Assembly: GCA_963575745.1 (NCBI GenBank)
Contig: CAUYUJ010014757.1
Coordinates: 89,501-153,500 of the forward strand
Reading direction: 5' to 3'
Origin: Prorocentrum cordatum
Taxonomy: Eukaryota > Sar > Dinophyceae > Prorocentrales > Prorocentraceae
Length of the DNA: 64,000 bases
Shown here piece by piece: positions 1 through 64,000 of this stretch (position 1 is its first letter; every line of letters begins with the position of its first letter). The notes below the pieces were generated by a model, which did not search any database, was not told where the DNA came from, and saw only the letters and a list, made by a program, of their open reading frames with translations. A program made the position numbers and the translations under genes.

Positions 1-164
1 AGAGTGTGAGTGAGTGTGAGTGTGAGTGAGTGGTGATGATGATGAGTGAGTGAGTGAGTGTGCGAACGCAAAAGAGAGGAGGGGGTGGGGCGAGTGTTCC
101 CGCGCGGGGTGCGCAGAGAAAACAAGAACCCCACTTTGGATGTGGGGGGGGAAAACACGCCACG

Positions 165-319
165 AACATAAGCTTTTGGCGTTCCGCGCAAATTTCTTGC
201 ACCCGCGCTGGACCCGCCTCCCCGGCGCGCGCGGCGCGCCAGGGGCGGCGCCAGAGGCGCGACCGGGGGGGCCCAGCGCGGGTCCAAGAAACCCGCGCGG
301 AGCGCCAAAAGTGAATGTT
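165..319. mobile_element. Short inverted-repeat element (MITE-like), family T3
   Basis: The left arm (165 to about 220) and right arm (about 265-319) are imperfect inverted repeats of roughly 50 bp. The left arm reads AACATAAGCTTTTGGCG and the reverse complement of the right arm reads AACATTCACTTTTGGCG, and the match continues through a GGACCCGCGCTGG-like block. There is no ORF of its own. I see no clear target-site duplication. It is probably a non-autonomous foldback or MITE; a chance GC-rich palindrome is unlikely at this arm length. Confidence 0.6.
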
Positions 320-345
320 TATGGCGTTTTCTTCGTCTTCGAAAT

Positions 346-526
346 ACTCCAGAATTCGCAATAAAGGGAGGGGGGTCTCATTTCGGGGGGGGTCTCTTCC
401 AGGCTATCTTGGAGGGTTCGGGGGGGTCTGGGGACGATGTTTTGGAGGGCTCTCCCACGGGGGAGGTCTGAAATGGCTTGTCTTGGAGGGTCCAGACCCC
501 CTCCCTTTCATTACGAAATCTGGAGT
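346..526. mobile_element. 181-bp terminal-inverted-repeat element, family T1
   Basis: The element starts ACTCCAGA and ends TCTGGAGT. The arms (about 30 bp) pair almost perfectly: the left reads on as TTCGCAATAAAGGGAGGGGG and the reverse-complemented right as TTTCGTAATGAAAGGGAGGG. An independent copy of exactly the same length lies at 25872-26052, which fixes both ends. It sits at the 3' limit of the decayed minus-strand gene. It has no coding capacity and is probably a MITE. Confidence 0.75.
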
Positions 527-2783
527 GCATGTTGAGGCCTGGGCGGCTGCAGACACGGCCGGCGCCCCACGGAGCCGCGAAGGTGGCGACCTGCAGGAAC
601 AACGAACGGCGACGCCAGCGCCACCAGGGCGAGGAGATGCGAGGAGCAACGGGGGTCTCCCTGGCGGCGTGGCTCCCCACTCTCGTTCGAGACACCCCCA
701 GCCTCCCGCGCGGGGCGGCCTCGTGGACCTCCTCGCTGGAGGTGGCCCCCCCGGCGGTGTCGGCGTCGCTTCCCCCCCCTTCCCAACGTGCGCCCCGTCC
801 ACGGAAGGCCGCGGCAGGTGGCCCCACTGCCAGTAGACGTCCTTGGCGCGCTCCATGGCAGACCTCCACAGATCGTTCGCGAGCGTCTCCTGTGGGACGC
901 ACAGAGACACGCTACTGCCACGCGTCCTCCTCGGAGGCATCCGCCCGACCCGAACAGATAGCATGCCCATCTTGCGTTATATCGCGTCGCGAGCGGCGCG
1001 GCCAGAAAGCGCCCGCCACGACGCATATACTATAGAATTCTCGGCGCGCGCGGCGCCCCAGGGGGGGCGACGTACACGTAGTATTAGTATGTTGGGGTGA
1101 CGCCGATCCTTCTCCGCTTGCGACAGCATCAAGCCAGCGTCGCGCACCCGCTCAATCGCTTGCGCATACGCCCCCCCCCGGCTCTGGCGACGTGATATCG
1201 GCATGCGCCTTTTCGAGCGCATCGGTCTTTGGGGTGTCTGCCAACGCATACTTCAACAAATAACTAGCACTGCGATTGTTGATACAAGCGCCCATCACCA
1301 TACCATATACAAACGTCGGCATGTCGATCTCGAAGGTATACTTGGCGATATGCGTCGGCGCCCCCCTTGCCTTAATTACCCTTGCCGCGCCAACTCCAGC
1401 AGGCCTCGGGCGCCTCTGGGCGCCCGGAAAGTCCCTGCGCAACCCTGTCGAAAACGTGGCCGCCGATCCACGCGATGTTCGGACTCGCGCGGAGGAATGA
1501 GGATGTCAACGCTCGCGCTAGGTCCAACAGCGAGGCCCGCTCCAGAAATCACGGCGCGCGATGGGTTCGCGCCAATGTAGGCATTGCCTTGACTCCAGAT
1601 GTCTGCGCTTGCACGCTCCGCCGCATCGTCATCGCTGCTTGGCGTGGTGGGCTGCAGGATCGCCTGCCCGCTCACCTTCTGCAGCCCATAGAACGACATC
1701 ATGACCGTCTCGTTCGTCGCCTGCTGCAGGACGTCACCGCTCGGGACGTAGGGCTCCGAGGGCCAGCCGCCGTCGTCGCTCCACTGCGCGGCGTTGATGG
1801 TGCCTGGCGTGGCAAGCATCGCCGGCGTGGCTCGCGCGGAGTAGGCCTCGAGCCACGCCTGGGCGTCGTGGCTGCGCGCGGCAGGGACGGCCCTGCACTG
1901 CTGGCTGACCATGAACGACTGCACGAGGGGGTCGCTCGCGCAGGCCTTGAAGTCCTTGATCCCTTGCTCGACGGCCGCAGTGATCATGGTCATATTCTCC
2001 ATGGTGCACTTGTTGAACAGGACGTCGATATCGAAGCGGAACACGGGCACATCGTTTCCAAAGGCGCGCAGCCGAAGCAGTGCGTCCACCAATTTGGGCG
2101 CGTCATAGCTCGATGCAGAGAACCACTTCAAGAACTCGTCTTCGCCGCGCCTGGACCTGATGTCGCTGAACGGTTCGTTGAAACCGAACGGGGTCAGAAT
2201 GCGAACCCTTCCGAGCAACCCTAGTTTTGCATTGGCTGCCTTCATGTGCGTTTCGACCGTGTCGTGGAGATCAATCAGTTGTGCCGGCCGTTGCGCATCC
2301 ATGTCTTTCGCCTGATCGATGACATAATTAACATACGTCTTGAACAAATCTTTCATCCATAACACGCATGACAAGAATGCCTTTCTTCTCGCCATCAACG
2401 AGTGCATCAAGAGAGTACTCCAGGATTTTAGGAAGCTGGCTTGCCTTATTCACATGCGTGAACATATAACAGTCACACTGCAAACTGTCTGGACTCTCCA
2501 CAAGCGAAAGAGAACGATGATGACGAATTCCCGCTGGAGCCGACGGCGCGCTGATGCTGTTGAAGATCAACACAAACATGGCAGCTACGCCGAGAACGCG
2601 CGCAAACACATTCGCACGAAGCCTCCTTTGCGACGCGACTGACGATAAGAGGGCGTCGTCTTCGGAACCATCGTTGAACAACACGGAACACTCCGAAGTT
2701 CGAATCGGAACTGCGTTCGGAAACATCGCCAAAAAGCGCGGCCCTTCGGAGACACAGTTGGAGTGATGAAGAGTACTGAGCAT
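527..2783 (-). pseudogene. Decayed gene for a type II membrane protein, possibly glycosyltransferase-like
   Basis: The reading starts at the ATG at 2783 on the minus strand. The first 151 codons encode a hydrophilic N-terminus, one hydrophobic segment at about residues 58-77 (VFARVLGVAAMFVLIFNS), then a lumenal-type stretch. Near 2350 the frame must shift by one base into a second open frame (about 2400 to 1500) that contains VPVFRFDIDVLFN (about 2050-2012), a DxD-like motif in the sort of context seen in Golgi glycosyltransferases. Further shifts follow near 1500 and 1375 and at a run of nine G near 1155, into coding-like pieces such as YTFEIDMPTFVYGMVMG and AYAQAIERVRDAGLMLSQ. A SINE-like repeat (924-1104) then separates these from a last piece with TLANDLWRSAMERAKDVYWQW. 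A single TM near the N-terminus and the DxD suggest a Golgi type II enzyme; the family is not recognised with certainty. SL relics at its 5' end imply passage through mRNA. Confidence 0.55.
924..1104 (-). mobile_element. SINE-like interspersed repeat, family A, inserted in the pseudogene
   Basis: About 180 bp are shared with 33655-33828 and with the two halves 22550-22652 and 23691-23757. On the minus strand it runs from CCCCAACAT through a GCGCGCGC-rich core, then GCGTCGTGGC, GCTTTCTGGCC, CCGCTCG and GGTCGGGCGG to CCTCCGAGGAGGA, an internal palindrome. It interrupts coding-like sequence. No pol III A/B boxes or poly(A) tail are clear, so SINE is a working label; a MITE is possible. Confidence 0.6.
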
Positions 2784-2839
2784 GACCCAAAATCCGAATC
2801 GGCTTGACACAAATCGGCTTGAGCCAAAATAGCCACGGA
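2781..2839 (-). other. Tandem spliced-leader relics at the 5' end of the pseudogene
   Basis: On the minus strand 2839-2818 matches the dinoflagellate 22-nt SL at 20 of 22 positions by my count (CGTGGCTATTTTGGCTCAAG for CGTAGCCATTTTGGCTCAAG). It is followed directly by a 15-nt weaker copy ending GTCAAG (2817-2803) and a 22-nt degenerate copy with ATTTTGGGTCATG (2802-2781). The last relic supplies the ATG that opens the coding frame. Tandem SL relics are a known sign of repeated trans-splicing, reverse transcription and reintegration in dinoflagellates. The third copy is weak, 13 of 22. Confidence 0.7.
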
Positions 2840-3700
2840 CAGGGCTCGGAGCCGTCTCGGAGGCCTCTGAGCCGTCGTCGGGGGGCCTCGGGGCGTCGCG
2901 GCGCCTTTCGGGGTTCCCTTTATGGCTCTCTTGGAAGCCTCTTGAGCCATGTTGGAGCAATGCCTCCTCCTCCTCATCCTCATCCTCATCCTCATCCTCC
3001 TCCTCCTCCTCCGCCTCCTTTTCCTCCGCCCCCTCCTCCTCCGCCTCCTCCCCTCGTCTTGTTAGGTTTTCATGGGGCCGCCCTGCACAGGCTCGGGGCC
3101 CTTATGGGGGGCCGTCGTGGAGCCCTCGTCCGCCGCCTTTGGGGCCCTCTCGTGGCTCGTGGCGGCTCAACGCGTGGCTTTGGGCTGTCTTGGGCCGTGG
3201 GAGGCCGAAGTTTTTCCGTCGGCGGCGAGGCAGAGCTGGCTGCACCGGCGCTACAGCTAAACGAGGGCACCGAGAAGCGAGCTGGCCAGCGTGCAGGAGT
3301 ATGGAAAGGACACATGGGGCGGCCGCGGGGGGGGGAAGAAGAGGCCGCTCAGGGGGGGAAGCCCGAACCAGGCGAGAAGCCAAAAGACATTCAGAAGACC
3401 GGTGGGAAATCATTGCTTTCTGGGGGTTCCTGAGGTCCTCAGCCTCTCAGTGTCTTCCTGAAGGCATCTTAGACCGCCTTGGGATAGCCAGGAATAATTT
3501 CGAGCACCCGGAAAAGTATCGAAACAGTGTCGAAACAGTGTCGGACGAGTGTCTCCCAGGGCCCGACATGTGAAAACCCTCGAATTGGGGTACTTTTGGG
3601 GACTCGAAAATCTTTCTGGTGACCAGGGCCAAAGTAGGCTGGAACATCATAAGCCTTGGGGCCCTTGTGGACAATCTGGAAGCCAGCTGATACGGGCTGG
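2840..3700. other. No gene seen; GC-rich DNA with CTC/CAT simple repeats
   Basis: About 2950-3060 is a (CCTCAT)n to (CCTCCG)n tract. 3060-3440 is GC-rich with only open frames of biased composition. Near 3505-3545 CGAAACAGTGT is directly repeated. Nothing here supports a gene. Confidence 0.6.
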
Positions 3701-3800
3701 NNNNNNNNNNNNNNNNNNNNNNNNNNNNNNNNNNNNNNNNNNNNNNNNNNNNNNNNNNNNNNNNNNNNNNNNNNNNNNNNNNNNNNNNNNNNNNNNNNNN
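3701..3800. other. Assembly gap (100 N)
   Basis: A run of exactly 100 N, the usual placeholder for a gap of unknown size. Sequence on its two sides need not be adjacent in the genome. Confidence 0.99.
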
Positions 3801-4112
3801 TCCTCCTCCTCCTCCTCCTCCTCTCTCGCCACCTCCTCCACGTCGTCGGCCTCCCCCATGCCCCTTCCCTCCTCATCCCCCTGCCTTTTCTCCATGTGCA
3901 CCTCCCCTTCTCCAACGTCGGGGCAAGCAAATCAATTTTCCTCAGCGCCGTCGCCGCGTCGGCCAGCGCGCGCGCGTCTGCCGACGGCTAGATCGCGAAG
4001 CCGTCGGGGCGAACCTTCGGGCTGGGCCGTTGAGACAACCTCGCAGGCCGCTGGGGCGTGGGAGCTAGCCGCTGGGACAACCCCGCGGGCCTCCAGGCGC
4101 GCGCCGCGGCGC
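3801..4112. other. Intergenic: (TCC)n tract and GC-rich DNA
   Basis: 3801-3840 is (TCC)n directly at the gap edge. The remainder is GC-rich DNA downstream of the helicase remnant, with no convincing coding sequence. Confidence 0.5.
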
Positions 4113-5066
4113 TCAGGCGGGGGGCAGCATGAAGCCCAGCTCTGCCGCGAGCTGCTCCGCCTCAGCCCTGGAGCCCACCGCTCTCTTGTCGAACTCCTCG
4201 AGCGCCTTCCGCAGGGACGCCGGCGGCCCGCGCTCCAGGAACTCTCGCGCGGGCGGCCGCAGGATCAGCATGTTCCGCACGCGCGTGGCGCGGGAGAGCA
4301 TGACGTAGAGGTGCAGCCACCACATATCGTCCGACATGCCCGTGCAGCCAGCGTCCTCATCCCTGGCGCAGTCGACGGTGACGCCCTTGCGCAGCGTCTG
4401 GCCCTGCGACAGCGTGGAGGTCAGGTAGGACGCGTGCGTCAGTGTGAATCCCGAGCGGCGCACAGTGTGCGCCCCCGAGCTTTGCCACGTGAACTCCTGC
4501 CCGCTGGGCCTGAACATGAGCAAGCTCCTCGCCCGCGCTTCGGCCTCGCCGTCGTCGGCAGCGCCATCGGCGCCCTGCTGCAGCACCTCGGCGACCTCCG
4601 TGCAGATCGGGGACTCCTGGAAGCCGTGCGCCTGCAGCCAGATTCCCTGCGGTAGGTATCGGGGGCGGAAGAGCTGGCCCGGCGCGCACCCCTCGTAGTC
4701 CCGCTCGTCGTCTGCGTGAAACTCGAAGGACACGATGGTGGCCCGTTGCTCCTGCACGAGCCCCAACTTCTTCTTCAGCTCCTCCTGCGCGGCCGTGAAC
4801 CGGACCTCCATGCCGACGTGTGCCGGTTAGACGCCGTGGATGTCCCCCGTCTCGTGCATGTTCGGGACGTTCAGGAGGCGCCGGCCTGCACCTTGGTCGC
4901 CTTGAATCGCGCCGCACTCGTCTACGGCCTGCAGGAAGACGAGGGGGGCGCCGAGGCGCCGCGCGTCGCGACGAGCGCGCGCGTTGATCCACCTCGCCAG
5001 CGTCTCCCAGTAGATGCCCACGCCGTAGCCGAGCCGGAAATTCTCGTGCTGGCGCCGTGGGTCCAG
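4113..5066 (-). pseudogene. C-terminal remnant of a Pif1/RecD-like DNA helicase
   Basis: One minus-strand frame runs from about 5066 to the stop at 4113-4115, broken only by a TAA at 4827-4829. After the stop the 232 codons include SQGQTLRKGVTV (residues 135-146 from the ATG at 4811) and YVMLSRATRVRNMLILRPP (169-187). The latter fits helicase superfamily 1 motif VI (VYVALSRxT). Before the stop, GYGVGIYWETLARWINARAR and NVPNMHETGDIHGV belong to the same protein, since the frame is unchanged. Walker A and B motifs are absent: the 5' part is replaced by the tandem array at about 5067. It is therefore truncated and carries an in-frame stop. Helicases of this type are abundant in dinoflagellate genomes, some in mobile elements such as Helitrons; I see no Rep domain here. 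The TAA could in principle be a sequencing error. Confidence 0.7.
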
Positions 5067-6680
5067 GACGAGATTTCCTCCATATTCAAATCTCAAGAGA
5101 CCAAAAATGACGACAGTTGCACGTTGCGGATGACCCGCTCGGATTCGAACATGAAGTGCGGGCCCCATAGGGAGGAGGCCCCCGCCTGAGACTTCCTCAC
5201 AATTCACTCACAGACGAGGCTCCCGCCTGATACTTCCTCCATATTCAAGCCTCAAGATCCCAAAAGTGACGACAGTTACACGTTTCGGATGACCCGCTCG
5301 GATTCGAACATGAAGTGCGGGCCCCTTAGGGAAGGGGCTCCCGCCTGAAACTTCCTCGCAATTCACTCACATTCAGGCCTCAAGAGCCCAAAAGTGACGA
5401 CAGTTACACGTTGCGGATGACCCGCTCGGATTCGAACATGAAGTGCGGGCCCCATAGGGAGGGGGCTCCCGCCTGAGACTTCCTCGCAATTCACTCACAG
5501 ACGAGGCTCCGCTTCGAGAACTTCCTCCATACTCGGGTCTCAAGACACCCCAAAGTAGGACGAGGCCCCCGCCTGATACTTCCTCCAATTTCAGGCCTCA
5601 AGAGCCAAAAAGTGATGACAGTTACACGTTTCGGATGCCCGTCGGGATTCGAAACAGACGTGCGGGCCCATAGGGAGGGAGCTCCCACCTGAGACTTCCT
5701 TGAAATTCACTCACATTTCAGGTCTCAAGAGCCCAAAACGTGACGAACAGTTGCACGTTGCGGATGACCCGCTCGGATTCGAACATGAAGTGCGGGCCCC
5801 ATAGGGAGGGGGCTCCCGCCTGAGACTTCCTCGCAATTCACTCACACACGAGGCTCCCGCCTGATACTTCCTCCATATTCAGGCCTCAAGAGCCCAAAAG
5901 TGACGACAGTTACACGTTTCGGATGACCCGCTCGGATTCGAACATGAAGTGCGGGCCCCATAGGGAGGGGGTTCCCGCCTGAGACTTCCTCACAATTCAC
6001 TCCTATTCAGGCCTCAAGAGCCCAACCATGACGACAGTTGCACGTTGCGGATGACCCGCTCGGATTCGAACATGAAGTGCGGGCCCCATAGGGAGGGGGC
6101 CCCCGCCTGAGACTTCCTCACAATTCACTCACAGACGAGGCCCCCGCTCGAGACTTCCTCCATATTCAGGTCTCAAGAGCCCAAAAGTGACGACAGTTAC
6201 ACGTTGCGGATGACCCGCTCGGATTCGAACATGAAGTGCGGGCCCCATAAGGAGGGGGCCCCCGCCTGAGACTCCCTCACAATTCACTCACGGACGAGGC
6301 CCCCGCCTGATACTTCCTCCATGTTCAGGCCTCAAGAGCCCAAAAGTGGCGACAGTTACACGTTGCGGATGACCCGCTCGGATTCGAACATGAAGCGCGG
6401 GCCCCATAGGGAGGGGGCTCCCGCCTGAGACTTCCTCACAATTCACTCACAGACGAGGCTCCCGCTCGAACCTTCCTCCATATTCAAATCTCAAGAGCCC
6501 AAAAGTGTCGACAGTTGCACGTGGCGGATGCCCGCTCGGATTCGAACATGAAGTGCGGGCCCCATAGGGAGGGGGCTCCCGCCTGAGACTTCCTCACAAT
6601 TCACTCACAGACGAACTCCCGTCTGAGACTTCCTCCAGGTGAGTATGTGAATGAGTGAGCGTGTGACAGAGTGCGAGTGG

Positions 6681-6711
<31 letters not shown>

Positions 6712-8695
6712 GGTGAGTATGTGAGTGACTGAGCGTGTGAGGGAGCGCGAGTGATGATGCGGATGTTGATGATGAGAGAGTGTGAGTGAGTGTGAGTGTG
6801 AGTGAGTGGTGATGATGATGAGTGAGTGAGTGAATGTGCGAAGGCAGAAGAGGAAAGGGTGCGGGGTGAGTGTTCCTGCGCGGGGTGTGCAGAGAAAACA
6901 AGAAACCCACTTTGGACGTGGGGAAAAAGTGGCGACAGTTATACGTTTCGGATGACCCGCTCGGATTACCAACATGATCTGCGGGCCCCATAGGGAGGGG
7001 GCCCCCGCCTGAGACTTCCTCGCAATTCACTCATACTTGAAGTGCGGGCCCCAAAGGGAGGGGGCCCCCGCCTGACACTTCGTCGCAATTCACTCACAGA
7101 CGAGGCCCCCGCTCGAGACTTCCTCCATATTCAAATCTCAAGAGCCCAAAAGTGACGACAGTTGCACGTTGCGGATGACCCGCTCGGATTCGAACATGAA
7201 GTGCGGGCCCCATAGGGAGGGGGCTCCCGCCTGAGACTTCCTCACAATTCACTCACAGACGAGGCCCCCGCTCGAGACTTCCCCCATATTCAAATGACAG
7301 TTGCACGTTGCGGATCGCCCGCTCGGATTCGAACATGAAGCGCGGGCCCCGTAGGGAGGGGGCCCCCGCCTGAGACTTCCTTACAATTCACTCACAGACG
7401 AGGCCCCCGCCTGATACTTCCTCCATATTCGGGCCTCAAGAGCCCCAAAGTGACGACAGTTACACGTTGCAGATGACCCGCCCGGATTCGAACATGAAGC
7501 GCGGGCCCCATAAGGAGGGGGCCCCCGCCTGAGACTTCTTCACAATTCACTCGCAGACGAGGCCCCCGCCCTAGACTTCCTCCATATTCAGGTCTCAAGA
7601 GCCCAAAAGTGACGACAGTCGCACATGGCGGATGACCCGCTCGGATTCGAACATGAAGTGCGGGCCCCATAGGGAGGGGAGGGGGCTCCCGCCTGAGACT
7701 TCCTCGCAATTCACTCACAGACGAGGCTCCCGCTCGAGACTTCCTCCATATTCAATCTCAAGAGCCAAAAGTGACGACAGTTGCACGTTGCGGATGACCC
7801 GCTCGGATTCGAACATGAAGCGCGGGCCCCATAGGGAGGGGGCTCCCGCCTGAGACTTCCTCACAATTCACTCACAGACGAGGCTCCCGCTCGAGACTTC
7901 CTCCATATTCAGGCTCAAGAGCCCAAAAGTGACGACAGTTGCACGTTGCGGATGACCCGTTGGATTCGAACATGAAGTGCGGGCGCCCATAGGAGGGGCC
8001 CGCCGCCTGAGACTTCCTCGCAATTCACTCACAGACGAGGCTCCCGCTCGAGACTTCCTCCATATTCAGGCCTCAAGAGCCCAAAGTGACGACAGTTGCA
8101 CGTTTCGGATGACCCGCTCGGATTCGAACATGAAGTGCGGGCCCCATAGGGAGGGGGCTCCCGCCTGAGACTTCCTCGCAATTCACTCACAGACGAGGCT
8201 CCCGCTCGAGACTTCCTCCATATTCAGGTCTCAAGAGCCCAAAAGTGACGACAGTTGCACGTTGCGGATGACCCGCTCGGATTCGAACATGAAGCGCGGG
8301 CCCCATAGGGAGGGGGCTCCCGCCTGAGACTTCCTCACAATTCACTCACAGACGAGGCCCCCGCTGATACTTCCTCCATATTCAGGCCTCAAGAGCCCAA
8401 AAGTGACGACAGTTACACGTTGCGGATGACCCGCTCGGATTCGAACATGAAGTGCGGGCCCCATAGGGAGGGGGCTCCCGCCTGAGACTTCCTCGCAATT
8501 CACTCACAGACGAGGCCCCCGCTCGAGACTTCCTCCATATCCAGGTCTCAAGAGCCCAAAAGCGACGACAAGCGCACGTTGCGGATGACCCGCTCGAATT
8601 CGAACATGAAGTGCGGGCCCCATAGGGAGGGGGCTCCCGCCTGAGACTTCCTCACAATTCACACACAAACGAAGCTCCCGCCTGATACTTCCTCG
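5067..8695. repeat. ~160-bp tandem satellite array, about 22 units
   Basis: Units recur at 5151, 5304, 5440, 5775, 5936, 6063, 6223, 6387, 6539, 7190, 7325, 7485, 7645, 7806, 7965, 8125, 8280, 8440 and 8600 (position of GATTCGAACATGAAG), plus weaker copies. Spacing is mostly 152-164 bp, sometimes 127-135 where a half unit is lost. Each unit carries two versions of CTCCCGCCTGA(G/T)ACTTCCTC, so it looks like a doubled half unit. On the minus strand each unit contains GTTCGAATCC, identical to a tRNA-type B-box core, but I find no A-box. Open frames across it are by-products. Remnants in reverse orientation lie at 13795-13945. Confidence 0.9.
6627..6925. repeat. Insert of GAGT/GATGAT-rich module inside the array
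   Basis: The satellite is interrupted by a (GTGAGT)/(GATGAT) tract followed by a GTGCGAA...CACTTTGGACGTGGGG segment. This is a diverged copy of about 8700-8940, i.e. of the DNA that leads into the 3.7-kb module. The satellite resumes at once at 6926. Confidence 0.7.
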
Positions 8696-8880
8696 AGTGC
8701 GAGTGATGATGATGATGATGATGGCGATGAGTATGTGAGTGACTGAGCGTGTGAGAGAGCGCGAGTGATGATGTTGATGTTGATGATGAGAGAGTGTGAG
8801 TGAGTGTGAGTGTGAGTGAGTGGTGATGATGATGAGTGAGTGAGTGAGTGTGCGAACGCAAAAGAGAGGAGGGGGTGGGG
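8696..8880. repeat. (GATGAT)/(GAGT) microsatellite leading into second module copy
   Basis: Simple repeats of GATGAT and GTGAGT types separate the satellite from the second module copy. The last part, from 8791, equals window positions 1-90. Confidence 0.8.
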
Positions 8881-8954
8881 CGAGTGTTCCCGCGCGGGGT
8901 GCGCAGAGAAAACAAGAACCCCACTTTGGATGTGGGGGGGGAAAACACGCCACG

Positions 8955-9109
8955 AACATAAGCTTTTGGCGTTCCGCGCAAATTTCTTGCACCCGCGCTG
9001 GACCCGCCTCCCCGGCGCGCGCGGCGCGCCAGGGGCGGCGCCAGAGGCGCGACCGGGGGGGCCCAGCGCGGGTCCAAGAAACCCGCGCGGAGCGCCAAAA
9101 GTGAATGTT
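8955..9109. mobile_element. Family T3 inverted-repeat element (second module copy)
   Basis: Same 155-bp element as at 165-319, shifted by 8790. Confidence 0.6.
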
Positions 9110-9135
9110 TATGGCGTTTTCTTCGTCTTCGAAAT

Positions 9136-9316
9136 ACTCCAGAATTCGCAATAAAGGGAGGGGGGTCTCATTTCGGGGGGGGTCTCTTCCAGGCTATCTT
9201 GGAGGGTTCGGGGGGGTCTGGGGACGATGTTTTGGAGGGCTCTCCCACGGGGGAGGTCTGAAATGGCTTGTCTTGGAGGGTCCAGACCCCCTCCCTTTCA
9301 TTACGAAATCTGGAGT
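9136..9316. mobile_element. Family T1 181-bp inverted-repeat element (second module copy)
   Basis: Same element as at 346-526, shifted by 8790. Confidence 0.75.
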
Positions 9317-11573
9317 GCATGTTGAGGCCTGGGCGGCTGCAGACACGGCCGGCGCCCCACGGAGCCGCGAAGGTGGCGACCTGCAGGAACAACGAACGGC
9401 GACGCCAGCGCCACCAGGGCGAGGAGATGCGAGGAGCAACGGGGGTCTCCCTGGCGGCGTGGCTCCCCACTCTCGTTCGAGACACCCCCAGCCTCCCGCG
9501 CGGGGCGGCCTCGTGGACCTCCTCGCTGGAGGTGGCCCCCCCGGCGGTGTCGGCGTCGCTTCCCCCCCCTTCCCAACGTGCGCCCCGTCCACGGAAGGCC
9601 GCGGCAGGTGGCCCCACTGCCAGTAGACGTCCTTGGCGCGCTCCATGGCAGACCTCCACAGATCGTTCGCGAGCGTCTCCTGTGGGACGCACAGAGACAC
9701 GCTACTGCCACGCGTCCTCCTCGGAGGCATCCGCCCGACCCGAACAGATAGCATGCCCATCTTGCGTTATATCGCGTCGCGAGCGGCGCGGCCAGAAAGC
9801 GCCCGCCACGACGCATATACTATAGAATTCTCGGCGCGCGCGGCGCCCCAGGGGGGGCGACGTACACGTAGTATTAGTATGTTGGGGTGACGCCGATCCT
9901 TCTCCGCTTGCGACAGCATCAAGCCAGCGTCGCGCACCCGCTCAATCGCTTGCGCATACGCCCCCCCCCGGCTCTGGCGACGTGATATCGGCATGCGCCT
10001 TTTCGAGCGCATCGGTCTTTGGGGTGTCTGCCAACGCATACTTCAACAAATAACTAGCACTGCGATTGTTGATACAAGCGCCCATCACCATACCATATAC
10101 AAACGTCGGCATGTCGATCTCGAAGGTATACTTGGCGATATGCGTCGGCGCCCCCCTTGCCTTAATTACCCTTGCCGCGCCAACTCCAGCAGGCCTCGGG
10201 CGCCTCTGGGCGCCCGGAAAGTCCCTGCGCAACCCTGTCGAAAACGTGGCCGCCGATCCACGCGATGTTCGGACTCGCGCGGAGGAATGAGGATGTCAAC
10301 GCTCGCGCTAGGTCCAACAGCGAGGCCCGCTCCAGAAATCACGGCGCGCGATGGGTTCGCGCCAATGTAGGCATTGCCTTGACTCCAGATGTCTGCGCTT
10401 GCACGCTCCGCCGCATCGTCATCGCTGCTTGGCGTGGTGGGCTGCAGGATCGCCTGCCCGCTCACCTTCTGCAGCCCATAGAACGACATCATGACCGTCT
10501 CGTTCGTCGCCTGCTGCAGGACGTCACCGCTCGGGACGTAGGGCTCCGAGGGCCAGCCGCCGTCGTCGCTCCACTGCGCGGCGTTGATGGTGCCTGGCGT
10601 GGCAAGCATCGCCGGCGTGGCTCGCGCGGAGTAGGCCTCGAGCCACGCCTGGGCGTCGTGGCTGCGCGCGGCAGGGACGGCCCTGCACTGCTGGCTGACC
10701 ATGAACGACTGCACGAGGGGGTCGCTCGCGCAGGCCTTGAAGTCCTTGATCCCTTGCTCGACGGCCGCAGTGATCATGGTCATATTCTCCATGGTGCACT
10801 TGTTGAACAGGACGTCGATATCGAAGCGGAACACGGGCACATCGTTTCCAAAGGCGCGCAGCCGAAGCAGTGCGTCCACCAATTTGGGCGCGTCATAGCT
10901 CGATGCAGAGAACCACTTCAAGAACTCGTCTTCGCCGCGCCTGGACCTGATGTCGCTGAACGGTTCGTTGAAACCGAACGGGGTCAGAATGCGAACCCTT
11001 CCGAGCAACCCTAGTTTTGCATTGGCTGCCTTCATGTGCGTTTCGACCGTGTCGTGGAGATCAATCAGTTGTGCCGGCCGTTGCGCATCCATGTCTTTCG
11101 CCTGATCGATGACATAATTAACATACGTCTTGAACAAATCTTTCATCCATAACACGCATGACAAGAATGCCTTTCTTCTCGCCATCAACGAGTGCATCAA
11201 GAGAGTACTCCAGGATTTTAGGAAGCTGGCTTGCCTTATTCACATGCGTGAACATATAACAGTCACACTGCAAACTGTCTGGACTCTCCACAAGCGAAAG
11301 AGAACGATGATGACGAATTCCCGCTGGAGCCGACGGCGCGCTGATGCTGTTGAAGATCAACACAAACATGGCAGCTACGCCGAGAACGCGCGCAAACACA
11401 TTCGCACGAAGCCTCCTTTGCGACGCGACTGACGATAAGAGGGCGTCGTCTTCGGAACCATCGTTGAACAACACGGAACACTCCGAAGTTCGAATCGGAA
11501 CTGCGTTCGGAAACATCGCCAAAAAGCGCGGCCCTTCGGAGACACAGTTGGAGTGATGAAGAGTACTGAGCAT
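9317..11573 (-). pseudogene. Decayed type II membrane protein gene (second module copy)
   Basis: Identical to 527-2783. The start ATG is at 11573, the longest continuous piece is about 11200-10290, the DxD-like VFRFDIDVLF lies near 10840-10802, and a family A insertion sits at 9714-9894. Identical frameshifts in both copies mean the decay predates the duplication or the duplication is artificial. Confidence 0.55.
9714..9894 (-). mobile_element. SINE-like family A repeat (second module copy)
   Basis: Same as 924-1104. Confidence 0.6.
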
Positions 11574-11629
11574 GACCCAAAATCCGAATCGGCTTGACAC
11601 AAATCGGCTTGAGCCAAAATAGCCACGGA
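11571..11629 (-). other. Tandem spliced-leader relics (second module copy)
   Basis: Same as 2781-2839. Confidence 0.7.
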
Positions 11630-12630
11630 CAGGGCTCGGAGCCGTCTCGGAGGCCTCTGAGCCGTCGTCGGGGGGCCTCGGGGCGTCGCGGCGCCTTTCG
11701 GGGTTCCCTTTATGGCTCTCTTGGAAGCCTCTTGAGCCATGTTGGAGCAATGCCTCCTCCTCCTCATCCTCATCCTCATCCTCATCCTCCTCCTCCTCCT
11801 CCGCCTCCTTTTCCTCCGCCCCCTCCTCCTCCGCCTCCTCCCCTCGTCTTGTTAGGTTTTCATGGGGCCGCCCTGCACAGGCTCGGGGCCCTTATGGGGG
11901 GCCGTCGTGGAGCCCTCGTCCGCCGCCTTTGGGGCCCTCTCGTGGCTCGTGGCGGCTCAACGCGTGGCTTTGGGCTGTCTTGGGCCGTGGGAGGCCGAAG
12001 TTTTTCCGTCGGCGGCGAGGCAGAGCTGGCTGCACCGGCGCTACAGCTAAACGAGGGCACCGAGAAGCGAGCTGGCCAGCGTGCAGGAGTATGGAAAGGA
12101 CACATGGGGCGGCCGCGGGGGGGGGAAGAAGAGGCCGCTCAGGGGGGGAAGCCCGAACCAGGCGAGAAGCCAAAAGACATTCAGAAGACCGGTGGGAAAT
12201 CATTGCTTTCTGGGGGTTCCTGAGGTCCTCAGCCTCTCAGTGTCTTCCTGAAGGCATCTTAGACCGCCTTGGGATAGCCAGGAATAATTTCGAGCACCCG
12301 GAAAAGTATCGAAACAGTGTCGAAACAGTGTCGGACGAGTGTCTCCCAGGGCCCGACATGTGAAAACCCTCGAATTGGGGTACTTTTGGGGACTCGAAAA
12401 TCTTTCTGGTGACCAGGGCCAAAGTAGGCTGGAACATCATAAGCCTTGGGGCCCTTGTGGACAATCTGGAAGCCAGCTGATACGGGCTGGGATCCCCTGC
12501 GCGGTGCGGCCCTGGCGGGGCTGGGGAGGACTGCGCCGTGACGCGGAGGAGAACGCCCACTCTCTCGATCTCCTCCTCCACGCCCCCTCTTAAACAACAC
12601 TCGCACACCAAATTATCAAGCCACCGTCCT

Positions 12631-12808
<178 letters not shown>

Positions 12809-12867
12809 CATCTTAAGACTGATCGCTCTTATATGCGCGCGCGTCACTCAATATGTAAATCCCAAAC

Positions 12868-12925
12868 CCTCGATACCCACCCTCTTCGTCTTCGGTCATA
12901 CCCCTTTGGGGGTATATCTTTTTTA
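12868..12925. repeat. Hairpin-plus-T-run module, copy 1
   Basis: CCCTCGATACCCACCCTCTT is followed by the perfect palindrome TACCCCTTTGGGGGTA and a T-rich run. A second copy lies at 13345-13408 in the same orientation, and the two flank the GA/GC-rich block. Confidence 0.65.
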
Positions 12926-12954
12926 CTCGCCACGTGTAGTTGGCGCAGCCCCTA

Positions 12955-13340
12955 AAACAGGAAGAGCAGGGGGAAGGAGGAAGGGAGAGCGAGGAGGAAA
13001 AGAGTGGGGGGAGGGAGGGAGGAGGGAAGGGGCAAGGGGGGGAGGATGGATGGAGGACGAAAGAGGTTAGCAGGAGGGGAGGGGGGCAAAAGAGGAGGTA
13101 AACAAACGGACGAACCAGACAGACGGGTCGAGCGGCGGACTCTGAGGGGCGGGTCGGGCTGGCGGGGCGGGCGGACGCCAACGGACGGGTCGGGCGGCGG
13201 ACCCTCGCTGGCGGGTCGGGCGGGCGGTGGCTTAAAGCGGGCGGGCGAGATGCCAAGAGAGCGAACGGGCGGGCTGTAACAGGCGGATCGGGCGGGCGAA
13301 ACCTGGCGGGCGGGTGACTAAAGGGTGAATCCTGAATGAA
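12955..13340. repeat. GA-rich and GGGCGG-type low-complexity DNA
   Basis: 12955-13080 is GGGAGGA-type. 13100-13320 is a degenerate GCGGGCGGGC/ACGGGTCGG tract. No gene. Confidence 0.8.
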
Positions 13341-13344
13341 TCAC

Positions 13345-13408
13345 GAGGCACACCCTCGATACCCGCCCTCTTAGTATTCGAACGTACCCCCTTTAGGGGG
13401 ATTATTTC
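13345..13408. repeat. Hairpin-plus-T-run module, copy 2
   Basis: CCCTCGATACCCGCCCTCTT is followed by CCCCCTTTAGGGGG and TTATTTCTCTTT. It is diverged from copy 1, but the hairpin is kept with compensating loop changes. Confidence 0.65.
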
Positions 13409-13795
13409 TCTTTGGAAGGGCGGGCGGAGGGACGAGGGAGGAGGGAAGGGAGCAGGGAGGGACGAGGGAGGAGGGAAGATGCTAGGAGGGACGGGACGCG
13501 GAGGGGGGAGGACGATTTAGAGGGAGAGAGAGAGAGAGAGAGAGGGGAGAGAAAGAGAGAGGGGGGAGGAAGGGAGGGAGGAGGGAGTTTGGAGGAGGGA
13601 CGAGGAAGGAGAGAGGAGAAACAGGAGGGAGGAGGGAGGAGGCAGGAGAGGGGAGGGAGGAGGCAGACGGGAGGACGGAGGAGGGAGGCAGGAGAGGGGA
13701 GGGAGAAGGGAGGAGGAGGGAGGGAGGGAGGAGGGGAGGGAAGAGGGAGGAGGGAGGAGGGAGGAGGGAGGAGGGAGGAGGGAGAGAGGTGGGAG
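13409..13795. repeat. Polypurine GGGAGGA tract
   Basis: Almost pure purine DNA with GAGGGA and GA repeats; open frames in it are compositional. Confidence 0.9.
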
Positions 13796-13945
13796 GAAGT
13801 CCCAGGCGGGGGCGGGGGTCCGGAGTAATTTGCGAAGAAGTCTCAGGCGGGAGCGTCTCCGCCTGAGTAAACTGCGAGGAAGTCCCAGGCGGGGGCGGGG
13901 GTCCTGAGTAAATTTGGAGGAAGTATCAGGCGGGAGCCGTTGTTG
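13795..13945. repeat. Reverse-orientation remnants of the 5-8.7 kb satellite
   Basis: GAGGAAGTCCCAGGCGGGGG and GGAGGAAGTATCAGGCGGGA match the reverse complement of the 5-8.7 kb units. About three half units remain. Confidence 0.6.
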
Positions 13946-14540
13946 TTGTTGTCCGGGGGGCCAACAACGCAGTTTGATGCCCACGACTTTCCCTGATAAA
14001 AAACAGGGTGCGAGCCCCGGAAGGGGCACTTCAATTGAAAAAATACAATGTCCGCCGGAGGGGGGGATCAACAATAATTATTCTTCAATAATTAGAGTTC
14101 AACAACAACAACAACAACAACAACAATCATTTTACCCGAACGCTCAGTGTTCTCCCCAGTGCCAGGGTTTTCTTGCGACACCAGCCAATACCCCCACTTC
14201 GTGGGGGGGCCGTTCAAGCTCTACCAAATATCCAAACGACTCTTCGAGACCACCCACACCCAGCTTCCCGCCCTATGACGTTGGGACACTTCACTTCGTG
14301 GCGTGCGGACGACCCTGGCTACTACACTGGCGTGGGGTACACACCCACAGAGGTTGATCACATCTGTTACATATGATGTGGTACACGGTACACGTGAGAT
14401 GGTACGCAGTGCCAAGATAGTTGGTCACATTTTTGGGGCAAATTCGTGGGGATGCGATTACAGAAGTACATGTGTTACACTGATGTTATACAGTCCCAAG
14501 GATGACGCATGCATTGCTCATAGACTCATGAATTATTGAA
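13946..14540. other. No gene seen; short CAA repeats and mixed sequence
   Basis: Contains (CAA)n at 14099-14126 and short open frames without recognisable features. 14330-14410 has several ACACGGTACACGTG-like palindromic words. Confidence 0.4.
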
Positions 14541-14960
14541 AACCCATTGTGTTTGGCAGGATTTCGACATGCGCGCGCGGCGGCCGCGCGCATGTGCACT
14601 TCGTCTCATTTTTTGCAAGGGATGGTGGCCCTCGCAGGCGCGCAACCGTTGTTGGAGAAGTTCAAAGCACCTGAAGAAGTAGCACGCAAAGACCCTTTTG
14701 ACAGAAATGTTTAAAAAGTGGTGTGTTTCCTATGAATCCGCAAGAGCGCGCGGAAGGACATTTTGACAATTTTTTCTGAGAAAACCATTGGGTTTTTGAT
14801 GTTTTTATGTTAAAATCGCTACGAAACCTAAGGTTTTGGAAGGATTTCGTCTTGCGCGCACGAATGTCCACTTTACCTTATTTTTTGCAAGGGATTCTTG
14901 CAATTTGATCAAGTAAAAACAAGAATTTTCATTTTCTATTGTTTTTTGCAAGGGAAAACG
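14540..14960. repeat. AT-rich diverged direct repeats with TTTTTTGCAAGGGA core
   Basis: About 80 bp around 14545-14625 recur at 14825-14895: GGCAGGATTTCGACATGCGC against GGAAGGATTTCGTCTTGCGC, each followed by ATTTTTTGCAAGGGAT. A third core is at 14940-14956. Base composition is clearly lower in GC than the surroundings. No ORF. Confidence 0.55.
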
Positions 14961-15110
14961 AGCGTCAACAAAAAACCGGATCCGGAGCTCATCCACTTTT
15001 CTGAAGCTTTCGCGAAAAAATGATGAAAATGTAGCTGCGGCCTAGGCGCGGCGCAGAGGTCGCGCACCAGGGGTCCCAACAATAATAATTCTTTAGAAGG
15101 AATAATGTTC

Positions 15111-15175
<65 letters not shown>

Positions 15176-15177
15176 CT
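15111..15177. repeat. (CAA)n microsatellite
   Basis: About 65 bp of pure CAA. Confidence 0.95.
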
Positions 15178-15320
15178 TTACTCAACCGCGTTTCTGAAAA
15201 CACAATCGTTCTCCTCAATCTAACACGCGGGCATGTAGCTGACTCGACGATGTTCGCCGTCGCACGTGGAACGCTCGTGGGCGGTCTAGGGCTCTCTTGG
15301 AGGGCTCTTAGAGGCCTCCT

Positions 15321-15711
15321 AGATGGGGTCGGAATAGATGGGGTCGGAGGATCGCGCCGCATCGCCCATAAATCGGCGATGCATCGGCAACGCACTGGTG
15401 ATGCAAAGGCGATGCATCGTCAACGTCGGCGATGCATCGGCGACGTCGGCATAGAGAAGATCGGGCTCCGCATCTAGGGGGCAAACAAACCTACCTCGCT
15501 TTTGACCACCCTCGCTTCCAAGAGATACCAAACGATGCCAAATTGCAGGCTGTACTGGTCAGGTCGCTTGACGAGGAGGCGCGTGGTATGACTTGGTTTT
15601 GCCTGGAAGCAAAAGCGGGGTAGGTATTTCACGCTCTGAGCATCGAGCCGCATCGGCGATGCATCGGTGATGCGGCGCGATCCTCCGACCCCATCTACTC
15701 CGACCCCATCT
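15321..15711. mobile_element. ~390-bp foldback element with long inverted arms
   Basis: The left arm starts AGATGGGGTCGGA and contains AGATGGGGTCGGAGGATCGC, then GCCGCATC. The right arm ends with the inverse, TCCGACCCCATCT. The arms (about 45 bp strong, up to about 70 bp weaker) enclose GATGCATCG repeats and about 180 bp of non-repeated DNA (15475-15640). I find no transposase. Probably a foldback or MITE-type element. Confidence 0.65.
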
Positions 15712-16079
15712 ATGAAGGGGCCCTGGGACACACAAATGAATATACACAAATAGCCAGATTCCCCATATTTTCCCATATGTTTTGGGCTTTTGCCTTCCCC
15801 CCCCGCTTCCCATATTTTTCCATGCTTTCCTGGGGATCGATCATTCATTGTGTCTGTGTGTGTTTTTCCCCTCCTGACCCATCTGGGAGGCCTAGAGCTC
15901 CGGGGCCGTCTTCTGGAGCCGCCTTGAAGCTTTCGGACTCGGAGCCACGGCGCCTGGAGGCCCGGCGCGCCACATGGCGAGTGGGGGCACCTGGCAAGGG
16001 GCCCCCGCCCAGGAGCCCCTGGGCCGCCCGGAGAGATGCCACGCCGGGGCCGGGGTTCCGGGCCCGCCCCTGACCTACT
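15712..16079. other. No gene seen; mixed sequence
   Basis: Contains repeated CCCATATxTTxCCAT words (15750-15825) and a GC-rich 16000-16070; no coding signal I trust. Confidence 0.4.
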
Positions 16080-16266
16080 CCGATGTATAGATAAATAGAT
16101 GGATTGAATGACAGATAGATCGATAGATTGATGAATATAGATGTATGTATATATATATATATATATATATACACGGATAGATAGGTATCCATCTATATTT
16201 ATGTATATGTATATATCAATATATGTATACACATATAGCTATGTATGGAAACATCTATATATAGAG

Positions 16267-16302
<36 letters not shown>

Positions 16303-16459
16303 GTTTACAAATGAATCGGCATATGTATGTATATATGTGTGTATAAGTGTGTGTATTGATCTGCAGGCGTACATATACAGATGTGTGTATGCAGATATGC
16401 ATGTAGTGTACATGTGTATACGTATGTATGTAAATAGGCCGATGCATATATATATATAT

Positions 16460-16495
<36 letters not shown>

Positions 16496-16530
16496 GAGTT
16501 GTACATACAGCTGTACAAATAAACACATTT
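16080..16530. repeat. (TA)n/(GTATAT)n microsatellite block
   Basis: Long TATA, GATA and TATGTA tracts. Tyr/Ile-rich open frames here are artefacts. 16531-16960 has no gene; 16880-16950 is GGAGGA/AAAAGG rich. Confidence 0.9.
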
Positions 16531-16962
16531 ACATGCACTTGTTATTTTATCTTTTCGCCACAGGAAGAGATCAGAGAAAATCAGATGGAGAAAAACGGGG
16601 TGCGGTCATCGGAGAAGATATTTTTGTCACCACCGTGGGGGGCGACATCCCACAGTGGGCCAGCGACAAGCCACACCCGGAAAGAAGAGGCAACCTAACA
16701 CAGCGAACATGACCAAGAGACGGGAAAACGCCAGCGAGAAACGGTTGCACTTGAACCGCGGATCATTCCTCACCCGCAGCTGGAAACGCTGGCTACTGTA
16801 CCATTTGACTGGAACGATAAGCTGTCTTAAGCGTGTGTGGCTGCATCCGGGTTGCACACGCACGCTAACTGGCAACGGTATTAAGGAGGCCGGAGGAGGA
16901 GAAAGAGGAGAAGGAAGGAGGAAAAAAAGAAAAGGAGAAAAAAACACTCAAGCCCCCACCGT

Positions 16963-18330
16963 TCAGCGGCTCACCCACACTTGGTTCAGACATCTGGCTG
17001 TCCGGCTGTGCCCCTCGGCGGCCTGCCGGCAATGCTGCATAATCTCCTGGACAGCTGCCTCGACGGATCGGTTCGCCACTGCAGCGAAGCGCCGGCTGTT
17101 CGTCGTCATGTAGATTGCGTACACAAGTACTGCCCAACAAATCCGCCCAGAATCATCACGATAAAATGCGTTCCCCAACATGTGGTGCGTCCTATGATCG
17201 TAGTCCCCAGCCAGTCGCAACGTCCGCCTGCTGGCCTCCCGGCCAGCACAGTAGCCGATGTAACGCTTGATGCCATCTGATCCGCGTCCACAGCCGAGTG
17301 CACATGGTGCGGTGGAGGGATAGCGCCGGGCTGTACACCACCGGTTCCAGATCAATCCCCATCCTGCTGCCGCAACCCGGGGCGCAACGAGCCGACCCAG
17401 GTCCTGGAGATGAGTAATCGTGCGACCTCGATGCCGGTGTCGATTTCCTGGGAGCTCCCACCGTCGAAGCTTGTGGTCGACTCCGCACTCCCAGGCATCG
17501 AGGAATCGTTTGAGGTTGGAATTCGCCGCCGCTCCCTGTAAGCCCGCCCTGAGGATCTTGTGGTCCTGTGTGCGGTCCGTGCCGGTATAAAGCCTCTGCT
17601 TGATGCCGTGCAGTGTACAGTCGGGGCGTTGACCTAAGGAACGATAAATAAGGAACGAGGCCCCTTTTCTATCCCGAGGAAGAACGCATAAGGAACGATA
17701 AATAGTAAATAACGCATAAGGAACTGTAAATAACGCATGTAAAATCTAAGGAACGACCGAGCCCCTTTTGAAAAGTAAGTGTTCCTTACTCAAGCCGCTC
17801 ACTGTAATGTCCCTCCTGGCCATGGCCTCCTTGTTGCGTATGAGCGTGAGCGGGAAGGAGCGGTCGTACCATGCCGCCCAGAAGATCACTCGCTCGTGCC
17901 ATTCGGAGGCGAGCCTCCAAGACTGCAAGTTCCTTGCCTCGTCGTCCACTGGATTCTCCCATGCCTCGAAGTGGTAAGCTCGAAGCATGGCCGCTTCCCC
18001 GCGGGCCTTTACGCAGTGGAATGATCGGCCGATGCCGCACTGTTCGCCCATCCGCCATAAGTCTGAGGCATTGGCCCAATCCGACGGGCCAGGCGCCAGG
18101 AGAAGCATCGTGCTCACCTCTTGGTCGTGGACCGCGTCTGGAATCACCTCGAGTTGGGCCAGGAAGTAGAGGACAGAGGCGCAAAATGCGTTGTAGACTA
18201 ATGCACCGTACTGCAACCCCAGGGCCGCACCCTTCCACCCTCGAGCCCGCTGCTGCCATTTCTGCACCGGGTGCGCCCAGATGCTGTCGTCGCGCCCCAG
18301 GCCGACGAAGAACCCGAGATACTTCGCCAC
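16963..18330 (-). mobile_element. 5'-truncated non-LTR retrotransposon (LINE) tail
   Basis: The minus frame from 18330 encodes 194 residues beginning MAKYLGFFVGLGRDD and containing RGWKGAALGLQYGALVYNAF and LAQLEVIPD. This is the post-RT region seen repeatedly in dinoflagellate LINE polyproteins. After an AT-rich insertion (17635-17785) the coding resumes (TLHGIKQRLYTGT, FLDAWECGVDHKLRRWELP, LIWNRWCTARRY) and runs to 16963, passing a degenerate zinc-knuckle-like CALGCG...YC region. The RT catalytic part is missing: the upstream side is cut at 18336 by a TA microsatellite, as expected for 5' truncation by incomplete reverse transcription. It is a dead copy. Confidence 0.75.
17635..17785. repeat. 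AT-rich insertion with AAGGAACGATAAATA repeats
   Basis: AAGGAACGATAAATA-type words recur about four times, flanked by GGCCCCTTTTCTA and GAGCCCCTTTTGA. It breaks the LINE reading frame. Confidence 0.6.
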
Positions 18331-18335
18331 CGACC

Positions 18336-18545
18336 TAATCAGATACTACATATACACATTTACATATGTGTAGCTATACGTTGTATAGATATGTATACAG
18401 AATAGCTGATACCTATATATAGATACATACATAAAACAATTGATAGACGGATATACGTGTGTATATATATATATGAATACATGTATATACATATATATAT
18501 ATATATATCTAGACAAGCATGTATGTAAGTCGGTACAGATGTGTA
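18336..18545. repeat. (TA)n/(TACATA)n microsatellite
   Basis: ATATAC and TATGTA repeats abutting the LINE fragment. Confidence 0.85.
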
Positions 18546-18549
18546 TAAA

Positions 18550-19130
18550 CACCGGTTGCACCGCATAGGGTGCCCATCGAGATTGCAAGTACCCGCTCTT
18601 TGGGGTCCAAGCCGGCCAGAGCACTGCCGAGGGTAAAGAGTGGTACAACAGCTTCACGGATGGCAAGCGGTCCTTTTCAAAATGGAGCTCTCGGTTGAAA
18701 GGCAGGCCCTGGGCCATGGGGCTCTCGTCGTTCGAAGGGCTTCCCGCAGTGAAAAGAAGCGCCTGCAGGGACTCATGTTGAGGGGACTTGGGACGGGAGG
18801 GGTGCATTGCCGCATCGCTGATGCAACCTGGGTTTATTATGGTCCCTCTCCTGGCGCGTGTGCGGCGCGCCTGGACGGTGTTGATGAAAAAACAGAGGAC
18901 GGCAACCCGTGCTGCTGGAAGGACAGCCGCCACGGCCGTCTCTGTGATGGGTGGGGTGAGGGGAGCCAGGAAATTACACGGAGCGAGTGTAGAATATTGG
19001 AAAGGGAAAAGGTCTGGAGAGGGGCTCATACTCTCGCCATCCTCCCGACCGCCGTGCCGGTCGGGATGCCCTCTCGGGCGCTGGCGGGCGCCTGTGCTTG
19101 TGCGCATCGCGCCGGGGCGGCGGCAGAGGG
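18550..19130 (-). CDS. Coding-like stretch, unrecognised
   Basis: A minus-strand frame is open over the whole interval and includes complex sequence such as LPFNRELHFEKDRLPSVKLL and LPSAVLWPAWTPKSGYLQ, unlike the biased frames of the neighbouring (TCC)n tracts. The plus strand is also open for much of it, the frame continues into low-complexity DNA on both sides, and no domain is recognised. It may be a fragment of a mobile-element ORF or host exon, or chance in GC-rich DNA. Confidence 0.2.
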
Positions 19131-19139
19131 AGGAGAAGG

Positions 19140-19345
<206 letters not shown>

Positions 19346-19479
19346 CTCCTCGAAGCCCCCGCGAGTCCTCTGTCTCGCCCGATCGGTGCGACACCATGAC
19401 GCCCCAGCCCTTCTCCTGGCACATCTTGCAGGCCTCCACGGCCTGGCGCCGCAGCGCACTTCGCCGCCGCGGGGCACAG

Positions 19480-19965
19480 GAGGAGAGGAAGGAGGAAGGA
19501 CGGGGGGAGGAGGGAGAGGCGGAGGGAGGGAGTGCGGGCGGAGGCACGAGGGGAGGGGGAGGAAGAAGCGGCGGAGATGGAGGGGGACGTGCTCTGAGGT
19601 TTGCATCTGCTTCTCAAATTCATTGTCACGCGAATTTCTGTCGTTTTCAATTGCTGTCTTGCGGTCTCGGACGCGTCGGGGACAACCTGGAAATCCGCAA
19701 ATCCAAGGAGCATGAAGAGTAGGAAGAGCAGGAGAAGGAGGAGGAGGAGGAGGAGGAGGGGGAGGACAAGGGGGAGGAGGAGGAGGAGGAGGAGGAGGAG
19801 GAGGAGGAGGAGGAGGAGGAGGACGAGGGGGTGGGGGAGGACGGGAGAGTAGGACAAGAACGAGGACAGGCCGACGACGAGAAGGAGGGGGAAGGGGAGG
19901 TGGGCGAGAAGGGGGGAGGGGGTGGATGAGGAGGAGGAGGTGGAGGAGGAAAATGAGGAGTATTA
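19480..19965. repeat. GGA-rich tracts flanking ~115 bp of complex DNA
   Basis: 19480-19590 is GGGAGG-type and 19720-19960 is (GGA)n. 19595-19715 is normal-complexity DNA without an evident gene. Confidence 0.85.
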
Positions 19966-20104
19966 TAATATTTCTAGCATTGGCAATGCCTACCACTTCA
20001 CTCAGCAGGAAAAACGTCAAGCACCACGCTATTGCGATTGGGGTGTTTGCCCTTGAGATCTCTGCACTTCAATAGATGATACCAGAGAAAAACCGAAACC
20101 GATG

Positions 20105-20450
20105 TTTGTTGGGACAATGAGGCTATATGAGCTATATGGCTATAGGGGCATAGTGCTATAAGGCTATTGGGCTATTGGGCAATGGGGGCTGCAGGACTAT
20201 AGGGCTATAAGGCTATAGGGCTATATGGCTACATAGCTATAGGGTTCTAGGGCTGTAGGGCTCTAGGGCTATAGGGCTCTAGGGCCATAGGGCCATAGAG
20301 CTATAGGGTTATAGGGCTATAGGGTTATAGGGCTATAGGGCTATTGAGCTATAAGGCTATATGGGCTATATGGGCTATTGGGCTATTAGGCTATTGGGCT
20401 ATTGGTCTATAAAGCTATAAGGCTATGGAGCTACATGGCTATAGGGTACC
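20105..20450. repeat. (GGGCTATA)n octamer minisatellite, degenerate
   Basis: About 340 bp dominated by GGGCTATA and GGCTATTG. The TAGGG core resembles plant-type telomere DNA (TTTAGGG), but the unit is 8 bp and strongly degenerate. Confidence 0.85.
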
Positions 20451-20625
20451 AAGGGACCCACGGGCACCTCCGGGCACCCCCGAGCACCCGGGCACCCGGG
20501 CACCCACGGGCACCCGGGTACCCGAGCACCTGGCCACCGGCCACCGAAATCCTGGGGCACCGGGCACCCACGGGCACCACGGCACCCGGCCACCCGGCCA
20601 CCGGCCACCAAAAACAAGAACAAAG
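20450..20625. repeat. GGGCACCC / GGCCACC minisatellite
   Basis: Units of about 8-10 bp, such as CGGGCACCCA and CGGCCACCGG. It directly continues from the octamer block. Confidence 0.85.
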
Positions 20626-20639
20626 AAAAGAAACAAACG

Positions 20640-21240
20640 GATCGTCACTGAAACTCGATCACGAGATGGCCTCTGGAGGCAACGGCTCGAAACGCTGACG
20701 GCGCCTCGCCTGTGCACCCATCCCCTGGAGGGGCGTCGCCTCCTCCGTAGAGGTGCCCGAGCGGGACATGCAACACGGGTCTGCGAATCGTTAGGCAGAC
20801 AGGGCCGCGCCAGCAAGGAGCAGCACCGTTCCCACATGCGCCCGACGGGGGTCCCGCGACGGAGGAGGCCCTGTCCAGGGCGGGCCAACTGGGGCAGAAG
20901 ACGGGCCGCCGGGAGAACCACAGCATTTGCAAACTTGACATGCCTCGAGATCTCCTCCTCCTCCTCCTCCTCCTCCTCCTCCTCCTCCTCCTCCGCCTCC
21001 TCCTCCTCCTCCTTCTCCTCCTCCTCCTCCGCTGGAGAGGCCTGAGGATGGGACGCGACGCCAGCCGTCGCTGCTACGTCGGCGACACCGTTCGCGAACG
21101 TTTTCCCTCTCTGAGTAACGGACGGGCTGAGGCCGTCCGCTCGCAAGCCGACTGGTACACTGTAAAGCCTGTTGGGGCCAACCCCTCTCATCTTACTTCC
21201 CCGCACAGTCGGACATAGGTCAGAAGAACATCCTTCGAGA
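20640..21240 (-). CDS. Possible exon with a Glu-rich tract, unrecognised
   Basis: A minus-strand frame open through the region reads TQRGKTFANGVADVAATAG, then an acidic Glu/Ala tract encoded by (GGA)n at 20950-21035, then RHVKFANAVVLPAARLLP. The complex parts look protein-like, but the plus strand is open too and no domain, start or splice sites can be fixed. Confidence 0.2.
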
Positions 21241-22500
21241 ACACGAGACCCTCCGCTGGCCGACACGCACAGAACGTCCAAGGGCACCCTCCCCCGGGAG
21301 GCACAGGAGCTCCCAACAAACCTGAAGAACAGCAGGGCACCCTCCCCAAATCGACCTCGATCTTATACCTCGGTCCGACTGTGTCAGGGCCAACCCCTCT
21401 CATCAGACTTGCCCGTGTGCATCGTCCCCCCCCTCCCCGAGGCTCCCTGGACGGACGGACGCGTCCCCCCGGGTTCTTCGAGGCTCTGCAGGGCTTTCCG
21501 GGGGCGGCGCGGGAAGGTCACGACGGCCACCACGAGAGCCCAGCAATGCCTCGAGAAGCACCCAGCAACGCCCCAGAAGGCCCAAGGTGGCACCAGAGGG
21601 ATCCCAAGAGGCCTCCAAGGCACCCAAGAGAAGGCCCAGAAGCGCTCCAAGAGCTCCAAAACATGTCTTCTGGCACAAAGGCTTAGTGAGCTGATGAGTG
21701 TTGTCATCCCTCTTGGACTATCTTGAGGATCTCTGAGGGGTGCTTGGGAATCATTAGGGCCATCCTGAAAAGCTAGCAAGAAGCACGTGTTGACCCTGTT
21801 CGGGGATGGACAGACCCCCCTTTAGTAAAACGTGGTTTAGTGAAAACGACCTGAGGCCCAAACCTGGCGGGCGCAAGCCTGGAAAATAACGGCCACGGCG
21901 CATCTCGAGAACCGAAAACGGACAATTCACTAATCGACGTGTCACTGTTGGGGGTTCTGTCCGCCCCCGACCTCTATGGGCCGCTGGGTGGCCTCTGTGG
22001 GGAGTCTTCGGGGCCTCTGGAGGCTTCTTCGGGGACGCTGGCTCCATCCCTCTCGGGCCGTCCCGGGCTGATCCAGAGGTCCTCTGGGGCCCTGTTGGAT
22101 GTCTCGTAGGTACTCTCGAAACAACGTGGGGCCCCTCCCAGGCCGTCGTGGGATACTTGGGAGCACGGGAAAGCAAAATTGGCCAGGTCCAGCGAGTCAG
22201 GGGGCCCCACTCGTTCCCACCTCCCTCCCATTAACAGCCGCGTCGGAGCCCTGCTAGGCCGTCTTGGGGCCCTCTTGGACTCCTCTGGGCCGCAGGGCCG
22301 TCTTGGAAGTCTCTTGGGGCCAAGCCGTCCGTGACCCGCCTTGGGCCGTCTTGGCGCCCTCTTGGGCCATTTCGTGCCCTCCTGGAAGCCCTTGGGCCCC
22401 TCTTGGGGCCCTCTTGGACTGCCTGGGAGCTCCCTCGGGCCGTCGTGCGGAGATTTGAAGGGGCCTCTGAGGCCGCCTTGGGCGCTACGGCCACAAACGT
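21240..22500. other. No gene seen; degenerate GC-rich CTTGGG-type satellite
   Basis: GGGCCAACCCCTCTCATC is directly repeated at about 21175 and 21388. From about 21960 the DNA consists of GGGCCxTCTTGGxxCC words every 12-15 bp, the reverse complement of the satellite at 51.9-53.2 kb. Confidence 0.55.
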
Positions 22501-22549
22501 GAGACCTGCTTGGGCTACTTATCCAAGGTGTAGCTCGAAGATGGGACGC

Positions 22550-22652
22550 ACATCCTCCTTGGAGGCGCGCGTCCGACCTGAACACATAGTACACCCATAT
22601 TATAGTGTATCGTTTCCCGAGCGGTGTGGCCAGAAAGCACCAGCCACGACGC
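22550..22652 (-). mobile_element. Family A repeat, right part (split by a family B element)
   Basis: Matches 924-1030 and 33655-33750. It breaks off in a TA run just after GCGTCGTGGC (minus strand). The missing part of the same element is at 23691-23757, on the far side of the family B copy. Confidence 0.7.
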
Positions 22653-23690
22653 ATATATATATATATATATATGTGTGTGTATGTGTATATATATACGTAC
22701 ACGTATAACTATATATATGTATATATGTACAAGGCTGCAGTGGCGCTTCGCGCCATGCACCTTGGTCCTTGAAGTTTGGCATGCAGGCGGAATAGCAGGA
22801 AGGTCAAGCCGACAATTTAGCGATAACTCCTGGTTGCCGCTATAATAATGTTATTCCTTATCCTTCCTCCATTCTTCTTTTTTTGTATTTTCGCCATACC
22901 CTGTGCATTCTCCCCATCCTCCTCAGCTCTTTTTTGCGGAGGCTCCTCCTTGGAGAGCCTCTGGGGGCCTCTCATAAGTTGTCTCAGGCTTTCGTAAGGC
23001 CTTCTGGAGGCCTCCTGGGCGTATTCTGGGGGCCTCTGGGGGCTTCCTCGGGCCACCCTGCCTCCAACCGCGGTCTCCCTGAACGACCGGGTCACGATTT
23101 GGAATGCTTCGGAAGGTGTCTTTGGGCCATCTTGGGCCGCCATGGGGCTCTCTGAGGGCCATCTTGGACCCGTGTTGTGCAATTTGGAGCTCTCTTGGAC
23201 TGCCTGGAAGCCCTTTCGGATGGTTGTGGGGCGATGTTGGAGCCTCCCAGGCGGCTTCGGACGCCCAGAAGACCGCCGTCTTGGAGCGTCGGGAAGCCGA
23301 AAAGAGGAGAACCCCAAAATTCATTAAAAAACCCGCAGAAAATCAATGATGTTTGCCTCGGGGGGCCTTCTTGGGAGTGCTCTTGGAGGTCTCTTTGGGG
23401 CCGTCCTGGAGGCCTCTTGGACCATCTTGAGGTCACGTCGGTCACTCTTGGAGCGCTCTTGTGCTGTCTTGGGGGTCTCTGGGACGTCGCCGATGACCCC
23501 CCTGATCGCCCTAGGCGTGCTTGGAAGGCTTGGCAAAACGCCCTGCGAGGCCCGGGGGCCGCTTCGAGGCCCGTCCCGAGGGAGTCTGTTTTTTTTGTTG
23601 GGGGGGGACGGGTTTCCCCCCCCCCCCCCCCGGGCTTATAAAAATATAGGAAGAGGAATATATGTGTATATATATATATGTATGTATTAC
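22653..23690. repeat. Family B ~1-kb repeat, copy 1 (nested in family A)
   Basis: It begins after a TA run with AAGGCTGCAGTGGCGCTTCG (hairpin TGGCGC-TTC-GCGCCA) and ends GGGCTTATAAAAATATAGGA followed by TA repeats. Most of the body is degenerate CTTGGG-type DNA with an AT-rich island near 23300-23350. It includes at 23353-23372 the intact version of the site used by the retrogene at 30.2-32.0 kb. Confidence 0.85.
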
Positions 23691-23757
23691 GAGATTTCTC
23701 GGTGCGCGCGTTGACCCTGGGGGGGCGACGCACACATAATGTTGGGGCGACGCCGAG
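23691..23757 (-). mobile_element. Family A repeat, left part
   Basis: On the minus strand GCCCCAACATTATGTGTGCG and ACCGAGAAATCTCGTA match the start of the other family A copies, then break off in TA repeats. Confidence 0.7.
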
Positions 23758-23848
23758 AAGACATCATCTACGAGCCAGCGCTGGCTGGCCTCTACACTCC
23801 AGAAGAGCTCAGACGTGGGACCTACCCGAGCTACACTTAATCCAGTCC

Positions 23849-24015
23849 GCGGCGAGCGAGGGTGAGAAGGAGAGGGCCTTCTCAGAAGGCGGCGGGACTT
23901 CTCAGAAGCTCTCGCGCCTTCTGAGACGTGTTCTTTGTTTTCGAAGAAGGCAAGGGGACTTCCGAAACTTCTGGGAAGGCCTTCTCCTTCTGACTTCCTC
24001 CCCTCGCTAGCCGCC
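23849..24015. mobile_element. Family T2 inverted-repeat element, copy 1
   Basis: The left end GCGGCGAGCGAGGGTGAGAA is inverted at the right end (ending TCGCTAGCCGCC). The arms continue as GGAGA(A/G)GGCCTTCTCAGAAGG. Copies with the same ends lie at 49400-49594 and 50236-50419. No ORF; MITE-like. Confidence 0.7.
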
Positions 24016-24037
24016 GATCCAGGGTGCTACTCGGAAG

Positions 24038-24425
24038 CGCCATCTCTACGAGCCAGCGCTGGGGCAGCCGTGACCCGCCAGATTGGCCCAAACGTGAGAC
24101 CTGCCAAGGCTACGTTATCCAAGGTGTTGCTGAAAGACATCACTCCTACGCGCCAGCGCCCGGGCAAGCCTGACCCGCGGATACCTGCCTGGGATACGTG
24201 TGCCTGGTGTAGCTGTGCAGCTCGATGCGATCACATCTACGAATCAGCGCGAAGGCGGCATTGACCCACAAATTGGCCCAAACGTCAGACCTGCCCGGGC
24301 TGCTTATCCACAGTGCAGCTCGAAGACATCATCTTTACGAGACGACGAAGCTGGGGCAACCGTGACCCCCAATATTACCTCAAGCGTGAGACCTGCCTGG
24401 GCTGCTTATCCAGGGTTGGAAAGCC
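24038..24425. repeat. ~97-bp tandem repeat, four units
   Basis: Units start near 24038, 24134, 24233 and 24331. The consensus includes CATCTACGAGCCAGCGCTGG, GGGCAGCCGTGACCCGC, and GCCCAAACGTGAGACCTGCC followed by GGGCTxCTTATCCAAGGTG. A partial unit is at 22485-22547. Confidence 0.75.
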
Positions 24426-24734
24426 CTTTGTCATCAGCCCCTGGTCCTCCTCCTTGCCATCCGCCTTCTCCGCATCACCACCAACTCTGTTGTCTTCCTC
24501 CTGCAGCATTCGCCGCTGCCCCTCGTTCTCATCCACTGTTCTCCACCTCCCTGCCCCTGAGCTGAGGCAGCCGTGACCCCCCCGGGGTAGCTCAAACGCG
24601 ACCGTGGAGGGCTGGCGTTGTAGGATCCATCTCCTGGCCGGACGTAGGGTGAGCTCTAGGAGACATCCTCCGTGTTAACGTCGCGATCTGGGAGGTTCAT
24701 TGCACCAGCCGTCTTGGACGTCAGAAGCCCAAGA

Positions 24735-24930
24735 AGGTGAGATGTTGTTGTTGCTGTTGTTGTTGGTATTGCTATGGTTGTTGTTGCTGTTGCTGCTGTT
24801 GCTTTTGTTTTGTTCTTGTTGTTGGTGGTGGTGGTGTTGTTGTTGTTGTTAATGCTGTTGTTGTTGGTGTTGTTGTTGCTGCTGCTGTTGTTACTGTTGC
24901 TGTTAGTGGTGTTGTTGTTAGTAATAGGGG
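24735..24930. repeat. (GTT)n microsatellite
   Basis: TGTTGT and GCTGTT repeats of about 190 bp. 24426-24734 shows no gene. Confidence 0.9.
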
Positions 24931-25060
24931 CCCTCGTGCGAGTCCTCTCGAGGACCGTAGGGGGCATGTTGGGTGCAGGAGGGCCATGCCTGGGGCAGTG
25001 GATATGTATGGATGCCGTCGCCCTAACTCATCACCAATCCCACGCGGGTAACCAAGCGTC

Positions 25061-25871
25061 CTCTCACGGGGAAACTCCAGTCAACATCGGATCTAGAAGC
25101 TGGATCGAGTCAGAGAGTGCGTCGGATCGGGATGTATCGGCACGGAGCCGAGATCGAATCGGATAGGCCGCGCCAGGATGCACCACGGCGCCATGCACAT
25201 ATCGGGCCGCATGGGAGCGTGCCAACATCGGCATCGAATCGTATCGATCGGATCGCAATGGGGCCTGCATGGATAACAAGACATACCATCGCATCCTTTT
25301 CCTTTCGATGCCCAAAAACTGCCAGGGCATGGATATGGACACGGCGGGTGGGTCTACCGCACCGCAGGCGTCGTAGCCATGCCCCCGTGAATCCATGCTC
25401 ACAAAGCGATGCCGTGGATTGAGGGAGCCGTGCAAGGTATGGCGCTCCTATCGGGGGCGCGCAAACGTGGATGAGCGATCCATGGATTCGGGAGCGGCCC
25501 AGAGGGGGGTGTCCAAGAGGGGGGGGTGCAAATCATGACCGGCGGCATGTGCGCGGCCCAGCGGGGGGGCCATTTACGTAATGAAGTAAGAAGGGGCGCG
25601 GAAATATCATGGCCCCCGCCATGATATCCACCCCCCCCTAGTCATCACCCCCCTCTTTTCCGCCCCCGACCATGGATTTGGCGCGCGGTCGCCAAGTCCA
25701 TGGATCCGGGAAGGTGCCCTCCCCGAAGTGCGGCCGGTGCCGCCTCGCTCGCTCGGCGGACGTCCACGATCCCCCCTGGAAGCGGGCCCCGTCGCCGATC
25801 CACGCCCCCGCAATCCATGTGTGCGATCGCCTGACGGGCATGGCGCTCCTGTTTGCACGCCCGAAATGGGT
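25061..25871. other. No gene seen; GATCGG- and CCATGGAT-rich DNA with a hairpin
   Basis: 25090-25290 is rich in GGATCG and ATCGGA words. 25670-25703 is an inverted repeat (CCATGGATTTGGCG, 6-nt loop, CGCCAAGTCCATGG). Open frames have no recognisable content. Confidence 0.4.
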
Positions 25872-26052
25872 ACTCCAGATTTCGTAATAAAGGGAGGGGG
25901 GTATCATTTCGGGGGGGGTCTCTTCCAGGCTATCTTGGAGGGCCTGGGGGGGTCTGGGGACGATGTTTTGGAGGGTTCTCCCACGGGGGAGGTCTGAAAT
26001 GGCTTGTCTTGGAGGGTCCAGACCCCCTCCCTTTTATTAAGAAATCTGGCGT
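25872..26052. mobile_element. Family T1 181-bp inverted-repeat element, independent copy
   Basis: Same length and about 95 percent identity by eye to 346-526. It starts ACTCCAGATTTCGTAATAAA and ends AAATCTGGCGT. It fixes the ends of the family. No clear target duplication. Confidence 0.75.
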
Positions 26053-26134
26053 ACGGAAAAAATGGGCACAATGCCCAACAGCAAATCCTGTCCCGCATCA
26101 ACAGCAGCCGCTGTTTGGCAGGCGGCCTTCTGTC

Positions 26135-26677
26135 TCAAATGGACACAGTCCGCGGCGACGCCGACAGCGAATCGTGTTCAACATAAACAAGAACTGCTGC
26201 CGGTCTTTGTACCCATTCTTTCCGTACCCATGTCGGTCGTCCCGATCCTGCTGCCTCCCCTCCCACCTCCCCCGCGTGCACTGCCTGCCTGCTGCCCCCA
26301 CGGCAGGCTCGCATCGTGACGACCTGCGCGCTGGCTTCCGACACCGCCCGAGAGCGGCCCAGGGGCTGGGCCCGCGAGGCTCCTCCTCCTCCTCCCTCCT
26401 CCTCCTCCTCCTCCTCCTCCTCCTCCTCCTCCTCCTCCTCCTCCTCCTCCTCCCTCCTCCTCCCCATCCCCCTCCCCCTCCTCCTCCCTCCCCCTCCCCT
26501 CCCCTCCGCCTCCGCCTCCGCCTCCGCCTCCGCCTCCGCCTCCGCCTCCGCCTCCGCCTCCTCCTCCTCCTCCGCCTCCTCCCCGCCTCCTCCTCCTCCG
26601 CCTCCTCCCTCCTCCTCCTCCTCCTCCTCCTCCTCCTCCTCCTCCTCCGCCGTCCGCCGCCGCCGCCGCCTCCTCCT

Positions 26678-26715
<38 letters not shown>

Positions 26716-27046
26716 TCCTCTTCCTCCTCCTCCCCCCCCCCCCCCCTCCTCCTCCTCCTCCTCCTCCTCCCTCCTCCTCCCCTCCTCCTCCTCCTCCTCC
26801 TCTCCCCTCCTCCTCCTCCTCCTCCTCCTCCTCCTCCTCCTCCTCCTCCTCGCTTCCCCCCGCCCCCGCGTGCACCTTCCCCTCATCCTCCGCGGTGGCG
26901 TATCCCTCTTCGCCGCCACTCTCCCGAAGCCGCTCGCCTCGGACACGGAGCCGATCTGGTTCACCTGGGCGAGCAATACGTGCGGGGAACGAGAAGATAA
27001 TCAGGACAGCGAAGGATGGGAGGAGGGTGAGGTAACGGCCTAACAC
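26135..27046 (-). CDS. Possible protein with hydrophobic N-terminus and long Glu/Gly-rich middle
   Basis: One minus-strand frame of 303 codons runs from the ATG at 27046 to a stop at 26135. It opens with MLGRYLTLLPSFAVLIIFSF, which looks like a signal peptide or anchor, continues with complex sequence (about residues 20-70), then about 160 residues of Glu/Gly from (GGA)n at 26390-26850, and ends with a complex tail (QVVTMRACRGGSRQAVHAGE and after). Normal-complexity sequence on both sides in one frame supports a real ORF, but all frames across pure (GGA)n stay open by composition, so the join is weak evidence. Confidence 0.25.
26388..26860. repeat. (TCC)n/(GCC)n microsatellite block
   Basis: About 470 bp of TCC with (GCC) and (CCG) subtracts. 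Confidence 0.95.
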
Positions 27047-27440
27047 TCAATGCTCGGACGGCCTACGGCCGTCTGAGAAACTTGCCGAGCCTTTTCCGAA
27101 GACAGCGCCAGCTCCAACTAGCCGAGCCTTTTTCCGACGACAGCGTCGGCTTCACAGGCGGCCGGGACCAGCTGTTCAGGAGCCTCGCCGCCACTGAGAA
27201 GGCCTAACCCCCTCTCATTTGCCCCTCTTCGCGCCGCCGAGGAAAAGGGTCTAACAATGAGCAGACGCATAGCAGATCAATACACGCGTGCTTCGCGCGG
27301 TTTCGGCTTCTTGCGGGCCCCGGCCCTTGCAGGCTCACAGCTGCACTCACGCACGCAACTAACAAAGAAAGGCTTGACCGCAAGTGGGATACCTTTCAAC
27401 AAAGCGGACCAATAATACATACATACATACATACATATAT
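27047..27440. other. No gene seen; 38-bp direct repeat
   Basis: GCCGAGCCTTTTCCGAAGAC near 27083 recurs as GCCGAGCCTTTTTCCGACGA near 27121. The rest is unremarkable, ending in (CATA)n at 27415-27440. Confidence 0.4.
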
Positions 27441-28394
27441 ATACAAGACTGCAGTGGCGCTTCGCGCCATGCACCTTGGTCCTTGCAGTTTGGTATGCAG
27501 GCGGAATGGCAGGAAGGTCAAGCCGACAATTTAGCGATAACTCCTGGTTGCCTTTTCTGGCATCGCCGCTATAATAATGTTATTCGTTATCCTTTATCCA
27601 TGCTTATTTTTCCTCAGTTTCGCCATGCCCTGCACATTCTCCCCATCCTCCTCAGCTCTTTTCTGCGGAGGCTCCTCCTTGGAGAGCCTCTGGGGGCCTC
27701 ACAAAAGTTGTTTCAGGCTTTCTTAAGGTCTTCTGGAGACCTCCTGCGTATTCTGGGGGCCTCCGGGGGCTTCCTCGGGCCACCCTGCCTCCAACCGCGG
27801 TCTCCCTGAACGACCGAATCACGATTTGGAATTCTTCGGAGGGTGTCTTTGGGCCATATCGGGCTGCCATGGGGCTCTCTGAGGGCCATCTTGGACCCGT
27901 GTTGTGCCGTTTGGGGGCTCTCTTCGACTGCCTGGAAGCCCTTTCGAATGGTTGTGGGGCGATTTTGGAGCCTCCCAGGCGGCTTCGGACGCCCAGAAGA
28001 CCGCCGTCTTGGAGCGTCGGGAAGCCGAAAAGAGGAGAACCCTAAAATTCACCAAAAACCCACAGATAATAAATGATTTTTACCTCGGGTGGCCTTCTTG
28101 GGAGTGCTCTTGGAGGCCTCTTTGGGGCCGTCCTGGAGGCCTCTTGGGCCATCTTGAGGTCACGTCGGTCACTCTTGGAGCGCTCTTGTGCTGTCTTGGG
28201 GGTCTCTGGGACGTCTCCGATGACCCCCCTGATCGCCCTAGGTGTGCTGGGAAGACTTGGCAAAACGCCATGTGAGGCCTGGTGGCCACTTCGAGGCCCG
28301 TCTGGAGGGTCCCAAAGCCCCAGATCCCGGGAGTCCGGTTTTGGGGGGGGGATGGGTTTTCCCCCCGCCCGGGCTTATACAAATATAGGAAGAG

Positions 28395-28435
<41 letters not shown>

Positions 28436-28440
28436 TGTAC
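27441..28440. repeat. Family B repeat, copy 2
   Basis: A full ~1000-bp unit starting ATACAAGACTGCAGTGGCGC and ending in GGAAGAGGAATATATATA. It is head-to-tail with copy 3 at a period of exactly 1000 bp. Confidence 0.9.
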
Positions 28441-29391
28441 ATACAAGATTGCAGTGGCGCTTCGCGCCATGCACCTTGGTCCTTGCAGTTTGGTATGCAG
28501 GCGGAATGGCAGGAAGGTCAAGCCGACAATTTAGCGATAACTCCTGGTTGCCTTTTCTGGCATCGCTGCTATAGTAATGTTATTCGTTATCCTTCCTCCA
28601 TGCTTATTTTTCCTCAGTTTCGCCATGCCCAGCGCATTCTCCCCATCCTCCTCAGCTCTTTTTTGCGGAGGCTCCTCCTTGGAGAGCCTCTGGGGGCCTC
28701 ACAAAAGTTGTTTCAGGCTTTCTTAAGGCCTTCTGGAGACCTCCTGGGCGTATTCTGGGGGCCTCCGGGGGCTTCCTCGGGCCACCCTGCCTCCAACCGC
28801 GGTCTCCCTGAACGACCGAATCACGATTTGGAATTCTTCGGAGGGTGTCTTTGGGCCATCTTGGGCCGCCATGAGGGCCATCTTGGACCCGTGTTGTGCC
28901 GTTTTGGGGGCTCTCTTGGACTGCCTGGAAGCCCTTTCGGATGGTTGTGGGGCGATTTGGGAGCCTCCCAGGCGGCTTCGGACGCCCAGAAGACCGCCGT
29001 CTTGGAGCGTCGGGAAGCCGAAAAGAGGAGAACCCTAAAATTCACCAAAAACCCACAGAAAATCAATGATTTTTACCTCGGGGGGCCTTCTTGGGAGTGC
29101 TCTTGGAGGCCTCTTTGGGGCCGTCCTGGAGGCCTCTTGGGCCATCTTGAGGTCACGTCGGTCACTCTTGGAGCGCTCTTGTGCTGTCTTGGGGGTCTCT
29201 GGGACGTCTCCGATGACCCCCCTGATCGCCCTAGGTGTGCTGGGAAGGCTTAGCAAAACGCCATGTGAGGCCTGGTGGCCACTTCGAGGCCCGTCTGGAG
29301 GGTCCCAAAGCCCCAGATCCCGGGAGTCCGGTTTTGGGGGGGGGGATGGGTTTTCCCCCCGCCCGGGCTTATTCAAATATAGGAAGAGGAA

Positions 29392-29432
<41 letters not shown>

Positions 29433-29438
29433 CTATAT
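28441..29438. repeat. Family B repeat, copy 3
   Basis: Full unit, 998 bp, with small indels against copy 2 (for example near 28870). Confidence 0.9.
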
Positions 29439-30243
29439 ATACAAGACTGCAGTGGCGCTTCGCGCCATGCACCTTGGTCCTTGAAGTTTGGTATGCAGGC
29501 GGAACGGCAGGAAGGTCAAGCCGACAATTTAGCGATAACTCCTGGTTGCCTTTTCTGGCATCGCCGCTATAGTAATGTTATTCGTTATCATTCCTCCATG
29601 CTTATTTTTCCTCAGTTTCGCCATGCCCAGCGCATTCTCCCCATCCTCCTCAGCTCTTTTTTGCGGAGGCTCCTCCTTGGAGAGCCTCTGGGGGCCTCAC
29701 AAAAGTTGTTTCAGGCTTTCTTAAGGCCTTCTGGAGACCTCCTGCGTATTCTGGGGGCCTCCGGGGGCTTCCTCGGGCCACCCTGCCTCCAACCGCGGTC
29801 TCCCTGAACGACCGAATCACGATTTGGAATTCTTCGGAGGGTGTCTTTGGGCCATCTTGGGCTGCCATGGGGCTCTCTGAGGGCCATCTTGGACCCGTGT
29901 TGTGCCGTTTGGGGGCTCTCCTGGACTGCCTGGAAGCCCTTTCGGATGGTTGTGGGGAGATTTTGGAGCCTCCCAGGCGGCTTCGGACGCCCAGAAGACC
30001 GCCGTCTTGGAGCGTCGGGAAGCCGAAAAGAGGAGAACCCCAAACTTCACCAAACACCCACAGAAAATAAATGATTTTTGCCTCGGGTGGCCTTCTTGGG
30101 AGTGCTCTTGGAGGCCTCTTTGGGGCCGTCCTGGAGGCCTCTTGGGCCATCTTGAGGTCACGTCGGTCACGAAAAGAGGAGAACCCCAAAATGCACCAAA
30201 AACCCACAGAAAACCAATGATGTTTGCCTCGGGGGGCCTTCTT
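29439..30243. repeat. Family B repeat, copy 4, rearranged and interrupted
   Basis: It follows the consensus to about 30168, then jumps back to the GAAAAGAGGAGAACCCC segment seen earlier at 30027, and is cut at 30243 by the retrogene. Its remainder is at 32013-32335. Confidence 0.85.
30224..30243. other. Target-site duplication, left copy
   Basis: TTGCCTCGGGGGGCCTTCTT, repeated at 32013-32032. The intact, unoccupied sequence is present once in family B copy 1 at 23353-23372. Confidence 0.9.
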
Positions 30244-31114
30244 TTTTTTTCTCCACGAGCGGGCAATCCTGAGGCAGGTGCTGCGACCGACCTTGGATCA
30301 AGAGAAGAACTGTAGAGGCGAGCAGCACCACGGCCTGCTAATTCGGTTCTTAAAAATAAGCAGTACCAGGTGTCCGGGAGTACCATAAAGAAGGAAGCGA
30401 CCATCGGAGGACGGGGAGGGAACGGGAAACGACCAACCATGCCAATCAGCTGCGCCCCATCCCATTGCAGAGACTACGGAAAAATCTTGCCTGGAGCACA
30501 AGCGCTTCAGAGCAGAAGCCAGAGCGCGAAGGACTCACAGTTGCCTGGTCAGCCACTGCGATCGCGCATTGTTGGCCCAAGACCTGCCATCGAACTTTCC
30601 AGGCAGATCAGTGGCGCGAAGCGTGAGCGCACACCTCATCGCGCAGACAGCAGCTAAGAAATCCTCTGAGACCAACGGCGCGAAGCGTGAGCGCACACCT
30701 CATGGGGCGGATAGAAGCAGCATCGTTTTGCAGGGTCCCACTCCTGTCTCCCAGGTCAATTTCACTAGTGAGTGAGGGGACCGCACACCAACCCCGCTCG
30801 TCGCCGCGGAAGAAGAAGAGGCGCCGAAAATCTCGACGCCCAGGACCGACTCAAGTAACCTTGTCCATACTGACGGCGATGGTAGCGAAGATGGCAACGA
30901 GCAGCAGGAAAGGCAGGAAAAACATACTGCCACCACTTCCTCCATCCAACTTGTACAGTGGAAGAGGCGCCGCAGAAGGTAAAGCAATACCCGGCCCTAA
31001 CGAGTCGTGCGGAAGCTGCTGCTCCATCGCTCGTGAACCCCGGTTCCTTGTAACTCCTCCCTGCATCTTAGGTGTACTCTCGTCCCCTCTCCCTCCTCGT
31101 TCCCGACGAACTAC

Positions 31115-31876
31115 CTAAGTACAACGAGGCACCTCCGCCGGCTTCTGGGCCGCGTCAGCCGCATCACGCCTGGCATTGCGCCCCTGCCACGAATCCAGGC
31201 TCTGCCTGATCATCGCCGCGTCGCTGCGCGACTGGCGGCCCGCGCCGCAGGGCACGTCCAGCGACAGAACAGACGTCCACCGGCCCGACAGCGCATGGGA
31301 GCACGGGCGCCTCTCGCGCCGCCGCTGCATCCTCTGCTGACTCCACAGCAGCTCCAGCGTGTGCGCGGGCACGTCGGCGAGCCTGCCACTCGTGCGCTCG
31401 AGCCACTCGAGGTTCCGTTTCGCCCATTCGGCGCGCTCCCCCGCCGCGAGCCCGCCGCGGCCGCCGCCCTTGGCCTCCGACGAGCCGTCCTTCTGCTCGT
31501 CGTGCTTCGCCAGTGCGGCTGCGGTCAGCGTCGCAGGCATTCCAGCCCGGAAGTGGACGCCGCGGTCGAACGGTTCGACCGCTGGGGCGGGGGAAGCCTG
31601 CTCGGCCGTCGCCCTTGCCCCTGGCCGCCGCCGGCAGCCGCCCGCCGCTGCCGCCGGGGCGCCCTTGCCAGGCAAGGGCCGCACGGGGCGCCGCGCGCTG
31701 GCGGCGGCGTCCTCCTCGTCGCCGCTGCTGCTGTCGCCAGTGGCCCGGACGGAGGTCAGGGGCCTGGACCCCAGGGCCGCGCCCGTCGCGGACGCAGCGG
31801 CCGAGGCCGTCTGGTCCGTGTCGCTGTCGCTCGCGGTCCGGCATGCGGGCGGCATCCTGGCGGCGCCCTCAGCCAT
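31115..31876 (-). CDS. 253-residue protein carried by the SL retrogene, function unknown
   Basis: The ATG at 31876 is the first on the minus strand after the SL and leader; the stop is TAG at 31115-31117. The N-terminal ~75 residues are Ser/Ala/Thr-rich and acidic (SDSDTDQT, DSSSGDEED) and probably disordered, followed by a basic Ala/Arg part. The C-terminal half is more ordered, with KRNLEWLERTSGRLADVPAH and TLELLWSQQRMQRRRERRP (likely helical). No family is recognised and no membrane segment is seen. The ORF is uninterrupted, so the copy is young or kept. Another minus frame reads through the leader to TGA at 31869-31871 and overlaps the start by four bases; I consider it untranslated. Confidence 0.6.
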   Translation of the reverse strand: MAEGAARMPPACRTASDSDTDQTASAAASATGAALGSRPLTSVRATGDSSSGDEEDAAASARRPVRPLPGKGAPAAAAGGCRRRPGARATAEQASPAPAVEPFDRGVHFRAGMPATLTAAALAKHDEQKDGSSEAKGGGRGGLAAGERAEWAKRNLEWLERTSGRLADVPAHTLELLWSQQRMQRRRERRPCSHALSGRWTSVLSLDVPCGAGRQSRSDAAMIRQSLDSWQGRNARRDAADAAQKPAEVPRCT

Positions 31877-31990
31877 GCCCAGCCGCGGCCTGCGACCTGG
31901 CCCGCCTGCTCAGCTTGGCCAAACGCGCAGCCCGCGTTGCCGCTTTACCCGAGGTGGCCTGGCCAGCCGGACCTTGAACCGCGGCTGCTG

Positions 31991-32012
31991 CTTGAGCCAA
32001 AATGGCTACGGA
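31991..32012 (-). other. Perfect dinoflagellate spliced-leader sequence
   Basis: The minus strand reads TCCGTAGCCATTTTGGCTCA plus AG, matching the conserved 22-nt dinoflagellate SL with T at the variable first base. It lies at the very end of the inserted cDNA. There is no splice donor or SL-RNA body after it, so it is a relic in a cDNA, not an SL RNA gene. Confidence 0.95.
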
Positions 32013-32335
32013 TTGCCTCGGGGGGCCTTCTTGGGAGTGCTCTTGGAGGCCTCTTTGGGGCTGTCCTGGAGGCCTCTTGGGCCATCTTGAGGTCACGTCG
32101 GTCACTCTTGGAGCGCTCTTGTGCTGTCTTGGGGGTCTCTGGGACATCTCCGATGACCCCCCTGATCGCCCTAGGTGTGCTGGGAGGGCTTGGCAAAACG
32201 CCATGTGAAGCCCGGTGGCCGCTTCGAGGCCCGTCTGGAGGGTCCCAAAGCCCCAGATCCCGGGAGTTCGGTTATGGGGGGGGGGACGGGTTTCCACCCC
32301 GCCCGGGCTTATAAAAATTTTGGAAGAGGAATATG
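32013..32335. repeat. Family B remainder, with right target-site duplication at 32013-32032
   Basis: It resumes the family B sequence exactly at the duplicated site and runs to the family end, GGGCTTATAAAAATTTTGGA, then GAATATGG, without the usual TA run. Confidence 0.85.
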
Positions 32336-32640
32336 GTACCGAACATGGTACACCCTTGCATCATCAATGCGACGCCGTGCAACGCTGCAGTGGACACGAA
32401 ATACGTCGCAGTGGCAGTGCAATGCAACGTGTTGTCATTGCAAGCTGACGCAATGGTAATGCAACGAAATACGAAATATCGAAAATAATTGCAATGACAC
32501 ATAAAGCAAAGCAAATGTAAGGCAATGCCATGGCATGCAAAACAAAGTAACGCAGAGCAAGCAAAGACAATGCAACGTGAAGCACATGCAATGCAATACA
32601 ATTCAACGCAGGGTAAAGCAAAGCGGGGGTCACAGCAAAA
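32336..32640. repeat. GCAATG/GCAACG-rich low-complexity DNA
   Basis: Degenerate repeats of GCAATGCAAC and AAGCAAAG type; no gene. Confidence 0.7.
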
Positions 32641-33110
32641 CTGAAGAGTCCAGGGAACTCGGAGATTGGATAACGACAGGGCGGGGAATCCGAGGAAAGA
32701 TCCTGGAGAACCTGGGCTGGGGATCGCAAGGGCCAGCAGGTCCCTTGCACAGCAGAATGCGGGAGGGAGGAGAGGAGGAACACGGAGGGAAAAGGGAGGG
32801 AGAATCGAGGAGACAGGTTGGAGGAGGGCTGAGAGAAGAGCCTGGCAAGGGGGACGGCGAAGGGAAGGGGAACAGAGGAGAGAGAAGGAGAGAGGCGGGA
32901 TGGAGGAGCGAGGAGGACAGACGAGGGAGAAGAAAGGAGAGAGGCGGTGAGGAGGGAGAAATAATCCAGAAGAGTGACGGGCGGGAAAGCTACGAGGGCC
33001 TCCCGTTGAGCAGTATTTGATCATCAGATTGGGAATCGTGTGGCTACATGAAAAAACAAGAGCAATCCTCAGTCTGATCTGGGATCTGGTATGGGAGAAC
33101 GCCAAAATCT
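32641..33110. other. No gene seen; GGGAGAGG-rich stretch
   Basis: 32750-32965 is polypurine. The flanks have no coding signal I trust. Confidence 0.5.
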
Positions 33111-33654
33111 GATTTGAGACGGCTCGGAGTCCCCTGTGGATTCCCAAATGCTTCTCTGGGGGGGCGTCTTGGAAAGCGCCAGGGCCCTCCTGGGCTCTCG
33201 TGGGAAATCCGGGGCCCCCTTGGGATGTCTCCGGGCACCTCCGGGCTATCCAAGGGCCTCCTGGGGCCGCGGCAAGGTGCCTGCAACGACCTCGGGGGGC
33301 CCTCCTGGGGCACTCGAAACCCACCTTCCCTCTGGAGGCCTCTTTGGATGCTCATCCGCTTCTCCGAGCCCCTGTTGGAGCCATCATCGACCGAGAAGTA
33401 AAGAAGCCTAGCTGCCCAAGCCTGGGGAATTCTTCTGACTGAACATGGGCTTCTTTGGGAAATCTTGGATCCTCTCAACCCCTCCTCGGTCATCTTGGCA
33501 GTCACCCTGGCGGTATGGAGAACTATTGGGGATTCTAACGCGTCCCGCAGCACGCTCAAGCACCTCTGGGCCCGCCCCCAAACCATCTGGAATCCTTCAG
33601 ACACCCATGCGTTTCTCCAAAACGGTACGCAGAAATATATATACTAGTAATATG
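33110..33654. other. No gene seen; CTTGGG-type degenerate satellite
   Basis: 33115-33340 has GGGCCxCCTxGG words of the same style as 21.9-22.5 kb. 33430-33640 is unique DNA without evident genes, ending in a short TATATA run. Confidence 0.45.
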
Positions 33655-33828
33655 TGTCCTCCTCGGAGGCGTGCGTCCGACCCGAACGTATAGCACAACC
33701 ATCTTGTAGTACATCGTTTCCCGAGCGGTACGGCCAGAAAGCTCCCGCCACAGAGCCGACACCATGAGATTTTTCGGCGCGCGCGGCGCCCAGTGGGGGG
33801 CGGCGCACACGTAGAATTACGGTGGGGG
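33655..33828 (-). mobile_element. SINE-like family A repeat, intact copy
   Basis: Collinear with 924-1104 throughout: CCTCGGAGG palindrome, CCGACCCGAAC, CGTTTCCCGAGCGG, GGCCAGAAAGC and the GCGCGCGCGGCGCCC core. It provides the uninterrupted reference for the split copy at 22.5-23.8 kb. Confidence 0.7.
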
Positions 33829-34940
33829 CACTGTACGAAGAACTCTGAAAACAGGAATTCAGGGTCTGGAGGACCGTGGAGCTCCAATCGCGGCTCGGCC
33901 ACGGATATCACCGCCGCCCTTATCAGATAAGGAACCCTCCAGGGTCTGCAGCCTCCTTGGCACTTTCCCTAACGAGCGCCCCCACCACAGTACGCGCAGG
34001 CGGCGCCGACGGGAGCTTCGTCAACACGAGCGAATGTGAGCTGCAAGGGCGCGTCGGGGGGGCAGGCGGCCCAACGGCGGAGCACGCCAGAGGCCGGGTG
34101 CAGCATCCAGACGCAGCCACCGAACATACAACCACGCGGCGTGGGCATGGCGGACGTCCAAGGTTGTTACGAAGACCAGGCCGGATTGCTCGGGCGACGG
34201 GGACCCGACGGGTGCCACTCCGTTGTTCCGAAGATGGTCGGAGGCTTCTGTATGCAGAACGTGAACCAAATTCCTCCGACTGTAAGACCCCGCATGAGAA
34301 TACGTCTACCTTGCCTCAAGTTTTTTCCCATTCGCCTTGGCGGAGGCTCTCTTCCCGTTCTCTGTTGCGCCGCCTCCTCCTCGTCATTTTCGCCCTCCGT
34401 CCTCCTCCTTTTCGTCCTCCCCTCCTCCTCCTCCTCCTCCTCCTCCTCCTCCTCCCCTCCCTTGCCCCCCCTTCCTTCTCCTCCTCCCCCCTCGCCATCA
34501 TCCTCATCATCCTTGTATTATTATCCTTCAGCCCGCTTTCCCCATGCATACCCCTGCTTCCTGGCCGGGGCAAATCGATGTTCTTTGGCGCCGTCGCCGC
34601 CGCAACTGGCATGGTCGCGTTATCCGATGGCCGGATCGCGAGCGACGGAAGCAATGGTTTGGTCACCAGAGGGCGTGGTTGCACACGGGGGCGGGCACGG
34701 AATCACAAGTAAATTCAAGCCCTGGAGGTAGCGATCGGGATTGCCGACGTAATGTCACCGTGTGGTTCATAAAAACAAGCGGGCGCTTGATTCAAAAAGT
34801 GGCCCCCCTGCTCGGGCGACTGGCGGGGGGGGGGGGCGCCCGCCAAATGGAGACACACGGCGGCGGCGCCGGTGATTAGCGCCGACGGCCAGCCGCCAGC
34901 GAGAGGGCGACAAGCGCAACAGCGACTCAGCTGCAGCGGG
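33829..34940. other. No gene seen; (CTC)n at 34395-34500
   Basis: Several overlapping frames are open on both strands, none with recognisable motifs. Confidence 0.4.
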
Positions 34941-34943
34941 GCC

Positions 34944-34965
34944 CCTGGGCCAAAATGGCCATGGA
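34944..34965 (-). other. Possible degenerate spliced-leader relic
   Basis: The minus strand TCCATGGCCATTTTGGCCCA matches the SL at 18 of 22 positions. It could mark another retroposed copy running leftward from here (frame around 34935-34715), but no poly(A), duplication or recognisable protein supports it, and the core is self-complementary (GGCCAAAATGGCC), so chance is possible. Confidence 0.3.
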
Positions 34966-35274
34966 CTGGGGAAATGGCGAGAAGGAAGGGCGGCAAAGGC
35001 AGGGGCCGTCGCCGCAGCCGTCGCCCCCCCCCCGCCGCCGCATTATTTCCGCGTCTCGCAATCGACTGGAACTCCCGTCGCCACGATGGAAACGGGCGAT
35101 GAAGGAAGCGGGCCGGATGACCCTGGAGTTCCCGTCAGGACAAGCTCGGTCGTGGTTCGGCTGCCTCGGGGCCCGCCGATGGGCCGGGGACCTGAAAGCG
35201 CAAAAAAATCCGCCACGACCCGCCTCCCACAGGACAGGCGCCCTTAAAAGTGTGCAGGCGTTTCGTGGATGGAA

Positions 35275-35370
35275 GGCGGTTCCTTCACCTCCCCCTCCTC
35301 CTCCTCCAACTCCTCTTTCTCCTCCTCCTCCTCATCCTCCTCCTCTTCCTCCTCCTCCGTCGCTTCTTAT
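35275..35370. repeat. (CTC)n microsatellite
   Basis: TCCTCC repeats. 34966-35274 has no evident gene. Confidence 0.9.
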
Positions 35371-35990
35371 TATTAGCATTGTTAGTAGTATTATTATTAA
35401 TGTTATTCTTAAACATATAATATAAGTACCAGTAATATCCGCAGTATTTGTATTATTCTATTACTACTAGTCTTACTATTATTATTAATATAAGTAATGG
35501 CGTTAGTTGTATTAATGATTTTATTGTTATACTTAATATTCCTAGTGGCATTCGTAATTGTATTTCTATTGCGTTATCAGTATTAGTAGCATTACTATGT
35601 TGAGCTTTCTTCACAGTATGATGAGTCGTACTGGTATGACTCGTATTATGACCATTACCAGAAAAATACTGGTATTCGTATTCGTCTTATTAGTAGTGAT
35701 AGTAGCGTTACGGATAATATTCTTACCGGTACTAATATGGAATGTTCATCATTGCGCGCGTTATTATTCGTATTCTTCTTACCCGTAATAATACTCGTAA
35801 AACCATTCGTCGCAGTATTTCACATTAGTAGCGTTTTTAATATTATTCGTACGAATATTCATATGATTAAGAATGTGTTCTTCTTGTTCTTACATATCGT
35901 AGTATTCGTGCATGGTGAGTCGCAATCGTATGTTTATAATGTTTCGCCTTCGTATTATTGATGCTACGTTTATTAATTGCCGTATGATTA
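35370..35990. repeat. ~620-bp AT-rich island of degenerate TATTA/GTATTA repeats
   Basis: A sharp switch to AT-rich DNA made of ATTATT, GTATTA and ACTCGTA words with period about 3-6. It looks like a decayed trinucleotide array. Hydrophobic open frames follow from composition. Confidence 0.7.
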
Positions 35991-36840
35991 CTCCTCCTCC
36001 TCCTCGTCCTTCTATTCCTCCTCCTCCCCCTTCCCGCTCCTCCTTGTCCTCCTCCTCTTCCCCCTCCTCATCCTCCTCCTGTTCTGCAGGGCCTCGATCA
36101 TTAATTTTGTTGCGTGGTCTCTCCCGCTCCCACCACAAGGAGGATGTACAAGGAGGCGGGAGAAAGGAGGAACAGGGGAGATATGCGGGGGCAGGCGGAA
36201 ACACGCCTGAAAAACACGACTGTCGGCATGCTTCGCTAGAGTTGCTGTTTTGAGATGGGCTGGTGGGGATACGCGAAGCGTGAAGAATGTTGTTGCGTGG
36301 TCTACTCCCCCAAGTTGGCCCAACGGGGCCTCCCTGGGGGAGGCGGCAGCGTTCGAAGAACAGCGCCACCAGCGTCTCAGCGTCTCTGGGGGAAGAAGGA
36401 AGGGAAAGAAGACGCGAAGGGAAAAATATTATAATTGAGCAGGAGGAGGAGGAGGAGGAGATGGAAATGGAGGAAATGGCGGAGGAGGGGAAAAAAGGAG
36501 GAGGAGGAGGCGGGGAAGGAGAAGGAGGGGGAGGGAGGGAGGGAGGGAGGCAGGCAGGGAGGCAGGGAGGCAAGGGACTTGGATTGCGCCCTGATTCGCC
36601 GAGGAAACGGTCAGCTTGGCGCGGCACTCACTAGCTGCTGGCAGAAACACGCGGTATCTAGCAGCACGGGCGCCAAGGTTTGGTGAATCCCCCTGCCCCC
36701 GTCACCTGACCCGTACCACCCCCATATCGTCGGAAGGCGCTCAAGGCGCATCGCAACGCAACAGGAGTAGGGAAAAGGCAGGAGGAGGCTGATCAAAGAG
36801 GGGAGCAGGTAAGATAGCCTGCAGAAGGCCGAAAGGGCAG
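35990..36840. other. No gene seen; (CTC)n and (GGA)n tracts with mixed DNA
   Basis: 35992-36085 is (CTC)n and 36440-36570 is GGA/GGGA. TTGTTGCGTGGTCT occurs at about 36107 and 36290, a short direct repeat. Confidence 0.5.
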
Positions 36841-37465
36841 CTAAGTGGGCGCGTGCGAGGCAGGGGCCAGAAGGAGTGTACGATTCCGCACGCTCGACCT
36901 GTGTCCCATGCCTGCCTCATCGCCGCAGCGCGAACTACGTCCCCGCCAACAAACCTATACCCAGGGGGAGCGGGGAAGGTGAGACTGCCTGGCTTGTCCG
37001 ATGCGCGGGCAGGGCCTGCGCGCGTGTCTCGCCGCCCCGACGGAGGTTCGCCGCGCCTGGAACGGCGCCAGAAAACTCTCGACCTGGGGTGGCAGCTAGA
37101 GATCGAACGAAAAGAGAAGCACCAAGAGGCAAGAGGAGGCCAACGAAAAGGCAGCTGAGTGGGGGCCGGGTGCGAGGCAGGGGCCAGCGGGAGTGCACGA
37201 TTTTCGCACGCTCAACCGGTGGCCAATGCCTGCTCCAACGCCGCAGTAGAACCTCGCCCCCGTAAACATGCCAATCCCACCCCTGGCCCCGACCATAGTA
37301 AGCTGAAAGCTAAGGGGGGAAGTGTGGAAGTTGAGGTGGCCTGGCGAGCCCGATGCGCGGGCGCGGGCCGGCGCGCGCGTCTGCCCGCCCCGGGAGAGGT
37401 TCGCCGCGCATGGCACGGCGCCCGAAACCTCTCAAACTAGGGCGGCAGCTGGAGACAGAACGGAG
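36835..37465 (-). repeat. Two diverged ~310-bp GC-rich tandem units
   Basis: Units at about 36835-37150 and 37150-37465 share GTGCGAGGCAGGGGCCAG, GATGCGCGGGC, GGTTCGCCGCGC and GGCAGCT(A/G)GAGA. A third relative lies at 46545-46655, directly upstream of the LINE ORF1 start and in the same orientation relative to it, so these may be LINE 5'-UTR monomers. Confidence 0.6.
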
Positions 37466-37710
37466 ATAGAAGCGCCGCGATCGTAACCGGGGCAAAGAAT
37501 GCAGCAACAGCACGGCCCTGAGTCACCATGCCGCAGCCCCCCCGGCGTCGCACGCCACCAGAGAGCAGGCAGACAAAGAGAGGTGGCTGAAAGAGGCGGC
37601 ACAGAACACGACGGCCACTTGTCAATCTGCACCTCCACTTCTCCGCACAAAACTGCACGACCATCCCCAACATGTCACGCTGAATGCCATGCTAAATGAC
37701 AGGCAGCAAC
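37466..37710. other. No feature seen
   Basis: Mixed-complexity sequence; small minus-strand frames only. Confidence 0.3.
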
Positions 37711-38257
37711 TTATCCAAACAAGCCTCGGCCAAAATTAGGGTCCAGGGTCCACGGGGCTACTTCGCGCAAGCGAGCCTGCCTCTCCCCCTGGAGCTCAGC
37801 AGCTCTTCTGCAACGTGCCGGCGCACGGTTCTGCGCAATGCGCTCCCAGACTTCAGGCGCCAGCGGCACGGGGGCGGGCAGGGGGGGGGATATGTTTCCC
37901 ACTGCGAGCCACCAAGAAAAGCACGTGCCTCTACATACTCCTGCTCCCCATTAGCCGCAGGTTGGCCCGTGGGTCTAACCTCAGCCATGTCATTGCGAAC
38001 CTGCGAGGTGGCGGAAGTAACCTGTCCTGATGTCGGGGGGGCGGGTGGCGGTCGAAACCTATCGAGCTCGGGGTCGCGTCGGACACGGCGTGCGCGCCGA
38101 GGAACAAAGTCAGGGGCCCACCCCTCGTCTGTGCCAGAAAAGGGGTCCCAGGAGACAAGGAAGCGTAGCAATCCGTCACGTACTCTACCACCACCCCCAT
38201 GTCGCTCGAAACAATGGGCTCAATACTGCCCCCATCCCCTTCCCACATGGCACCCAC
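37711..38257 (-). pseudogene. Coding-like remnant of unknown protein downstream of the LINE
   Basis: Minus frames contain WDPFSGTDEGWAPDFVPRR, VRNDMAEVRPTGQPAANGEQ and, after a frameshift at the C-run near 37885, VPLAPEVWERIAQNRAPARC. A motif of the form E-R-I-x-x-N-R-x-x-A is common as a short helix in several DNA-binding proteins. It may be the 3' part of the LINE, a second mobile element or a host fragment; it is frameshifted either way. Confidence 0.35.
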
Positions 38258-38260
38258 TGC

Positions 38261-38990
38261 TCAAGTGGTGGCAGCAGCGATGCACTTGCACAGGCCAGCG
38301 GGGTACGTCTTCTTTTTGGCCGTGCGCCACTCCCTCCTATCCCTATCATACCCAAGCAGCGTTTCGTGTCCGCCCCAACCGTGCGAACATCTGCCGTTTC
38401 CAGGGGTCGCAAGCAGGGCGGCGCGCAGACCTGGCAGTCCGAGTGCAAAGATCCTAGTGGGGGCCCTTGACGTCTGACCATGTTCACACTGATCAAAATC
38501 GGTCGTTGACTGCTGGGGGCGACTGGAGAGCACGCATCGGATGGCAGGTAAACGAGCTGACAGCTTGAAGCCTCCATTCACACGGCTGGGGGTGCTCGAG
38601 CCAACATGACGCCCCAGCCTGCATATGCGCAGCGAAGAGCGCCACCATAGCATGGTATAGCGCATTGCCCACCCACAGCTTTTCCATCTGGCGTTCAGTA
38701 ACTGCCGTCTTACCCCAAAATCGGTCATGCGTGCGCAGTGGCGGTGGGCCGTGGCCTTCTGCCCATCGAGAGGCAGACCAGGTCTCACACGGCGGCCCGC
38801 CACCCGACACCACCACCCGTCGCGCAAGGATGCGAGACCTCCATTCTGCAAGTGTGTCCCGATACATGGGACCCCCGTCCAATGCATGTATGGCTATATC
38901 CACACTCAGGACATACATCGCCTAGTCTGAGCTGTAGTGCTCCCATTCAACTTGTGCCTGTACATTCACCGTCCTTCTCCGTTCACCAAA
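38261..38990 (-). pseudogene. LINE ORF2 C-terminal domain with GGPPCETW motif (methyltransferase-like?)
   Basis: The minus-strand pieces read VLFFGERRRTVNVQAQVEWE (near 38990-38930), VLSVDIAI, then SGGGPPCETWSASRW (about 38804-38760), LEHPQPCEWRLQ and, after a frameshift near 38510, DFDQCEHG, GNGRCSHGWG and WRTAKKKTYPAGLCKCIAAA. LFxG near the start followed by an acidic strand and then GGPPCxxxS has the layout of cytosine-5 DNA methyltransferase motifs I, II and IV, with the Cys of PPC as nucleophile. The family resemblance is distant and is my inference. Capture of DNA methyltransferases by dinoflagellate retrotransposons has been reported; I cannot tell whether this is the same domain. Confidence 0.5.
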
Positions 38991-39335
38991 AAAACAGAAC
39001 AAAGTACTCAACTCGTCTGACGGCCCTCGGCATGAACTCTGCTGCAATGCCAGTGTACCGTTCTGTCAGGGAAAGACGACTGGGGCATCTCTCAGCGGTG
39101 CACTGCACGTGGTTGGCCGGCGGCGGCGGCACAACAGCGGCACTCAAAGGAGCTTGCAGGCAAGCAGCAAGCCCACCTGGGAGAGCGGGGTCAGCGGCCG
39201 CAATCTCCAAGCGTGCCGTGCCATGGTCCATCGTAGCCATCACTGCAAGTGCATGCTCTGCGATGGGGCCAGCTGCACGAACTGTCGGCACAACAACGTG
39301 ACGGCGAGACAACTGCACACCTGAGATCCTGCCTG

Positions 39336-40645
39336 TCATGGGGGCTGAGAAATCGGGATGTGCGATATGAAAACACGGCGCAGCTCCTGAAATAGTAACA
39401 CCTGGTACAGCCACTGCCATGGTAGGATCACTCCTAAGTGTAATTTGCACGTTGGGGAACCATGTGCTAGGTGGCCTACTAGGTGTGTCCAAGCATGGAT
39501 TACATATAGGCGTGCATGACATTGTCCGTCTGGTGACGCCCATGCGCGAGCCAGAGCTGCGTTCTGACGGTGGGCGCGCGCCACATGCGCGCGCAACGCC
39601 CCACGCTGTCGGAAAGCACGCGCACACCATGGACACTTGACACTGTCATCTACTGTGACGTCTGCTGCACATGTAGGTGTGTCTACAAGGAGTCCATTAA
39701 CGTCCGTCCAAACACGTTCTGGCACTCCCAGGAAACGGACTTCCTGAAACAATTTGGCCCCCACTGTGGCCGCCTCAACATTTCGAGCATGCGATTGGGC
39801 CGTAGCGTGTAACGCCATCTTGATAATGCGTTTCCTAGCTGTTTGATTTCGTCGGACGAGGGACTCCCATTCACTGAAATCCTCAAGCGGTGGCGGGAGG
39901 GAAGCACAAGCTACAGCAGCAGCACGTAGCCACGAGCAACCATCCATGACCATTCCCAGCCATGACCTGGCACGGCAACCGTACTGAGTAGTGTCGCACC
40001 ACTCGGCCATTAGCAAGGCAAAAACCAGTTCGGGCCCTGTGTGCAATAGTGAACCCAACAGTCGCAGACGCGCAGCTCTTCTTAGAACGTCGGGCGGGGG
40101 TCGGCTGAGTCTGGCCAGCATTTGGCCATCACTTCTGCATGATTCGTCTTCCACAAAACGAACCTTCGCCGCAGCTCGGTAGACTTTCATGACTTGAGCG
40201 TCGGCCATGTTGGCCTCCACCGGTGTTAGCATAGTCCAGGTGCCCGAGTTGTAGAGACGACCCGGTAACACCAGACTGTCGGCGAACATCATACATGTTG
40301 GATCGGCAAGAGCCTTGGTGGAGAAAACTCTGGTGCGCAACACCCGTAATGTAGCTGTGGCACTGCTGGCCCGATATCGGACCTCGGGCCCCATGTTACC
40401 TCGGGGTCAATAACTGAGCCAAGATGCAACTTGTGCTCGACAATCGGTGCCCGCACGGTCCCAAGTAGCTGTGTCTGCGCAACCACATGCTCACCACACT
40501 CGTGCCATGCGTGCTGCTTCGCCTTATTCGATCCTTTTCTTCGGTGAGCCAAAAGGGCAGCCGTTTTTGTTACGCCGATGTTGAATGTCCTCTGCCAGCA
40601 AACACGTCGGCAACCACGAAGAACGCACTGCGCATGGAAGGGCAC
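39336..40645 (-). pseudogene. LINE ORF2: RT thumb, linker and C2H2 zinc finger
   Basis: Two frames shifted near 40395 form one protein. The first contains FNIGVTKTAALLAHRRKGSNK and LVEHK-like VEHKLHLGSVIDPE (post-catalytic RT and thumb). The second, from 40394, contains LVLPGRLYNSGTWTML, a helical stretch, and CPWCARAFRQRGALRAHVAR (C254, C257, H270, H275 of the 352-codon frame; C-x2-C-x12-H-x4-H). A second finger at GQCHARLYVIHAWTHLVGHL has lost one cysteine. Nucleic-acid binding during target-primed reverse transcription is the expected role. Confidence 0.7.
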
Positions 40646-42966
40646 AGGTCGGAAGCAAGGACAATCACAATGATGGCGCCGTCATCCGCAAAGGTAACGT
40701 CCAACAGCGGCACGGCGGTAGCAGCGTCGGCATCGGTTACTACACTCTGCACGCTCTTGCGCTCATCTGTAGGCAAGTGCAGGGCTAGCCCATCCGCGTC
40801 CACTTGAGCTCGTACAGCGTGCATGCATTCACCCATACGCATCTTGTACAATATATCAGCGAGAGGCTGTCCCGGGAAAACCGAACGCTGTGGCAAGGAA
40901 ATCTGGTCGGAACTCTCGCACATGAACCAGGGGGCATGGTAGCATTGTGAAATATGAGCTGCTGCGTGCGCATGTAGTGCACCGTTCACCACTTGCTGTT
41001 CAACAGTAGGTGTCAGTTCACGCATACGCCTTGCGAGCTCATGCATGGCACTCGCCGGTAGGCCTACTGCCCTGACAACACAAACAACGGCATCATCGTC
41101 GAGCGGTGATCGAAGTAGTAATTCCCGCAAGGCACGGTAACATGCCTGCACCACATACAGGAGTAGCACGCCAAAAGACAGAGCACCGGCATCCGCAACT
41201 GCTTGCGCAGGACGAATGATGACTGACGCATGGCCAGTTCCTCTACCTGGTATTCCCCCAAACTGAGTACCCCCTGCCGTGGCGAGCAGTGCTGGCATCA
41301 ACCGAGTCCGCAAGCATCTCCGCGAGGCCCTACCAAGCTGCGAGGACACCAGAATAGAGCGGGAGCTGACACAGGCACTGTGGTCGGCTGTGATGGACTT
41401 CAGCAAATCGCGATAGAACCCCCGACTCCATTGAATAGGCTCAATTAGGGTGACCGCTGTCTTGAGTTGCAACGGGCAATACAGGGCAGCGATCTCAGTA
41501 GCGAAAGCAAGCACCAAAGCTCCCGTGAAACAGTCACAGCCATGGGCGGGGCGCTTGGTCTGGCGGCAGGCATGCTGAAACTCAGACGGGGTCGGCAATG
41601 CATCACTAGGCACCGGATCGGAGGAGATCCGATCGCACGGCACCCGTGCGAAGTGACCCGCAATCCCAGTCACGTCTGCAAGCTCGAAGGTCGCTGCCAG
41701 CTCTAGCGTGCCAAAGTGCTGCTGCCAACGACGGGCTGCCTGAAACTGCGAAGTTACCGGCTGAACATGCATATCCTTGACGATGGGCAGCCCTCTGAGC
41801 ATACGCTTGCGCCGGGACCCTGCACCGACACGGCGCAAGGCCGCGAAAGCCTCCGCTGCCAGTCCCCGGGACCATGCATCCTGAATGCCTGTTGCAATGT
41901 CGACGCAGAATATGTACGTGAAGGCCCACGTGAGACCCTGCCACCTCCAGAAGTTAGGGAAAATACTTTGTAGTTGGCACATGGCACGTGGAATACCTAC
42001 CAGGGGACAGTAATTGGGCTGCAGGTGACCTACGTGGCACCCAGCAAGACACAGTCTCCACAAGGCCTCCAGATGTACGATATGGAAGGAAGGGGCAAAT
42101 AACCTACCTCTCGCATCCTGCAAAGGCTGCACAAACTCCACTGCAGCCTCGAAAACCTCTGACCCGACATGCGCAACTGCGTCGCATGCATCAATGAGCA
42201 ACGCACGAGAGGGACCCTCTCGCACTGACCACCTCCACCTACACTGTCGGTAGTCCAACCACTCCTCCACTTCTTTCCCATCTGTGACCCAACGCAAAAG
42301 GCAACAACAAGCAATAATAAGTTGAGTCGTCTTCGCAACGCACGTAGCTCTCATCGCCCGGAAGAGCGACGGCCCATGTGCGTCAGCGAGCGAGCCGGGA
42401 GCCATGACTGACGCGGCAAACGCCCCGTGGGTGACTTCTGCACGGGGAAGCACGCGGTGACAGCCCCAACTAGCTCGTCGTTCAAATGCGCGCGTGATCA
42501 CCTGGGTGCGACTGGAAAGCTGGCCGTTGGATATTTCTGGCCATGGTAGCAAGCTTTGCCGCGCACTCAGTGTCCTGTTTGTTTTCTGATCGCGGGAGAT
42601 TCTGGCCCAAGCAGAAGTAGCCCGCACAGGACCCGCGCTGCTGCCTTGCATGTCGGCCATAACAACGACATGATCATCATATCGCAAAGACAGATCCAGT
42701 ATCGGATCAACCCCTTGCCGACTGATCGAATTGAGAGAGGCTTGAGGCACGGCCACGCAGTCAATACAGCGTCTCGGGTCCCGGGGGGCCGCGCCAGGCG
42801 GCATCCACGTGCCATGCGTGCCGAAAACGTAGACGCCGCACCCTGTCCGGTAGCTCGTAGGAGATCGTGAAACAAATGTCCAGCATCGTTTTCCTGCTCG
42901 GCTCCCACGGGGCCCACGCGGCTGGACTGAACCGTTCCGACAGTGGCGCTCGCGCCCAGTAAACAA
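40570..42966 (-). pseudogene. LINE ORF2: endonuclease C-terminus and reverse transcriptase
   Basis: A 798-codon open frame. IDCVAVP (residues 68-74) and LSLRYDDHVVVM (92-103) are the end of an AP-endonuclease-like domain. The RT domain carries QFGGIPGRGTGHAS (568-581), LPQRSVFPGQPLADIL (691-706, motif B) and VTFADDGAIIV (757-767, motif C with both aspartates). Motif A should supply an aspartate in the position of LLLYVVQACYRAL (601-613) and does not, so polymerase activity is very likely lost. The frame is otherwise open, suggesting fairly recent death. It continues from the endonuclease pieces upstream by a frameshift near 42960. Confidence 0.8.
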
Positions 42967-43667
42967 AACAGCGGGGCCCGACTAGGCCGCGCGAGTACAA
43001 CATCACACATACGTGACCACCACTGCGCTACCATGTCGAGACCTCCCGTCGCACGCGCACGTGGCGCGCGCGCTACAAGAACATCGATGCGCAGCGAGGG
43101 GGGCCCGCACAGCTACAAGCAAATGCCGTGAATCATGTGAGAGTACCCGAAAATGCCGTCTGTTTAGCGCGCAGCCAGGAAGGTACTCCAATCCTGTGTT
43201 GACCCACAACGCAGACCCGTGGCATCCATTTGCTTCGGCCGCTGACGTCATCACGACATGCGGATCAAGTTCGCGCCAAGTGTTGCACCTCAGTCGCGTC
43301 CCAAGCGCGCCTACGAATTGACATTGGCAACGCGCATGCTGATGCGCAAGAGCCAGCATGCGGCCGGGGATATCAATGCCAGCTGCATCCCGGCACGTGC
43401 ATCGCACGCTATTCCTTGAGAGCGCGTAGGCCGTCTCCGCGGTCGCAGTGCAAGTACGCTAGCGACTGCGAACCTGAGTTTACAGAAAGACGATGGCGTG
43501 GCACCCCATGGACTGTCCGGGTCTCGATGCTGACTATCTCGGACCCTCGATCCAGCAGCGGGCGACGAGAGAGCTCGCAGAGGGGACACCTCCGCAGGAG
43601 CAATCCTGTCGAGGCAGGCTGGGGTCAGCTTTGGGAACTCCCTCGCGCCGCGGCGGGCGCCGGCTGT
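42761..43667 (-). pseudogene. LINE ORF2: AP-endonuclease-like domain, frameshifted
   Basis: Coding-like pieces in alternating frames: NTGLEYLPGCALNRRHFRVL, RHLLVAVRAPLAAHRC, RHGSAVVVTYV, CFTISYELPDRVRRLRF. They are collinear with the exo/endo/phosphatase fold of LINE endonucleases and run into the IDxVAVP...DDH end at 42760-42670. At least three frame changes occur. Confidence 0.5.
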
Positions 43668-44530
43668 CAACCATAACCATGGAACCTTGTCCATCTGAGA
43701 GAGTAGTATAGACCAAGGCACCCCGTCTCCTGGACGATCCGATATATCCTTGATCGACGCGACACTAGGCGAGCAACTGCATCTACAAGTTCGTTCAGTG
43801 GATACGCAGCGCATCCTGGACCATGCAACCATGTTATTACAGTGCGTGCTCGCGCGAGCTTTACGAGTGAATCTAGCAGGATGGGCAACGCACCGCAATA
43901 CCTGCACAACACACCTCCTGCAGCCGCTTCTACCATCATCATGTTACCCGAACGAACAATAATGCGCCTCGAGCAATATATCGAAGGCGCCTGAAGGAGC
44001 CAACACACAGACCAGAGCGCAGCGTGAAACTCGGCGGGGCCCGACGGGCTCACATACTCATCTTTAAGTGATGGGGCTGATCTGGCCATGTAACTATCCA
44101 TCCGATGTTTGCCGTCCTGCGTCACACCACACACAGCAAACGCCCATGATAGTGGCCCCTGCATGTCCGCGCTGCCTGATCCTCCCAATCCGTCTGTGCA
44201 CACTACAAAATGATTCATGTCATCGTCGTGAACATCCTCAGGGCAGCCATACTGCGCCACGAAATCAACGGCACTAGAACGCAGACGATGGCGAAAGAGG
44301 CGAGACACAGGATGTTGCGTGGATGGCGGAGCCACGAAAATGGGAGAGAGCACTGCGTCTTGCCATTGGGCCGCAAGCAATGCTGCTAAGTTGCCGCAAT
44401 CGGGAACTGGACTGACGGGCGGCATGTCCGAAAAAAGAAACGGGGCCGGGCGCCCCGGCAGAGCCGCGGCGCTCGGAACCCACGCGGGCTGATCCCCACT
44501 GGCGCCCAGCGGCTCTGCAGGCTGGCTCAC
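43667..44530 (-). pseudogene. LINE ORF2 N-terminus: RNase H-like domain
   Basis: A 287-codon frame. FVVCTDGLGGSG (108-119) gives the first RNase H aspartate (D113), PAEFHAALWSVCWLLQAP (165-182) the glutamate (E167), and LNELVDAVARL (245-255) the last aspartate (D250). The third expected aspartate is replaced around IIVRSGNMMM (190-199), so catalysis is doubtful. An RNase H domain ahead of the endonuclease is unusual for LINEs in general but fits dinoflagellate elements as I know them. Confidence 0.65.
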
Positions 44531-44650
44531 ACCTTCTGCGACGGGCTCGCCTGCTCGATATCACCCTCAGAACGCTGGCCAGCGCGAACCCTCTCCGCGT
44601 TCGCACGGCGCGGGCTGCGTTCACGACTTCCGCCGCCTGCTGGCGCCTTT

Positions 44651-46056
44651 CTACCCACTGGTTCGGGGCGCTCCTCGCCCGGCACCACGCGGAAGCACGC
44701 CTCCTGGAATCGTCATAGAACTCGACGCTGCGACGACTGTCTCCAGGGTGGGCTGCCCAGCCGCGGCCAAGCCCTGGGCCTGCAGGGCTGCCTTCTCGTC
44801 CGCTGCCGCTGTCGCACGAGCCTCGGCAGCAGCACGAGCGCGCGCCTTCCGAACCACCTTTCGCTCATCCGACGCAGCCTGACTGGCAACGGCTGTGGCG
44901 TTCTCATCCTTGTCTGCATCCGCCGCGTCAATCGCTGCCTGCGCCTGGAGCTGAGCTGCCGTCGTCGCAAGATATGCCGCGGCAGGGGGCTGCGCGGCAG
45001 CGGCCTGTGGCACTGCGGCGGCGCGCTGAGTGGGCTGCGCAGCCTGGGGGGGATTGGCATCAGCAGCCCGCTGTGCAACTGGAGTGTCCGTAGCAGTAGT
45101 CGCCGCCATGCTCGATGCCGCCGTGATCTGAGTCAGTGTCGACTGCAGTCCGCCGAGCACCGTGGCCAGCCCCGCGATCTGCTGTGCCATGCTCACCTGG
45201 CCCTGCTGGAGCTCGGCGATGGCTGCGACCGAGGCATCCGACATCTGGCTAGGCGCGTTCGCCACGGGCGTGGTGGGCGCCGCATCCTCCACGACTGGCG
45301 TCGCGGTGCCCTGCATCTCGATGTCGTTGGCTGCAGCTGGCGGCGGGAAGAAGGTCTCAACCTGCTGAAGCAAGACCTGCGCGCGAATCAGTTCATTGGC
45401 ACGATGCTGCTGGACCAGCGGGCGAGCCTCGTGCTCAATCATGGCCTCGTGCGCAGCCTTCTCTGCGCGATCTGAGCGGCGCTGGGCCCGCCCCGCTGCC
45501 TCGCCAGGCGCACCTCTGGAGTCCTGGCCACGATGATCATTGTCATCACGACTGAGTATTCCAGCTCCTGCGCCTCAAGGATGCTGGTCGGCAGGCCGAG
45601 CTCGCGGGACGCGCGAAGCATCTTTGCCGACGCCACTGCCACGCGGCGGAGGTTGCGCCTGTGGTTGACCAAGGCGGCAGGATCCGTCGGTGAGTGCACC
45701 CAGGCTGGGTGCGCACGCGCCTGCTCTGGCATAGCAGGGAGCACACCGAAGGCCTCCTGTGGGCCTGCTGGACGATCCGCCGTCTCCTCGGTCGACTCCG
45801 GCTCACTCTCGTCGAACGTGACGTCGGTGGCTAGCGAGCGCCGACGGGATGACCTGCGTCGGGAGGGCACCTCTGGGGCTGGCTCCTCCGCGGGCTCACC
45901 ATCTCGCTGCTGGGGTTGGGCGGACAGCGGAGCACGGCTTGGGCTGCGCTGACGACTGGGCTGACCGCTGCTGTGCGCGGGCCTTGAAGCACGCCTCCTC
46001 CGCCGCTGGTCACGTCCATTTCCTCCGAGCTGATCTCGCCCGCTGCCCACTGGTGC

Positions 46057-46119
<63 letters not shown>

Positions 46120-46314
46120 TTGCGGCTGATCGCGGAACACGCTGAATGCCGCGGGACTCTGCTGCGGCAGCGGGTAGCAGGTCCTGCACATCAGGTTGCT
46201 GGCAGCATTCGCATGCCCGCATGCAGGACAAGGACACCACCACGGGGGGGGCGGCGGGGACGGCGGGGACTGACCGCCCTTGCCTCCGCCTTTGCCACGG
46301 GAGTGCCACGCCAT
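44651..46314 (-). pseudogene. LINE ORF1: RanBP2-type zinc finger and coiled/poly-Q protein
   Basis: Start ATG at 46314 (MAWHSRGKGG). CPCPACGHANAASNLMCRTC gives C29, C32, C43, C46 of a RanBP2-like finger. Then come a poly-Gln run from (CAG)n at 46059-46118, a basic Ser/Arg region and an acidic patch. The first frame stops at 45439, but the coding continues in the next frame (AEKAAHEAMIEHEARPL, then an Ala/Gln-rich helical region) to a stop at 44651. A one-base shift near 45480, in a CCCGCCCCG run, explains this. ATGA overlap of the two frames at 45442-45439 is the alternative, i.e. two ORFs by design. Role by analogy: RNA-binding chaperone. Confidence 0.65.
46059..46118. repeat. (CTG)n within LINE ORF1
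   Basis: About 20 CTG triplets, poly-Gln on the minus strand. Confidence 0.95.
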
Positions 46315-46544
46315 CGCGCTGTGGCGTGATGCCAAACACCTCGCAGCGCTCACCAGGCGCAGTACCAGGCGGGCTTGCGCACGGTGCTGTCTGGCACGCC
46401 TGTGCCAAGCCGGTTCGCTGCCGCCGCCTCCGCTAGGCCGCGGGCGTGAGCGGGGGCTGCGGGAAGCCCGCGGCGTGCCGCCCAGCAGCGGGGCGCCCAG
46501 GCGCGAGGGACGCCAGGAGCAGCGCGAGGCGCGGCGGGGCCCCG

Positions 46545-46655
46545 ACCGCCCGATGAGCGGGCGCGGGCCTGCGCGCGTGGCTGCCAGCCCCGAAAATGGT
46601 TCGCTGTACCTGGTACAGCGCCCGAAACCTCTCGAACCGGGGCGGCAGCTGGAGG
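46545..46655 (-). repeat. GC-rich unit related to 36835-37465, upstream of LINE ORF1
   Basis: CCCGAAACCTCTCGAACCGG and GGCGGCAGCTGGAG match the 37.4-kb unit, as does GATGAGCGGGCGCGGGCCTG. It includes the palindrome CTGTACCTGGTACAG. Likely part of the LINE 5' UTR. Confidence 0.5.
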
Positions 46656-47100
46656 CAGGGGAGGGAGGGAGGGAGGGAGGGAGGGAGGGAGGGAGGGAGG
46701 GAAGAGGAGGAGGAGGAGGAGGAGGACGGAGGAGGGGTGAGGACAAGGAGAAAGAGGAGCAGCAAATGAGCAGGAGGAGGGAGGATGAAGGGGGGAGGAG
46801 GTTAGAGAGCCCCCTTCCGGCGTCTGCTCTTCGGTGCTCGGTTGGTCTAGGCCGCGGCGTTCCGGGGAGGCGCGCACCCTCGCACACACGGGAGCTTTCT
46901 GAGCAGCATTCGGGGAAAAAACGAGTAGGACGGGGTGAGGAGGAGAGGGAGGAGGAGGAGGAGGAGGAGGAGGAGGAAAGCGGAGGAGGGTGGAGGAGGA
47001 GGAGGAGGAGGAGGAGGAGGAGGAAGAGGACGAAGAGGAGGAGGAGGAGGAGGAGGAGGAGAAGGAGGAGGAGGAGGGAGGAGGAGGAAAGAGGGCGAGC
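46655..47100. repeat. (GGGA)n and (GGA)n microsatellites
   Basis: 46655-46705 is GGGA. 46715-46800 and 46935-47095 are GGA, with about 120 bp of complex DNA between. Confidence 0.95.
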
Positions 47101-48600
47101 GAAAAGGATCAGGAGGGAGCGATGGAGGGTGGAGCAGGATGGAGAACCCCCTCCGCCCCATCACATCCCTACCAGCAGCGCATCAGCAAGAGCCGTCATG
47201 GGCACACTGCTCCTGGCCCTGGAGCCTCCCAGCAAGGGGGGGGGGCGCTGGGCGCTCGCCTTCAGCAGCAGGGCGTTCACAGCCGGCTCCCCGTCCAGCG
47301 CCTCGGCATGGCCGAGGTGCGGCGCGGCGCGTCCCGCCGCAGGGGAGAGGCGAGGGGGGGTACTGGATGCGTGGCTATCGACCCCTAGGCAAAAAAACAA
47401 AACCGCCCCTGGTAAACATATCCCTGCATTGCGAATCACGAGCCACGTCTACATCGCCAAGCGGAGGGGGGCTGGGAAGAGACATGCCACTCCTTGACAG
47501 AAACCTTGCCCCTATTTGTGCCCGCCGCGATCGCCGCGGCGACTTCCAAAACCGACCCAGATATCACTCAACGAGGTACACCCCTCCGCAAAACTTAAAG
47601 CAAGTTTTGCCCGCGCAGTGTCGGCGCCCCCAGACCCCCAAGTCTCGATGCTGATGCCGAAACAAATGACTTCGTATTTCGCCGGCGTCCGCAGGCCTCG
47701 CCGCGTGCGCCACTGAACATTGAAATTCGGGGGGCAAGAGGGGTCACCAAGACCTGGTTCAAATTTCGCGGAGGGATGCAGGAGCGCGCTGTTTCATGAT
47801 TCGCGACAGCGCCCGTGGCAGGGACGCCCTTCCCCCCTCCGCTTCCAACCCATGGTAACGTTACGATTCGCGCCGACGCCGTTTGCGCATGGTTAGGGTA
47901 GCTAGTTCCCAGACCGCGCCGACACAACCGAACATTGACGGCCTTCCCATCCCCTCCCAACCCATGGTAACGCCCGCTGACGCGAGAGGATGACAGAAAC
48001 GGGCTCCAAGGGGTCGAGGTTCGGGGGGGGAGGGGGACGGGGCTCAAGGCTCCAGGTTCCAAATCGAGGTTTCTGGACGCCCGTCGCTATTCAGCCCAGA
48101 ATGCCCCGAACGCAACCGAGAGGCTTCCAGTGATGCAGTGAATAACATGGCGCCAGGCGATGCAGGCTTTACATTCCCAAGGCAGCTGAACAGAGATGCG
48201 CCAACTATTGTACATCAGGCAGCGATTTCAAACCTGCAGCGTCCAACTCCATGACCTTTACCTTTACCGTCGATTTCAAGGCAGTGCCCCTCGCTCTCTC
48301 CGCTCTATATGCGCCTCGAGTCACTGCAGGCGGAGATGTGGACACTGAAAAGAACGCGCTGGCACCTTCTCACGCTGCAGGCAATCTTACCAGGGGGCCC
48401 CCGGGACGGCCGAGCCCCCTTCGGGGCGCTGCGTCGGGCCCCCGGACGTCGCCGCACCGCCGCGAGGAGACGGCATCGACAGAGCACGAGGCCCGGGCGC
48501 GTGCGACGGAACGCAGAGGAGAGGCGCCCAGGCCCCCCCGAGGGGCCGATGCCGCGCAGGCCGACAGATCTGCGATGCAGGGAGCTGTGCAGCGCGGTGG
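47100..48600. other. No clear gene; short direct repeats
   Basis: 47160-47440 is open on minus with AALDGEPAV-like complex sequence (LGHAEALDGEPAVNALLLKA), unrecognised. TCCCAACCCATGGTAACG-type words occur near 47845 and 47955. 48310-48600 is open on plus (LESLQAEMWTLKRTRWHLLT), also unrecognised. None is strong enough to call as a gene. Confidence 0.3.
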
Positions 48601-48765
48601 CGAAGGAGGTGGAGGGGGAGGAGGATCGAGGAGGAGGATCGAGAAGGAGGAGGAGGACGAGGAGGATCGAGGAGGAGGAGGATCCAGGAGGAAGAGGATC
48701 GAGGAGGAGGAGGAAGAGGAGGAGGAGGAGGAGGAGGAGGAGGAGGAGGAGGAGGAGGGGGGGGT
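48600..48765. repeat. (GGA)n with GATC interruptions
   Basis: GGAGGATCGAGGA higher-order units passing into pure (GGA)n. Confidence 0.9.
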
Positions 48766-48954
48766 CCCTCTCGCCGACGTGGCGCTCGCTCCGGCTTGGC
48801 CACTGCTGGCCCCATGCCTGCACGCCCTGGAGGCACGAGCAGAGCAGCCTCTGCCACGGGGGCCTTCGGGGGAGCTCCCGGTGGAGGCACGAGGCGTGCG
48901 AGGGAGGTGCCGAACAGGCAGACGCGCGGAGGGCAGAGGCACAGATGGGAGGAG

Positions 48955-49215
48955 GGAGGAGGGGGAGGAAGGAAGGAAGGAGGGCAGGAAGGAAGGGAGG
49001 AAGGAGGGCAGGAAGGAAGAAGGAAGAAAGGAAGGAAGGAAGGAAGGAAGGGAGGGAGGGAGGGGAGGGAGGGAGAGAAGGAAGGGAGGGAGGGAGGAAG
49101 GAAGGAGGGCAGGAAGGAAGGAAGGAAGGAAGGAAGGAAGGGAGGGGAGGGGAGGGAGGGAGAGAAGGAAGGGAGGGAGGGAGGGAGGGAGGGAGGGAGG
49201 GAAGGAAGGAGGTGC
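48955..49215. repeat. (GGAA)n/(GGGA)n microsatellite
   Basis: Mostly GGAAGGAA and GGGAGGGA, with two near-identical sub-blocks (about 49030-49130 and 49110-49200). Confidence 0.95.
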
Positions 49216-49399
49216 GGGGACTCTCTGCAGCACAGGACCCAACACCACAGGACGGTTGGAAAACATGAGCGACCACCCTCGCCGCTCCAGGGGCTGCCCA
49301 GCTGTGGGCGCCCGGCTTGTACCCGGGGCCATATGGGCCTCGTGAGGGGGTGCCCTCACGAGGCTGCCCAGGCCTCCCTGGGAGAGCTGGAGCTACCTT

Positions 49400-49594
49400 T
49401 CGGCGGCTGGGGGGGAAGTGAGGAGGAGAATACCTTATCAGAAGGCTCCGAAATCCCCTGGCCCTCTGAGAGGTGTTCTGAGCCTTCCCCGAAGGCACAG
49501 AAAACGTCTCAGAAGGCGCGAGGGCTTCTGAGAAGTCCCGCCGCCGTCTCAAAAGGCCTTCTCCTTCTCACTTCCCCTCCTCGATCGCCGCCGA
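49400..49594. mobile_element. Family T2 inverted-repeat element, copy 2
   Basis: It starts CGGCGGCTGGGGGGGAAGTG and ends with the inverse CACTTCCCCTCCTCGATCGC. The interior repeats GAAGGC/GCCTTC words (TCAGAAGGCGCGAGGGCTTC). Same family as 23849-24015 and 50236-50419. Confidence 0.7.
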
Positions 49595-50235
49595 ACGTTG
49601 GATCAGGAGCCCCTCTGGCAGCACCCGAACAATCCTCGCCGTACTTGTCTCCAGCCTCGCGCGTCCTCCGCCCTGCCCCCAAGGCACCCGCCATCCGCCC
49701 GCCCGCCTGCCTTGGCGATCCGCTTCGGGTTCGTGACCAGCAGGTCGTCGCCGACCACCTGTTGGCAGGAGAGGCCGTCGGCCACTCGGGCAGCGGCCGG
49801 GGCTTGACTGGAACAATGTTTTTCTCGTTTTCGTGTTGTTTTCGCTGACCCTCGTGCTGTCTCGTGTTGTTTTCGTTGTGCTGTCGTTGCCCCTCGTTGT
49901 TTTCCCGCGTTTCTCTCGTTTTGTCTCGTTTTCGTTGTCTCTCGTTTTGGTTTCGTTTTCCCTCGTTGTCTTCAATCCACCTGTGCTGCAAAACGAAATC
50001 GAAACGGAAACGGCCCACGAAATCGCCAAAACACCGTTTAAGTCGACCCCTGGTGGCGGCATCCGCACCCTGCACCCCCACCAGCCGTCGATTCTCCCGA
50101 ATCGATGGGAGGCGGTGGTGGGCTTCGGATCCCGCCACGTGTTCGACGAACTCCAAGCCCTGCCCCCGCCGCCCATCGAGCTGCCTGCATCGCTGATCGG
50201 CGAGGGCGAAGTGCGGATTTCACCGCCGAACGTCG
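49595..50235 (+). CDS. Coding-like stretches, unrecognised
   Basis: Plus-strand pieces with normal complexity are DPLRVRDQQVVADHLLAGEA (49710-49770) and, after a TCGTTTTCGTTG repeat tract (49815-49975), LQNEIETETAHEIAKTPFKS and PNRWEAVVGFGSRHVFDELQ leading into the IELPASLIG segment. They may be exons of one gene into which the T2 elements inserted. Start, stop and splice sites are not determined, and the minus strand is also open. Confidence 0.25.
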
Positions 50236-50487
50236 GCGGCGAGCACCAGGGGGGAGGTGAGAAGGAGAATGCCTTCTCTGAAGACTCGGGCGTCCCCGAA
50301 AGTTTTCTGGGCCTTCCACGAAGACACGGAATACGTCTCGGAAGGCGCGAGGGCTTCTGAGAAGACCCGCCGCCTTCTGAGAAGGCCTTCTCCTTCTCAC
50401 CTCCCCCCTCGCTCGCCGCCGAATCGAGTTGCCGGAATCGTTGATCGGCAAGGACAAAGTGCGGTTCTCACCGCCGAAAGATGCGGA

Positions 50488-50490
<3 letters not shown>
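50178..50490 (+). repeat. Diverged direct repeat encoding IELPxSLIG, separated by a T2 element
   Basis: 50178-50235 (IELPASLIGEGEVRISPPN) and 50423-50478 (IELPESLIGKDKVRFSPPK) are about 80 percent identical in DNA. Some differences are synonymous (CTG/TTG, CCT/CCG), others not. A family T2 element lies exactly between them. Confidence 0.55.
50236..50419. mobile_element. Family T2 inverted-repeat element, copy 3
   Basis: 184 bp. The left end GGCGGCGAGCACCAGGGGGG and right end CCCCCCTCGCTCGCCGCC are inverted. The inner arms GAGGTGAGAAGGAGAATGCC and GGCCTTCTCCTTCTCACCTC pair almost perfectly. Confidence 0.75.
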
Positions 50491-51150
<660 letters not shown>

Positions 51151-51479
51151 CTCCTCCTCCTCCCTTCTTGACTTGTGTCCGTTGCCGTATCTGCTGAGTG
51201 TCTGGCCCAGTTGACCAGGGCGCAGGTTACATTTGCGAGGAGGGCGATGAAAAGAAAAGGGTGTCACAAAGGGAAGGTGGAAGGCTGCATGCCCCTTGCG
51301 GGGCCATCAGGCTGCGAAGATTAGGCTTGCAGCTCCCTGTACAAGTTGCAGCCTCCAGTTTCCACTGTTACAATCATGCTCGCTTTCTTGCTGAACGCGC
51401 GAGGGAGGGGAGCCGAAAAACATCCTGGCTAACGTCCCCGAATCGCGTTGTCTGAATTCCCGGGGGGCCGTAGGACGCG

Positions 51480-51775
51480 TAAAAATACATGACGTTCGCG
51501 TGCCCGAGGCCATAATCCGTGGCAAATTACGCCATATGCGCGTCCCCGAGGCCATAAGCCCTTGTAAGGTATTCCAGATTCGCCATAACCCTTTTGTAAA
51601 ATATACCATGTTCGCGTCCCCCGGCCATGAGCCTCCGTAAATTACAGCATACTCGCGTCCCCGAAGCCATACACCCTCGCAAAGTATGCAACATTCGCGC
51701 CCCCGAAGCCAGAAACCTTTTGACATTTGCCATTGTTCGCGTCCCCGAGGCCATAAACCCTCGCAAATCCGCCGA
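51480..51775 (-). repeat. 42-bp minisatellite, array 1
   Basis: Units of about 42 bp with GCGTCCCCGAGGCCATAA followed by CCCTCGCAAAxTAxxCxAxATT. On the minus strand units read in frame as 14-residue repeats (MASGTRxxxNLRRF-like, FLASGARMLHTLRG). The same family forms array 2 at 53690-53960. Confidence 0.8.
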
Positions 51776-51837
51776 CCCCTTGTGGGTCTCTAGGCGTGTG
51801 AAACAGTTCCCCCCCATAACCCCCCCCAGGGACCCCA

Positions 51838-51912
51838 AACCGGAGATTTGACCCCCCCCCCCCCGGCCCGGCGCGAGCGCCCCCCCCCCCCCGGCCCGGC
51901 GCGAGCGCACCA
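51838..51912. repeat. Doubled C-tract unit
   Basis: A run of 12-14 C followed by GGCCCGGCGCGAGCGC occurs twice in direct succession; likely collapsed or error-prone sequence. Confidence 0.7.
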
Positions 51913-53230
51913 CGAGGCTTGTCCGGACCCAGGAGGGCCCCAAGAAGGCCCCAAGAGGCCTCCAAGACGGCCACGAGGGCCCCGAGACGCCAAACGAACG
52001 CTCCAAGACGCCCAAGGTGGCCCAAAGACGGGCTAAGAGGCCTCCTAGACGGCCCAAGAGGTCCCCACGAGGCCCCAAGAGGCCTCCAAGATGCGTCCCA
52101 AACAGGGTCCCTAGACGCAAAAATGGACCCATTCCCTTCGTAAAACGTACAATTTTCACAAGTTCGCCTTCTGGGCTTTCCGATGCTCCCAGACGGCCCA
52201 AGAGGCCCCCAATACCGCCCCAAGACGGCAAAAGAAGCCTGCAAGAGGGCCCCAAGATAGCCCAAGAGGGCCCCAAGACGGCTCAAGAGGCGTCCAAGAC
52301 GGCCCAAGAGGGCCCCGAAGACGGCCCCAAGAGCGTTCCAGGAGCGCTCCTAGTGGCCTGCAAGAGAGCTCAATATGGTCCCACACGGTCCAAGAGCGAT
52401 CAAAGACACCGCAGATGGCCCCCAGACGGCCCAAGATGCCCCCAAGAGGCCCCAAGAGGCATCCAAGATGCGTCCCAAGTGGGCCTCTAGACGCAAAAAA
52501 TTGACCCGTTCCCTTCGTGAAACGTACATTTTCCACAAATTCGCCTTCTGGGCTTTCCGATGCTCCCAGACGGCGCAAGAGGCCCCCCAAGTCCGCCCCA
52601 AGACGGTCCAAGAAGCCTCCAAGAGGGCCCCAAGACAGCCTAAGAGGCCCGAAGACGGCTCAAGAGGCGCCGAAGACGGCCCAAGAGAGCCCCGAAGACG
52701 GCCCCAAGAGCGCTCCAGGAGCGCCCCAAGTGCTTCCAAGAGAGCTCAACATGGTCCCAGACGGTCCAAGAGCGATCAAACACACCCGAGATGGTCTCCA
52801 GATGGCCCAAGACGCCCCCAAGAGGCCTCCAAGATACGTCCCAAGGGGGTGCCTAGACGCAAAAATTTGCTCATGTCTTTCGTAAAACGTATATTGTTTC
52901 ACAAATTCGCCTTGTGGGCTTTCCGACGCTCCAAGACGGCCCAAGAGGCCCCCGAAGACCGCCCCAAGACGGCCCAAGAGGCCCCCAAGACGGCCCCACG
53001 ACGGCCCAAAATGGCCCCAAGACGGCCCAAGAGGTCCCCAAGACGACCCAAGAAGGCTCCAAGACGGCACCAAGAGGGGCCCGCCCCCACGAGCCCCAGG
53101 GGGCCCCAAGAGTGCCCCAAGAGGCCGCCAGAGGCCCCCAAGAGGCCGCCAAGACGCCTCACGGAGCCCCCAAGAGGCCCCCAGGAGGCCCCCCAAAGAC
53201 CCCCAGACGCTTCCGTATTGCGAACCGTAG
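51912..53230. repeat. GC-rich satellite (CCAAGACGGCCC) with ~370-bp higher-order unit
   Basis: CCAAGAxGGCCC words every 12-15 bp, interrupted three times (about 52100-52185, 52475-52560, 52845-52925) by a conserved AT-richer island: TAGACGCAAAAA, CGTAAAACGTA and ACAAATTCGCCTT, then GGGCTTTCCGA. Spacing is about 370 bp. Lys/Pro/Arg-rich frames here are compositional. The reverse complement of the same style makes up family B. Confidence 0.8.
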
Positions 53231-53239
53231 AGCCAACTG

Positions 53240-53500
53240 CAATGCATTCCGCGCATACAGCCTTACTCTTCCTCGTGAAATGCTCACTATCTTGCTCGGC
53301 GCTAATGTGCTGTTGCCGCGCGAACTGTTTAGTGCGCGCTGCGAACGTCGAACGCCTCTTCACCCGTTTCGACTCATCTGCCACATCTTTCGCGGTGATG
53401 CCTCGCTGATCACAGCTTCCGCACACCACTCTTGCTCCTTTTGTCTTCCGGTGGTCCTCCACTTGGTTGCGGGTCGAAAGGCCGACCTCCCAGAAGGACA
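53240..53500 (-). pseudogene. Fragment with CxxC pairs (zinc-ribbon-like), unrecognised
   Basis: Within an open minus frame, RNQVEDHRKTKGARVVCGSC, then DQRGITAKDVADESKRV and, after about 40 residues, KAVCAECIAV, are normal-complexity sequence unlike the repeats on both sides. Two CxxC pairs about 55 residues apart could bind zinc. Similar CxxC...CxxC modules occur in dinoflagellate mobile-element proteins, but I cannot assign it. The satellite truncates it on the 3' side. Confidence 0.4.
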
Positions 53501-53689
53501 CCCCGCACCCGGGTGCACAGCACGCAAGGCGCTCGCAAAACACGCCCCAGACCACCGGCATCACGCAAACATTTGGACCCCCTAAGGATCTGCCGCCACC
53601 CGCGCGCGACACCGCACCCTCACACAAGACGCCGCTGGCCACAAAATTCCTGGCCTCGCAACACTCACAGAAGGGGTCGGCGGATGTGG

Positions 53690-53960
53690 CGTAAGCCTGT
53701 AGAATCACACCATACTTGCGTCCCCGAGGCCACAAGCCCTCGCACATTACACTATAGTCGCGTGTCCGAGGCCATAAACCCTTGTAAAGTATGCGATAGT
53801 TGCGCCCCCGAGGCCATACACATTCGCAGATTATACCACATTCGCGTCCCCGAGGCCATAATCCCGTGTAAACTACGCATTTCCTCGACGCCATAAACCA
53901 TAGAAAAGTAGCTAATGTGCACGCCACCGAAGCCATAAACCATCGTGAATCAATATTGGC
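53690..53960 (-). repeat. 42-bp minisatellite, array 2
   Basis: Six or so units in the same orientation as array 1. In minus frame: GLWPRGRECGIICE, CVWPRGRNYRILYK, GLWPRTRDYSVMCE, GLWPRGRKYGVILQ. The array is open in more than one frame. Confidence 0.8.
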
Positions 53961-54084
53961 CCTCGCGTGCTTCACGTCAGCGTCCAGACATCCCAACACA
54001 GCTCTGGCAAGTCCCATTCTAAGAGAGGAGGGCCAGCGGCATGGGGGCGAAGCCCTTAAGGATATATAGCAGGATCGGCGACTC

Positions 54085-54124
54085 ATGATATATATATATA
54101 TATATATATGTGTCTATATGTATG

Positions 54125-54161
<37 letters not shown>

Positions 54162-54487
54162 AGATATGTATATACATACATGCATACATACATACATACC
54201 TACATACCTACATACCTACGTACCTACATACATACATACATGCATACATGCGTACATGCATACATGCATGCATACATACACACATACATGCATACATGTA
54301 CACATATACACATATACATATATATACACATATACACATATACATATACATATACACATACAAATACATATACATATACACATCCATATTCATACGCACA
54401 TACATATACATACATATACATAGACATATACATATACGTATACGTATACATATACATATACATATATACATTTGCATATACATATAC

Positions 54488-54536
<49 letters not shown>

Positions 54537-54591
54537 CATATACATATACGTATACCTGTACATAAACATATACATATATATATATATAAAA

Positions 54592-54625
<34 letters not shown>

Positions 54626-54690
54626 GCAAATACATAAATTTATACATATACCTATACATATACATATACATATACATATACGTGTTGCCA
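54085..54690. repeat. (TACATA)n/(TA)n microsatellite
   Basis: About 600 bp of TACATA, CATACATA and TA repeats. Confidence 0.95.
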
Positions 54691-54692
54691 AC

Positions 54693-55348
<656 letters not shown>

Positions 55349-55419
55349 GGTCCCCAGACTAGTTTGTTGACTCTATTTGAATATTCCCCCTGCAGAGGGA
55401 CAGGCCCGACTTACGCCTT

Positions 55420-55482
55420 GGGGAGGAGGAGGAGGAGGAGGAGGAGGAGGAGGAGGAGGAGGAGGAGGAGGAGGAGGGGGGG
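55420..55482. repeat. (GGA)n microsatellite
   Basis: About 60 bp of pure GGA directly before the exon-like array. Confidence 0.95.
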
Positions 55483-55489
55483 GGACCTG

Positions 55490-58400
55490 AAGGTCGCGAA
55501 GCGCCAGCTCCTCCTTCCTCGAGCCCTCGTCTTGTGAGGTGTGGCGCCACCGTGTTTTGGCTCGTGCTGCTGCGGCCCCGAGTGCATGGATTCTATGTGT
55601 GGCAACTGCCACACGACCAAGAGCCACGACCAAGAGCTATGCTAGTGAACAGATGGTTAAGAGGCTGGAACAGGGTAAGTGCCGTCGGTCGCGACGGACG
55701 GAGCCTGCTCCTCCTTCCTCGAGCCCATCGTCGTGTTAGGCATGGCGCCACCGTGTTCTGGCTCGTGCTGCTGCGGCTCCGAGTGCATGGATTCTATGTG
55801 TGGCAAGTGCCACACGACCAAGAGCTACGACCAAGAGCTACGCTGGTGAACAGATGGTGAAGAGGCTGAAACAGGGCAAGCGCCGTCGGTCGCGAGGGTC
55901 GGCGCCAGCTCCTCCTTCCTCGAGCCCATCGTCTTGCGAGGCATGGCCACGATGGTCTGGCTCGTGCTGCTACAGTTCCGAGTGGGTGGATTAGATGTGG
56001 CAACTGTTACACGACCAAAAGCTACGACCAAGAGCTATGCTAGTGAACAGATGGTTGAAAGGCTGGAACAAGGTAAGTGACGTTGGTCACGGGGGTCGTC
56101 GCATGCTCCTCCTTCCTCGAGCCATCGCCTTGCGAGGCATGGCCACCGTGTTCTGGCTCGTGCTGTTACGGTCCGAGTGTATGGATTATGCGAAGCAGCT
56201 GCTACACGACCAAAAGCTATGGTTGTGAACAGATGGTTAAGAGGCTGGAACAGGGTAAGTGCCGTCGGTCGCGACGGACGGAGCCAGCTCATCCTTCCTC
56301 GAGCCCTCGTCTTGTGAGGCATGGCCACCGTGGTCTGGCTCGCACTGCTACGGTTCCGAGTCTATGGATTAGATGTGGCGACTGTTACACGACCAAGAGC
56401 CACGACCAAGAGCTACGCTAAGGAACAGATGGCTAAGAAGCTGGAACAGGGTAAGTGTCGTCGGTCGCGAGGGTCGGCGCCAGCTCCTCCTTCCTCGAGC
56501 CCTCGTCTTGTGAGGCATGGCCACCGTGTTCTGGCTCGCGCTACTACGATTCCGAGTGCATGGATTATGCGCGGCAACTGTTACACGACAAGGGCTATGC
56601 TAGTGTACAGGTGGTTAAGAAGCTGGAACAGCGTAAGCGCCGTCGGTCGCGAGGGTCGGCGCCAACTCCTCCTTCCTCGAGCCCTCGTCTTGTGGGGCAT
56701 GGCCACCGTGTTCTAGCTCGTGCCGCTACGGTTCCGAATGTATGGGTTCTGTATGGCAACTCATACGCGACCAATAGACACGACCAAGAGCTATGCTAGT
56801 GAACAGATGGTGAAGAGGCTGGAACAGGGTAAGTGCCGTCGGTCGCGAGGGTCGGCGCCAGCTCCTCCTTCCTCGAGCGCCTCGTCTTGTTAGGCATGGC
56901 CACCGTGTTCTGGCTCGTGCTGCTGCGGCTCCGAGTGTGAAGCTAATGCGTGGCAGCTGTCACACGACCATTGGATACCTGGAAATTGGCACCAACACCA
57001 ACACAGGGGGTTGCCTCCACCAGGGGAAAACGATCCTAGATTTCGCTGTTGGTGGTAATCGTTCGGCCGCCTAGGAAGCCAGAATAACTATACGACCACC
57101 CTGCGGGCGATAAGGAGGTTCTGACCCGTGCTACTACGATTCCGAGCGCATAAAATATGTATAACAACTATCACACGACCAAGAGCCACGACCAAGAGCT
57201 ATGCCAATGAACAGGTGGTTAGGAAGCTAAAACAGAATAAATGCAGTCGGTCGCGAGGGTCGGCGCCAACTCCTCCTTCCTCGAGCCCTCGTCTCTGTGG
57301 GGCATGGCCACCGTGTTCTGGCTCGTGCCGCTACGGTTCCGAATGTATGGATCGTGTATGGCAACTCATACGCGACCAATAGATATGACCAAGAGCTATG
57401 CTAGTGAACAGATGGTTAAAAGCCTGGGACAAGGTAAGTGCCGTCGGTCGCGAAGGTCGGCGCCAGCTCCTCCTTCCTCGAGCTCCTCGTCTTGCTAGGC
57501 ATGGCCAACGTGTTCTGGCTCGTGCAGCTACGGTTCCGAGTCTATGGATTAGATGTGGCGACTGTTACACGACCAAGAGCCACGACCAAGAGCTACGCTA
57601 AGGAACAGATGGCTAGGAAGCTGGAACAGGGTAAGTGCCGTCGGTCGCGAGGGTCGGCGCCAGCTCCTCCTTCCTCGAGCCCTCGTCTTGTGAGGCATGG
57701 CCACCGTGTTCTGGCTCGTGCTACTACGATTCCGAGTGCATGGATTATGCGCGGCAACTGTTACACGACAAGGAGGTCCGACCAAAAGCTATGCGCTATG
57801 CTAGTGCACAGGTGGTTAAGAAGCTGGAACAGCGTAAGCGCCGTCGGTCGCGAGGGTCGGCGCCAACTCCTCCTTCCTCGAGCCCCTCGTCTTGTGAGGC
57901 ATGGCCACCGTGGTCTGGACCGTGCTGCTGCTGTTCCGAGTGCATGGATTATGTGCGGCAGCTGTTACACGACCAAGAGCTATGACCAAGAGCTGTGCTA
58001 CTGAACAGATGGTTAAGAGGCTGGAACCGGGCAAGTGCCGTCGGTCGCGAGGGTCGGCGCCAGCTCCTCATTCCTCGAGCCAATCGTCTTGTGAGGCATG
58101 GCCACCGTGGTCTGGCTCGTGCTGCTGCGCCTCCGAACGTATGGCGTATGTGTGGCAACTGTGGCACGACCAAGAGCTACGACCAAGAGCTATGCTAGTG
58201 AACAGATGGTTAAAAGCCTGGGACAAGGTAAGTGCCGTCGGTCGCGAGGGTCGGCGCCAGCTCCTCCTTCCTCGAGCTCCTCGTCTTGTTAGGCATGGCC
58301 ACCGTGTTCTGGCTCGTGCAGCTACGGTTCCGAACGCATGGATTAGATGTGGCAGCTGTTACACGACCAAGAGCCACGACCAAGAGCTGTGCTAGTGAAC

Positions 58401-58767
58401 AGATGGTGAAGAGGCTGGAACAGGGTAAGTGCCGTCGGTCGTGAGGGTCGGCGCCAGCTCCTCCTTCCTCGAGCCCTCATCTTATGAGGCATGGCCACCG
58501 TGTTCTGACCCGTGCTACTACGATTCCGAGCGCATAAAATATGTATAACAACTAGCACACGACCGAGAGCCACGACCAAGAGCTATGCTAATGAACAGGT
58601 GGTTAGGAAGCTAAAACAGAATAAATGCAGTCGGTCGCGAGGGTCGGCGCCAACTCCTCCTTCCTCGAGCCCTCGTCTTTGTGGGGCATGGCCACCGTGT
58701 TCTGGCTCGTGCCGCTACGGTTGCGAAAGTATGGATTATGTATGGCAACTCATACGCGACCAATAGA
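55490..58767 (+). repeat. Exon-intron-like tandem array, block 1 (15 units of ~180-200 bp)
   Basis: GTCGGTCGCGAGGGTCGGCG-type segments mark units at about 55683, 55888, 56084, 56263, 56459, 56641, 56837, 57246, 57440, 57638, 57840, 58038, 58235, 58433 and 58629. A typical unit is GGCATGGCCACCGTG, a 43-codon open core, TATGCTAGTGAACAGATGGT, then AAGAGGCTGGAACAGG, the donor-like GTAAGTGCCGTCGG, CTCCTCCTTCCTCGAGCCC and TCTTGTGAG. Donor variants are GTAAGC, GCAAGT and GCAAGC; GC donors are used in dinoflagellates, and a few units have lost the donor. The core encodes YASEQMVKRLEQ in one frame and SECMDYxWQLLHDQ in another. In the unit ending at about 56633 both lie in a single frame (DYARQLLHDKGYASVQVVKKLEQ); a duplicated ACCAAGAGCTACG separates the frames in most other units. 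No known domain. Confidence 0.85.
56972..57120. repeat. ~148-bp segment inserted in the array, copy 1
   Basis: GGATACCTGGAAATTGGCAC to GCGGGCGATAAGGAGGTT. The only other copy is at 62511-62658, at the end of block 2, about 95 percent identical. It replaces the second half of a unit, so it may be the original flank of the array. Confidence 0.8.
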
Positions 58768-60089
58768 TCCGCCGATCCGGCGTGTGAGTTTCAAGGAGTC
58801 TCAGCTACAGCCTCGAGGCTGAGCTTCAGCCTCTGGGGGGGTCGCCGGGGTGGCTCTGCCGGGGAAGGGGGGGTGGGGGGGGGGGGGGGGTGCGAGTTTC
58901 CGGCGAACCCCGGGGCCGCTCCGGGGGAGTGGAAGATAGGGGGGGGGGGGGCGCCATGCTCCGCTTTTTCCGGCGCTTTGGAGGAGGGGGGGGGCCCAAG
59001 AGACCCCCAAGGGGTTCCAAGAGGGCCCCGAGTCGCCGAAAAATCGCTCCAAGACGCCCGAGATGGCCTCCAGACGGCCCAAGGTGTCTCCAAGACGCCC
59101 CAAGAAGCTTCCAAGAGGCCTCCCAAGAGGGCCCCAAGAGGCCAGAATCGTTGATTTTCATTGGTTTTCTCAGGGTTTTTAGCGTTCTTGCCTTTTCGGG
59201 CGTCCGACGCTCGAAGACGGCCCAAGAGGCCCCCAAGTCCGTCCCAAGACGGCCCACGATGCTTCCAACACGGCCCAAGAGAGCCCCAAGACGGCCCAAG
59301 AGGGCCCCAAGACGGCCCAAGAGGGCCTCTGGACAGCCCAAGAAGGCCCCAAGAGAGCCCCAAGAGGGGCCCAAGAGGGGGACCACGAACCGAAAGAACC
59401 GAGCTTTCCGCCCCAAGAGGCCCCCAGGAGGCCCCAAGAGACCCCCAAGGGGCCCCAAGAAGCCCACAAGAGGCCCAAAAGAGGTTCCAAGAGGCCCCAA
59501 AACAGCTCCCCAGAGGCCTCCAGACTGCCTCCGGCAGGCCCCCGGTTTCTTCCGCGGCACCGCCCAGGGCGCCACCGGCAGGATGTCCTCCGTCTCATCG
59601 TTTTCCTTCAAGTTATCGCCTCTTCCTCATTCTCCTCCTCCTCCTCTGCGACCTCACTCCTATCCCTCAACGATCGCGTCACCGAGTGCCTCTTCTTTGA
59701 AACATCCTCGCTCTTCAAACGCACATCCATACACACATGCATACATACCTACATTTAAACACATTTGCATACATAGAAAAACAATCTTCCAGACATACAT
59801 ACTTACATTCACACACATACACACATATTATCATACACACATACAAACATACATACAAACTAAATACATACATACGCGCACAAGCATACATACATACATA
59901 CGTACCTACACACAGGCACACATGATCAATGCATGCATACATGCATGCACGCGTACATACACACACATATATCGTGAAACTCACCGCGTGCTCGAAACTT
60001 GAGAGAGACCGCGGGAAGTCGAGAGAAGCCGCGGAACGAGGCCTCTACTACTACTACCACTACTACCACAACCACTACTACTACTACTA

Positions 60090-60121
<32 letters not shown>

Positions 60122-60122
60122 G

Positions 60123-60158
<36 letters not shown>

Positions 60159-60351
60159 ATACTACTACTAGTACTACAGGAGCCTTTCCCAACTAGTATG
60201 TGTGTGTGGGTGATGCTGTGTGCGCATGTCTGCGGCGCAGGTTAAGTGGTGTGACTGTGTGTGTGCGTTTGAGTGTGCGCCCATAATTTCTGCGTCTGGA
60301 GAATAACCCCGAGCGACCCGGATCGGCGGCACTGGCCGAAGGCCACTACAA
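58768..60351. other. 1.58-kb interruption of the exon-like array
   Basis: The array breaks after CAATAGA (58761-58767) and resumes with TATGACCAAGAGC at 60352. In uninterrupted units (57372-57392, 61720-61740) these two are adjacent. Near its two ends lie CCGCCGATCCGG (58769-58780) and its inverse CCGGATCGGCGG (60318-60329). Content: GC-rich CCAAGACGG satellite with an AT-rich island at 59155-59200 (58990-59580), (CATA)n (59700-59960) and (TAC)n (60045-60175). No gene is seen; Lys/Pro/Arg frames are compositional. Confidence 0.75.
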
Positions 60352-62510
60352 TATGACCAAGAGCTATGCTAGTGAACAGATGGTTAAAAGCCTGGGACAA
60401 GGTAAGTGCCGTCGGTCGCGAGGGTCGGCGCCAGCTCCTCCTTCCTCGAGCCCTCGTCTTGTGAGGCATGGCCACCGTGGTCTGGCACGCACTGCTACGG
60501 TTCCGAGTCTACGGATTAGATGTGGCGACTGTTACACGACCAAGAGCCACGACCAAGAGCTATGCTAAGGAACAGATGGCTAAGAAGCTGGAACAGGGTA
60601 AGCGCCGTCGGTCGCGAGGGTCGGCGCCAGCTCCTCCTTCCTCGAGCCCTCGTCTTGTGAGGCATGGCCACCGTGTTCTGGCTCGTGCTACTACGATTCC
60701 GAGTGCATGGATTATGCGTGGCAACTGTTACACGACAAGGAGGTCCGACCAAAAGCTATGCTAGTGCACAGGTGGTTAAGAAGCTGGAACAGCGTAAGCG
60801 CCGTCGGTCGCGAGGGTCGGCGCCAACTCCTCCTTCCTCGAACCCCTCGTCTTGTGAGGCATGGCCACCGTGGTCTGGACCGTGCCGCTGCTGTTCCGAC
60901 TGTATGGATTATGTGCGGCAGCTGTGGCACGACCACGAGCTATGACCAAGAGCTGTGCTACTGAACAGATGGTTAAGAGGCTGGAACCGGGCAAGTGCCG
61001 TCGGTCGCGAGGGTCGGCGCCAGCTCCTCCTTCCTCGAGCCAATCGTCTTGCGAGGCATGGCCACCGTGGTCTGGCTCGTGCTGCTGCGGTTCCGAACGT
61101 ATGGAGTATGTGTGGCAACTGTGGCACGACCAAGAGCTACGACCAAGAGCTGTGCTAGTGAAGAGATGGTTGAAAGCCTGGGACAAGGTAAGCGCCGTCG
61201 GTCGCGAGGGTCGGCGCCAACTCCTCCTTCCTCGAGCTCCTCGTCTTGTCAGGCATGGCCACCGCGTTCTGGCTCGTGCAGCTACGGTTCCGAACGTATG
61301 GATTAGATGTGGCAGCTGTTACACGACCAAGAGCCACGACCAAGAGCTGTGCTAGTGAACAGATGGTGAAGAGGCTGGAACAGGGTAAGTGCCGTCGGTC
61401 GCGAGGGTCGGCGCCAGCTCCTCCTTCCTCGAGCCCCCATCTTATGAGGCATGGCCACGTGTTCTGACCCGTGCTACTACGATTCCGAGCGCATAAAATA
61501 TGTATAACAACTAGCACACGACCAAGAGCCACGACCAAGAGCTATGCTAATGAACAGGTGGTTAGGAAGCTCAAACAGAATAAATGCAGTCGGTCGCGAG
61601 GGTCGGCGCCAACTCCTCCTTCCTCGAGCCCTCGTCTTTGTGGGGCATGGCCACCGTGTTCTGGCTCGTGCCGCTACGGTTCCGAATGTATGGATTATGT
61701 GTGGCAACTCATACGCGACCAATAGATATGACCAAAAGCTATGCTAGTGAACAGATGGTTAAAAGCCTGGGACAAGGTAAGTGCCGTCGGTCGCGAGGGT
61801 CGGCGCCAGTTCCTCCTTCCTCGAGCTCCTCGTCTTGTTAGGCATGGCCACCGTGTTTTGGCTCGTGCAGCTACGGTTCCGAACGTATGGATTAGATGTG
61901 GCAGCTGTTACACGACCAAGAGCCACGACCAAGAGCTGTGCTAGCGAACAGATGGTTAAGAGGCTGGAACAGGTTAAGTGCCGTCGGTCGCGAGGGTCGG
62001 CGCCAGCTCCTCCTTCCTCGAGCCCTCGTCTTGTGAGGCATGGCCACCGTGTTCTGGCTCGTGCTACTACGATTCCGAATGCATGGATTATGTGTGGCAA
62101 CTGTTACACGACAAGGAGGTCCGACCAAGAGCTATGCTATTGTACAGGTGGTTAAGAAGCTGGAACAGCCAAAGCGCCGTCGGTCGCGAGGGTCGGCGCC
62201 AACTCCTTCTTCATCGAGCCCATCGTCTTGTGAGGCATGGCCACCGTGGTCTGGACCGTGCTGCTGCTGTTCCGAACGTATGGATTATGTGTGGCAACTG
62301 TGGCACGACCAAAAGTTACGACCAAGAGCTATGCTAGTGAACAGATGGTGAAGAGGCTGGAACAGGGTAAGTGCCGTCGGTCGCGAGGGTCGACGCCAGC
62401 TCCTCCTTCCTCGAGCGCCTCGTCTTGTTAGGCATGGCCACCGAGTTCTGGCTCGTGCTGCTGCGGCTCCGAGTGTATAGATAATGTGTGGCAGCTGTCA
62501 CACGACCAGT
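60352..62510 (+). repeat. Exon-intron-like tandem array, block 2 (11 units)
   Basis: Units at about 60411, 60606, 60800, 61000, 61196, 61394, 61587, 61786, 61981, 62176 and 62376. 60352-61725 repeats 57386-58760 unit for unit, a ~1.37-kb higher-order repeat of seven units, and 61726 onward begins a third round. Same exon-like core, donor and pyrimidine tract as block 1. Confidence 0.85.
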
Positions 62511-62658
62511 GGATACCTGGAAATGGGCACCAACACCAACACAGGGGGTTGACTGCACCAGGGGAAGACGATCCTAGATCTCGCTGTTGGTAGTAATCGT
62601 TCGGCCGCCTAGGAAGCCAGAATAACTATAAGACCACCCTGCGGGCGATAAGGAGGTT
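62511..62658. repeat. ~148-bp segment, copy 2, closing block 2
   Basis: Same as 56972-57120. Here it is followed by unrelated DNA, so it forms the right edge of the array. Confidence 0.8.
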
Positions 62659-62724
62659 TAGGGGGATTGAGATCAGATGCCCACCCTGACTGACCTCCAG
62701 CCTGTCACCTTGATATCATCTCTC

Positions 62725-62726
62725 TA

Positions 62727-62767
<41 letters not shown>

Positions 62768-62789
62768 GTGTCTCTCTCTCTCTCTCTCG

Positions 62790-62838
<49 letters not shown>

Positions 62839-62850
62839 CCTCTCTATCAG
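62725..62850. repeat. (TC)n microsatellite
   Basis: About 120 bp of TC with few interruptions. Confidence 0.95.
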
Positions 62851-63310
62851 AGTCTCGCCGCAGGCGCAGAAACAAATGAATTGATGGATTGGGTTGGATG
62901 GATTGGACTGGGTGGGATGAGATAAGATGGGACAATATGGGTTGGATAAGATAAGATGGGTTGGATTGGACAAGATGGATTGGAGAAGATAAGCTGGATT
63001 GGATAAGAAAGCCCGCCGCAGGCGCCGACAAAAATGAATTGATGGATTGGGTTGGGTGGATTGGATTGGATGGGATAAGATGGATTGGATAAGATAAGAT
63101 GGGTTGGATTGGAAAAAATATATTGGATAAGATGGATTGGACTGGCCCGCCGCAAGCGCAGAAACAAGTGAATTGATGGATTGGGTTGGGTGGATTGGAT
63201 TGGGTGGGATAAGATAAGATGGGACAAGTTGGGTTGGATAAGATAAGAAGGATTGGATTGGAAAAGATAAGCTGGATTGGATAAGAAAGCCCGCCGCAGG
63301 CGCCGAAAAA
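62851..63310. repeat. ~145-bp tandem repeat rich in GGATTGGATAAGATAA
   Basis: Units start CGCCGCAGGCGCAGAAACAA at about 62853, 63013, 63147 and 63293 (last partial). Inside are GGGTTGG, GGATTGGA and AAGATAAGATGG words. Confidence 0.85.
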
Positions 63311-63334
63311 AATGAATTATGAAATTTGCGACAT

Positions 63335-63605
63335 GCGTTAGCGCCGGGACGCCCGGGACACCCAGGACACCCAGGACACCGCCCGGCCCAACTGCGACAC
63401 CTCCCGCCCGCCGGCGGACGGGAAACGGACTTTCGCTCCCACTGACACCCGGGACACCCGGGACACCGCCCGGCCCAACTGGGACACCTCCCGCCCACCG
63501 GCGGACGGGAAACAAACTTTCGCTCCTACTGACACCCGGGACACCCGGGACACCGCCCGGCCCAACTGGGACACCTCCCAGCCACCGGCGGACGGGATCG
63601 GACTT
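63335..63605. repeat. 87-bp (29-codon) tandem repeat, three units
   Basis: Units of GACACCCGGGACACCCGGGA followed by CACCGCCCGGCCCAACT, CCACCGGCGGACGGGA and CTTTCGCTCCTACT at about 63355, 63444 and 63531. The length is a multiple of three and both strands stay open (minus: SQLGRAVSRVSRVSVGAKV), but no flanking coding context is seen. Confidence 0.8.
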
Positions 63606-63821
63606 TCGCTCCTACTTCGGCCTAGCTACAGGAAGATCACGCGCAGTTTCGCCTCGCCCGCACGCACGACACGAAACCGAAACCGATTTCCCGGTGGGGG
63701 GTCTCCGTTTCACTGCGATCTCACCCCCCAACCCCCGATTACCACCATCACCGAGATCGGGACACTTTTCCCTCGGTGGAGGCACACCGCCAATATTGAT
63801 GTTGGTGTAAACCTCTGGCCA

Positions 63822-63895
63822 TCTGAGACCAAGAGTTATGCTAGTGAGCAGGTGGTCAAGAGGCTGCAACAGGGTAAGTGCCGTCGGTCGCGAGG
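63822..63895 (+). other. Isolated, diverged exon-like unit with splice donor
   Basis: ACCAAGAGTTATGCTAGTGA, then GCAGGTGGTCAAGAGGCTGC and AACAGG, is followed by GTAAGTGCCGTCGGTCGCGA, the array donor and intron start. Against the array consensus the coding part differs at five sites, three synonymous (AGC/AGT, GAA/GAG, GTT/GTC) and two conservative (M/V, E/Q) in the YASEQMVKRLEQ frame. A preceding CATCTGAG could be an acceptor. This may be a true exon of a gene continuing right of the window. Confidence 0.5.
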
Positions 63896-64000
63896 GTCTG
63901 CTGTGCAGCACACACACACACACACACCGACAGTCCCCACCGTATGAATGTGCCATGTGCGAGACAAGTGCTGGTAGCTGCGAGGTGGCTCAGTGGCATC

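Follow-up and report, generated by a model that had tools for sequence, protein, structure and literature searches.

A tandem array of exon-like units in the genome of the dinoflagellate Prorocentrum cordatum is, with a probability of roughly 0.86, non-coding satellite DNA. We describe it as a satellite family that is new but of an ordinary kind, has a higher-order block, and may have been seeded by an exon or gene fragment; its reading as a set of working exons is not supported. The array lies within the 64-kb stretch of DNA that was analyzed here (the window), and its unit was found nowhere else in the window by a profile search of both strands at E values up to 10.

The search profile was made from 9 units and gave 30 matches between 55,508 and 63,901, all on the plus strand, 24 of them full length and 6 partial (nhmmer). 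TRF and nhmmer agree on one 197-bp monomer repeated head to tail, and units other than block partners share a mean identity of 85% (85.4%; range, 75 to 99%). The left edge given in Table 1 is our own reading, as the profile itself begins at 55508. Two pairs of matches, 58,654 with 60,351 and 62,399 with 63,824, each represent one cut unit, which brings the array to about 28 units, 24 of them full and uninterrupted and the remainder truncated or split. The original observation of an exon-like tandem repeat is borne out, and its figure of 27 copies equals the number of donor-like sites.

Table 1. Features located in the window (positions are those of the window)
Feature	Position	Strand	Evidence
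Tandem array, ~28 units of ~197 bp	55495..63903	+	nhmmer, 30 matches; TRF, period 197 from 55501
Truncated left end of the 1.3-kb inverted-repeat element, toward the start of the array	56971..57117	+	95% identical to 62499-62658
Seven-unit block, first copy, cut in its seventh unit (remainder, 60352-60433)	57466..58767	+	Segment and partner-unit identity
Insertion of 1.58 kb, splitting one unit (58654-58767 and 60352-60433)	58768..60351		Inverted repeat; joined halves match unit 61613
Seven-unit block, second copy	60434..61808	+	Segment and partner-unit identity
Element of 1.3 kb with end inverted repeats, splitting the last unit (62399-62508 and 63827-63903)	62509..63826		Inverted-repeat alignment
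Apparent solo copy (right-hand half of the final unit)	63827..63903	+	nhmmer, unit comparison, joined halves
Presumed relic of the complete 22-nt dinoflagellate spliced leader, outside the array	31991..32012	-	Exact 15-mer, exact 21-mer, 22 nt read

The array contains a seven-unit block that recurs. The segment from 57,383 to 58,768 is 96.4% identical to that from 60,351 to 61,727, so that the units starting at 57,466 and at 60,434 pass through seven types in parallel. Partners in the six pairs without an interruption are on average 96.9% identical (range, 93.9 to 99.5%); adjacent units average 85.1% (21 pairs). High identity, reaching 99%, is also seen between some units that are not partners, and the closest unit to that at 57,466 is the one at 56,288, narrowly above its block partner. 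The two block copies differ at 3.1% of exon-like sites (29/925) and 2.7% of intron-like sites (12/452; P = 0.74). The seven-unit block follows a higher-order repeat pattern, but is present in only two copies within the window.

Two insertions interrupt the array. The 1.58-kb insertion leaves an exact empty site: the unit halves around it, when joined, are 97.5% identical to unit 61,613 over 197 bp. A 12-nt inverted repeat occurs at 58769-58780 and 60318-60329, so the inverse of the repeat that starts the insertion sits 22 nt before its right end, near which there is also a short GGCCGAAGGCC hairpin. These ends are reminiscent of those of Helitron2/Helentron. The edges of the 1.3-kb element are our own reading of the sequence: unit 62,399 breaks off at CACACGACCA (62,508), and GACCAAGAG resumes the unit at 63,827. 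The inverted repeats of this element align with a score of 72, against 44 for the best of 500 base shuffles, and the alignment begins 19 nt inside both edges as read. GACCA is found at both edges; it may be the target duplication of a terminal-inverted-repeat DNA transposon, or may belong to the unit's own 13-bp internal repeat. Joined at the nhmmer edges (62,515 and 63,824), the halves of the last unit score as one of full length (hmm positions 2-192; E = 3e-58). What had been proposed as a solo exon near 63,827 is therefore the right-hand part of this unit, split off by the 1.3-kb element.

The consensus unit can be read as AG, a 132-nt block and GTAAGT, followed by an intron-like stretch of 64-65 nt that has a pyrimidine tract and ends in TGTGAG. 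The block is open in one frame (MATVFWLVLLRFRMYGLCVATVTRPRATTKSYASEQMVKRLEQ) and is followed by CAGG/GTAAGT. Its length is 132 nt in 18 of the 24 full units; the other six cores measure 118, 118, 131, 136, 136, and 139 nt, none of which is a multiple of 3. Of the 18 units whose core measures 132 nt, 16 keep the open frame intact, in agreement with the open core noticed originally. Among 27 donor-like sites there are 19 GT, 3 GC, 3 AT, 1 TT, and 1 CA, so that GT or GC is kept at 22 and lost at 5, and the 27 acceptor-like sites comprise 23 AG and 4 GG. Half of the full units (12/24) retain AG, GT or GC, a length that is a multiple of 3, and the open frame. Pairwise diversity is 0.31 at the donor G, 0.30 at the donor T, and 0.23 at the acceptor A, compared with an average of 0.166 across the exon-like part, and 0 at donor +3, donor +4, and the acceptor G. 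The mean was lower in the intron-like part (0.096, P = 0.016). The share of variable columns (32/63 versus 80/132, P = 0.22) does not bear out a better conserved intron-like part, and we do not rely on this difference.

A joint test for donor, acceptor, and open exon, with thresholds that were chosen after the unit had been seen, was passed by the consensus unit, by 1.0% of shuffled consensus sequences, and by 1.5% (given strand) or 2.8% (either strand) of random window segments (n = 10,322, after removal of low-complexity segments from 20,000 drawn). Among the 24 full units of the array, 8 pass this test, which is stricter than the four requirements above. The window also holds a second satellite, an unrelated 159-bp family on the minus strand at 5.0-8.7 kb; by simpler criteria it has 15 paired sites in which a short block stands between AG and GTGAGT or GCGAGT, and the block is 39 nt long in 11 of the 15. 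Four of its units were put through the joint exon-like test and all failed. Since this family also has splice-like signals, such signals among the satellites of the window are not unique to the 197-bp array.

Coding constraint was assessed by counting variants in the 18 full units with a core of exactly 132 nt, and leaving out the six units of other lengths tilts this sample toward the coding reading. There are 94 distinct variants, and the 92 that can be scored in the open frame comprise 27 synonymous, 63 non-synonymous, and 2 stops. The 27 synonymous variants do not exceed the 25.5 expected by random placement (P = 0.39), nor was an excess found in any of the six frames on either strand (lowest P = 0.31 for the 18 units). 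With unit types assigned by hand, variants common to at least two types over the whole block were synonymous in 9 of 33 cases against 9.4 expected, and the remaining variants in 18 of 61 against 16.1 expected. In frame 1, which is closed, the corresponding count of variants common to at least two types was 13 of 33 against 9.0 (P = 0.09). The apparent synonymous bias in YASEQMVKRLEQ, to which attention had been drawn, is not significant when variants are counted (7/24 versus 6.1 expected, P = 0.40). Old core variants, with the split last unit included, were synonymous in 7 of 16 cases against 4.2 expected (P = 0.09); this is the strongest sign of past constraint that we found, and it is a hint.

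Pairwise NG86 omega ranged from 0.56 to 1.01 across frames and was 0.82 in the open frame (rough bootstrap, 0.67-0.99), with 0.43 in the YASEQ part. The frame with an omega of 0.56, and 0.32 in the counterpart of the YASEQ part, carries stops in 18 of 18 units. Because the two lowest-omega frames are both closed by stops in 18/18 units, a low omega is no mark of coding here. A dN/dS near 1 in all frames had been named as a sign against coding; the values found are not literally near 1 in all frames. Every length variant among the 24 full units shifts the frame (6/6), and by our own reading of the alignment none of seven separate length-change events is a multiple of 3. Three marks of a tandem exon array are absent here: splice sites in every unit, length changes in threes, and a synonymous excess by variant counts. 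The original alternatives were a multiplied exon and a satellite with a captured donor; the evidence favors a satellite, one whose donor may have come from a gene.

Relatives of the array were sought as protein and as DNA. The suggested search for a homologous protein, run with a profile of ten ORFs from the array, turned up one match among 7,979 candidates out of a collection of 5.8 billion proteins, apparently the window's own ORF, in a search that sees only proteins of similar length with words in common. None of six peptides from the array had a Pfam match above the cut-off. A frame linking MDYARQLLHDK to YASxQVVKKLEQ (unit 56,484, with extra residues in 57,663) gave no convincing match: two Pfam families scored below their cut-offs (E = 0.066 and 0.14), and the five PDB matches of the 56,484 peptide had E values of 0.79 or worse. 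As DNA, the array had no relatives in phages, nor, with an exact 23-nt pattern, in viral contigs or prokaryote genomes. Five viral contigs matched a looser 21-nt pattern; nhmmer found no unit in them, blastn gave, among the matches listed, only stretches of 12-36 nt, and we take these matches to be probably due to chance. The lack of relatives in the collections searched counts as weak evidence. Outside the array, nine large ORFs had no Pfam family at 0.001, and the 798-amino-acid ORF at 40,570-42,966 (minus strand), considered as a retrotransposon protein, had one Pfam match at E = 0.11 and none in PDB. The array sequence TKSYASEQMVKRLEQ can serve as a query against related dinoflagellates.

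The base composition of the window (58.5% GC) and the signals of the array can be set beside the host genome, for which PMC10666404 gives 59.7% GC, a mean intron of 4,709 bp, GT, GC, and GA donors at 24.7, 51.4, and 23.8%, and AGG at 79.7% of acceptors. That a working set of exons is spliced into a repetitive protein or long RNA would fit the 12 of 24 full units that satisfy all four requirements and the invariance of donor +3/+4 and the acceptor G. We consider it highly improbable, as the other 12 units fail, 6 of the 24 are frame-shifted, donors are missing at 5 of 27 sites and acceptors at 4 of 27, conservation is lacking at the donor G and T and at the acceptor A, and a 65-nt intron would be far below the host mean of PMC10666404. 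A gentler account is a version of the satellite explanation and does not exclude it: a genuine exon, together with its donor and intron start, would have been captured and amplified as a satellite, with loss of coding. The joint exon-like layout in 1.5-2.8% of random segments, a 132-nt frame that stays open in 16 of 18 units, and an acceptor AG/G, the form of 79.7% of host acceptors in PMC10666404, speak for such an origin. We nonetheless rate it as rather unlikely, given that a parent gene or homologous protein was not found in the protein, Pfam, and PDB searches, that variants common to unit types lack a synonymous excess over the whole block, and that the other satellite of the window has similar signals.

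Tandem genes for the spliced leader or another small RNA, with GTAAGT after a short exon, would share the tandem layout and the donor in most units, and the CCGTGTTTTGGCTCG of some units is faintly like the spliced leader. No leader match was found in the array when 3 mismatches in 15 or 4 in 21 were allowed, no Rfam family reached its gathering score in the window (11 weak matches lie far under the cut-offs), and ARAGORN, run with the bacterial code, likewise lent no support, which makes this the most improbable of the readings, close to negligible. The presumed leader relic in Table 1 lies elsewhere and points to a dinoflagellate host, in support of the original guess. Copies with one mismatch in 15 occur at 2,818 and 11,608, both in one duplicated segment.

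Satellite DNA may be organized into higher-order repeats, as in the alpha-satellite type. The array resembles such satellites in its diverged monomers (85%) and in a seven-unit block that recurs at 97%, and its block partners (mean identity, 0.969) exceed adjacent monomers (0.851) as a higher-order satellite requires. It differs from them in being small (~28 monomers), with two block copies in the window and a centromere link not shown, and in belonging to a sequence family that was not recognized in the collections searched. With the multi-coding-unit or polyprotein genes of dinoflagellates, which according to PMC10666404 and PMC11453091 encode recognizable proteins such as HSP70 and RuBisCO, the array has tandem open-frame units in common; unlike those genes as described there, it lacks a homologue in the searches above and, by variant counts, a synonymous excess, and its length changes break the frame. 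The introners of dinoflagellates, described as transposable elements that create introns (PMC10666404 and PMC11453091), likewise consist of repeated intron-like sequence with splice signals, but in the array each tandem unit includes an exon-like as well as an intron-like part, and this layout argues against an introner element.

On the preferred reading as satellite DNA, the array would have expanded through unequal exchange or some comparable copying mechanism. Its GTAAGT, pyrimidine tract, and open frame may be chance features of the founder or the remains of a captured gene fragment, and amplification would have carried these exon-like signals along without selection keeping them. A broader proposal takes the 197-bp array (12 of 24 full units) together with the 159-bp satellite (11 of 15 sites), both of which place an open block, a multiple of 3 in length, between AG and a donor-like GT or GC: if this layout were general in the genome, this dinoflagellate would repeatedly turn exon-with-donor fragments into satellites, and some arrays could be spliced into fast-changing repetitive transcripts. 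We regard this as quite improbable. If the exon reading were true, it would mean a new route to a repetitive protein or RNA. As satellite DNA, the array illustrates that a satellite can look to the eye like a series of exons, and that reading-frame tests combined with analysis of split units help to separate the two. The duplicated seven-unit block and the insertions together provide a modest record of how a dinoflagellate satellite has grown.

By eye, the second long satellite resembles an exon, as does the main 197-bp array. Among its 15 paired sites (an acceptor-like end and a donor-like start around a short block), 11 consist of AG, a 39-nt block, and GTGAGT or GCGAGT.

Features in the window other than the main array
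Feature	Position	Strand	Remark
Second long satellite	5001-8720	minus	units of about 159 bp
1.58-kb insertion	58768-60351		splits a main-array unit
Open frame, 798 aa	40570-42966	minus	
2,680-bp segment, two copies	283-2962 and 9073-11752		100% identity
Dinoflagellate spliced-leader relic, complete	31991-32012	minus	
Repeat family	22730-23582, 27446-29165, 28446-30170		spacing about 1 kb

The insertion in the main array carries an inverted repeat, located exactly at its left edge and 22 nt in from its right edge, and a hairpin at its right end; its empty site is exact, without duplication. Its ends resemble those of Helitron2/Helentron elements. Pfam and PDB searches with the 798-aa open frame gave no significant match; the frame contains FADD and GRGT stretches, which are reminiscent of dinoflagellate LINE reverse transcriptases. 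Members of the repeat family are 91 to 96% identical.

The copies of the 2,680-bp segment, reported together with an N gap at 3701-3800, are offset by 8,790 bp and represent either an assembly artefact or a recent duplication. Degenerate spliced-leader copies occur at positions 2818 and 11608; together with the complete relic, they may be traces of mRNA-derived gene copies returned to the genome.
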